The translations under genes were made by a program, and so were the position numbers. Below the pieces are notes generated by a model. It had not been told where the DNA came from. It saw only the letters and a list, made by a program, of their open reading frames with translations, and made no database searches. This document shows, in pieces, positions 1 to 38,652 of a stretch of 38,652 nucleotides of DNA. The stretch is taken from NCBI GenBank assembly GCA_022820945.1, contig JAJEEP010000014.1:1-38652 (forward strand), written 5' to 3'. Source of the stretch: Alphaproteobacteria bacterium (GTDB lineage Bacteria > Pseudomonadota > Alphaproteobacteria > UBA828). Positions within the stretch are counted from its first letter, which is position 1, and the number at the start of each line of letters is the position of its first letter.

Positions 1-1
1 C

Positions 2-145
2 AGCGTCAACGCCAACCCGCGACCCTTCCGATGGACCAAGTCCGCAGACGACATCCTTGCAACCATCAGACGCTTCTCTCTGCGAACCCTCGATACCGCC
101 GAACGGCAAAAGCAAATCATCAAAACTTCGGAATCAGGACACTAG
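2..145 (+). CDS. IS630-family transposase, C-terminal end (cut by window edge)
   Basis: This is an open frame of 47 codons plus a TAG stop that enters from the left edge of the window. Its translation has the closing segment typical of IS630/Tc1-type transposases: NPRPFRWTKSADDIL followed by an Arg- and Phe-rich helix. The N-terminal DDE catalytic part lies outside the window, so I cannot tell whether the gene is intact. The last bases form CTAG, in which this stop and the stop of the opposing exporter gene overlap. IS630 elements are known to target TA dinucleotides, often within CTAG, so the element probably ends at this point. It marks the left border of the chromosomal segment as a transposon junction. 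Confidence 0.7.
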   Translation, partial: SVNANPRPFRWTKSADDILATIRRFSLRTLDTAERQKQIIKTSESGH

Positions 146-1083
146 CCCGTGACGCCTTTCTGACGGCCAGTCGTGGTCACGAGGAAGAGCCCGGCGAACA
201 TCAGCACCACGGCGCCCCAGATATAGGCCGACGGCGCCTCTCCGAAGAACCACATGCCGAAGCCCATGCCTGACAGCGTGGCGATATAGTTGACGGTGGA
301 AAAAATCACCGGGCCGGCGCGGCGGATCACCTCGAACACCAGATAGAACGAGACGCAATTGTTGGCCATGGCGCCGATCGTGGCACCGTGACCGATGCCG
401 AAGGCGCCACTGAAGGCCCACCACTCCCCGGTCGCGGCCATGACGATGAGTACGTAGCCGGCCGACGCGAGCATGAGGCCGCCTGCGAGCGGCAGCGAAC
501 CCGTCTCCTGCGGGCGCCAGCGCGCGACCAGAACCGCGTTGACAGCGTAGGAGAGCGAGGGCAGGAGCCCGAGCGCCACCCAGCCGGCCATGCCCGGCGC
601 CGGGAGGCTGGCTTGCGGCAGCAGCACCACGAGGATGCCGGCGAGCCCCAGAAGAATGCCGCTGAAACGGAGCATATGGAACCGATCCAGCCTGAGCGTG
701 AGCGCCAGTGCGTAGATCATCACCGGTACAAGCGAGAGCCCGAGAGTGAGCAGACTCGCCGGCACCTTGGCCGCGAGGTAGGCGAGCAGCATGTAGGGGA
801 ACGAGAGGTTGAGCGCGCCGGTCACAAGGAATATCCGCACATGGCGGAAGTCGATGGGCGGCAAGCGGCGCAGCGCGGCGGCCATGAGCATCAGTGCCAC
901 GCCCCCGCCGAGCGATTGCCAGAACACGTAAGGCAAAAAGGGCACACCGTCGTCCGCAGCGAAGCGGTTGAGCGAGATCGCCAGCGCGAAGGAGACGCCA
1001 AGGGCGAAGAGCATTCCGATCGTGAGGAAGCTTGGTCGGGTGGCGGAGCCGGGCTCGTCCGCAGCGCGCGGATCGTCGGGCAT
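142..1083 (-). CDS. EamA/DMT-family transporter
   Basis: This encodes a 313-residue, strongly hydrophobic protein with about ten predicted transmembrane helices arranged as two repeats of five, the layout of EamA/DMT (drug/metabolite) exporters. The first 20 residues are polar (MPDDPRAADEPGS) and cytoplasmic in appearance. The first helix begins at about residue 20. The second repeat begins near the GMAGWVALGLLPSLSY segment. Members usually export amino acids, nucleobases or other small metabolites, but the substrate cannot be read from sequence. The gene is divergent from gcdH across an 82-base gap, so the two may share regulation. Its TAG stop lies in the CTAG junction with the IS630 fragment, so the last codon or two may have been set by insertion of that element. 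Confidence 0.8.
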   Translation of the reverse strand: MPDDPRAADEPGSATRPSFLTIGMLFALGVSFALAISLNRFAADDGVPFLPYVFWQSLGGGVALMLMAAALRRLPPIDFRHVRIFLVTGALNLSFPYMLLAYLAAKVPASLLTLGLSLVPVMIYALALTLRLDRFHMLRFSGILLGLAGILVVLLPQASLPAPGMAGWVALGLLPSLSYAVNAVLVARWRPQETGSLPLAGGLMLASAGYVLIVMAATGEWWAFSGAFGIGHGATIGAMANNCVSFYLVFEVIRRAGPVIFSTVNYIATLSGMGFGMWFFGEAPSAYIWGAVVLMFAGLFLVTTTGRQKGVTG

Positions 1084-1154
1084 GGGCTAGGCCTCTCGCG
1101 GGCCAGGGCAGGCTTGGTGCGCCTATGCCCGGATGCTAGAAAAACGCGTCGTCC

Positions 1155-1160
1155 AGGAGG
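1155..1160 (+). promoter_or_regulatory. ribosome binding site that fixes the gcdH start
   Basis: A consensus AGGAGG lies five bases before the ATG at 1166. An in-frame ATG also exists at 1133, but it has no comparable Shine-Dalgarno sequence and would add eleven residues that do not resemble the family. The start at 1166 is therefore preferred. Confidence 0.75.
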
Positions 1161-1165
1161 GAATC

Positions 1166-2380
1166 ATGGTCCAAAGCGCCGCGGCCGCCAAGGCCGCACC
1201 GTCCCGCACGAAACCGACCTTCCAGTGGGACGATCCGTTCCTGCTCGACGATCAGCTCGGCGAGGACGAGCGCCAGGTGCGCGACACTGTCCGCGCCTAC
1301 GCCCAAGAGCAGCTGATGCCGCGCATTCTCGAGGCGAATCGGCACGAGCGCTTCGACCGCGAGATCCTGAACGAGATGGGCGCTCTCGGCCTCCTGGGCT
1401 CGACCATCCATGGATTTGGCTGCGCCGGCGCGAGCTATGTCTGCTATGGCCTCGCGGCGCGGGAAGTGGAGGCCGTCGATTCCGGCTATCGCTCGGCGAT
1501 GAGCGTGCAATCAAGCTTGGTGATGTATCCAATCGATGCCTACGGCACCGAAGCGCAGAAGCAGAAATGGCTGCCGCGCCTCGCAACGGGCGAGGCCGTC
1601 GGCTGCTTCGGGCTCACCGAGCCCGATTTCGGTTCCGACCCCGGCGGCATGACGACTCGGGCACGCGCGGTCGACGGCGGTTTCCTGCTCTCGGGCGCGA
1701 AGAACTGGATCTCCAACTCGCCCATCGCCGATGTCTTCCTGGTCTGGGCCAAGAACGACGAGGGCACGATCCGGGGCTATCTGCTCGAGAAGGGTATGAA
1801 GGGGCTGGCGGCGCCGAAGATCGAGGGCAAGTTTTCGCTGCGCGCCTCGGTCACCGGCATGATCCAGATGGACGAGGTGTTCGTGCCGGCGGAGAACGAG
1901 CTTCCTGGCGCGAGCGGGCTCGCAGGCCCCTTCCGGTGCCTCAACCGGGCCCGCTACGGCATCGGCTGGGGCGCCCTCGGCGCTGCCGAGTTCTGCTGGC
2001 GGGCCGCCCGCGACTATACGATGGACCGCAAGCAGTTCGGCCGGCCGCTCGCGGCCAACCAGCTGATCCAGAAAAAGCTCGCGGATATGCAGACCGAGAT
2101 CGCCATCGGCCTGCAGGCCTGCCTGCGCGTCGGCCGGCTCTTCGACGAGGACCGGGCAACGCCCGAGATGATCTCGCTGATCAAGCGCAACTCCTGCGGC
2201 AAGGCGATCGACATTGCCCGCGAGGCCCGCGACATGCACGGCGGCAACGGCATCAGCGACGAGTTTCACGTGATCCGCCACGTTATGAACCTCGAGGCGG
2301 TCAACACCTACGAGGGCACCCACGACATCCACGCCCTGATCCTCGGCCGGGCGCAGACCGGCATTCAGGCTTTCGCCTGA
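1166..2380 (+). CDS. gcdH: glutaryl-CoA dehydrogenase-type acyl-CoA dehydrogenase
   Basis: This is a 404-residue FAD-dependent acyl-CoA dehydrogenase. Glutaryl-CoA dehydrogenases oxidise and decarboxylate glutaryl-CoA to crotonyl-CoA in lysine and tryptophan breakdown and pass electrons to ETF. The catalytic base is visible as Glu383 in [16 protein letters not shown], the arrangement specific to the glutaryl-CoA subgroup. The flavin/substrate segments [14 protein letters not shown] and [14 protein letters not shown] are also present, as is the [11 protein letters not shown] segment characteristic of this subgroup. Length and domain order are normal. The gene is the first of a tight operon: otnK begins five bases after its stop. 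Functional coupling of glutaryl-CoA oxidation with a tetronate kinase is not expected, so the enzyme may act on a different dicarboxylyl-CoA. The family call is firm and the exact substrate less so. Confidence 0.88.
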
Positions 2381-2385
2381 CGACC

Positions 2386-3684
2386 ATGGCGCGGCGCGGT
2401 GGGAAAGAGCACAAGACGAAGCTCCTGCTGGGCGCGATTGCCGACGATCTCACCGGGGCGACCGACCTCTGCAACACGCTGGTGGCAGGCGGGATGCGCA
2501 CGGTCCAGGTGATCGGGGCTCCTCGTGCCGGGACTGCCGTGCCCGATGCCGATGCCGTGGTGGTCGCGCTCAAGTCGCGCACGGTACCGCCCGCGAAGGC
2601 GGTGCGCGAGTCCCGCGCGGCGCTCGCCTGGCTGCGAAAGGGCGGCGCGCGCCAAGTCTTCTTCAAGTACTGCTCGACCTTCGATTCCACGCCGCGCGGC
2701 AACATCGGGCCGGTGGCTGACGCGCTGCTGGACGATCTCGGCGCCGATTTCACCGTCGCCTGCCCGGCCTTCCCCACTAACGGGCGCACCGTCTACAAGG
2801 GGCACCTCTTCGTCGGCGACGGGCTGCTCGAGAACTCGGGCATGCGCAACCATCCGCTGACCCCGATGCGGGACTCCAACCTTGTGGCGGTGCTCGGCGC
2901 GCAGACGCCCCGCCCGGTGGGGCTGGTCGGGCACGAGACCGTGCGCGAGGGCGCCGGCGCGATCCGCCGCGCGCTCGATAGGCTACGTGAGGCGGGGACG
3001 CGACACGCCGTCGTCGATGCCATCGCCGACGGCGATCTCATGGCGATCGGCGAGTCCTGCGTCGATCTGCCGCTCGTCACCGGCGGCTCCGGCGTCGCCA
3101 TGGGGCTGCCGGCGAACTTCCGGGAGAGCGGCCTGCTCGGCGAGACCGAAGAAGCGGCCGCGCTTCCCGTCGCTGGGGGCTACGCGGCGGTCGTAGCCGG
3201 CAGCTGCTCACCCGCGACACTCGGGCAGATCGAGCGCATGGCGGCCTCCCGCCCGGCGTTCTTCGTCGATGCCGAGGCGCTTGCCGCGCGCCGGCGGGTC
3301 GCGGCCGAGGCGCTGGCCTGGGCGCGGCCCAGGCTCGCCGACGGGCCGGTGCTGATCTACGCAAGCGCGGCGCCCACGCGGGTCAAGCGGATTCAGAAGC
3401 GGCTTGGTGCGGACAAGGCCGGCGCGATGATCGAACGCTGCCTTGGGCGTATCGCGAAGGGCCTCGTCGATGCCGGTGTCGGCCGGCTGGTGGTGGCCGG
3501 CGGCGAGACCGCAGGCGCCGTGGTGGGCACGCTCGGAGTTCAGGCGCTCCGCATCGGAGCCGAGATCGACCCCGGCGTGCCGTGGACCATGAGCGTCGGC
3601 GAGCCCCGGCTCCATCTCGCGTTGAAGTCCGGCAACTTCGGCGCGTCCGATTTTTTCACCCGCGCGTTCGACGTCCTGCTATGA
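2386..3684 (+). CDS. otnK: 3-oxo-tetronate kinase (four-carbon acid sugar kinase family)
   Basis: This is a 432-residue member of the four-carbon acid sugar kinase family (formerly DUF1537). OtnK phosphorylates 3-oxo-tetronate (3-dehydro-threonate or -erythronate) at O4 with ATP. The N-terminal acid-sugar-binding domain starts with LGAIADDLTGATDL, the hallmark of the family, and continues with KYCSTFDSTPRGNIGP. The C-terminal nucleotide-binding domain contains VAGSCSPATLGQI and VAGGETAGAVV. The ATG at 2386 is chosen because the frame is open far upstream only as an overlap with gcdH. The following otnC start overlaps the stop as ATGA, so the two are translationally coupled. The OtnK-OtnC pairing strongly supports the tetronate assignment over other sugar acids. 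No local dehydrogenase (DenD or LtnD type) that would supply the 3-oxo acid is seen next to it. Confidence 0.88.
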   Translation: MARRGGKEHKTKLLLGAIADDLTGATDLCNTLVAGGMRTVQVIGAPRAGTAVPDADAVVVALKSRTVPPAKAVRESRAALAWLRKGGARQVFFKYCSTFDSTPRGNIGPVADALLDDLGADFTVACPAFPTNGRTVYKGHLFVGDGLLENSGMRNHPLTPMRDSNLVAVLGAQTPRPVGLVGHETVREGAGAIRRALDRLREAGTRHAVVDAIADGDLMAIGESCVDLPLVTGGSGVAMGLPANFRESGLLGETEEAAALPVAGGYAAVVAGSCSPATLGQIERMAASRPAFFVDAEALAARRRVAAEALAWARPRLADGPVLIYASAAPTRVKRIQKRLGADKAGAMIERCLGRIAKGLVDAGVGRLVVAGGETAGAVVGTLGVQALRIGAEIDPGVPWTMSVGEPRLHLALKSGNFGASDFFTRAFDVLL

Positions 3685-4313
3685 GCGAGACCGAGCTGCG
3701 CGAGCAGATCGCCCTTCACGGGGAATCCCTGTTCACGCGGGGCTACGGCTGCGGTGCGTCGGGCAACATCAGCGCGGTGCTCGACGACGGCATGCTGGTG
3801 ACGCCCACCAACTCCTGCCTCGGCCGGCTCGACCCGGCGCGAATCGCAAAGCTCGGGCCGGACGGCACCCTGCTCTCCGGCGATCCGCCGTCGAAGGAGG
3901 CGTTCCTGCACCAGTCCATGTACCGGGCGAGGCCTGATGCGCGCGCCATCGTGCACCTGCACAGCACCTGCTCGGTGGCGGTCTCCTGCCTCGCCGACGT
4001 CGATCCCGCCGACGTGCTGCCGCCGATCACCGCCTACTACGTGATGCGCGTGGGCCGGCTGCCGCTCATCCCCTACTACCGGCCGGGCGATCACGCACTC
4101 GCCGACGCCGTGCACGACGCGGCCCGCACGCACCACGCGGTGCTGCTGGCCAATCACGGCCCCGTGGTGGCGGGGACGGCGCTGGATGCGGCGGTCTATG
4201 TTGCCGAGGAGCTGGAAGAGACGGCAAAGCTGCACCTGCTGCTGCGCGGCGCGCCGGTGCGCCTGCTCACCGATGGGCAGGTCGCCGAACTGAGGGAGGT
4301 GTTCCCGACCTGA
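3681..4313 (+). CDS. otnC: 3-oxo-tetronate 4-phosphate decarboxylase (class II aldolase family)
   Basis: This is a 210-residue class II aldolase/adducin-fold enzyme. OtnC decarboxylates 3-oxo-tetronate 4-phosphate to dihydroxyacetone phosphate, feeding glycolysis. The zinc-binding histidines are recognisable in IVHLHSTCS and in the later LANHGPVV segment. The N-terminal GYGCGASGNISAVLDDGML matches the family's phosphate-binding region. The start is the ATG that overlaps the otnK stop by four bases. A longer frame from 3582 would run inside otnK and is discarded. With otnK and gcdH it forms a three-gene operon ending 40 bases before the convergent rplQ. No clear terminator is visible in that gap. 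Confidence 0.87.
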   Translation: MSETELREQIALHGESLFTRGYGCGASGNISAVLDDGMLVTPTNSCLGRLDPARIAKLGPDGTLLSGDPPSKEAFLHQSMYRARPDARAIVHLHSTCSVAVSCLADVDPADVLPPITAYYVMRVGRLPLIPYYRPGDHALADAVHDAARTHHAVLLANHGPVVAGTALDAAVYVAEELEETAKLHLLLRGAPVRLLTDGQVAELREVFPT

Positions 4314-4353
4314 GCCGGGCCTTGTGGAGGGATGCGTGGCGCGGGCCAGCTGC

Positions 4354-4788
4354 TTACGCGGCCTCGCTCTCCTCTTCCTCCTCCATGTCGTCGCCCGGCA
4401 CGGGGCCCGAATCCTTGCCCTTCTCGTCCTCGTCCCGGTCGACCAACTCGATGATCGCCATGGGTGCCGCGTCGCCGTAGCGGTGGCCTGCCTTCAGCAC
4501 GCGGGTGTAGCCGCCCGGGCGCTCGGCATAGCGGGGGCCCAGCGTGTCGAAGAGCTTGCGCACGACCGCCTCGTCGACGAGGTAGCCCAGCGCCTGCCGG
4601 CGGGCGTGGAGGTCGCCGCGCTTGCCGAGCGTAATCATGCGTTCGACGACGCCGCGCAGCTCCTTCGCCTTCGGCAGCGTGGTCTCGATCTGCTCGTGCT
4701 TGAGCAGCGACGTCGCCATGTTGCGAAACATCGCGCGGCGATGGCTCGACGTCCGGTTCAGCTTGCGGCGGCCATGTCGATGGCGCAT
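4354..4788 (-). CDS. rplQ: 50S ribosomal protein L17
   Basis: This is a 144-residue ribosomal protein L17 of the large subunit. It starts [17 protein letters not shown], the highly conserved beginning of bacterial L17. It continues with the [23 protein letters not shown]-type segment and a helix containing [17 protein letters not shown]. The C-terminal tail is acidic and Glu-rich (DMEEEEESE), an extension common in alphaproteobacteria. It is the last gene of the minus-strand rpsM-rpsK-rpoA-rplQ block and converges on otnC. It follows rpoA by 40 bases. Confidence 0.97.
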
Positions 4789-4828
4789 GGCGTATCCCCC
4801 TGTAACGTGACCTGAGCCGGTCCGGACC

Positions 4829-5842
4829 CTAGTAGGGCTCGTCCAGCCTCTTGGCCAGCTCCTCGATGTTCTCGGGCGGCCAGTCGGTGAGCTCCATGCC
4901 GAGATAGAGGCCCATGCCGGCGAGCACGTCCTTGATCTCGTTGAGCGACTTCCGGCCGAAGTTGGGCGTCCGCAGCATCTCGGCTTCGGAATACTGCACC
5001 AGGTCGCCGATGTAGATGATGTTGTCGTTCTTGAGACAGTTGGCGGAGCGGACGGAAAGCTCCAGCTCGTCCACCTTGCGCAGCAGGTTCGGGTTGAACT
5101 CGGGCTCGACCGCCTCTTCGGCGCGCGGCAGCTCGCGCGGCTCCTCGAAGTTGATGAAGAGCTGGAGCTGATCCTGGAGGATCCGCGCGGCCAGCGCGAT
5201 CGCGTCCTCGGGCGAGACGGTGCCGTTGGTCTCGACCCGCATGGTCAGCTTGTCGTAGTCGGTCACCTGGCCCACGCGGGTGTTGTCCACCTTGTAGGCG
5301 ACCTTGCGCACCGGGCTGTAGAGCGCATCGACCGGGATCAGCCCGATCGGCGCGTCCTCGGGCCGGTTCTGGGCGGCGGGGACGTAGCCCTTGCCGTTCT
5401 CGACGGTGAATTCCATTTCGATGTTGGTGTTCTCGTCGAGGGTACAGATCACCACGTCGGGGTCGACGATCTGGATGCCGTGGCCGGCCTGGATCTGCGC
5501 CGCCGTGACCTCGCCCGGCCCGGAGGCGCTGAGCGTCATCCGCCGGGGCCCTTCGCCGTGCATGCGGAGCGCCAGCAGCTTCACGTTGAGGACGAGATCG
5601 GTGATGTCCTCGCGCACGCCCTGGAGAGAGGAGAACTCGTGCAGCACGCCGTTGATCTGCATCGAGGTCACCGCCGCACCCTGCAGCGACGACAGCAGGA
5701 TGCGCCTGAGCGCGTTGCCGAGCGTCATGCCGTAACCGCGCTCCAGCGGCTCAGCCACGATGCGGGCGAAGCGGGAGCCGTCTCCCTCGGGCGTCACTTC
5801 GAGCTTGTTCGGCTTGATGAGTTCCTGCCAGTTCTTCTTCAT
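4829..5842 (-). CDS. rpoA: DNA-directed RNA polymerase alpha subunit
   Basis: This is the 337-residue alpha subunit, the assembly platform of RNA polymerase. The N-terminal domain has the signature [22 protein letters not shown]. The C-terminal domain, which binds UP elements and activators, contains [19 protein letters not shown] followed by [16 protein letters not shown]. It starts [16 protein letters not shown], a typical alphaproteobacterial start. Length is normal and there are no interruptions. It lies between rpsK (81-base gap) and rplQ, as in most bacteria, so it is probably co-transcribed from the promoter upstream of rpsM. Confidence 0.98.
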
Positions 5843-5923
5843 GACACAGACTGTCCCGTGTGATGGGTTATACGCCCGTTGGATGAACGAGGTGGCGCGC
5901 AGGAACGCGCCGGAACGGTGCCG

Positions 5924-6310
5924 TCAGACGCGCCGCCGTTTCGGCGGCCGGCATCCATTGTGCGGGATCGGGGTCACGTCGCGGATCGCGGTGATCACGA
6001 AGCCCGCGCTTTGCAGCGCGCGCAGCGCGGATTCACGCCCGGAGCCCGGCCCCTTGATCTCGACCTCGAGGGACTTGACGCCGTGCTCCGCAGCCTTGCG
6101 GCCGGCTTCCTCCGCCGCCATCTGGGCAGCATAGGGAGTCGACTTGCGCGAGCCGCGAAAGCCCATGCTGCCGGCCGACGACCAGGCGATCGCATTGCCC
6201 TGGACGTCGGTGATGGTAATCATCGTGCTGTTGAAGGTCGCGCTGACGTGGGCGATCCCGGAAGAGATGTTCTTCCGCTCACGGCGCCGCGTGCGCGTCG
6301 GCTTCGCCAT
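5924..6310 (-). CDS. rpsK: 30S ribosomal protein S11
   Basis: This is the 128-residue S11 of the small-subunit platform, which lines the mRNA exit channel. The conserved run [19 protein letters not shown] is visible, followed by the [18 protein letters not shown] segment. The C-terminus is [14 protein letters not shown], the nearly invariant S11 tail. It sits 12 bases after rpsM in the standard order. Length is normal and the start is ATG. Confidence 0.97.
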
Positions 6311-6322
6311 CCTCGCTACCCT

Positions 6323-6691
6323 CTACTTCTTCTTGCCCGCGATCGGGCGTGCCGGCCCCTTGCGCGTGCGTGCGTTGGTGTGGGTGCGCTGGCCACGCAC
6401 CGGGAGGCCGCGCCTGTGCCGGAGCCCCCGATAGGTGCCGAGGTCCATGAGGCGCTTGATGTTCATTGCGACCTCGCGGCGGAGGTCGCCTTCGACAACA
6501 TAGCTCTGGTCGATCACCTCGCGGATGCGGATGACCTCCGCATCGCTCAGCTGGCTCACCCGCTTCTCTGCCGGGAGCCCTACCGTCTCGCGAATTTGCC
6601 GGGCCTTGGTGCGCCCGATCCCGTGAATATAAGTCAACGCAATCTCGACCCGCTTGTTGGTCGGGATGTTGACGCCGGCGATACGCGCCAC
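6323..6691 (-). CDS. rpsM: 30S ribosomal protein S13
   Basis: This is the 122-residue S13, a head protein that contacts the P-site tRNA and bridges to the large subunit. It starts [19 protein letters not shown] after a GTG initiator. It has the [10 protein letters not shown] helix-hairpin-helix motif and the C-terminal [19 protein letters not shown] tail. A good Shine-Dalgarno (GGAGG on the minus strand at about 6698-6702) lies just upstream. In most bacteria secY and adk sit immediately upstream of rpsM. Here the next gene upstream is a divergent tartrate dehydrogenase-like gene, so rpsM is the promoter-proximal gene of a detached alpha operon. Confidence 0.97.
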
Positions 6692-6759
6692 CTTGCAGCC
6701 TCCGCACAGGGGAAAGGCGCGCGGCGGTGCCTGCTGCGCGCGCCCTGAGTGGCGCTTCG

Positions 6760-6786
6760 ATTACACCGCGCGTGCGCCCGAGTCAA
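6760..6786 (-). promoter_or_regulatory. candidate sigma-70 promoter for the rpsM-rplQ operon
   Basis: On the minus strand TTGACT (complement of 6781-6786) is followed after 15 bases by TGTAAT (complement of 6760-6765). The spacing is shorter than the usual 17. It is the best match in the 168-base gap between rpsM and the divergent tartrate dehydrogenase gene. A promoter must lie here if the block is transcribed independently of secY-adk. Confidence 0.4.
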
Positions 6787-6859
6787 ATGCCGCGTGCCGG
6801 CTCGCTGTCCCGATACGCTTCCGTTAGCATGCGCTCGCCGGCGAGGGGAGGTCCAGTCC

Positions 6860-7915
6860 ATGGCGCACTATCGAATTGCGGTGATTCCGGGCGATGGCAT
6901 CGGCAACGAGGTCATGCCCGAAGCCATGAGAGTTCTGGAAGCCGCAGGCCGGCGCTTCGACATTGCCTTCGACTGGCAGCACTTCGGCTGGAACTGCGAG
7001 ACCTACGGCAAGACCGGCCGGATGATGCCGGAGGACGGGATCGAGGTGCTGCGCCCGTTCGACGCGATCCTGCTGGGTGCGGTGGGCTTCCCCGGCGTGC
7101 CGGACCACGTGTCGCTCTGGGGCCTCCTGATCCCGCTGCGCCGGGCCTTCCGCCAGTACGTCAACCTGCGCCCGATCAAGCTGCTCAAGGGCGTGACCTC
7201 GCCGCTCGCGAACCGCACCCCGGCCGACATCGACTTTGTCATCGTGCGCGAGAACAACGAAGGCGAGTATTCCGAGATGGGCGGGCGCATCTATGCCGGC
7301 ACCGAGCAGGAGGCGGTGGTGCAGGAGAGCGTCTTTACCCGCCAGGGCGTCGACCGGGTGATGCGCTATGCCTTCGAGCTCGCGCGCACGCGGCGCGGCC
7401 GGGTCGCGTCCGCCACCAAGTCCAACGGCATCATCCACACCATGCCCTATTGGGACGAGCGCTTCGCGGCGCATGCCGCCGAGTACTCGGACGTGGAGAC
7501 CGACAGCTTCCACATCGACATCCTGAGTGCCCATTTCGTGCAGCACCCGGATTGGTTCGACGTGGTGGTGGGCAGCAACCTGTTCGGAGACATCCTCTCG
7601 GACTTGGGCGCTGCGGTGGCAGGCGGCATGGGGCTCGCGCCGGCCGCCAACCTCAACCCCGATCGCAACCATCCCTCCATGTTCGAGCCGGTCCATGGCT
7701 CCGCGCCGGATATCGCCGGCCGCGCCATCGCCAACCCGGTCGCGATGATCTGGACCGCCGCGATGATGGTGGACCATCTCGGCCACGGCGATGCGGCGCG
7801 GGCCATCGAGGGCGCCATCGAGACCGTGCTCGGCGAAGGTGCTCCGCTAACCCCCGATCTCGGCGGCAGCGCGTCCACCTCGGACGTGGGCGAGGCCGTG
7901 GCGGCGGCGCTCTGA
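6860..7915 (+). CDS. ttuC: tartrate dehydrogenase/decarboxylase-like enzyme
   Basis: This is a 351-residue NAD-dependent beta-decarboxylating dehydrogenase of the isopropylmalate/isocitrate/tartrate dehydrogenase family. These enzymes oxidise a 2-hydroxy acid and usually decarboxylate it with Mg2+ or Mn2+. The N-terminal IAVIPGDGIGNEVMPEA and the metal/substrate segment GSNLFGDILSDLGAAVAGG are clear, as is EPVHGSAPDIAGR. The FGWNCETYGKTGRMMPEDG insertion and LWGLLIPLRRAFRQYVNLRP favour the tartrate dehydrogenase branch over LeuB. The start at 6860 follows a GGGGAGG Shine-Dalgarno at about 6845-6851. The gene is single, between the divergent ribosomal block and miaB. Enzymes of this branch are often promiscuous (tartrate, D-malate, dimethylmalate), so the substrate is tentative. 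Confidence 0.82.
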   Translation: MAHYRIAVIPGDGIGNEVMPEAMRVLEAAGRRFDIAFDWQHFGWNCETYGKTGRMMPEDGIEVLRPFDAILLGAVGFPGVPDHVSLWGLLIPLRRAFRQYVNLRPIKLLKGVTSPLANRTPADIDFVIVRENNEGEYSEMGGRIYAGTEQEAVVQESVFTRQGVDRVMRYAFELARTRRGRVASATKSNGIIHTMPYWDERFAAHAAEYSDVETDSFHIDILSAHFVQHPDWFDVVVGSNLFGDILSDLGAAVAGGMGLAPAANLNPDRNHPSMFEPVHGSAPDIAGRAIANPVAMIWTAAMMVDHLGHGDAARAIEGAIETVLGEGAPLTPDLGGSASTSDVGEAVAAAL

Positions 7916-7951
7916 GCCCGGCGACCGGAGGACGTTGAACGGGGCCTCCGC

Positions 7952-7979
7952 TTGACAGCCTTGCGGCGGGTGCTAGGGT
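7952..7979 (+). promoter_or_regulatory. candidate promoter of the miaB-phoH-ybeY-corC-lnt operon
   Basis: A perfect TTGACA (7952-7957) is followed after 16 bases by TAGGGT (7974-7979), about 35 bases before the miaB start. It is the only good -35 hexamer between the tartrate dehydrogenase gene and miaB. It would drive the five overlapping or closely spaced genes downstream. Confidence 0.55.
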
Positions 7980-8013
7980 CGGCGGCCTTAGAGAGGGGCA
8001 GGGAGCGGCACGA

Positions 8014-9480
8014 TTGGCGGGCCGCGCGACCTCCGACAAGGCTCCGACACACGGCGAGGCCGTGGCGAAAAAGCTCTACGTCAAGACTTTCGGCTGCCAG
8101 ATGAACGTCTATGACTCCGCCCGCATGGCGGATGTCCTGGCACCGCTCGGCTATGGTACGACGACGACGCTCGAGGACGCCGATCTGGTCGTCCTCAACA
8201 CCTGCCACATTCGCGAGAAGGCGGCGGAGAAGGTGTATTCAGAGCTCGGCCGATTGCGCGCGCTGAAGCAGGCGCGCGAGCGAAGCGGGGGCGAGATGCT
8301 GCTCGCCGTCGCCGGCTGCGTCGCCCAGGCCGAGGGCGAGGAAGTCGCCACCCGCGCCCCCTACGTGGATATCGTGGTCGGCCCCCAGGCGTATCATCGC
8401 CTGCCGGGCATGGTGGCGCGCGCGAGGCGCGAGCGCCGCGCTGCGGTCGATACCTCTATGCCGGCGGACTCGCGCTTCGACCACCTGCCGGAGGAACTGG
8501 CCGGCCCGCAGCCGGGGCGGGGCGTCTCGTCGTTCCTCACGATTCAGGAAGGCTGCGACCGCTTCTGCACCTTCTGCGTCGTGCCCTATACGCGCGGGGC
8601 GGAGGATTCCCGACCCGCTGCCGCGGTTGAGGCCGAGGCGCGCCGCCTGGTCGCCGCCGGCGCCCGCGAGATCGTGCTGCTGGGCCAGAACGTCAACGCC
8701 TATCACGGTGCCGCTGATGACGGCGGGAGCGAGCTGGACCTCGCGGGGCTGATCGGCCGCTTGGCCGCCATCGAGGGGCTGGAACGGCTGCGCTACACCA
8801 CCTCACATCCGCGCGACATGACGCCCGCGCTGATCGAGGCGCACGGCACGGAGCCGAAGCTGATGCCCTTCCTGCACCTGCCGGTGCAGTCGGGGTCGGA
8901 CCGCATTCTTGCCGCGATGAACCGGAGCCATAACGCCGATCGTTACCTGCGCCTGGTGGCCGCGCTCCGTACTGCGCAGCCCGAGATCGCGCTCTCCAGC
9001 GACTTCATCGTGGGCTTCCCTGGCGAGACCGAGGCGGACTTCGAGGAGACGATGGCGCTGGTGCGCAAGGTCGAGTTCGCGCAGGCCTTCTCCTTCAAGT
9101 ACAGCCCGCGCCCCGGCACCCCGGCGGCCGAGCGCGACGACCGCGTGCCGGACGAGGTCGCGGCCGAGCGTTTGACCAGGCTCCAGCGTCTGCTCGAAGA
9201 GCAGAAGCGCCGTTTCAACGCGAGCATGGTGGGGCGGACGCTCCCGGTGCTCTTCGAGAGGTTCGGCCGCCACCCCGGTCAGGTCGCAGGCCGCACGCCG
9301 TACATGCAGTGGCTCCATGTGGAGGGCGACGAAACGTTGATTGGCACCGTCGCGGAGGCGACCGTGACCGACGCCTCGCCCAACGGCCTCGCAGGCGCGC
9401 TGGCGGGTGGCAAGGGCGCGAGCACCGGGGGCCGCGAGCACGACGCCGGCCTGGTCGCTGCAGGAGGCGTTCCCGCGTGA
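8014..9480 (+). CDS. miaB: tRNA-2-methylthio-N6-dimethylallyladenosine synthase
   Basis: This is a 488-residue radical-SAM methylthiotransferase. It converts i6A37 to ms2i6A37 in tRNAs that read codons starting with U. The N-terminal UPF0004 domain carries the three cysteines of the auxiliary 4Fe-4S cluster (Cys28 in [12 protein letters not shown], Cys64 in [10 protein letters not shown], Cys102 in VAGCVAQ). The radical-SAM CxxxCxxC motif is Cys181, Cys185 and Cys188 in [22 protein letters not shown]-type RNA-binding region follows at about residues 395-460, and the last roughly 25 residues are a low-complexity tail. The chosen start is TTG at 8014, eight bases after GGGAG. A GTG at 8062 (VAKKLYVK) is the alternative and would give a more typical length. 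phoH overlaps the stop as GTGA. Confidence 0.95.
9462..9467 (+). promoter_or_regulatory. ribosome binding site that fixes the phoH start
   Basis: AGGAGG inside the end of miaB lies nine bases before the GTG at 9477. It selects this GTG over upstream in-frame starts, which would encode an Arg-rich shadow of miaB. Confidence 0.75.
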
Positions 9481-10538
9481 GCCGGCCAGCATCCGGGGCG
9501 CCGGGCGAGGCCGGCGCGCAGATTCGTTTCGACGACAATACGTTGCTGCCACTCCTCTTCGGCGATCACGACCGCCATCTGGTACGGATCGAGCATGCGC
9601 TCGGGGTGGTGCTGCGCTCCCGCGGCAACGAGGTCGCGATCAGCGGCCCGCCCTCTGCTGTTGCCGCCACCGAAGAGGTGCTGCGGACGCTCTACGACAA
9701 GCTGAAGCGGGGCCTGCCCATGGGCGGCGGCGAGGTCGAAGGCGCAATACGCATGGCAATGGGGCCGGGTGGCGGCGGTACGGCGGGCACGGCAAACCTG
9801 CGAGCGGAGCCTGAGCCCGCGCTCACGCTCCGCACCCGCAAGCGCCCGGTCAGTCCGCGCTCGCCGCGCCAGGCCGACTACGTGCGCGCCATGCAGAGCA
9901 ACGATCTGGTGTTCGGGCTCGGCCCCGCCGGCACCGGCAAGACTTACCTCGCGGTGGCGATGGCGGTCTCCCTCTATCTCGCCGGCCGGGTAGAGCGCGT
10001 CGTGCTCTCGCGCCCGGCGGTGGAGGCGGGCGAGCGCCTCGGCTTCCTGCCCGGCGACCTGAAGGACAAGGTCGACCCCTATCTCCGCCCGCTCTACGAC
10101 GCGCTCTACGACATGCTGCCGGCGGACCTGGTGGCGCGGCGCATCGACTCGGCGGAGATCGAGATCGCCCCGCTTGCCTTCATGCGCGGGCGCACGCTCT
10201 CCCAGGCCTTCATCATCCTGGACGAGGCGCAGAACACGACGCCGCTGCAGATGAAGATGTTCCTCACCCGGCTCGGCGAGGGCTCGCGCATGGTCGTCAC
10301 CGGCGACCTCACGCAGGTGGACCTCCCGGCTGGCGCGCAGTCGGGCCTGCGCCATGCCGTCGTGACCCTGGAGGGGCTGAACGAGGTCGCCTTCGTCCGT
10401 TTCGGCACGGGCGATGTCATGCGCCACACCCTGGTCACGCGCGTCCTCGAGGCCTATGACGCCGCAACCCCCGGCGATGACCGAGATCGAGATCGCGATC
10501 AGCCTCCGCGATTCGGCGTGGTCGACCGCTCTTCCTGA
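9477..10538 (+). CDS. phoH: PhoH-like ATPase (YbeZ)
   Basis: This is a 353-residue cytoplasmic P-loop ATPase of the PhoH/YbeZ family. These proteins are thought to act with YbeY in RNA processing and ribosome quality control, which fits the ybeY gene that follows and overlaps it. Walker A is at about residues 148-156 ([14 protein letters not shown]). Walker B with the DEAQ box is [15 protein letters not shown]. Further helicase-like segments are [16 protein letters not shown] and [13 protein letters not shown]-like N-terminal region precedes the ATPase domain. The start is a GTG overlapping the miaB stop. Confidence 0.93.
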
Positions 10539-10971
10539 GGCCGCTGCCGTGGCTCGCCGTGCCGCCGCTGCGGCCCTGGAGGGCGAGCCCGGCTTGCCCG
10601 CCCACGTGGAGCTCGGCGTGGTTCTGGCGGACGATGCCTTCGTGCGCACACTCAACCGGGACTACCGCGGGCAGGACCGCGCGACGGACGTGCTCTCCTT
10701 CCCCGTCCACGAGCCGCCACGCCTCGACGCGCCGGAGGCGGAGATGCCGCTGATGCTCGGAGACGTGGTGCTTGCCCGCGAGACGGTCGAGCGCGACAGC
10801 GCGTCAGCCGGGGTCGGCCTCGCCGATCGGGTGAGCCACCTTGTCATCCACGGCGTGCTCCACCTGCTCGGCCACGACCACGACGAGCCGGTTGCCGAGC
10901 ACCGCATGCGTGCGCTCGAATCCCGAACGCTATTGGCACTTGGCTTAAGCGATCCCTACGTTAACCTGTGA
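10477..10971 (+). CDS. ybeY: endoribonuclease YbeY (16S rRNA 3' processing)
   Basis: This is a 164-residue metal-dependent endoribonuclease that matures the 16S rRNA 3' end and takes part in ribosome quality control. The zinc site is the family motif HGVLHLLGHDHDEPVAEH. The substrate-pocket segment RDYRGQDRATDVLSFP is also present. The gene starts inside the end of phoH. I chose the ATG at 10477 ([11 protein letters not shown]), which begins where family homology usually begins. An ATG at 10456 is possible, and neither has a strong Shine-Dalgarno. The overlap of about 60 bases suggests coupled translation with phoH. Confidence 0.93.
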   Translation: MTEIEIAISLRDSAWSTALPEAAAVARRAAAAALEGEPGLPAHVELGVVLADDAFVRTLNRDYRGQDRATDVLSFPVHEPPRLDAPEAEMPLMLGDVVLARETVERDSASAGVGLADRVSHLVIHGVLHLLGHDHDEPVAEHRMRALESRTLLALGLSDPYVNL

Positions 10972-11013
10972 GGGCGAGAGTTGCCCCGCGGTCACGGGCC
11001 GCGGAGCGGAACG

Positions 11014-11940
11014 ATGAGCGAAGACGACAAACCTCCATCTAGCAGCGACAGTACCGGCGGCGATCGAAGCGGGCGGGTCCGTGCATCGGTCGTGAGCCTG
11101 ATCGGCAATTGGCTGCGCAAGGGGCTCGGCCGCAGCAACGGCGGCTCCTGGCGCGAGTCCCTCGGCGAGATCCTCGAGGAAGAGGAGATCGCCGAGCAGA
11201 TCAGCCCGGACGAGCGCGACCTGCTGCTCAACCTTCTTCGCTTCGGCGGCTTGACCGCTGAGGACGCGATGGTGCCTCGCAACGACATCACGGCGGTGGA
11301 GATCACGGCGCCTCTGGACGAGGTCGTTGCCACCATCAAGGAGCAGGGCCACTCGCGCATGCCGCTCTACCGCGACAATCTCGACGACATCGTCGGTATG
11401 ATTCACATCCGCGACGTCATGAGCCACTGGGGCGGAAACGGCCCCTTCGACCTGGAGTCAATCCGGCGCGAGATCCTGTTCGTGCCCGAATCCATGCCGA
11501 TCCCGGCCTTGCTGAAGGAGATGCGCGAGACTCGGCTGCACATGGCGGTGATCGTCGACGAGTACGGCGGCACCCACGGCCTGGTCACCATCGAGGACGT
11601 GGTGGAGGAGATCGTCGGCGAGATCGAGGACGAACACGACGAGATCGAGGCGCCGGCCCTGATCCGCCTGGACGACGGCGCGATCGAGGCGGACGCGCGC
11701 GTGCGCGTGGACGAGCTGGAACGTCATCTGGCGGTGCCGCTGCTGGACGGCGACGAGGAGGACGCGGTCGATACCCTCGGCGGCTTGGTGTTCACACTCG
11801 CCGAGCGTGTGCCCTGCACGGGTGAGCGCATATGCCACCCCGCCGGCTTCGCCTTCGACGTGCTGGAGGCTGACCCGCGCCGCATCAAGAGGCTGCGGGT
11901 CAGCCGCACCGAATCACACCCGGCGCACGGTCGCCTGTGA
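11014..11940 (+). CDS. corC: CBS-pair protein of the HlyC/CorC family
   Basis: This is a 308-residue soluble protein with an acidic, Ser-rich start. A helix (GEILEEEEIAEQISPDERDLLLNLL) follows, then two CBS domains beginning AMVPRNDITAVEI and EILFVPESMPIPALL. After the ...EYGGTHGLVTIEDVVEEIV segment comes a C-terminal transporter-associated domain. In this operon context the protein has been linked to magnesium/cobalt efflux or resistance, though the biochemical role is not settled. The start at 11014 follows GGAG. A TTG at 10981 would add eleven residues. It lies between ybeY and lnt, as in many alphaproteobacteria, and lnt overlaps its stop. Confidence 0.9.
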   Translation: MSEDDKPPSSSDSTGGDRSGRVRASVVSLIGNWLRKGLGRSNGGSWRESLGEILEEEEIAEQISPDERDLLLNLLRFGGLTAEDAMVPRNDITAVEITAPLDEVVATIKEQGHSRMPLYRDNLDDIVGMIHIRDVMSHWGGNGPFDLESIRREILFVPESMPIPALLKEMRETRLHMAVIVDEYGGTHGLVTIEDVVEEIVGEIEDEHDEIEAPALIRLDDGAIEADARVRVDELERHLAVPLLDGDEEDAVDTLGGLVFTLAERVPCTGERICHPAGFAFDVLEADPRRIKRLRVSRTESHPAHGRL

Positions 11941-13568
11941 GCGGCTTCGGCCGCCCCGCCGCCGCGCGGCTCGCGGCGCTCGCGCACTGGTTCGGCGCCG
12001 TCTCCGGTTGGCGCCGGTCGGGCATAGCATTCGGTCTTGGCGCCGTCTCGGCGACAGCGCTGCCTCCGGGGCACGCGCTCCCCCTGCTAGTGGTCTCGTT
12101 CACGGGCCTGGTCTGGCTGATCCACGCCAGCCACTCGCCGTGGCGCGCCGCCGTCGCGGGCTGGTGGTTTGGCTTCGCTCACTTTCTCTTCAGCATCTAC
12201 TGGATCGGCGCCGCCATGCTGACCGATCCCTCGCGCTTCGGCTGGATGGTGGCGCCGGCGGTGATCGGGCTTTCCGCAGGCTTCGCGCTCTTTCCGGCAC
12301 TCGCCGCCTTCGCGGCGCGGTTGCCTCCGCTGCCGATCACGGGGCGCGTGCTCGCCTTCGCCATCACTTGGACCGCCGCGGAGTGGCTGCGCGGAAATAT
12401 CCTGACCGGCTTTCCCATGAACCTGATGGGCACGGTCTGGATGCCGTCGGTCGGCATGATCCAGTCCGTGGCGGCGGTCGGGGTCTACGGGCTGAGCTTC
12501 GTGACCGTTCTCGCCGCGGCGGCGCCGGCGGCGCTGGCGACGCCCGGCACGGACGAGCTCCCCCGCCGCCGGCGCTGGCTGTTGCCCGCCGTCGCGTTCG
12601 GGCTGTTGGCGGCGATCTGGGTCGGCGGGCAGGCGCGCCTCGCGCTGGCGCCCGATCACGCGCCAACCGAAGTCACGCTCCGCCTGGTTCAGGCCAATAT
12701 CGATCAATCCCGGAAATGGGAGGACGGCGCGCGCGAGGCGGGGCTCGCGCACCACGTCGTGCTCTCGCACGAGCCGGGGCTCGACGAGACCGACATCGTG
12801 ATCTGGCCGGAGACGGCCGTGCCCTTCTTCATGGACGAGAGCGCAACGATCCAGGCATTTGTCTCGCGGGCCGCTCCCCCTGGCGGCTATGTGATCACCG
12901 GCGCACCCCGGCGCACGCGTTCGGCAGGGCGCACGGTCGCCGTCTGGAACAGCCTCCATGCGCTGAGCCCGGCGGGCGCCATCACCGCGTCCTACGACAA
13001 GCACCACCTGGTGCCGTTCGGCGAATACATGCCGCTGCGCGGGATCGTCAATCTGCGGGCGTTGGCGGCTGCCGGGACGGTCGATAGCTCGCCCGGGCCG
13101 GGGCCGCGCACGCTCAGTCTGCCGGGCGTGCCGCCCTTCAGCCCGCTGATCTGCTACGAGGCGATCTTCCCCGGCGAGGTGCTGGCGGACGGCACGCAAC
13201 CGGACGAGCGGCCGCAATGGCTGCTCAATGTCACCAACGACGCCTGGTTCGGGCACACTGCCGGTCCCTACCAGCACTTCCAGGCGGCGCGCATGCGAGC
13301 GATCGAGGAGGGCATGCCGCTGGTGCGGGCGGCCAACACCGGTATCTCCGCCGTCGTCGATTCCTACGGCCGCGTCGTGGGCCGGCTCGGGCTCGGGGAG
13401 ATCGGCGTGCTCGATGTGCCGTTGCCGCCCGCGCTCGCGGCTCCGACGCCGATGGCCCGGCTGGGCGACTGGATCCTCGCAATTCTCCTGCTCCTCGCCG
13501 CGGTTGCGACTCTCGCCATCGGCATCCGGCACTGGTTGCGCAGCAAGCGGCGCGATCAGGGCGAGTAA
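11937..13568 (+). CDS. lnt: apolipoprotein N-acyltransferase
   Basis: This is a 543-residue inner-membrane enzyme that N-acylates the N-terminal cysteine of lipoproteins, using phospholipid as donor. The N-terminal half holds about six to seven transmembrane helices. The C-terminal periplasmic domain is a nitrilase fold with the Glu-Lys-Cys triad visible as Glu292 (IWPETAVPFF), Lys355 (YDKHHLVPFGEY) and Cys406 (LICYEAIFPGE). A last transmembrane helix (LAILLLLAAVATLAIGI) closes the protein. The GTG start overlaps the corC stop as GTGA. The 3' end overlaps the convergent cdsA by 13 bases. Confidence 0.96.
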   Translation: MSGFGRPAAARLAALAHWFGAVSGWRRSGIAFGLGAVSATALPPGHALPLLVVSFTGLVWLIHASHSPWRAAVAGWWFGFAHFLFSIYWIGAAMLTDPSRFGWMVAPAVIGLSAGFALFPALAAFAARLPPLPITGRVLAFAITWTAAEWLRGNILTGFPMNLMGTVWMPSVGMIQSVAAVGVYGLSFVTVLAAAAPAALATPGTDELPRRRRWLLPAVAFGLLAAIWVGGQARLALAPDHAPTEVTLRLVQANIDQSRKWEDGAREAGLAHHVVLSHEPGLDETDIVIWPETAVPFFMDESATIQAFVSRAAPPGGYVITGAPRRTRSAGRTVAVWNSLHALSPAGAITASYDKHHLVPFGEYMPLRGIVNLRALAAAGTVDSSPGPGPRTLSLPGVPPFSPLICYEAIFPGEVLADGTQPDERPQWLLNVTNDAWFGHTAGPYQHFQAARMRAIEEGMPLVRAANTGISAVVDSYGRVVGRLGLGEIGVLDVPLPPALAAPTPMARLGDWILAILLLLAAVATLAIGIRHWLRSKRRDQGE

Positions 13569-14410
13569 GACCAGGGTGGTACTCCCCCACTAATCACGGT
13601 CGCGAGGATCAACGCGAAGGCGGCGGCGGCGAACGAATCGCCCCGGTCCAGGATGCCGCCGTGGCCGGGGATCAGACGGCCCGAGTCATCCGCGCCGACG
13701 TGCCGCTTGAAGCCGGATTCGGCGAGGTCGCCCAGCTGACCCACGATCGAGCCAAGCGCACCGGCAACCGCCAGCACGGCAAGGGCCGGGCGTTCCACCA
13801 CCCAGCCGGCGAGCGGCATCAGCCAGCCGAGCAGGATGCTGGCGCCCACCGCCGCCGCCAGGCCGCCGCCGGCGCCGGCCCAGGTCTTGGCCGGACTAAT
13901 GCGCGGCGCAAGGCGCGGGCCGCCGAGGATCCGCCCGGCCGCGTAAGCGCCGGTATCGCTTGCCCAGACCACGGCCAACAGCCAGAAGACCGTTGCCCGG
14001 CCCACCGCGTCGTCCCCGCGTAGTGCCAGCGTCGCGGCGACGAGCAAAAGGACGATGCCGGCGCCCGCTAGCCCGGCGGCGCGCACCCGCAGCCCGCCGC
14101 GTTCCGCACCCGCGACGAGAAGCGCGGCTGCCGCAGCGACTGCCGCCGCTGCCGCCGCCCCGACCATGGCGGCGAGCACGCAGACCGCAGCAAGGCCCGT
14201 GATGCCGGCCACGCTCGCGGCGTCCACGGTCGATCGGCCCAGCAGCCTGCGCAGTTCGAGCCAGGCTAGCACGCCTGCCGCCCCTACCGCTGCGATGAAG
14301 ACGGGGCCGCCGAGATAGGCCGCGCCGAGCGCGACGGGTGCCAGCACCGCGGCCGAGGCCGTGCGCAGACCGAGGCCGCTCCCGCCGCCCGTCACTCGCT
14401 GGCCCGTCAT
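13556..14410 (-). CDS. cdsA: phosphatidate cytidylyltransferase (CDP-diglyceride synthase)
   Basis: This is a 284-residue multi-spanning membrane protein rich in Ala, Gly, Leu and Val, with about eight helices. CdsA makes CDP-diacylglycerol from phosphatidate and CTP. The C-terminal signature is recognisable: SGFKRHVGADDSGRLIPGHG with GILDRGDS. Two positions differ from the family pattern: the Lys that normally precedes the catalytic Asp is Asp241, and the hydrophobic residue in DRxD is Gly257. The start is uncertain: I chose the ATG at 14410 (MTGQRVTGGG), while an ATG at 14500 with an AGGA-like site would add 30 residues that do not look membrane-related. In many proteobacteria cdsA follows uppS; here it stands alone, facing lnt. 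Confidence 0.85.
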   Translation of the reverse strand: MTGQRVTGGGSGLGLRTASAAVLAPVALGAAYLGGPVFIAAVGAAGVLAWLELRRLLGRSTVDAASVAGITGLAAVCVLAAMVGAAAAAAVAAAAALLVAGAERGGLRVRAAGLAGAGIVLLLVAATLALRGDDAVGRATVFWLLAVVWASDTGAYAAGRILGGPRLAPRISPAKTWAGAGGGLAAAVGASILLGWLMPLAGWVVERPALAVLAVAGALGSIVGQLGDLAESGFKRHVGADDSGRLIPGHGGILDRGDSFAAAAFALILATVISGGVPPWSYSP

Positions 14411-14452
14411 ACCCAATTCTGCCACATCAATGCCACATTCGACCGCCATATC

Positions 14453-14553
14453 GTTATGCGGGCGACGGTGAAGCGCTTCGTCCCTCCCGCTGTCTCCCAT
14501 AACGACTGGTCGGTCCTCCAGCTGGGGCGGTCCTCGCGACCGCCCCAGTTTTT
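14453..14553 (+). ncRNA. candidate small structured RNA ending in an intrinsic terminator
   Basis: A perfect terminator on the plus strand (14522-14553) has no plus-strand protein gene upstream, because cdsA runs the other way. Going upstream from it, GTTATG (14453-14458) pairs with CATAAC (14498-14503). The enclosed segment contains the palindrome GAAGCGCTTC (14470-14479). Two CCUCC-type stretches, complementary to Shine-Dalgarno sequences, occur at about 14482-14487 and 14515-14519. Such anti-Shine-Dalgarno stretches are a known feature of some alphaproteobacterial small RNAs. I see no reliable promoter, and the 5' end is inferred only from the helix. It could instead be a leftover terminator from a lost gene. 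Confidence 0.4.
14522..14553 (+). terminator. Rho-independent terminator
   Basis: A perfect 11-base stem (14522-14532 with 14538-14548), GC-rich and with a five-base loop, is followed directly by TTTTT (14549-14553). There is no T-run on the minus-strand side, so it works for plus-strand transcription. It is the strongest intrinsic terminator in the window. Confidence 0.85.
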
Positions 14554-14675
14554 CGTCGGCATGGGCAGCTCATGCGTCCTGCGTCGACGGCCCGGCCGGG
14601 GGCTCGCATGTGCCGTTCCGGCCATGCGGGCGATGAGATAGCATGGCGCCCCTTCGCCGACCACGGGACATCGCC

Positions 14676-15110
14676 ATGCCGATCACGCCGATCCACCACA
14701 TTCCACTCAAGCCGGAATACCGCAGCCCCTTCAGCGCCGCCTTTGCGGTGGAGGACGCGCGGCTGCTGCTGTTCTCGGGCTGCGGGCCGATCCCGATCTA
14801 CCACGCGCACCCGCACGACCCGGTGGCCGAGGCCGAGTGGCTGGCAGGCGGCATCCGCGAGCAGACCGAGAAGACGTTCGGCAATATCGGCACCATCCTG
14901 GAGGCGGCAGGGGCCGACTTCTCGCAGATCGTCAAGCTCAACATCTATCTCACCGACATGTCGGGGCAGAACATCGTGAACGAGATCTCCGCCCGGCACT
15001 TCGATCCGGCGAACCCGCCGCCGCGCACCCTCGTCGGCGTGACCGAGCTCGCCCACCCCGGCATGCTGATCGAGATCGAGGGCATGGTGGCGACTCCGCT
15101 CGGCGCTTGA
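14676..15110 (+). CDS. RidA/YjgF/UK114-family protein
   Basis: This is a 144-residue RidA-superfamily protein. RidA enzymes hydrolyse reactive enamines and imines such as 2-aminoacrylate. More distant subfamilies are found in catabolic operons with other deaminase-like roles. The family's late segments are clear: IVKLNIYLTDMSGQNIVNE, then PPPRTLVGVTEL with the key Arg, then the closing IEIEGMVATPLGA. The ATG at 14676 (MPITPIHHIPLKPEY) is preferred over one at 14643, because the extra residues are Arg/Pro-rich and unlike the family. It opens a run of plus-strand catabolic genes (oxidoreductase, two amidases, GST). Confidence 0.85.
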   Translation: MPITPIHHIPLKPEYRSPFSAAFAVEDARLLLFSGCGPIPIYHAHPHDPVAEAEWLAGGIREQTEKTFGNIGTILEAAGADFSQIVKLNIYLTDMSGQNIVNEISARHFDPANPPPRTLVGVTELAHPGMLIEIEGMVATPLGA

Positions 15111-15228
15111 GCCGCCTTGCGGCCGTTTGATCGGCTCTGCCGGCGGCGGCACAATGCGCGCCAAGAACAACAAGCAACGGCGATAGACGCGTGCCGACCG
15201 GCGCGCGGGCGCAGAACGGGAGGCGGTC

Positions 15229-16305
15229 ATGCAGAACGGAGCAATCAGGGTGCTCGTGGTGGGCGTCGGCAACATGGGGCTCAGCCACGCGCTGGCCTAC
15301 GACAAGATCGAGGGCTTCGAGATCGTGGGGCTGTGCAGCCGGAGCATTCGCGGGCGCAACGACCTGCCCGCCGAGCTCGCGTCGCTGCCGCGCTACGAGA
15401 ACGTGGACGAGGCACTTGCCGAATCCCGGCCCGATGCGGTCTCGATCAACACCTATCCCAATACCCACGAGGAGTTCTGCCTCAAGGCGTTCGATGCGGG
15501 CTGCCACGTCTTCGTCGAGAAGCCGCTCGCCACCACGGTGGAGGGTGCGCAGGCGGTGGTGGACAAGGCGCGCGCGACCGGCAAGAAGCTGGTCATCGGC
15601 TACATCCTCCGCGTTCACCCCGCCTGGAAGGAGTTCATCGCGCGCGCGCAGACTCTCGGCAAGCCGCTGGTCATGCGCATGAACCTCAACCAGCAGAGCC
15701 GGGGACCGGCCTGGAACTGGCACCGCAATCTGATGGAATCGCTCACGCCCATCGTCGATTGCGGGGTCCACTACGTGGATGTCATGTGCCAGATGACCGG
15801 CGCCCAGCCGGTCCGCGTGCACGGCGTCGGCGCCCAGCTTACCGACCAGACCAAGGTGCAGAACTACGGCCACCTCCACGTCGAGTTCGACGACGGCTCG
15901 GTGGGCTGGTACGAGGCCGGCTGGGGCCCGATGATGAGCGAGGTCGCGTTCTTCGTGAAGGACGTGGTAGGGCCCAAGGGCTGCGTCAGCATCGTCATGC
16001 CGCAGGAAGGGCAGGACCACGCCGCCTCGGACGACATCGACTCGCACACCAAGACCAACGCGCTGCTGTGCCATTCCAGCGAGATCGACGAAGCCAACAA
16101 CTTCGTGCACGAAGACGAGTGGGTCGACATGGCCGACGAGCCGACCCACCAGGAGCTGTGCGACCGCGAGCAGGAATTCCTGCTCAAGGCGATCCGCGAG
16201 GACCTCGATCTTTCCGAGCACATGGATAGCGCGGTCAACAGCCTGCGCATCGTCATCGCCGCCGACGAGAGCATCAAGCGGCGGGAGGTCGTGCATCTCG
16301 GCTGA
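15229..16305 (+). CDS. Gfo/Idh/MocA-family oxidoreductase
   Basis: This is a 358-residue NAD(P)-dependent oxidoreductase of the Gfo/Idh/MocA family, whose members act on sugars, inositols and related polyols. The Rossmann fold begins VLVVGVGNMGLSHALAYDK. The family's EKPLATTVEGAQ motif with the catalytic-region Lys follows at about residue 100. The C-terminal alpha/beta substrate domain contains HRNLMESLTPIVDCGVHYVD, in which the Asp and His are at the expected catalytic place. A GGAGG Shine-Dalgarno lies just upstream of the ATG. It is 118 bases after the RidA gene and 63 before the first amidase. The substrate is unknown. Confidence 0.88.
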   Translation: MQNGAIRVLVVGVGNMGLSHALAYDKIEGFEIVGLCSRSIRGRNDLPAELASLPRYENVDEALAESRPDAVSINTYPNTHEEFCLKAFDAGCHVFVEKPLATTVEGAQAVVDKARATGKKLVIGYILRVHPAWKEFIARAQTLGKPLVMRMNLNQQSRGPAWNWHRNLMESLTPIVDCGVHYVDVMCQMTGAQPVRVHGVGAQLTDQTKVQNYGHLHVEFDDGSVGWYEAGWGPMMSEVAFFVKDVVGPKGCVSIVMPQEGQDHAASDDIDSHTKTNALLCHSSEIDEANNFVHEDEWVDMADEPTHQELCDREQEFLLKAIREDLDLSEHMDSAVNSLRIVIAADESIKRREVVHLG

Positions 16306-16368
16306 GGGGCGTATCGACGCGGCCGCGCACGCAATGTGAGACCTGGAGAGGCCAAGGGGAGGAACATC

Positions 16369-17796
16369 ATGGCATCGGCTGATCTCGAGCTTTGCTATCT
16401 GACGGCGAGCGAGGCGCTGGAGCGCTTCAAGGCGCGCACGCTTTCGCCGGTCGAGCTGCTGGACGCGCAGATCGCACGCGCCGAGGCGATCAACCCCAAG
16501 GTCAACGCCATCACCTACGACTTCTTCGACCGGGCGCGTGAGCAGGCACAGAAGGCCGAGGCCAAGTACGGCAAGACCGACGGCCGGCTCCGCGCCCTCG
16601 AAGGGGTGACGGTGGCGATCAAGGACTTCCACCCGGTCAAGGGCGAGATCACCACCTTCGGCTCCAAGATCTTCGAGGACTTCCGCCCCGACTACACCGC
16701 GGCCACGGTGGACCGGCTGCTGCGCGCCGGCGCCATCATGCACATGCGCACCACGTCGCCGGAGTTCGCCTATTCCGGCGCGACGCACAGCCCGCTCTGG
16801 GGCATCACGCCCAATCCGTGGAACCTGGAGTACACCTCCGGCGGCTCCTCCGGCGGCGCGGGTGCGGCGGTCTCCGGCGGCATGACCACGCTGGCCGACG
16901 GCACCGACGGCGGCGGCTCCATCCGCATTCCGTCGTCCGCCTGCGGCATCTTCGGCTACAAGCCGCCCTTCGGCCGCAATCCGCTGGATCGCGACCACCC
17001 GCTGGAGACGATCCTGCACTATGGCCCCATGGTCCGGAGCGTCGCCGACGCCGCGTTGATGCAGAACGTCATGTCGGGCCCGCATCCGGACGATCTCTGT
17101 GCCCTGCCGAACAAGGTGCGCCTGCCCACGACCTACGACGACATCCGCGGCTGGAAGGTCGCCTTCTCCATGGACCTCGGCTACCTCCAGATCGATCCGG
17201 AGGTGCAGGAAAACACGCGGCGCGCGGCCGACACGTTGCGCGGGCTCGGCTGCGAAGTCGAAGAGGTGGACGTCGGCTGGAACTTCGGCGTCCTCGATTG
17301 CTGGATGACCTGGTGGGAGGGCCTCTTCGCCGGGATCGCCGGCGACCTGCTGCCCCGCTGGCGCTACGAAATGGATCCGTTCGTCGTTACGCTGCTGGAA
17401 AGCGGGCTCGGCCACAGCGCGGCGCGACTCTACCAGTGCCAGGTGTTCCGCGGCTGGATGTGGCAGCAGCTGCAGCCGATCCTCAAGTCCTACAACATCC
17501 TGATCTGCCCGACGCTGGCGGTGCCGGCGGTCAAGGCCGATCACGACGACGCGGACCCCAACTTCGAGATCAACGGGGTCCGCCTGCCGGCCTACGTCGG
17601 CTGGGTCTGCACCAACCCCTTCAACCTGATGAGCCAGTGCCCGGCGATGAGCGTGCCGACCGGCTTCTCCTCCTACGGCGTGCCGACCGGCATGCAGATC
17701 GTGGGCCGGCCCTACGACGATCTCAGCGTGTTCCGCGCCGCCGCCGCCTTCGAGGGTGCGACCCAGCCCTGGCGCGACAAGCGGCCCGCGATCTAG
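16369..17796 (+). CDS. amidase (amidase signature family), first tandem copy
   Basis: This is a 475-residue amidase-signature enzyme that hydrolyses a C-N amide bond. The Ser-cisSer-Lys triad is placed by spacing to the family at Lys85 (VAIKDFHPVKG), Ser160 (GGSSGGAG) and Ser184 (TDGGGSIRIP). The distances of 75 and 24 residues match those of characterised members. The start at 16369 follows AGGGGAGG. There is no signal peptide, so it is cytoplasmic. A close paralogue follows 100 bases downstream in the same orientation. The substrate is not evident; candidates are acylamides, carbamates or small lactam-derived amides. Confidence 0.9.
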   Translation: MASADLELCYLTASEALERFKARTLSPVELLDAQIARAEAINPKVNAITYDFFDRAREQAQKAEAKYGKTDGRLRALEGVTVAIKDFHPVKGEITTFGSKIFEDFRPDYTAATVDRLLRAGAIMHMRTTSPEFAYSGATHSPLWGITPNPWNLEYTSGGSSGGAGAAVSGGMTTLADGTDGGGSIRIPSSACGIFGYKPPFGRNPLDRDHPLETILHYGPMVRSVADAALMQNVMSGPHPDDLCALPNKVRLPTTYDDIRGWKVAFSMDLGYLQIDPEVQENTRRAADTLRGLGCEVEEVDVGWNFGVLDCWMTWWEGLFAGIAGDLLPRWRYEMDPFVVTLLESGLGHSAARLYQCQVFRGWMWQQLQPILKSYNILICPTLAVPAVKADHDDADPNFEINGVRLPAYVGWVCTNPFNLMSQCPAMSVPTGFSSYGVPTGMQIVGRPYDDLSVFRAAAAFEGATQPWRDKRPAI

Positions 17797-17896
17797 GCGG
17801 GAGCAGCGAGGCCGGCGACGGCGGGAAGGGTCGTACCCAGCGCGTGAGGGGCGCTCGCTCGGGTGCAGGGCCTGTGGCTGCGGCGGGAGGCGAGTC

Positions 17897-19330
17897 ATGG
17901 CATCGGCAGACCTGGAGCTTTGCTATCTGACGGCGAGCGAGGCGCTGGCGCGCTTCAAGGCACGCACGCTCTCGCCCGTGGAGCTGCTGGACGCGCAGAT
18001 CGCGCGCACGCAGGCGGTCAATCCCCGGCTCAACGCCATCACATACGACTTCTTCGACCGGGCGCGCGAGCAGGCGAAGAGGGCCGAGGCGAAGTACGGC
18101 AAGACCGACGGGCGGCTCCGCGCGCTCGAAGGGGTGCCGGTAGCGATCAAAGACTTCCACGCGGTCAAGGGCGAGATCACCACCCTCGGCTCCAAGATAT
18201 TCGAGGACTTCCGACCCGACTACACGGCGCCGACGGTGGACCGGCTGCTGCGTGCGGGCGCCATCATGCACCTGCGCACCACGTCGCCCGAGTTCGCCCA
18301 TTCCGGCGCCACCCACAGTCCGCTCTGGGGCGTCACGCGCAACCCGTGGAACCCGGACCACACCCCCGGCGGCTCCTCCGGCGGTGCGGGCGCGGCGGTC
18401 GCCGCCGGCATGACGACGCTCGCCGACGGCACCGACGGCGGCGGCTCCATCCGCATCCCCGCCGCGGCCTGCAACCTCTTCGGCTACAAGCCGCCCTTCG
18501 GCCGCAATCCGCTGGACCGCGACCACCCGTTCGAGACAATCCTGCACTACGGCCCGATCGTCCGCAGCGTCGCCGACGCCGCGCTGATGCAGAACGTCAT
18601 GTCCGGCCGGCACCCGGAGGACCTTCGGTCCCTGCCGGGCAGGGTCCGGCTGCCGGCCACCTATGACGGCATCCGCGGCTGGAAGGTCGCCCTCAGCATG
18701 GACCTGGGGCACCTCCAGATCGATCCGGAGGTGGCGGAGATCACGCGGCGCGCGGCGGCGCTCTTCCGTGAGCTCGGCTGCGAGGTGGAGGAGGTTGACC
18801 TCGGCTGGAACTACAGCGCTCTCGACTGCTGCGTGACCTGGTGGGAGGGCATTTTCGCGGGCCTCGTCGGCCAATACCTGCCCCGCTGGCACTACGAGAT
18901 GGACCCCTTCGTCGTGAGCCTGGTGGAGCGCGGCCTCCGGCTCGGCGCCGCCCGCCTCTACCAGATCTACGGCGTGCGTGGCTGGCTGTGGCAGCAGCTG
19001 CAACCGATCCTCAAGTCCCACGACATCCTGATCTGCCCGACGCTTACGGCGCCGGCGGTGAAGGCCGACCACAACAATGCGGACCCGGACTACCGGATCA
19101 ACGGCGTGCGGGTCTCTGCCTACGCCGGCTGGATCGCGACCTATGGCTTCAACCAGGTGAGCCAGTGCCCGGTGATGAGCGTGCCGGCCGGCTTCACCTC
19201 GTGCGGCGTGCCCACCGGCTTGCAAATCGTGGGGCGCCCCTACGACGATCACAGCGTGTTCCGCGCGTCCGCGGCCTTCGAGGCCGCGACCCGGCCCTGG
19301 CACGGCAAGCGGCCCGCGATCGGGGTGTGA
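17897..19330 (+). CDS. amidase (amidase signature family), second tandem copy
   Basis: This is a 477-residue paralogue of the preceding gene. The first ten residues and the triad positions (Lys85, Ser160, Ser184) are identical. By my count about 27 of the first roughly 220 residues differ. Differences cluster around the substrate side of the triad: PNPWNLEYTS in copy one is RNPWNPDHTP here, and GIFGYK is NLFGYK. The pair therefore arose by a tandem duplication that is recent but already diverging. The ATG at 17897 follows GGGAGG. A longer frame from 17756 would overlap the first copy and is rejected. A glutathione S-transferase gene follows 32 bases later, so the cluster is probably one transcript. 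Confidence 0.9.
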   Translation: MASADLELCYLTASEALARFKARTLSPVELLDAQIARTQAVNPRLNAITYDFFDRAREQAKRAEAKYGKTDGRLRALEGVPVAIKDFHAVKGEITTLGSKIFEDFRPDYTAPTVDRLLRAGAIMHLRTTSPEFAHSGATHSPLWGVTRNPWNPDHTPGGSSGGAGAAVAAGMTTLADGTDGGGSIRIPAAACNLFGYKPPFGRNPLDRDHPFETILHYGPIVRSVADAALMQNVMSGRHPEDLRSLPGRVRLPATYDGIRGWKVALSMDLGHLQIDPEVAEITRRAAALFRELGCEVEEVDLGWNYSALDCCVTWWEGIFAGLVGQYLPRWHYEMDPFVVSLVERGLRLGAARLYQIYGVRGWLWQQLQPILKSHDILICPTLTAPAVKADHNNADPDYRINGVRVSAYAGWIATYGFNQVSQCPVMSVPAGFTSCGVPTGLQIVGRPYDDHSVFRASAAFEAATRPWHGKRPAIGV

Positions 19331-19362
19331 AGCGCCGCAGGACGCATCGAGGAGGAACGACG

Positions 19363-19992
19363 ATGAAGCTATACAGCTGGGGGGCCGCGCCCAATCCGCG
19401 CCGGGTGCTGATCTACATGGCCGAGAAGGGCATCGAGATTCCGGTGGTGGAGGCCGGCGAAGGCGCGCATCTCACCGACGACTACCTCGCGCGCTACGAC
19501 GGGCGCATCGTGCCGATGCTGGAGCTCGACGACGGCACCCAGATCGGCGAGGCGATGGCGATCTGCCGTTTTCTCGAAGAGGCGTATCCGGCACCGCCCT
19601 TGTTCGGCGTGAATCGGAAGGACCGCGCGATGGTCGACATGTGGGAGCGCCGCGCCGAGACCGAAGGCTTCAACGGCGTGGCGGAGGTGTTCCGTAATTC
19701 CACCCCGGCGTTCGCGGATCGCGGCCTGCCAGGCTTCGCCGAGCCAATCGAGCAGATCCCGGCCCTGGTGGAGCGCGGCAGGAAGCGGCTCACCCGCTTC
19801 TACGGCCGTATCGAGCGGCAGCTTGCGGACAACCGCTTCATCGCGGGCTCCCGCTTCAGCGTGGCCGACATCACCGCGCTCTGCATCGTCGACTTCGCGA
19901 CCAGGGGCGCCAAGGTCGGTTTGCCGGAGGATCACACCAACGCCCGGCGCTGGCACACCGAGGTCTCCGCCCGCCCGAGCGTCGCGGGCTAA
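19363..19992 (+). CDS. glutathione S-transferase family protein
   Basis: This is a 209-residue cytosolic GST. The N-terminal thioredoxin-like domain begins MKLYSWGAAPNPRRVLIYM. It has the cis-proline glutathione-binding element IVPMLELDDGTQIGEAMAI with Glu-Ala in place of the usual Glu-Ser. The C-terminal helical domain carries the N-capping box segment FIAGSRFSVADITAL. The start is set by GGAGGA at 19351-19356. It ends the catabolic run that includes the two amidases, which hints at handling an electrophilic substrate or intermediate, but the specific role is unknown. Confidence 0.88.
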   Translation: MKLYSWGAAPNPRRVLIYMAEKGIEIPVVEAGEGAHLTDDYLARYDGRIVPMLELDDGTQIGEAMAICRFLEEAYPAPPLFGVNRKDRAMVDMWERRAETEGFNGVAEVFRNSTPAFADRGLPGFAEPIEQIPALVERGRKRLTRFYGRIERQLADNRFIAGSRFSVADITALCIVDFATRGAKVGLPEDHTNARRWHTEVSARPSVAG

Positions 19993-20051
19993 GCCGGCGG
20001 CGCTTGGGGCCTGCAAGGTGATCCATAGCGGGATCCTTGACTTGGCGGTAA

Positions 20052-20076
20052 ATTGTAGCCACATTCGCGCTACAAT
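20052..20076 (+). promoter_or_regulatory. palindromic operator of the toxin-antitoxin module
   Basis: A perfect eight-base inverted repeat, ATTGTAGC (20052-20059) and GCTACAAT (20069-20076), lies 16 bases before the antitoxin ATG. The right arm contains TACAAT, a good -10 hexamer, so repressor binding would cover the promoter. This is the usual autoregulatory layout for RelB/DinJ-type modules. Confidence 0.6.
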
Positions 20077-20091
20077 CTGGGAGATGTGCGA

Positions 20092-20349
20092 ATGAGTGCG
20101 GATAGCGTTGTACGGGCGCGGATCGACAGCGACACCAAGGAGCGGGCCACGGAAGCTCTTCATGCCATGGGCCTCACTGTGTCCGATGCAATCCGCCTCA
20201 TGCTGCTGCGGGTGGCCGACGAGAAGCGATTGCCTTTCGCGGTACAGGTGCCCAATGCCACCACTCTCGAGGCCATGAAGGAGCTCGAAGAGGGCAAGGG
20301 AAGGCGCTTCACCAACGCGGACGAGTTGTTCGAGGACATCGGCGCCTGA
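20092..20349 (+). CDS. RelB/DinJ-family antitoxin
   Basis: This is an 85-residue antitoxin. The N-terminal half is a ribbon-helix-helix DNA-binding domain (SVVRARIDSDTKERATEAL, then GLTVSDAIRLMLLRVADEK), the pattern of DinJ/RelB. The C-terminal half (ATTLEAMKELEEGKGRRF...) is the toxin-binding tail. The ATG at 20092 follows GGGAG (20079-20083); a GTG at 20086 is an alternative. The toxin gene begins one base after the stop. The antitoxin and the complex probably repress their own promoter through the inverted repeat at 20052-20076. Confidence 0.88.
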   Translation: MSADSVVRARIDSDTKERATEALHAMGLTVSDAIRLMLLRVADEKRLPFAVQVPNATTLEAMKELEEGKGRRFTNADELFEDIGA

Positions 20350-20350
20350 C

Positions 20351-20623
20351 GTGCTGATTCCGGTTCGGTCCACGCAGTTCCGGCGGGACATAAAGCGGGC
20401 CCAGAAGCGCGGAAAAGACCTGGGAAAGCTCCAACTTCCGCTGACAGCGTTGATTCAGCAAGCTCCTCTACCCGCCCGCTATCGCGATCACTCGCTGCGG
20501 GGAAACTGGCAAAGTTATCGCGAATTCCATATCGAGCCGGACTGGCTGCTGATCTATCGCGTGAAGGGGGATGAACTGCAACTGGTCCGCACGGGTTCCC
20601 ACGCAGACCTCTTCGACAAGTGA
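20351..20623 (+). CDS. YafQ-family mRNA interferase toxin
   Basis: This is a 90-residue RelE-superfamily ribosome-dependent endoribonuclease of the YafQ branch. The catalytic residues of YafQ are all recognisable: His47 (RDHSLRG), His60, Asp64 and Trp65 (FHIEPDWLLIYR), and His84 (RTGSHADLF). It starts at a GTG directly after the antitoxin stop, so translation is coupled. Length is normal and the toxin looks intact. The module sits between the GST gene and the housekeeping xseB. Confidence 0.9.
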   Translation: MLIPVRSTQFRRDIKRAQKRGKDLGKLQLPLTALIQQAPLPARYRDHSLRGNWQSYREFHIEPDWLLIYRVKGDELQLVRTGSHADLFDK

Positions 20624-20680
20624 CATCACAGGCCGGGCCGGCGGCTTGCCGCACATCGGGGCACACCTTAGACTCGTTCC

Positions 20681-20929
20681 ATGGGCGAGAGCGGCAAGAA
20701 GGACGGCGAGGTGCAGACCTTCGAGAGCGCAATGCGCGAGCTCGAAGGCATCGTGCACGAGCTCGAGACCGGCGAGACCGGCCTCGAGGCGGCCATCGCG
20801 GCCTATGAGCGCGGCGTCAAGCTGAAGACCTTTTGCGAGGAGAAGCTCAAGCAGGCCGAGCTACGGGTCGAGAAGATCGACAGCGATGCCGCCGGCGCCG
20901 TCCGCACGGAGCCGTTCGAGACCGGCTGA
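20681..20929 (+). CDS. xseB: exodeoxyribonuclease VII small subunit
   Basis: This 82-residue protein binds XseA in several copies to form exodeoxyribonuclease VII, which degrades single-stranded DNA. The typical short coiled helices are present: FESAMRELEGIVHELETGE, then LEAAIAAYERGVKLKTFCEEKL. It is followed nine bases later by ispA, the usual alphaproteobacterial arrangement. The ATG start gives a normal length. xseA is not in the window. Confidence 0.93.
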   Translation: MGESGKKDGEVQTFESAMRELEGIVHELETGETGLEAAIAAYERGVKLKTFCEEKLKQAELRVEKIDSDAAGAVRTEPFETG

Positions 20930-20938
20930 GGGCGCCGG

Positions 20939-21826
20939 GTGAGATCGCTGGATGATGCGCTCCGCGAGGCCGCGGACGCCGTAGGCGAAGCGCTCGAGTC
21001 ACTGGTTCCCGCGCCCGAAGGTGCCGACGGGCGTCTCGTCGAGGCGATGCGCTACTCTCTCTTCGCCGGTGGCAAGCGGCTCAGGCCCTTCCTGGTTCTC
21101 TCCGGCGCCGACCTCTTCGAAGTGCCGCGTGCGTGGTCCGTCAACACCGCCGCCGCTATCGAGATGGTGCACACCTACTCGCTGGTCCACGACGACCTGC
21201 CGGCGATGGACGACGACGACCTGCGCCGCGGCAAGCCGACCTGCCACATCGCCTTCGACGAGGCGACCGCGATCCTGGTGGGCGATTCTCTTCTTACCCT
21301 TGCCTTCGAGGCGGTGACGACGCCGGCGGGGCATCCCGACGCCGCCGTGCGTGCCGAGATCGCCTGCGCGCTGGCGCGGGCCGCCGGCGCGGACGGTATG
21401 GCCGGCGGCCAGGCGATCGACCTTGCGGCGGAGAGCCGGGACCTCACACTCGACGAGGTGATCACGTTGCAGCGGCTCAAGACCGGCGCGCTGTTCGGCT
21501 TTGCCTGCGAGGCCGGCGCCATCCTCGCGCGGGAGGACGGCACAGCCCGTGCGGCGCTCCGCGACTATGCCGCCTGCATCGGGCTCGCGTTTCAGATCGC
21601 CGACGACCTGCTCGACCACGAGGGCACGGAGGCGGACCTCGGCAAGGCCGTGGGCAAGGATGCCGCCGCCGGCAAGGCGACCTTCGTGGGCCTGCTCGGC
21701 GCCGACGAAGCACGCCGGCGTGCCGAGGCGCTGGCGGACGATGCCATCGCGGCGCTCAGCGCCTTCGACGAGAAGGCAGCACCACTCCGCGCCGTCGCCC
21801 GCTATATCGTGGAGCGGCGCCACTGA
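20939..21826 (+). CDS. ispA: farnesyl diphosphate synthase (polyprenyl synthetase)
   Basis: This is a 295-residue trans-prenyltransferase that condenses DMAPP/GPP with IPP to farnesyl diphosphate. The first Asp-rich motif is HDDLPAMDDDDLRRG (Asp85, Asp86, Asp91) and the second is FQIADDLLD (222-226). The FAGGKRLRP substrate segment is at 42-50. It starts at a GTG. In many alphaproteobacteria dxs comes next, but here tlyA follows directly and its start overlaps this stop. Confidence 0.94.
   Translation: MRSLDDALREAADAVGEALESLVPAPEGADGRLVEAMRYSLFAGGKRLRPFLVLSGADLFEVPRAWSVNTAAAIEMVHTYSLVHDDLPAMDDDDLRRGKPTCHIAFDEATAILVGDSLLTLAFEAVTTPAGHPDAAVRAEIACALARAAGADGMAGGQAIDLAAESRDLTLDEVITLQRLKTGALFGFACEAGAILAREDGTARAALRDYAACIGLAFQIADDLLDHEGTEADLGKAVGKDAAAGKATFVGLLGADEARRRAEALADDAIAALSAFDEKAAPLRAVARYIVERRH
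21811..21814 (+). promoter_or_regulatory. ribosome binding site supporting a CTG start for tlyA
   Basis: GGAG at 21811-21814 lies eight bases before a CTG at 21823, which overlaps the ispA stop as CTGA. There is no in-frame ATG, GTG or TTG near the beginning of the conserved TlyA sequence. The first alternative, a TTG, lies inside the conserved RLDTLLVARGL segment. Confidence 0.55.
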
Positions 21827-22572
21827 GCCGCCGACCGACCGGCAAGGAGCGGCTCGACACCTTGCTGGTCGCCCGCGGCCTTGCCGAGACCAGGACCAAG
21901 GCGCAGGCGCTGCTGCTGGCAGGCCGGGTGTATTCCGGCGAGCGCCGGCTCGAGAAGCCCGGAACGCAGGTCGACCGCACGTTTCCGCTCACGGTCAGGG
22001 GCGCGGATCATCCCTGGGTCTCGCGCGGCGGCATCAAGCTGGACCACGCGCTCACGCACTTCGGGATCGACCCGAGCGGGCTGACTGCCCTCGATATCGG
22101 GGCCTCCACCGGAGGCTTCACCGATGTGCTGCGCCAGCGCGGGGCGCGGCGGGTCTACGCGGTCGACGTCGGCTACGGCCAGCTTGACGCACGCCTGCGG
22201 GGCGAGCCCCGCGTCACGGTGCTGGAGCGGACCAACGCCCGCTACCTCTCGCGGGAGCAGGTGCCGGAGCCCATCGACCTCATCGTCTGCGACGCGAGCT
22301 TCATCGGCCTGCGCACGATATTGCCCGCACCGCTCGCGCTCGCTGCCCCAGGCGCCTGCCTCCTCGCCCTGATCAAGCCGCAGTTCGAGGCCGGGCGCGG
22401 GCGTGTGGGCAAGGGCGGCATCGTCCGAGACCCCGCCGTTCGCGCGGAAGTCTGCGAAACGATCAGCGCGTGGCTCACGGCCGCGGGCTGGCCAGCGCTG
22501 GGCTTGGTGGAAAGCCCGATCAAGGGCCGCGACGGCAACACCGAGTTCCTGATCGCCGCGCGTAGGCGGTGA
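21823..22572 (+). CDS. tlyA: TlyA-family rRNA methyltransferase, apparently CTG-initiated
   Basis: This is a 249-residue protein with an N-terminal S4 RNA-binding domain (RLDTLLVARGLAETRTKAQ, LLLAGRVYSG). An FtsJ-like SAM-dependent methyltransferase domain follows (LDIGASTGGFTDVLRQRGA, then IDLIVCDASFIGL). TlyA 2'-O-methylates rRNA, and in some bacteria the modification affects capreomycin susceptibility. Homologues typically begin Met-Ser-Arg-Arg-Pro. Here the matching codons are CTG-AGC-CGC-CGA-CCG, so the start appears to be CTG at 21823, coupled to the ispA stop. An upstream in-frame extension overlaps ispA and does not resemble the family. Confidence 0.85.
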   Translation: MSRRPTGKERLDTLLVARGLAETRTKAQALLLAGRVYSGERRLEKPGTQVDRTFPLTVRGADHPWVSRGGIKLDHALTHFGIDPSGLTALDIGASTGGFTDVLRQRGARRVYAVDVGYGQLDARLRGEPRVTVLERTNARYLSREQVPEPIDLIVCDASFIGLRTILPAPLALAAPGACLLALIKPQFEAGRGRVGKGGIVRDPAVRAEVCETISAWLTAAGWPALGLVESPIKGRDGNTEFLIAARRR

Positions 22573-22576
22573 TCGG

Positions 22577-24673
22577 TCAGTCGAGGGGCAGCAACTCGGC
22601 GATCTCACGCTTGAAGGGAACGTCGTCGCCCTCCACCGCCGGGCCGTCCAGCTCCTCCGCGTAGCGGCGCCCCGCGTAGACCGCGTGGGCGATGGTCGCC
22701 GGCGCCAGCGCGTCGCCAATGGTGGTGACCGTCTCGATTCCTGCGTCCCCCCAGTCGTCCGCGCGCGCCGCAAGCTCTTCGGCGAGGCGGTCCTCCGGTG
22801 CGCGCGACGTGACCAGCACCACCGCGTCCGCCTCGATTTCCTCCGTGCGGCCGGTGAAGACGCAGGAGGCCGTGATGGAGCCCTCCGAGACGGCGTCGAG
22901 GTTGGTGAAGCTCTGGATCGTCACCCCTTTCTCCAGGAGCCTTGCCTGGATGAAGTGCTGCTCCATCGTGTTCTGGGTCCAGGTCGAGGCTTCGGATGCC
23001 GGCGTCAGATAGTGGGTGGTGCAGCCCTTGTCGGCCAACAATTCGGCGATCACCCCGCCCATGTAGTAGTGGTCGTCGTCCCAGACTGCGACACGCGTTC
23101 CTGCCGACGGCACGGTGCCTGCCATGATGTCGTCGGGAGTCAGCACCCGCGCGCCTGCCGCGATGGGCATGGGCCGCGCCCGGCTGCGGCCGAGACCGTC
23201 CGCCCGCCAGCGCGCGCCGGTGGCGACGACGACACGGGGCACGCCGAACTCCAGCACAGCCGCCGCATCGAGATCGGAATCGAAATAGACGTTCACGTTG
23301 GGCAGCTGATGAAGCTGCTGCTCGCGGTAGTCGCGGACCCGGCCCCAGGCGGCGAGCCCCGGCAGCCGGCATTCGCGTGCGACGCGGCCGCCGAGCGCCG
23401 TGCCCTTCTCCGCCAGCGTCACCTCGTAGTCCCGCTTGCCGAGCGCCTGCGCCGCCTCCAGGCCTGCGGGCCCCGCGCCCACGATGAGGACTGGCTTGTC
23501 CGACTCCTGCGGCCGGATGCGCTCCGGATGCCAGCCCTTGCGCCACTCCTCGCCCATCGTCGGATTCTGGGTGCAGCGGATCGGCGACATGGTGAAATCG
23601 CCCGAGACGCAGATGTTGCAGCCGATGCATTCGCGAATGTCGTCGAGGCGCCCTTCCTCGATCTTCTTCGGCAGGAACGGATCAGCGATGGAGGGCCGCG
23701 CGCAGCCGATGAAATCGGCAATGCCCTTGTTGACGACCGACGCCATCCGGTCGGGCGAGGTATAGCGCCCGACGACGACCACCGGCTTCGTGGTGAGGCC
23801 CTTCACTCCGCTGACGAAGGGCTCCTGCCCGCCTTCGGGGCCGAACCGCGACGTGATGGAATCGTTGGGCCAGGCCGCCAGCGACAGGTCCCAGAGGTCC
23901 GGCAGCTCGGCGACGAGGCCGATCAGCTCCTCCACCTCCGCCTTCTCCAGGCCGTCCGTTCCCAGCAACTCGTCGACGGCGATCCGGCACGGCACGGCGC
24001 AGGTGTCTCCCACGGCATCCTTGGTATCGCCGATGATCTCTTCCAGCAGGCGCACGCGGTTGCGCGAAGACCCGCCGTACTCGTCGCTCCGCCGGTTGTG
24101 ATGGCGGGAGAGGAAGTGGTGCAGGACGGTGAGCGCGTGGCCGGCGTACACATAGATGAGGTCGAACCCGGCCTGCCGTGCCCTGAGCGCCGCCGCGCGG
24201 TGCCAGCGGCGCAGGTCGCGGATGTCCTGCCTGTCCATCGCACGGGCCTGTAGCGGCTCGTAGCCTGCGGTCGTGACCGGGATCGACGAGGCCGCCAGCG
24301 GCACCTCTCGCGCGTAGTGATTGGCGGCGTGGGGGCCGTTGTGGGCAAGCTCGATACCCACGAGTGCGCCGAACTCGTGGATCCGGTCCGCGGTCCGCGC
24401 GAGCATCGGGATATCGCGGTCGTCCCAGAGCCGGAGCTCGATGAAGGGATTGACGTCCGACGTGGGGTGGATCTCCACCTCCTCGGTGCAGACCACGGCC
24501 CAGCCGCCCTCCGCCTTGACCCCGCGCATCCAGGCGAGCGCCGTGGGGTCGCGGTGGCCCATGCCGTTGCAGTGCGGCACCTGGTAGAAACGGTTCTTCG
24601 CGGTCACCGGGCCGATCCGGATCGGCTCGAAAAGCACGTCGAAGCGGGGGTCGCGCTGCGCGCCGCTGGTCAT
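22577..24673 (-). CDS. trimethylamine dehydrogenase-family FMN/4Fe-4S oxidoreductase (candidate N-methyl amine or imino acid demethylase)
   Basis: This is a 698-residue enzyme of the TMADH/dimethylamine dehydrogenase/2,4-dienoyl-CoA reductase family. It has an N-terminal FMN TIM barrel, a 4Fe-4S cluster and C-terminal ADP/FAD-binding domains. Cys35 in NRFYQVPHCNGMG matches the cysteine that covalently binds FMN in TMADH. The cluster cysteines lie in RECIGCNICVSGDF and PIRCTQNPTMGEE. The first dinucleotide fold is PVLIVGAGPAGLEAAQAL. Compared with TMADH as I remember it, the tyrosine of the substrate bowl is Glu65 and one bowl tryptophan is lost. The Tyr/His pair (YVYAGHA) and the Trp/Asp pair (AAWPND) are kept. 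The substrate is therefore probably not trimethylamine. The ATG at 24673 follows GGAGG. Its place just after putA suggests N-methylproline, or a similar N-methyl amino acid, as substrate. Confidence 0.85.
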   Translation of the reverse strand: MTSGAQRDPRFDVLFEPIRIGPVTAKNRFYQVPHCNGMGHRDPTALAWMRGVKAEGGWAVVCTEEVEIHPTSDVNPFIELRLWDDRDIPMLARTADRIHEFGALVGIELAHNGPHAANHYAREVPLAASSIPVTTAGYEPLQARAMDRQDIRDLRRWHRAAALRARQAGFDLIYVYAGHALTVLHHFLSRHHNRRSDEYGGSSRNRVRLLEEIIGDTKDAVGDTCAVPCRIAVDELLGTDGLEKAEVEELIGLVAELPDLWDLSLAAWPNDSITSRFGPEGGQEPFVSGVKGLTTKPVVVVGRYTSPDRMASVVNKGIADFIGCARPSIADPFLPKKIEEGRLDDIRECIGCNICVSGDFTMSPIRCTQNPTMGEEWRKGWHPERIRPQESDKPVLIVGAGPAGLEAAQALGKRDYEVTLAEKGTALGGRVARECRLPGLAAWGRVRDYREQQLHQLPNVNVYFDSDLDAAAVLEFGVPRVVVATGARWRADGLGRSRARPMPIAAGARVLTPDDIMAGTVPSAGTRVAVWDDDHYYMGGVIAELLADKGCTTHYLTPASEASTWTQNTMEQHFIQARLLEKGVTIQSFTNLDAVSEGSITASCVFTGRTEEIEADAVVLVTSRAPEDRLAEELAARADDWGDAGIETVTTIGDALAPATIAHAVYAGRRYAEELDGPAVEGDDVPFKREIAELLPLD

Positions 24674-24740
24674 TCTCAACCTCCGTCAGTCGCCAGAGCG
24701 CAGCTTACGCGATCGGGGACCATGCCTCGATCATGGGCGC

Positions 24741-27700
24741 TCAGCCTCCGGCCTCGGCCAACAGCGATGCGTTGCCGCCCGCCGCCGTGGTATCGACGCA
24801 GAGATGGCGCTCCAGCACATAGCGCTCAGGCGCGTCGGGCTCCGCGATAAGCGGCAGAATCGGCCCTGCGCGCTTGGCGAGTGCGGTGCGTATCGCGGTG
24901 AGCAAATCGCGATCCGCGCAGCAGGCGACGGCGGCAATGCCGGGCAAGCTGGTGAGCGCGTCCGGCGCAACTTGACCGTCCAGCACGACCACGAGGGGAT
25001 CGGTTGCGTGAGCGGCAAGCGCCGCACTCGCGCCTTCGGCGACCGCCACCACGGCATTTCCAGCTTCGTGGGCCGCCGCGACCTGCGCGCGCACCGCATT
25101 GGCGCCAGGGCCGAGGCAGAGAACCACGCCGCGGGGCGCAAACGAGAGCCGGTTGGATTCCCCGGTCGGACCGGGGAGCTCCGGCGATGCGAAGCGGCCG
25201 CCGTCCGCGCGATGCGTCCCTGCCGCGAGGGCGCGCCCGGCGACGGCGATGGCGGCGACAAGCAGCGCCTCGTTCAACGTCGCACCCGAGGGCCGACCTC
25301 TTGCCGTGGTTGCACCGGCCGTGAGGCGGCTTACGTAGTGCGGTCCGCCCGCCTTCGGCCCGGTCCCGCTCAGGCCTTCGCCGCCGAAGGGCTGGGAGCC
25401 CACCACTGCGCCGATCTGGTTGCGATTGACGTAGATGTTGCCCGCGCGCACGCGGTCGACGATGCGCTGCACGCGATCGTCGATGCGCGTGTGCAGACCG
25501 AAGGTGAGCCCGTAGCCGGCCCCGTTGACGCCATCGACGACGGCGTCGATCTCGTCGGCGCCGAAAGTCGCGACGTGCAGCACCGGCCCAAAGATTTCTT
25601 CCTGGAGCGCTTCGATCCCTTCGACGCGCAGCACCGTCGGCGGCACGAACGTGCCGTCACCCGGCACCGCGAGCCGCTTGAGAACGCGCCCCTCCTGTTC
25701 GGCCCGCGCGCAGTGCGCCTCGATGCTGTCGCGCGCTTGCGCGTCGATCGCCGGGCCGATGTCGGTCTCCAGCGCCCACGGGTTACCGATGTGAAGCTCG
25801 TCCATCGCGCCGAACAGCATCTCCAGAATTCGCGCCTCGACCTCGCGCTGGACGTAGAGGATGCGCAGCGCGGAGCAGCGCTGGCCGGCGCTCTGGAAGG
25901 CGGAGGCGACGATGTCGCGCACCGCCTGCTCGGGCAGCGCGGTGGAATCCACGATCATCGCGTTGAGTCCGCCGGTCTCCGCAATCAGCGGCGCTTCGGG
26001 CGAGAGGTGTTCAGCCATCGCAAGGTTGATGAGCCGGGCGGTCACGGTCGAGCCGGTGAAGCACACGCCGTCGATGCAGGGATCGGAGACAAGCGCCGCG
26101 CCCACCGTGGCGCCGTCGCCGGGCAAGAGCTGCACTGCGTCCCGCGGGATGCCGGCCTCGTGCATCAGCGTGACCGCGCGCGCGGCGATGAGCGGCGTCT
26201 GCTCCGCCGGCTTGGCGATGACCCCGTTGCCGGCGGCGAGCGCCCCAAGAATCTGGCCCGAGAAGATGGCGAGCGGGAAGTTCCAGGGCGAGATGCAGGC
26301 GATCACGCCGCGCGGGGTGCATTGGCCTTCGCGTCGCAGCCGCAGGGCCTCGCTCGCATAGAAGCGCGCGAAGTCGCAGGCCTCGCGCACCTCCGCCACG
26401 CAGTCGGGCAGGGTCTTGCCCGCCTCGCGTGCAGCGAGCGCGAAGAGTTCTGTCGCGTGCTTTTCGTAGAGGTCGGCCACGTGGCGGAGCCGGTGGGCCC
26501 GCTCCTCGGCGCTGGTCGCGGACCACGCTGTCGCCCCGTCTCGGGCCGCCTCCAGGGCTGTTTCGATGTCGGCCGGCGCGGTGTCCGTCACGGAACCCAC
26601 GATCTCGTCCGGTCGCGCCGGGTTCCGCACCTCTTGGCGCGCGGCGCCGACGGCTTCGCCCGCGATTATCGGCTCGGCCTTCCAGACCGCAGTGCCGAAG
26701 GGTGCGCGCCCCGCCTCGAGCGCATCGACGGCAAGCGGATCGGTGAGGTCCCACCCCTTCGCGTTGCGGCGGGTTGGCATGAAGATGTCGGGGGGCGCCG
26801 TGATGGCCGGGTTCGCGACCGCGCCGTCGCACTCCTCCACCGCCGCGACGGGATCGCGTGCGATCTCTTCGGCCGCCACGCTCTCGTCCACAATCTGGTT
26901 CACGAAAGAGCTGTTGGCGCCGTTCTCCAGCAGGCGGCGGACGAGATAGGCGAGCAGGTCGTGATGGGCGCCCACCGGGGCGTAGATGCGGCAGCGGAGG
27001 CCGTGGACTTCACGCACCGCCGCGTACAGGGCCTCGCCCATCCCATGCAGGCGCTGGAACTCGAAGTGCGAACGGTCTCCGTCGCCCGCCATGTGCAGCA
27101 CCGCCGCCACCGTGTGCGCGTTGTGGGTCGCGAACTGCGGATAGAGGCGGTCCGTCATCCCGAGCAGCTTCCGTGCGCACGCGAGGTAGGCGACGTCGGT
27201 GCAGGCCTTGCGGGTAAAGACAGGAAAGCCGGCGAGGCCCTGCTCCTGGGCGCGCTTGATTTCGGTGTCCCAGTAGGCGCCCTTGACGAGGCGCACCATT
27301 ACGCGGCGCCCGTGCGCGCCGGCGAGCGCGTAGACCCAATCGATCACGTGCGCGGCCCGCTTGCCGTAGGCCTGCACCACGACGCCGAAGCCGTCCCAGC
27401 CGCTGAGCGCGGGGTCCACCAGCACCGCCTCGATGACATCGAGGGAGAGGTCGAGGCGGTCGGCTTCCTCGGCGTCCACGTTGAGCCCGATGCCGGCCGA
27501 CTTGGCGAGCAAAGCGAGCGCGCGTATCCGCGCGACGAGCTCCGACATCACCCGCGCACGCTGGGCGAACTCGTAGCGCGGATGGAGCGCCGAGAGCTTG
27601 ACCGAGACTCCAGGCCGGTCGCGGATGCTCGCGCCTCGGCCGACATCGGCGAGCGCGGTGATGGAATCGGAATAGGCGAGGTGGTAGCGGCGCGCATCCG

Positions 27701-28286
27701 CCTCGGTGCGGGCCGCTTCGCCCAGCATGTCGTAGGAGAAGCTGTTGCCCTGCGCTTCCAGTTCGGCGGCACGGGCCATGGCCTCGCTCATGTCGCGCCC
27801 GAGCACGAATTGATGGCCGAGCTCGCGCATCGCCTGGGCGACCGCCGCGCGGATAACCGGCTCACCGAGCCGCCTGACCGCGCCGTGCAGAGCTCCGGCG
27901 AGACCTTCCTCCGTCTCGCCCAGCACCTTGCCGGTGAGCAGAAGCGCCCAGGTGGAGGCATTGACCAGCGGCGAGCTCGATTGCCCGAGATGCGCCGCCC
28001 AGTTGGACGCTGCGATCTTGTCCTCGATCAGAGCGTCGATGGTCTCGGTGTCGGGCACCCGGAGCAGCGCCTCGGCGAGGCACATGAGCGCCACGCCCTC
28101 GCGGGACGAAAGCCCGTACTCGGCGAGAAAGCCCTGCATGATCGAGGCGCTGCCGCCCTCCCGGACGGTGCGAACCAGATCGGCCGCCCGCGCGGAGATG
28201 GCCTCCCGGTCGGTCCCCGTGAGGTTCGCGGCCTCGACCATCCGATGCACGGCAACCGCCTCGTCCTCGAGTATGGCGGCGCGCAT
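24741..28286 (-). CDS. putA: bifunctional proline dehydrogenase / glutamate-5-semialdehyde dehydrogenase
   Basis: This is a 1181-residue PutA that oxidises proline to glutamate in two channelled steps. The FAD-dependent proline dehydrogenase barrel is at about residues 60-490 (KLSALHPRYEFAQRARV, GLNVDAEEADRLDLSLDVIE, VRLVKGAYWDTEIKRAQEQG). The NAD-dependent aldehyde dehydrogenase follows (ACISPWNFPLAIFSGQ), with catalytic Cys804 in SAGQRCSALRI. There is no N-terminal ribbon-helix-helix domain, so it cannot be its own repressor. The long C-terminal tail of about 200 residues resembles the extra domain of long non-DNA-binding PutA proteins. The first usable start after the upstream permease is the ATG at 28286. 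It sits between the ABC permease and the TMADH-like gene in the same operon. Confidence 0.94.
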   Translation of the reverse strand: MRAAILEDEAVAVHRMVEAANLTGTDREAISARAADLVRTVREGGSASIMQGFLAEYGLSSREGVALMCLAEALLRVPDTETIDALIEDKIAASNWAAHLGQSSSPLVNASTWALLLTGKVLGETEEGLAGALHGAVRRLGEPVIRAAVAQAMRELGHQFVLGRDMSEAMARAAELEAQGNSFSYDMLGEAARTEADARRYHLAYSDSITALADVGRGASIRDRPGVSVKLSALHPRYEFAQRARVMSELVARIRALALLAKSAGIGLNVDAEEADRLDLSLDVIEAVLVDPALSGWDGFGVVVQAYGKRAAHVIDWVYALAGAHGRRVMVRLVKGAYWDTEIKRAQEQGLAGFPVFTRKACTDVAYLACARKLLGMTDRLYPQFATHNAHTVAAVLHMAGDGDRSHFEFQRLHGMGEALYAAVREVHGLRCRIYAPVGAHHDLLAYLVRRLLENGANSSFVNQIVDESVAAEEIARDPVAAVEECDGAVANPAITAPPDIFMPTRRNAKGWDLTDPLAVDALEAGRAPFGTAVWKAEPIIAGEAVGAARQEVRNPARPDEIVGSVTDTAPADIETALEAARDGATAWSATSAEERAHRLRHVADLYEKHATELFALAAREAGKTLPDCVAEVREACDFARFYASEALRLRREGQCTPRGVIACISPWNFPLAIFSGQILGALAAGNGVIAKPAEQTPLIAARAVTLMHEAGIPRDAVQLLPGDGATVGAALVSDPCIDGVCFTGSTVTARLINLAMAEHLSPEAPLIAETGGLNAMIVDSTALPEQAVRDIVASAFQSAGQRCSALRILYVQREVEARILEMLFGAMDELHIGNPWALETDIGPAIDAQARDSIEAHCARAEQEGRVLKRLAVPGDGTFVPPTVLRVEGIEALQEEIFGPVLHVATFGADEIDAVVDGVNGAGYGLTFGLHTRIDDRVQRIVDRVRAGNIYVNRNQIGAVVGSQPFGGEGLSGTGPKAGGPHYVSRLTAGATTARGRPSGATLNEALLVAAIAVAGRALAAGTHRADGGRFASPELPGPTGESNRLSFAPRGVVLCLGPGANAVRAQVAAAHEAGNAVVAVAEGASAALAAHATDPLVVVLDGQVAPDALTSLPGIAAVACCADRDLLTAIRTALAKRAGPILPLIAEPDAPERYVLERHLCVDTTAAGGNASLLAEAGG

Positions 28287-28333
28287 CGCCGCCCGAATTT
28301 CAGTGAGAGCCTGCGATGCGTGGCAGGGGCGGC

Positions 28334-29275
28334 TCACCGCCGCTGGCCGCCCGCGCTGATCCCGATTGCGGCGAGGATGACCAGACCGGTGGTGAGGTCG
28401 CGGTAGAAGGGATCGGCGTTGAGGATGTTGAAGCCGTTGCTGATGAGCGCCAGCAGGAACACGCCACCGAGGCTGCGCCACACTGCGCCGGCCCCGCCGT
28501 AGATGCTGGTGCCGCCCAGGATCACCGCGGCGATGGCCTGCAGCTCCATGCCTTGCCCGGCCGCCGCCTGCCCCAGTGCGACGCGCGAGGTCGCGATGAT
28601 CGAGGCGAGCCCCGCCGCGAAGCCCGCGATGGCGAAGGTGGCGGTCTTCACGCGGTCCGTGCGGATGCCGGACAGCACCGCCGCCTCCTCGTTGCCGCCG
28701 ACGGCGAAGACCCGCCGCCCGAAGGCCGTCCGCGTCAGCGCGAAGGTCAGGATGATGGCGAAGACCGCCATGATCCAGACGGCGATGAAGACGCCGCCCG
28801 CCTTGTCGCGCCCGAGCCAGGTGAAGGTGTCGAGGCGGACGGAGATCAGCCGCCCGTCGGAGATGACGATGGCGACGCCCTTGAAGATCAGACTCGTGGC
28901 GATGGTGGCGAGGAAGGAATGCACCCTGAGCGCATTGATCACCACGCCGTTCATGGTGCCGAGGATGAGGCCGATGAAGGGCGCCAGGAAGAGGCCGAGA
29001 TAGGGGTCCACGTGGAGCGCGATCCAGGCCGACATGACCGAGCCCATGGAGAAGATCGCCGCTACCGAGAGGTCGAAGCCGCCCGCGATAATTACCAGCG
29101 TCATTGCCGAGGCCATGATCGCGAGCGGTGCGTTCTGGTTGAGGATGTTCAGCAGGTTGCGGAAGGTGAGGAAGTTCTCGGATAGCATGCTCAGCGCGAT
29201 GACCAGGAACACGATCATGATCAGGACCGCGTAGGTCTGCAGGAAGCGCCCGACATGGAAGCCCCTGACGGTCAT
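28334..29275 (-). CDS. ribose-type (CUT2) ABC transporter permease
   Basis: This is a 313-residue inner-membrane permease of the RbsC/BPD_transp_2 type with about nine to ten helices. Typical segments are MASAMTLVIIAGGFDLSVAA with the following GSVMSAWIAL, the cytoplasmic-loop GRRVFAVGGNEEAAVLSGIR, and AIAAVILGGTSIYGGAGAVW. It starts at the ATG that overlaps the ATPase gene stop (ATGA). A longer frame from 29557 would lie inside the ATPase gene and is rejected. Members import sugars, autoinducer-2, nucleosides and sometimes other small molecules. The hydantoinase/PutA context suggests a cyclic nitrogen compound instead. It precedes putA by 47 bases. Confidence 0.9.
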   Translation of the reverse strand: MTVRGFHVGRFLQTYAVLIMIVFLVIALSMLSENFLTFRNLLNILNQNAPLAIMASAMTLVIIAGGFDLSVAAIFSMGSVMSAWIALHVDPYLGLFLAPFIGLILGTMNGVVINALRVHSFLATIATSLIFKGVAIVISDGRLISVRLDTFTWLGRDKAGGVFIAVWIMAVFAIILTFALTRTAFGRRVFAVGGNEEAAVLSGIRTDRVKTATFAIAGFAAGLASIIATSRVALGQAAAGQGMELQAIAAVILGGTSIYGGAGAVWRSLGGVFLLALISNGFNILNADPFYRDLTTGLVILAAIGISAGGQRR

Positions 29276-30786
29276 GCGGCGCCCCGCCGCTGGCTCTGGT
29301 GCTGGAAGAGCAGCGCGAGCAGATCGGCTTCGCTGGTTTCCTCCGGGATCACCTCTTCGACGATGCGGCCGCCGTCCGTCAGGTAGGCGCGATGGGCGAG
29401 ACCCAGCACCTCCTCGATCTCGCTGGAGATGAGCAGGACGCCGGTGCCGCCCGCCGCGAGCTCCGCGATGGCGAAGTGAATGCGCTCGCGGGCGCCCACG
29501 TCCACGCCGCGGCTCGGCTCGTCGAGGATCACGATGTCGGGGTTCTCCATGAGCCACTTGCCGATCAGGACCTTCTGCTGATTGCCGCCGGAGAAGGTCG
29601 CGACGTTGCCGTTGGGGTCCGCCGGGCGCACACGAAAGTGCTCGATCAGGCTCATGGCGCGCGTGCGTTCGGCGCGGCGTCGCATGACCCCAAGGTGCGC
29701 GAAGCGGGAGAGGTGAGGCAAGGTCATGTTGGGCGAGACCCGCATGGTCAAGACCAGACCCTGTTTGCGGCGATCCTCCGGCGACATCACCATGCCGAGT
29801 GCGGCGGAGCGGCGGATGGAGCGCTTGCGGTAGATCTCGCCCCGGAGCCGGACCTCGCCGCCCGTCGCCGGGTCTGCGCCGACGATGGCGCGGGCGATCT
29901 CGCTCCTGCCGCTGCCCACGAGGCCGGTGAGGCCCACGATCTCCCCGCGCCCCACCGAAAGGCTCGCGCCGTTGGCGCCCTGCTCGCTCTCCAGGTCCGC
30001 GACTTCCAGCACGGGCTCGGGCTTTTCGGGGCGAACCCTGGGCGGGAAGGGGGTCTCGCTCTTGCCGCCGCCGAGCATCGCCGCGACCAGGCTCGATCGC
30101 GTCTCCTCAGCAGCCGGTCCAGTCTTCACGTGCTTGCCGTCGCGCAGCACGGTGATGCGGTCGGACACCTCGAGAATGTCGTGGAGAAAGTGCGAGACGT
30201 AGATGATCGAGCGCCCCTCGTCCCTGAGCTTCCGCATCGCGAGGTGAAGCTGCGATACCTCGTCCCGCGAGAGCGAGGACGTGGGCTCGTCCATCACGAT
30301 GATCCGGGCATCGCGGGCGAGCGCGCGCAGGATCTCGATCTTCTGCTGATCGGCGATGGGCAGCCGCGAGACGATGGCGTTGGGGTCCAGCTGAAAGCCG
30401 CTCGCGTCCATCAACGCCGAGAGGCGCTGCGCCTCGGTGCGACGCAGTACGCCCCAGCGCCGGTCCTCCAGGCCGAGGAAGACGTTCTCGGCCACGGTCA
30501 GTGCGGGCACGAGCTGGAGCTCCTGGTGCATGATCGCGACGCCCTTGGAGAGCGCCGAGAGCGGATCCCATGCGTTCGCCCGCTCGCCGAAGACATCGAG
30601 CGTGCCTGCGCTCGCTGCGTAGTAGCCGCCGAAGACCTTGCCGAGCGTCGACTTGCCGGCGCCGTTCTCGCCGATCAGCCCGTGAATTTCGCCCGGCAGG
30701 ATGTCCACCGACACGTCGCTGAGGACCCAGACGCCTGCGAAGGCGACGCCGATCCCGTTGGCTCGCAGCGCCGGCTCGTCAGCCAT
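29272..30786 (-). CDS. ribose-type ABC transporter ATP-binding protein (two nucleotide-binding domains)
   Basis: This is a 504-residue tandem ATPase of the RbsA/MglA type. Domain one has a full Walker A (GLIGENGAGKSTLGK) and Walker B (IIVMDEPTSSLSRDEV) but a weak signature motif (LPIADQQKIEIL). Domain two has a degenerate P-loop (GLVGSGRSEIARAIVG), a strong FSGGNQQKVLIGKWL and DIVILDEPSRGVDVGAR. This asymmetry is normal for the group. I chose the ATG at 30786. A TTG at 30798, which overlaps the hyuB stop, would add four residues. No periplasmic binding-protein gene is present in the operon, which is unusual for this transporter class. Confidence 0.9.
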   Translation of the reverse strand: MADEPALRANGIGVAFAGVWVLSDVSVDILPGEIHGLIGENGAGKSTLGKVFGGYYAASAGTLDVFGERANAWDPLSALSKGVAIMHQELQLVPALTVAENVFLGLEDRRWGVLRRTEAQRLSALMDASGFQLDPNAIVSRLPIADQQKIEILRALARDARIIVMDEPTSSLSRDEVSQLHLAMRKLRDEGRSIIYVSHFLHDILEVSDRITVLRDGKHVKTGPAAEETRSSLVAAMLGGGKSETPFPPRVRPEKPEPVLEVADLESEQGANGASLSVGRGEIVGLTGLVGSGRSEIARAIVGADPATGGEVRLRGEIYRKRSIRRSAALGMVMSPEDRRKQGLVLTMRVSPNMTLPHLSRFAHLGVMRRRAERTRAMSLIEHFRVRPADPNGNVATFSGGNQQKVLIGKWLMENPDIVILDEPSRGVDVGARERIHFAIAELAAGGTGVLLISSEIEEVLGLAHRAYLTDGGRIVEEVIPEETSEADLLALLFQHQSQRRGAA

Positions 30787-30794
30787 AACCGTGG

Positions 30795-32516
30795 TCAAGC
30801 GCGCGGCTGCGATCCCTCTTCGTCCACGACGAGGTCCGAGGCGATCCGGACGCCATAGTCCCTCCAGGCTCCTTCAGGAGAAACGTAACCCCGTTTCACG
30901 TCGCGCTGCACCTCCTCGAATGGGCGTGCCTTGGGATTGCCGTTGCCGCCGCCGCCGCCCGTCCAGGTCTCGACCACCGTACCAGCGGCGACCGGCCGCG
31001 CCCGCATCTTGAGCGGCCCTTCGGAGGAGCCGTCGGGGTGGGTGATCTCGACCTTCGGACCCCTTGCGTCTTGGCCCCCATTCAATCCCCAGGCCGGCGT
31101 GAGCGATCGCTCGAACCAAAGAGCGCAGTAGCAATCCTCCAGCGTCTTGTAGCGGCGCAGGACGCCGCAGCCGCCGCGGTGCCGCCCCGGCCCGCCGGAA
31201 TCGGGGCGGATGGCGAATTCCTCCAGCCGGACGGGAAACTTCGTCTCCATCACCTCGGCCGGGATGTTGCGGAAGCTGCCGTTCACCAGGTTGATCAGCG
31301 CGCTCTCCCCGTCGCCGTCGTTGCGGCCGCCCCAGCCGCCGGCGGTGGCCTCGATGGACATCCACTGGCCCCGCTTGCGGTCGACCGAGAAGAAGAGAGA
31401 CACCATCGAATCCCCGTAGTGGGCGGCAGTCGAGCGTTCGGGGATCGCTTCGGAGAGGCAGGAGATGAAGAGATCCGCCAGCAAGCCCAGGCCGGTGAAA
31501 TACCACTCGCAGGCCGCGGGCTCCTTGGCGTTGAACAGGCAGGCGTCCGGAATGCGGACGGTCATCGTCTCGAAGGAGCCGCCGGTGATCGCGCGCTCCG
31601 GGTTGATCATCGTCTTGTAGGCGAGGCGGAGCAGCGACACGGTCTGGCTCGCGCCGCAGTTGACCGATCCGGGGACGATGCCCGAGGAGCCTGCGAGGTC
31701 GACGATCAGCTCCTCGCCCTTGACCGTGAGCGTGAGCGCCACCTTGACCGGGTCGTCGCCCGCGCCGTCGCTGTCGAGACAGCCTTCCCGGTACCAGGTG
31801 CCGTCCTTGATCGCCGCGATCGCCTCGCGGTCCATGCGCCTGGCCTGCTCGAAGATGTTCTTGCAGGCGGCCCGGTAGGTCTCGATGCCGATGCGGTCGA
31901 GCAGTTGGGAGAGCCTGCGCTCGCCGGTGCGAACGGCGGCGATCTGGGCGTCCAGGTCGCCGATGCTCGTGTCCGGCATGCGGGTGTTGAGGCGCAGCAG
32001 GTCGAACCATTCGCGGATGGGCTTGCCTTGCGCGACGATGCGGGTGGGCCCCAGACGCAGACCCTCCTGGTAGATGTTCGTGGACCCCATGACCGTGCCG
32101 GGGTCGATGGCTCCGATGTCGTTCCAATGCGCGCGTGCGGCGCCGAAGCCGATCAGCTCGCCGCCGAAGAAGATGGGCCCGACCACCGACACGTCATGCA
32201 GGTGCGAACCCTGCATGTAGCTGTCGTTCATGATGAAGACATCGCCCGGCGCGATGTCGTCGCCGTAATACTCCATCACGTGGTGGACGTTGGCATCGAT
32301 CGCGCCAATGAAGAGCGGTACGCCGCTCGACTGGCCCAGCATGTTGCCGTCCGCGTCCAGCAGCCCGACGGCGCTGTCCCGGCCCTCGTAGATCACCGCC
32401 GAATGGGCGGAGCGCCAGAGCGAGGCGTTCATGTCCTCCGCGCAGGAGACGACGAAGTTGCGCACGATCTCGGTCGTGACGGGGTCTGCGATGTTGCGCA
32501 GCATCGGGTCGTTCAT
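30795..32516 (-). CDS. hyuB: hydantoinase B / 5-oxoprolinase family, B subunit
   Basis: This is a 573-residue HyuB-type subunit. With HyuA it forms ATP-dependent enzymes that open lactam or hydantoin rings: N-methylhydantoin amidohydrolase, 5-oxoprolinase and acetone carboxylase relatives. Recognisable segments are IVRNFVVSCAEDMNASLWRS near the start, DVFIMNDSYMQGSHLHDVSV and RAHWNDIGAIDPGT. The late RPDSGGPGRHRGGCGVLRRY and the Gly-rich GGGGGNGNP near the C-terminus are also typical. Its start overlaps the hyuA stop as ATGA, so the subunits are co-translated. The exact substrate cannot be read from sequence. The neighbouring putA favours pyroglutamate-like or N-methylated cyclic substrates. 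Confidence 0.9.
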   Translation of the reverse strand: MNDPMLRNIADPVTTEIVRNFVVSCAEDMNASLWRSAHSAVIYEGRDSAVGLLDADGNMLGQSSGVPLFIGAIDANVHHVMEYYGDDIAPGDVFIMNDSYMQGSHLHDVSVVGPIFFGGELIGFGAARAHWNDIGAIDPGTVMGSTNIYQEGLRLGPTRIVAQGKPIREWFDLLRLNTRMPDTSIGDLDAQIAAVRTGERRLSQLLDRIGIETYRAACKNIFEQARRMDREAIAAIKDGTWYREGCLDSDGAGDDPVKVALTLTVKGEELIVDLAGSSGIVPGSVNCGASQTVSLLRLAYKTMINPERAITGGSFETMTVRIPDACLFNAKEPAACEWYFTGLGLLADLFISCLSEAIPERSTAAHYGDSMVSLFFSVDRKRGQWMSIEATAGGWGGRNDGDGESALINLVNGSFRNIPAEVMETKFPVRLEEFAIRPDSGGPGRHRGGCGVLRRYKTLEDCYCALWFERSLTPAWGLNGGQDARGPKVEITHPDGSSEGPLKMRARPVAAGTVVETWTGGGGGNGNPKARPFEEVQRDVKRGYVSPEGAWRDYGVRIASDLVVDEEGSQPRA

Positions 32517-34579
32517 GATCCCGCCTCCTTCGTCATGGAGAGGTGGCCCCCCTCGACCACCGCGGCGTTCCAGCCCGGCGGCACCAGCGTCGTTGCCGTC
32601 GACTCTTCGATGATCGCGGGGCCCGCCACGGCATCGCCGATATCGAGCCCGTTGCGGTCGAGCACCGGCGTCTTCAGCGGCCGGCCGGCGAAGATGACAT
32701 CTCGCTTACGTGTGGGCCGTGCTGGCTCTCGCGCGGGCGGGGCGGAATCCGGGCGCGCCAGCCGGCCGAGCGCGGCCAGGCGGATGTTCGCCATCTCGAC
32801 ACGGTTCTCCGGGCTGGAATGGCCGTATTGCCGATCGTAGGCCGCATCGAAGCTCTTGCGCACGGCATCCATGTCGATGGTCCCGCTCGGCACCGGGATG
32901 GTGAGGACATATTCCTGCCCGTAGTAGCGGAAGTCGATGGCCCGCTCGAAGTCGATGGCGTCCTCGGCGATTCCCTCGGCCAGCAGGTGTTGGCGGCCCC
33001 TCTCCTCGAGCCCTGCGAACGCGGCTTCGAGAGTGGCGCGCTCCATTAAATCCCAGAAGGAGTAGAGCGTCTCCTTGTCGTCACGGCGTACGTCGGTTTG
33101 CAGCATGCCCCAGGCGGAAAACGCACCCGGGTGCACCGGCACGATGATCTCGCGGATCTGCAGCTCTTCGGCGAGCGCGCCCGCCTGCGCCGGCCCTGCG
33201 CCGCCGAAGGCGACGAGGGAGAAGTCCCGCGGGTCGATGCCGCGCTGCACCGTGATCGTCCTGATCGCATCCGCCATCTTGGCGTTTACGACATCCACAA
33301 CGCCCTGAGCCATGGTCTCCGCCGTGAGCCCGAACGTCTCGCCGATGCCCTGCAACGCGCGCACCGCCGCGTCCCGATCCAGCGCCATTTCGCCGCCGGA
33401 GAAATTCGCGCCGTCGAGGCGGCCGAGCACGAGGTTGGCGTCGGAAACCGTGGGCTCGGTTCCACCCAGCCCGTAACAGGCCGGCCCCGGCATGGAGCCG
33501 GCGGACTGGGGGCCGACGCGCATGGCGCCCGCCTCCTCCCACGCGATGGAGCCGCCGCCCGCGCCGATGACGTGGATGTCCACCACCGACATCTGGACCG
33601 GCAGCCCCTCCAGCTTGGCGTGGTTGGAGCCAGACGGCAGCCCGTCGATGATCAGGCTCGCGTCGAAGGAGGTGCCGCCCATGTCGATGCAGATGAGGTT
33701 GGGCCGCCCGGTCGCGGCGGAGAGCGCCCTGCCGCCGATGGCACCGCCCACCGGGCCGGAGAGCAGCGTCTGCAGCGGGGTCTCGCTGGCGGATTCCGCC
33801 GTCATCACGCCGCCGTTGGACTGCATCACGTGCAGCCCCCGGCCTTCGGGCAGGCGGTCGCTGAGACCGCCGATCAGCGTCTCCAGGTAACCCCGCACAA
33901 CCGGGGCGAGGTAGCTGTCCATCACCGTGGTGGACGTGCGCTCGAACTCCCGCCACTCCGGCGAGACCCGGTGCGAGAGGCCGATGGGAATGTCGGGCAG
34001 GCGGGCGCGCAGGTATTCGGCCGCCCCCAGTTCATGCGCGGGGTTCTTGAAGGAGAAGAGGAAGGCGATGGCGATCGCCTCGAAGCCCTCTTCCTTCACG
34101 GCGTCGACGAGGCGGTCGAGGTCGGCCGTCTCCAGCGGGGTCACGATCTCGCCGGTGGCCGCGATCCGCTCCCGCGCCGTGAACGTGTGCTCGAGCGGCG
34201 CGAGCGGCTCGGGCTTGTTCCAGCGGATCGAGAAGATCTCGCCTCGGTCGTTGCCCTGGATCGTGTAGATGTCCCGAAAGTTCTCGGTAGTGAGCAGCGC
34301 GACCTTGGCGCCCCGGCGGGTGAGCAGGGCGTTCAGCCCCACGGTCGTGCCGTGGACGAAGAAGTCGATCGCATCGGCTGCGGGAATGGCTGTCTCGATG
34401 CCGCGCAACACCGCGAGGCCAGGGTTATCCGGCGTCGAGAGGACCTTCGCGGCACCACAGGCGCCGGTCGCGCAATCCTGATAGACGATGTCAGTAAACG
34501 TGCCGCCAATATCTACACCGACGCGGTATCGGCCCTGAGTAACGGGTTTTTTTGACTTCTTTTCAATAGGTTGAGACAT
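32513..34579 (-). CDS. hyuA: hydantoinase A / 5-oxoprolinase family, A subunit
   Basis: This is a 688-residue HyuA-type subunit with an actin-like ATPase fold. The phosphate-binding motif is GVDIGGTFTDIVYQD near residues 20-34. A second glycine-rich motif is ICIDMGGTSFDASLI. DFFVHGTTVGLNALLTRRGAKVAL, DPRDFSLVAFGGAGPAQAG and the C-terminal GPAIIEESTATTLVPPGW are family landmarks. The first 15 residues are Lys-rich (MSQPIEKKSKKPVTQ), and the DNA there is noticeably more AT-rich than its surroundings. It is the first gene of the operon. Its ATG touches a perfect 17-base inverted repeat (34579-34621), so initiation may be controlled by that structure or by a protein bound to it. No normal Shine-Dalgarno is visible outside the repeat. 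Confidence 0.92.
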   Translation of the reverse strand: MSQPIEKKSKKPVTQGRYRVGVDIGGTFTDIVYQDCATGACGAAKVLSTPDNPGLAVLRGIETAIPAADAIDFFVHGTTVGLNALLTRRGAKVALLTTENFRDIYTIQGNDRGEIFSIRWNKPEPLAPLEHTFTARERIAATGEIVTPLETADLDRLVDAVKEEGFEAIAIAFLFSFKNPAHELGAAEYLRARLPDIPIGLSHRVSPEWREFERTSTTVMDSYLAPVVRGYLETLIGGLSDRLPEGRGLHVMQSNGGVMTAESASETPLQTLLSGPVGGAIGGRALSAATGRPNLICIDMGGTSFDASLIIDGLPSGSNHAKLEGLPVQMSVVDIHVIGAGGGSIAWEEAGAMRVGPQSAGSMPGPACYGLGGTEPTVSDANLVLGRLDGANFSGGEMALDRDAAVRALQGIGETFGLTAETMAQGVVDVVNAKMADAIRTITVQRGIDPRDFSLVAFGGAGPAQAGALAEELQIREIIVPVHPGAFSAWGMLQTDVRRDDKETLYSFWDLMERATLEAAFAGLEERGRQHLLAEGIAEDAIDFERAIDFRYYGQEYVLTIPVPSGTIDMDAVRKSFDAAYDRQYGHSSPENRVEMANIRLAALGRLARPDSAPPAREPARPTRKRDVIFAGRPLKTPVLDRNGLDIGDAVAGPAIIEESTATTLVPPGWNAAVVEGGHLSMTKEAGS

Positions 34580-34621
34580 TACACCGGCCGGATATCAAGG
34601 AGTAATATCCGGCCGGTGTAA
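34579..34621 (-). promoter_or_regulatory. perfect 17-base inverted repeat at the hyuA start
   Basis: The arms are 34579-34595 and 34605-34621, exactly complementary, with a nine-base loop. The core of each arm is ATATCCGGCCGGTGTAA. The arm nearest hyuA ends on the A of the ATG. In RNA it would form a very stable hairpin directly before the start codon; in DNA it is a large two-fold operator. There is no T-run after it, so it is not an ordinary terminator. Confidence 0.75.
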
Positions 34622-35040
34622 GCGTACTGTAAGCGGATTCGTTCCAACTCAGGTCCGCTCATGGCGTTGTGCCGCCGATGCCGGGCAACCGTCCCGCGAA
34701 TGGCCCCGACCCTGGAACGAACCGCGTCGAACGCTCCCGCAGCCGACCGCGATATCCGCCGCCACTGTAGCAGCGGAGCGGGCGGCCGTCACCGGGTGGC
34801 ACAGGCCGTGTTTGCACCGCGCGACAGCACCGCTCCCCCGTCACTCCTCGGGCAGGCCGCGCGGCACCGGCTCGCGCCAGCTGCCGGCGGCGAGCGCTTC
34901 GGCCTTGGGGATCCAGTGGCGCATCTGCGAGCGCATCCACTCGCGGGTGCGCCATTCCGCCGCGACCCGCCGGGCGCCCCAGACGTTCACGGCGATCTGG
35001 CCGGCACCCCTGTCCCGCCGCAGCCCGTCTATCTGCCGGT
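34622..35040. other. stretch without a confident gene; possible truncated minus-strand coding end
   Basis: Nothing convincing is seen at 34622-34840 apart from two copies of GTAAGCG (34618-34624 and 34629-34635) and the probable hyuA promoter area. On the minus strand, a frame ending at 34841 reads sensibly only for its last roughly 65 residues (34841 to about 35040). These are Arg/Trp-rich, with RTREWMRSQMRHWIPKAEAL near the end. It then loses character where the transposase remnant begins on the other strand. It may be the 3' end of a gene cut by an insertion. I do not recognise the family. Confidence 0.25.
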
Positions 35041-35044
35041 AGTG

Positions 35045-35323
35045 GGAGGCAGCCCTTCGCTGGGCTGGAGCGACGGTCAGATGATGCTGGCCTCGCTGCT
35101 TCTCAACGTGGCTGGAATCGACCGGGTGTCGGACATCGACCGACTGGAGGGGGACGCGGGGCTTTGCATGCTGGTCGGGCGCTTTGAGCCGCAGCTGCTC
35201 GGGCCTTCGAAGCGTGCCATCGCCGGGCGCTTCCGGGGCGGACGGGATCGCTGCTTTCCTTCGGCGTGCTCGATGCGTGACTGGCTGGACCGTTTCCATG
35301 TCGCGGGCCTGCATGGGGTGTGA
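35045..35323 (+). pseudogene. transposase remnant (IS1380-like DDE family, N-terminal part)
   Basis: About 90 residues ending at a TGA at 35321-35323 resemble the early part of a widespread IS1380-like transposase. The segments are GWSDGQMMLASLLLNVAGID, the following RLEGDAGLCMLVGRFE, and the closing FPSACSMRDWLDRFHVAGL. The N-terminal residues before about 35045 and the whole catalytic domain after 35323 are missing, so the gene is dead. It lies about 220 bases left of the IS66 element, inside the scrap zone. Confidence 0.55.
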
Positions 35324-35541
35324 GACCAACGCGCCGAAGGGCGTCCCAATCGCGCTTCCTGACCGCTCAGGCTGTCGGGCGATGAAAGCCGTTTTGCGAC
35401 CGGCATTTGGCCCGAGCGGCGCTTGAGCGGCAGCGCCCGCCGCGCACTTACGGTGACAGTCCCCGAACCGCCACGCGGCTTCCGAGCGGCACTATAGGAA
35501 GCACGAGGTAACAGATCAATGCATGAAGTCTCTTTCACAGG

Positions 35542-35746
35542 GTAAGCGGTGCGCCCGGCCCACCTTCCTATATATAAGGTGATGGCGTTCGATACCCCTT
35601 TCGCCAACACGGGAGGGTTTCACCATGCCGGATGGGTTCGAGCGCCCTGTCTACGCTCGGGACGGGCGGGACACGGGTGACGCGGCTTCGGAAGATGCCG
35701 ATGTCGCCGAGGACGGTTTTGTCGACGATGCTCCGGCGCCGGCTCG
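35542..35746 (+). repeat. left copy of the long IS66 terminal inverted repeat
   Basis: This copy contains the terminus, a TATATATAAGG stretch, the Shine-Dalgarno GGGAGGG and the first 40 or so codons of tnpA. It aligns with the inverted right copy with a two-base indel near the terminus (TTCCTATA against TTCCCCTATA) and roughly a dozen substitutions. Similarity stops abruptly after GGCTCG at 35741-35746. Confidence 0.85.
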
Positions 35747-36164
35747 CGATCGGCAGTGGACCGAGGAAGAGAAGGCGGTCGTGGTGAGCGAGTGCTGCTG
35801 GCCGGGGAGGCACGTGGGTGAAGTGGCCCAGCGCTACGGCCTGTCGGTGAACCGGGTGAACGGCTGGCGCAGCCAGGCGCGGCGGGGCAGGCTCACATCG
35901 CCGTTTTCTCCGGAGGCGGAAGCCGAGCCTGTGGAGGCAGCGCAGGCGGGGCGGACGCTGGCCGCGCGCAAGGCCGAGGCCGAGCCGGGCCCTGCCACAC
36001 CGAGGCCGTCGCCGGCGTTCGCCGCGATCGAGGTGGAGGCTCCGCCGCCGGGCTCGGTCGGTTCGGTGTCGATCGAGGCGCGCGGGGTGATGGTCCGCCT
36101 TGACGGGGATCTCGATACGCCGCGGATCGCGGAGATCGCCTCAGCGCTGCGAGCCCTTCGATGA
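35625..36164 (+). CDS. tnpA: IS66 TnpA (accessory transposition protein, helix-turn-helix)
   Basis: This is a 179-residue small IS66 protein. The helix-turn-helix region is EEEKAVVVSECCWPGRHVGE with VAQRYGLSVNRVNGWRSQAR at about residues 45-85. The acidic N-terminal 40 residues (DAASEDADVAEDGFVDD) are encoded by the repeated end of the element. The C-terminal part is Ala/Pro-rich, then ends with a beta-rich segment (VSIEARGVMVRLDGDLD) typical of IS66 TnpA. A Shine-Dalgarno GGGAGGG lies upstream. The stop overlaps the tnpB start as ATGA. Confidence 0.88.
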   Translation: MPDGFERPVYARDGRDTGDAASEDADVAEDGFVDDAPAPARDRQWTEEEKAVVVSECCWPGRHVGEVAQRYGLSVNRVNGWRSQARRGRLTSPFSPEAEAEPVEAAQAGRTLAARKAEAEPGPATPRPSPAFAAIEVEAPPPGSVGSVSIEARGVMVRLDGDLDTPRIAEIASALRALR

Positions 36165-36514
36165 TTGGCCCGGGGGCTACGCCGCGGATCGTGCTGGCCA
36201 CGCGTCCGGTGGACTTCCGCAAGGGGCATGACGCCCTGGTGTCATTGGTCGAGCACGAGCTCGGCCTGGACCCGTTCTCCGGCGTCATGGTGGTGTTTCG
36301 CCCCAAGCGGGCGGACCGGATCAAGGTGCTTTGGTGGGACGGGACGGGCCTGGTGCTGGCGTCCAAGCGCCTCGAACAGGGGCGCTTTGCCTGGCCCTCG
36401 GTGCACGATGGGGTGGTCCGCGTTTCGCGCGCGCAGTTCGAGGCGCTGTTCGAGGGCCTCGACTGGCGCCGGGTGTGGCGGCCGCGGACCCGCCGGCCGC
36501 TCGCGGCGGCCTGA
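36161..36514 (+). CDS. tnpB: IS66 TnpB (IS66 Orf2-like protein)
   Basis: This is a 117-residue protein with the highly conserved Orf2 layout: RIVLATRPVDFRKGHDALVS, FSGVMVVFRPKRADRIKVLW, then WDGTGLVLASKRLEQGRFAW and the closing LFEGLDWRRV. It is required together with TnpA and TnpC in studied IS66 elements, but its biochemical role is unclear. It is intact and coupled to tnpA by a four-base overlap. Confidence 0.93.
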   Translation: MIGPGATPRIVLATRPVDFRKGHDALVSLVEHELGLDPFSGVMVVFRPKRADRIKVLWWDGTGLVLASKRLEQGRFAWPSVHDGVVRVSRAQFEALFEGLDWRRVWRPRTRRPLAAA

Positions 36515-36581
36515 CCGGAGAGGACGGTCCCGATTCGCATTGTCGCAGGCTAAGGCGCTGATTCTGTGATAGTATTCCTTC

Positions 36582-38237
36582 ATGGAGTCGAGCCCCGGCA
36601 CGGTCGATCTGGCATCGCTTGCGCCGCCCCTGCAGGCGCTGTTTGCAGGCCAGCAGGAGACGGTTGAGGCGCTTCGCGCCGAGGTCGCCTCGCTCACCGA
36701 CCGCAACCGCCGGCTCGAAGAGCGAGGCCCCGAGGGCGTTGTCGAGGATCTGCGCACCAGGGTCGCGTCGCTGACCGATCAGAACCGGCGTCTCGAACAT
36801 CTGCTCAACGAGCTGCGCCGGGCGATGTTCGGGAAGAAGTCCGAGAAGCTCCAGCCCGACCAGCTCCTGCTCGCCTTCGAAGAACTCGAAGGCGCGCTCG
36901 CCGAGGCCGAGGAAGAGGCCCCGGTGGACACGACACCCACGCCGCGCGCGAAGCGTCCGGCCGCGGAACGCAACCTCGGTCATCTGCCGGCCCATCTGCC
37001 ACGGACCTATGAACTGGTGGAGCCCGGGAGCACGCAGTGCCCGTGCGGGTGCGGCGAGATGGTGAAGATCGGCGAGGACCGCACCGAGCGGCTGGACATC
37101 GTTCCGGCGCAGCTTCGGGTGATCGTCACCATCCGGCCCAGGTACGCCTGCCGCAAGTGCGAGGAAGGCGTCACCCAGGCGCCGGCGCCGGCGCACCTGG
37201 TCGGATGCGGACTGCCCACCGAAGGCATGCTCGCCCATGTGCTGGTGTCGAATTTCGCCGACCATCTTCCGCTGTACCGCCTGTCGCAGATATTCGCCCG
37301 CTCGGGCATCGAGCTGCACCGTTCGACGCTGGCCGACTGGGTCGGCAAGGCGTCGTTCCACCTGCGGCCGGTGTTCGAGTGCCTGAAGGCGGAGCTGAAG
37401 ACGTCGAGCACCCTGGGGCTGGACGAGACCACGGTCCGGGTGCTCGACCCGGGCCGGGGCAAGACCAGGACCGGCTACATGTGGACGATGGCGCGCGACG
37501 GGCGGGGGTGGTCCGGGCCGGACCCGCCGGGCGTGATCTATGAGTATGCGCCCGGGCGCAGCGGCAAGCATGGCGAGAAGCTGCTCGACGGCTTCAGGGG
37601 AACGGTGCAGGTCGACGGCTATGCCGGCCATAACCGGCTGGCTCGGGCGGACCGCCCGGGCGGGGCGCTGACGCTGGCGGCATGTTGGGCCCATGCCAGG
37701 CGCGGCCTCGAGACGGTGTTCGACAGCAATGCCTCGCCGATCGCGAAGGAGGGTCTGAAGCGGATCGCGGAGCTCTACAGGATCGAGGACAGGATCCGGG
37801 GCGAGGCGCCGGCGACGCGCCAGTTCGTCCGGTGGACCGAGTCGGCCCCGCTGGTGAACGCCTTCGGGGTGTGGCTCGACGAGCAACGCTCGCGGGTCTC
37901 GCCGCGTTCGCGCCTGGGCGAGAAGCTCACCTATATCGCCAACCAGTGGGACGGATTGCTGGTGTTCCTCTACGACGGGCGCGTCGAGATGGACTCGAAC
38001 TTCGTCGAAAACCGAATCCGCCCGATCAAGCTCACAGCCAAGAATGCGCTGTTCGCGGGCCACGACGAGGGCGCTCGCTCCTGGGGCCGGATCGGCTCGC
38101 TCATCGAGACCTGCAAGATGAACGGCGTCGAGCCCTACGCCTGGCTCAAGAGCACGCTGGAGAAAATCGCGGCCGGGCATCCCCAGTCGAAGATCGACGA
38201 ACTCCTGCCCTGGAACTTCGACCCGGCATCAAGCTGA
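36582..38237 (+). CDS. tnpC: IS66 transposase TnpC
   Basis: This is the 551-residue DDE transposase of IS66. The N-terminal coiled region (ALRAEVASLTDRNRRLEERG and LRTRVASLTDQNRRLEHLLN) contains a repeated Leu-rich heptad-like unit. A zinc-binding segment follows (PCGCGEMVKIGEDRTERLDI, then YACRKCEEG). The catalytic domain has LGLDETTVRVLDPGRG, VDGYAGHNRL, ACWAHARRGLE and SNFVENRIRPIKLTAKNAL. The C-terminal KSTLEKIAAGHPQSKIDELL segment is standard. No frameshift is seen, so the element may be active. It starts 67 bases after tnpB. Confidence 0.94.
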   Translation: MESSPGTVDLASLAPPLQALFAGQQETVEALRAEVASLTDRNRRLEERGPEGVVEDLRTRVASLTDQNRRLEHLLNELRRAMFGKKSEKLQPDQLLLAFEELEGALAEAEEEAPVDTTPTPRAKRPAAERNLGHLPAHLPRTYELVEPGSTQCPCGCGEMVKIGEDRTERLDIVPAQLRVIVTIRPRYACRKCEEGVTQAPAPAHLVGCGLPTEGMLAHVLVSNFADHLPLYRLSQIFARSGIELHRSTLADWVGKASFHLRPVFECLKAELKTSSTLGLDETTVRVLDPGRGKTRTGYMWTMARDGRGWSGPDPPGVIYEYAPGRSGKHGEKLLDGFRGTVQVDGYAGHNRLARADRPGGALTLAACWAHARRGLETVFDSNASPIAKEGLKRIAELYRIEDRIRGEAPATRQFVRWTESAPLVNAFGVWLDEQRSRVSPRSRLGEKLTYIANQWDGLLVFLYDGRVEMDSNFVENRIRPIKLTAKNALFAGHDEGARSWGRIGSLIETCKMNGVEPYAWLKSTLEKIAAGHPQSKIDELLPWNFDPASS

Positions 38238-38253
38238 AAAATCAAGATGGGCC

Positions 38254-38459
38254 GAGCCAGCTCCGGAGCATCGTCGACAAAACCGTCCTCGGCGAGATCG
38301 GCGCCCTCCGAAGCCGCCTCACCCGTGTCCCGCCCATCCCGAGCGTAGACGAGGCGCTCGAACCCATCCGGCATGGTGAAACCCTCCCGTGTTGGCGAAA
38401 GGGCTATCGAACGCCATCACCTTATATATAGGGGAAGGTGGGCTGGACGCACCGCTTAC
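38254..38459 (-). repeat. right copy of the long IS66 terminal inverted repeat (with a truncated tnpA start)
   Basis: Read on the minus strand this is a second copy of the element's left end: terminus, TATATATAAGG, Shine-Dalgarno and the ATG of tnpA (complement of 38372-38374). About 40 codons follow (MPDGFERLVYARDGRDTGE...). The frame then runs on out of context into the end of tnpC and is not a real gene. Ordinary IS66 termini share only some 20-30 bases, so this duplication is extra. Confidence 0.85.
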
Positions 38460-38652
38460 AGCGAACTGGGATGATTAGCGCGTAATATTGCTCTGGGAGT
38501 TGTGTTTTCCTGTCATTCAGCACGGCTTCGCGGCGTTCGCCCGCGATCGACTTTCCTCCGCCTCCGCGGACCCATGGTGCTCGGACGGACGTACACCCGC
38601 ACGGCTGCATGAGAAAAGGGGACGGCGCCGAAGAGACTGTGAAAAGCTGATA
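38460..38652. other. right flank of the IS66 element, no gene seen
   Basis: The DNA just outside the element (TAATATTGCTCTGGGAGTTG area) is more AT-rich than the rest of the window. No coding frame with recognisable features is present. Near the edge, AGAGACTGTGAAAAG (about 38626-38640) partly matches, in inverted orientation, a CTGTGAAAGAGACT stretch (complement of about 35527-35540) on the left flank. It could be the end of another mobile element, but this is weak. Confidence 0.3.

Follow-up and report, generated by a model that had tools for sequence, protein, structure and literature searches.

Comparison across related loci places the six genes between positions 22577 and 34579 of the window (the whole 38,652-nucleotide stretch of DNA analyzed) as the downstream part of a conserved, putatively catabolic module. 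We see the evidence as evenly balanced on whether this module carries out the chemistry we propose, namely ATP-dependent opening of a cyclic amide of proline or hydroxyproline, likely a cyclic dipeptide, followed by prolidase cleavage and then by PutA or hydroxyproline catabolism. The gene content of the module, its conservation, its intact catalytic residues and its repeated link to proline and hydroxyproline genes are matters of observation.

A six-gene block on the minus strand

Six open reading frames (ORFs) on the minus strand make up the block; neighbors either overlap or are separated by no more than 61 bases.

32513–34579, minus strand: hyuA, ATP-binding subunit of a HyuA/HyuB ATP-dependent cyclic-amide hydrolase (Pfam Hydant_A_N, Hydantoinase_A, Hydant_A_C)
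30795–32516, minus strand: hyuB, metal-binding subunit (Pfam Hydantoinase_B, 516 bits)
29272–30798, minus strand: RbsA/AraG-type double ABC ATPase, part of the importer
28334–29278, minus strand: RbsC-type permease (Pfam BPD_transp_2; start set by homology)
24741–28337, minus strand: putA, proline dehydrogenase plus glutamate-semialdehyde dehydrogenase (Pro_dh and Aldedh domains)
22577–24679, minus strand: Oxidored_FMN, histamine-dehydrogenase-type flavoenzyme (nearest to 3k30)

From hyuA to the flavoenzyme gene the spacings are overlaps of 4, 4 and about 7 bases, then either a 4-base overlap or a 47-base gap, and finally a gap of 61 bases. The putA ORF reaches 28481, with a likely true start either at 28337, where it would overlap the permease stop, or at 28286. 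The permease ORF reaches 29557, with a likely true start near 29278, and its product scores 226 bits against the ribose permease model, short of the cut-off of 398. The initial annotation of this DNA had described an operon-like minus-strand block of six named families, and both the ORFs and the domain matches uphold that description. Judging from the spacing, the six genes would form a single transcript; a scan of 22400–35400 found no consensus promoter (0.8 expected) and three terminator-like sites (4.4 expected), no more than chance would give. The six-gene order is also present in two genomes of the same genus (L035 and L043), so the arrangement is not due to chance.

The start of the operon looks severed

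The importer requires a substrate-binding protein (SBP), yet a search of the window for one found none. In sister genomes a ribose-type SBP gene comes first in the operon, and genes for a GntR regulator and an M24 prolidase-family peptidase face it. In the source genome the SBP, GntR regulator and M24 genes sit on a separate contig, C16, which rules out the window as a complete operon; the initial annotation missed all three because they lie outside the window. Contig C16 also holds the native hyuA 5' end up to the same junction site, with a 14-base overlap. The corresponding end of the window contains the following features.

34514–34579, minus strand: hyuA 5' end (66 bases) that mismatches intact relatives; the match to L035 stops at 34513
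34514–38652, unstranded: distal end of a probable integrated element that contains insertion sequences, between hyuA and the SBP gene (Pfam, junction comparison)
34579–34621, unstranded: perfect 17-base inverted repeat immediately upstream of the hyuA start codon
35625–36164, unstranded: HTH_Tnp_1 (Pfam)
36582–38237, unstranded: IS66 transposase (Pfam)

The operon start looks like it was severed within the first hyuA codons by the probable integrated element, which probably supplied a replacement start codon and N-terminus (34514–34579). Viral contigs searched with the substitute hyuA 5' end gave no match, and comparison of the element end (34514–35330) with 30 relatives returned, outside the source genome, only short partial matches in 5 of 29. 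The SBP, regulator and M24 peptidase encoded outside the window together suggest an intermediate that resembles a dipeptide.

A conserved two-strand module

The conserved module consists of M24 and GntR genes on one strand and SBP, HyuA, HyuB, RbsA and RbsC genes on the other. Forty-four of 56 related loci keep the order SBP-HyuA-HyuB-ATPase-permease on one strand. A divergent M24 gene lies within 2.5 kb in 34 of the 43 loci with upstream room and was not found in the remaining nine, both importer-carrying actinobacterial loci among them. M24 occurs near HyuAB in 38 of the 56 related loci and in none of the 24 HyuAB loci that are more distant (Fisher p = 2e-9). The loci are related, so that neither the counts nor the p value come from independent loci; in addition, the close set supplied the sequences for the M24 profile, and the control loci span somewhat less DNA (16.4 kb against 18.5 kb). 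The core recurs in records whose titles name Rhodobacteraceae, Rhizobiaceae and Rhodospirillales, among others, and named strains carrying the gene set include Hoeflea alexandrii DSM 16655 and Nitratireductor sp. XY-223. One locus from Bacillota (L124) combines HyuAB and M24 with two proline-racemase-family genes, a DAO oxidase and a Transp_cyt_pur permease.

Predicted ring opening, import and peptide cleavage

To our knowledge, many members of the HyuA/HyuB family have no known substrate. In HyuA the equivalents of CapA Asp11, Asp18, Lys32 and Asp295 are kept (alignment to 6yra_A, by eye; CapA numbering from the accessible part of PMC8453981), and HyuB residues D47, H105, D108 and H130, which align with the CapB metal tetrad (6yra_B), are invariant in all six alignment rows. 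Against the caprolactamase NCBIfam models the two proteins score 505.9 (alpha) and 272.3 bits, below the cut-offs of 1000 each; they pass no named NCBIfam cut-off, caprolactamase alpha being the nearest for HyuA. The family reaction, as given in the accessible part of PMC8453981, is the opening of cyclic amide rings, and 5-oxoprolinases are among the members. The ring opening by HyuAB that had been predicted initially is supported at the family level, and import of a small cyclic amide or imino-acid compound is likewise supported as a predicted function.

We compared the SBP with ribose contacts, and in a numbering, that we take to be those of E. coli RbsB. The equivalents of Asp89, Arg90, Asp215 and Gln235 are Leu, Phe, Gly and Tyr in at least 45 of 49 rows; those of Asn13, Phe15, Arg141 and Asn190 are kept in 43–48 of 49. 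In the M24 peptidase, residues D224, D235, H299, E328 and E342, presumably the Asp, Asp, His, Glu and Glu metal ligands of this family, are present in 38 of 38 sequences, and the solved structures closest to it are those of dipeptidases and Xaa-Pro peptidases. The M24 protein scores 183.8 bits against PepQ (cut-off 630), 144.2 against an aminopeptidase model, and 73.0 and 63.6 against two ectoine hydrolase models; since every NCBIfam equivalog cut-off is far above its score, prolidase activity is not secured. It also matches Pfam Creatinase_N, a domain common to creatinases and prolidases, and a creatinase equivalog is absent among its NCBIfam matches.

These matches bear on a reading in which HyuAB opens another proline-derived ring, such as proline hydantoin or an N-carbamoyl or lactam derivative, and M24 then cuts a C–N bond in the manner of creatinase or ectoine hydrolase. 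The M24 family does include such non-peptidase hydrolases, the HyuAB family includes ATP-dependent hydantoinases, and both the weak ectoine hydrolase matches and Creatinase_N fit. We nonetheless judge this reading distinctly unlikely, given that M24 is nearer to PepQ and the aminopeptidase than to the ectoine hydrolases, that no creatinase equivalog appears, and that hydroxyproline partners would be harder to account for. Alternatively, the substrate could be linear pyroglutamyl-proline or pyroglutamyl-hydroxyproline, with HyuAB acting as one of the 5-oxoprolinases that occur in its family (accessible part of PMC8453981) and M24 then cutting Glu-Pro. This would explain the same prolidase and the same proline and hydroxyproline partners, but it places a ligand carboxylate in a neutral-sugar-type SBP where, among the positions checked, only the Arg141 equivalent is cationic and Arg90 has become Phe. 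The Transp_cyt_pur permease of L124, from a family known for uncharged rings, hydantoin and uracil among them, also speaks against a pyroglutamyl dipeptide, which we regard as rather unlikely.

Repeated association with proline and hydroxyproline enzymes

A PutA gene lies downstream of the module in 11 of the 56 loci, in two separate HyuB clades, and M24 is also seen in nine of those 11. The window PutA scores 1445 bits against PRK11904, passing the cut-off of 747. PutA is single-copy in the seven of eight genus genomes where it was found, with one match in the source genome, and it lies about 2.3 kb away in all six genus genomes that carry this HyuB; in three genomes of the same family a PutA at 53–55% is present and this HyuB is not. 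The earlier suggestion that PutA forms the proline-to-glutamate end of the route is supported by its single copy in the genus and by its joining the module in two HyuB clades. In the PutA tree the PutAs of the operon fall into two clades, and next to each of these stands a PutA that has no module within 1.5 kb; the HyuB tree requires two changes for PutA. PutA was thus likely recruited to the module twice, which falls short of proof because support at the joint node is only 88/75. For 29 PutA genes found apart from the module, the flanks held no module gene except for one generic ABC ATPase match (53 bits).

Proline-racemase-family genes occur in six of the 56 loci versus 0 of 24 controls, with an M24 gene in all six, and by our own reading of the HyuB tree these loci fall at five places. 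Five of the six were scanned, and each encodes at least one protein above the cut-off for 4-hydroxyproline epimerase or trans-3-hydroxy-L-proline dehydratase.

Peptidase and amino acid genes are often clustered, and the module might be a broad island for scavenging peptides or amides, with HyuAB, M24 and the proline genes acting on different substrates. Such loose co-localization would suit the 39 of 56 loci in which neither PutA nor a proline-racemase-family gene is visible, some on contigs that end early. We consider it unlikely, however: the core is tight and recurs across several taxa, and proline partners appear at seven places in the tree (again our own reading), whereas a search of the 24 more distant HyuAB loci for PutA and hydroxyproline enzymes found none.

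The flavoenzyme is probably a recent neighbor

The initial annotation had linked the six genes in a route from an N-methylated or lactam-type imino acid to glutamate, through demethylation by a trimethylamine dehydrogenase (TMADH)-like enzyme, HyuAB ring opening and PutA. The flavoenzyme scores 886.5 bits against 3k30 (histamine dehydrogenase), 883.2 against 6de6 and 518.3 against TMADH, which makes it closer to histamine dehydrogenase than to TMADH. The histamine dehydrogenase residues listed in the accessible part of PMC10180351 are the Cys linked to FMN, Gln65, Trp267 and Asp358; the window enzyme keeps Cys37 (FMN-linking), Trp270 and Asp361 as equivalents of the Cys, Trp267 and Asp358, and has Glu67 at Gln65. 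Two of the three residues that we take to form the TMADH aromatic bowl (Tyr60, Trp264 and Trp355) are lost, the window enzyme having Glu67, Trp270 and no Trp355 equivalent.

Of the six-gene neighborhood, the full order is kept in L035 and L043, but among the 56 related loci the flavoenzyme adjoins the module in no more than two, the window not counted. It was not found after PutA in L072, L073 or L121 (2.9–4.0 kb of room), and its ortholog in four sister species follows an unrelated ABC importer. The contiguity of the six genes in the two same-genus genomes favors the earlier route, as does, weakly, a distant HyuAB pair (31–39% identity) within about 14 kb of a flavoenzyme homolog in three of four sister species and in L047, genomes that hold many HyuAB genes. 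Set against the scores, the lost bowl residues and the poor co-occurrence, on which we rejected TMADH-type N-demethylation as a core step, this route is very improbable. The flavoenzyme is probably a recent neighbor and an unrelated amine dehydrogenase, not a core part. Ornithine-lactam and polyamine routes through the flavoenzyme were set aside, since conservation of the module does not extend to it.

Proposed pathway and comparison with known systems

In the pathway we propose, the SBP would bind, and the importer take up, a neutral ring compound with proline or hydroxyproline in it; our best guess is a 2,5-diketopiperazine, for example cyclo(X-Pro) or cyclo(X-Hyp). Following family chemistry, HyuA and HyuB would hydrolyze one ring amide with ATP, giving a linear dipeptide that the prolidase-type M24 peptidase would split into amino acids. 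PutA would oxidize the proline to glutamate, an established reaction of its family, and other lineages would process hydroxyproline through 4-hydroxyproline epimerase or trans-3-hydroxyproline dehydratase. More tentatively, with doubt somewhat outweighing confidence, we suggest that the module defines, at the genetic level, an ATP-driven route for catabolizing cyclic dipeptides of proline and hydroxyproline with a dedicated HyuAB clade, a route carried mostly by Alphaproteobacteria, of which many are marine or probably symbionts of sponges. Cyclic dipeptides, proline ones above all, are abundant natural products. If the proposal is true, the gene set would make a cyclic dipeptide route traceable in genomes and metagenomes, and one HyuA/HyuB clade would gain a function. 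Among the matches listed in the open-access literature, titles and abstract openings did not connect HyuAB with gene clusters for diketopiperazines or hydroxyproline.

The logic of the proposed pathway is that of two-step diketopiperazine degradation by a cyclic dipeptide hydrolase and a dipeptidase; Kanzaki et al. (2000) reportedly described ring opening followed by a dipeptidase. That degradation is known from activity studies; the accessible part of PMC3852281 assigns no genes to it, reports cleavage of several cyclic dipeptides, names no strain as cleaving cyclo(Pro-Tyr), the proline one tested, and does not mention ATP. With proline and hydroxyproline catabolic clusters the module shares enzyme families, which adjoin it in 17 of 56 loci. 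The accessible part of a study of the proline racemase superfamily (PMC4113996) notes peptidase families beside one Bacilli cluster and does not mention hydantoin, oxoprolinase, dipeptide or cyclic. The SBP, double ATPase and permease families are common to the module and the ribose importer RbsABC, and the module SBP matches the RbsB ribose-contact set only in part, with four equivalents lost and four kept. Finally, the window HyuAB has the two-subunit architecture and the nucleotide and metal sites of the caprolactamase CapAB, 5-oxoprolinase and N-methylhydantoinase. CapB pocket residues Leu38 and Tyr136 are replaced by Glu44 and Thr141 in the window HyuB (by eye), and, unlike known ATP-dependent lactamases, HyuAB of the window type has a prolidase and proline genes as its neighbors.

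Results

The six minus-strand genes of the window all belong to the families that the initial annotation had named:

22577-34579, minus strand: genes for HyuA, HyuB, an RbsA-type ATPase, an RbsC-type permease, PutA and a flavoenzyme, in that order
22577-24679, minus strand: the last of these, the flavoenzyme gene

HyuA overlaps HyuB, and HyuB the ATPase gene, by 4 bases each, ATPase and permease overlap by ~7 bases (with the permease start set by homology), the start of PutA falls either on the permease stop or 47 bases beyond it, and a 61-base gap precedes the flavoenzyme gene. PutA passes its NCBIfam cut-off (1445 versus 747 bits). HyuA and HyuB are closest to the caprolactamase subunits CapA and CapB, at 505.9 and 272.3 bits, far under the cut-offs of 1000 each.

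The operon is bigger than these six genes. No importer binding protein turned up within the window, and when we sought the six-gene neighbourhood in other genomes, the same order was kept in two same-genus loci, L035 (inside the contig of close locus L071) and L043 (on the same contig as L070). There, genes for an M24 peptidase and a GntR/FCD regulator lie on one strand, and the opposite strand reads substrate-binding protein (SBP; Peripla_BP_4), HyuA, HyuB, ATPase, permease, PutA and flavoenzyme. The window's genome carries its M24, GntR and SBP genes on a separate 4.6-kb contig (C16, locus L055) with 93% identity to L035.

C16 tracks L035 as far as the codons of the HyuA DIGGT motif and then enters foreign DNA, in which one open frame, judged by eye, resembles a phage-type tyrosine integrase. 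The match between the window and L035 stops at 34513, and the window and C16 matches share 14 bases, at the DIGGT motif. Upstream of the 34513 junction, hyuA has a substitute N-terminus with a start codon of its own, and the window also holds a perfect 17-base inverted repeat and, farther out, IS66. The simplest reading of these two contigs, from a draft genome of 178 contigs that is 6.45% contaminated, is that the DIGGT codons were the integration site of an element that gave hyuA a replacement 5' end. This probable integrative element would comprise L055 3430-4550, with the tyrosine-integrase-like frame, and window 34514-34621, its other end, with the substitute 5' end and inverted repeat; it seems to give back a coding start to the gene it inserted into.

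Elsewhere in the window, 16658-17803 and 18186-20002 both match L035 18184-20000 (Pfam Amidase and GST genes; 82% and 90%), which suggests that the amidase gene is duplicated. A tRNA-Ser (cga) called by ARAGORN at 19229-19315 runs into the 3' end of an amidase-like frame on the opposite strand; the overlap may be real or the tRNA call false.

Window-type HyuB is rare, occurring in 2 of 385 class genomes (E <= 1e-140) and 4 of 398 phylum genomes (1e-110), own genome included in both. A single scan of a species-genome collection with a six-protein HyuB alignment gave 206 relatives, and the best 80 of the 206 were kept: 56 close loci with HyuB at >= 47% identity (L070-L125, own genome absent) and 24 distant loci at 32-35% (L126-L149). 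The order SBP-HyuA-HyuB-ATPase-permease on one strand recurs in 44 of the 56 close loci and a GntR match in 39; where an SBP was present and the upstream sequence exceeded 2.6 kb, a divergent M24 gene lay within 2.5 kb in 34/43 loci. L116 has HyuAB, GntR and M24 without an importer gene. By record names, the close loci are mainly from Rhodobacteraceae, Rhizobiaceae and Rhodospirillales, plus a handful each of other Pseudomonadota and Actinomycetota and a single relative of Bacillus; many are metagenome bins, and isolate names suggest that some may be sponge symbionts.

In Rubrobacter taiwanensis (L119 5042-12825), HyuA-HyuB-M24 follows an ECF-type importer (double ATPase, CbiQ-like protein), not a ribose-type one. 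L107 carries on the minus strand (9931-16407), convergent to the module, a second, distant HyuA/HyuB (29-32% identity) and another M24 (31%), so that HyuAB and M24 are paired once more there.

M24, PutA and proline-racemase-family genes were each found in 0 of the 24 distant loci, versus 38, 12 (PutA profile) and 6 of the 56 close loci in the same searches. The M24 profile was made from the close loci, and the distant control loci average 16.4 kb, slightly less than the close ones (18.5 kb). Fisher tests gave p = 2e-9 for M24 and, with proline/hydroxyproline genes counted as 17/56, p = 0.002; as the loci are related, these values are only a guide.

PutA lies downstream of the permease in 11 of the 56 close loci, not counting a PutA-profile match in L093 (33% identity, upstream, other strand). 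Five of the 11 belong to the window's genus (permease-PutA gap 48-72 bases) and six to the Silicimonas/Boseongicola group (440-493 bases); the two groups form separate clades in the HyuB tree and two clades in the PutA tree, where the joint node is weak (88/75). The ~1.5-kb flanks of 29 PutA loci from other Alphaproteobacteria contained no module gene, bar one generic ABC ATPase match (53 bits). Of the 8 genomes of the genus, 7 have PutA as a single copy and 6 have window-type HyuB; in all six of the latter PutA lies ~2.3 kb away in the same orientation, a distance equal to the ATPase and permease genes together. In one remaining genome (G004, 62% complete) PutA lies on a 4-kb contig that lacks the other module genes, and in the other (G005) neither PutA nor window-type HyuB was found. 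Three genomes of the family that fall outside the genus (G012, G013, G018) have PutA at 53-55% identity without window-type HyuB, so across the family PutA can occur independently of the module.

Proline-racemase-family genes occur in L075, L099, L105, L107, L116 and L124, at five places of the HyuB tree by reading; the tree tool, which omitted unlabelled rows, needs two changes. NCBIfam naming, applied to L075, L099, L107, L116 and L124, placed trans-3-hydroxy-L-proline dehydratase over its cut-off in L075, L099 and L107, and 4-hydroxyproline epimerase in L075, L099, L116 and, barely, L124 (378.6 versus 376). L075 and L116 also carry DapA-family and D-amino-acid-dehydrogenase-type genes, the usual complement for breaking down hydroxyproline; in L116 these sit past the M24 gene, not behind a permease. 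In L124 (Terrihalobacillus), HyuA and HyuB are accompanied by an oxidase, a Transp_cyt_pur permease, an M24 peptidase and two proline-racemase-family genes.

The Asp-His-Asp-His metal tetrad of caprolactamase is conserved in HyuB, as are its nucleotide-site residues in HyuA (roles according to excerpts of PMC8453981); the CapB pocket residues Leu38 and Tyr136 correspond, read by eye, to Glu44 and Thr141. The M24 metal ligands are invariant (38/38), and the closest solved relatives are dipeptidases, aminopeptidase P and Xaa-Pro peptidases, with the best equivalog score (183.8) below its cut-off of 630. The closest solved SBP relatives are named ribose- or sugar-binding proteins. Where RbsB has Asp89, Arg90, Asp215 and Gln235, the SBP shows Leu, Phe, Gly and Tyr in at least 45 of 49 aligned rows, while equivalents of RbsB Asn13, Phe15, Arg141 and Asn190 are retained in 43-48 of 49. 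This conserved, less polar predicted site speaks against ribose and does not itself name the ligand.

The initial annotation had given the flavoenzyme a trimethylamine dehydrogenase (TMADH)-like N-demethylation step, which we abandon: it scores 886 and 883 bits against histamine dehydrogenases (HDH) versus 518 against TMADH, lacks two of the three TMADH bowl residues and adjoins the module in only 2 of 56 close loci. It retains the FMN-linking Cys and residues matching HDH Trp267 and Asp358, and has Glu67 in place of Gln65 (residue list from excerpts of PMC10180351). Its likeliest role is on an amine substrate of its own. Three of four sister species (L036, L037, L038, L039) and L047 have a distant HyuAB pair (31-39%) within ~14 kb of a flavoenzyme homolog, which weighs little because these genomes carry many HyuAB candidates.

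In all four sister species an ABC importer directly precedes a flavoenzyme ortholog (72-75% identity), and the importer's binding protein is of SBP_bac_8 type in the L036 copy scanned; this operon may serve to take up and deaminate amines. The window's genome has at least six HDH/TMADH-type homologs (45-100% identity to the flavoenzyme), and six occur in 5/7 sister genomes too.

Discussion

We propose that a neutral cyclic amide would be imported, that HyuAB would open its ring in an ATP-dependent step and that the M24 peptidase would cleave the product, releasing proline for conversion to glutamate by PutA or, alternatively, hydroxyproline for the epimerase/dehydratase routes. Cyclic dipeptides fit best as the substrate class, because releasing proline or hydroxyproline from them would call for a cyclic-amide hydrolase as well as a prolidase-type peptidase. 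Of the earlier proposal, an imported N-methylated or lactam-type imino acid ring-opened or demethylated and oxidised to glutamate, the operon is real and the proline-to-glutamate end partly right; the operon is not complete in the window, and the mechanism is re-assigned.

Among the top matches in the open-access literature, with subscription papers mostly outside, we found none tying HyuAB to cyclic dipeptides or hydroxyproline clusters. Excerpts of PMC3852281 describe cyclic dipeptide degradation as little known, name no strain as cleaving its tested proline ring, cyclo(Pro-Tyr), and cite a two-step hydrolase and dipeptidase route for cyclo(Gly-Leu). The module is made of known enzyme families, recurrently combined, and its substrate is a prediction only.
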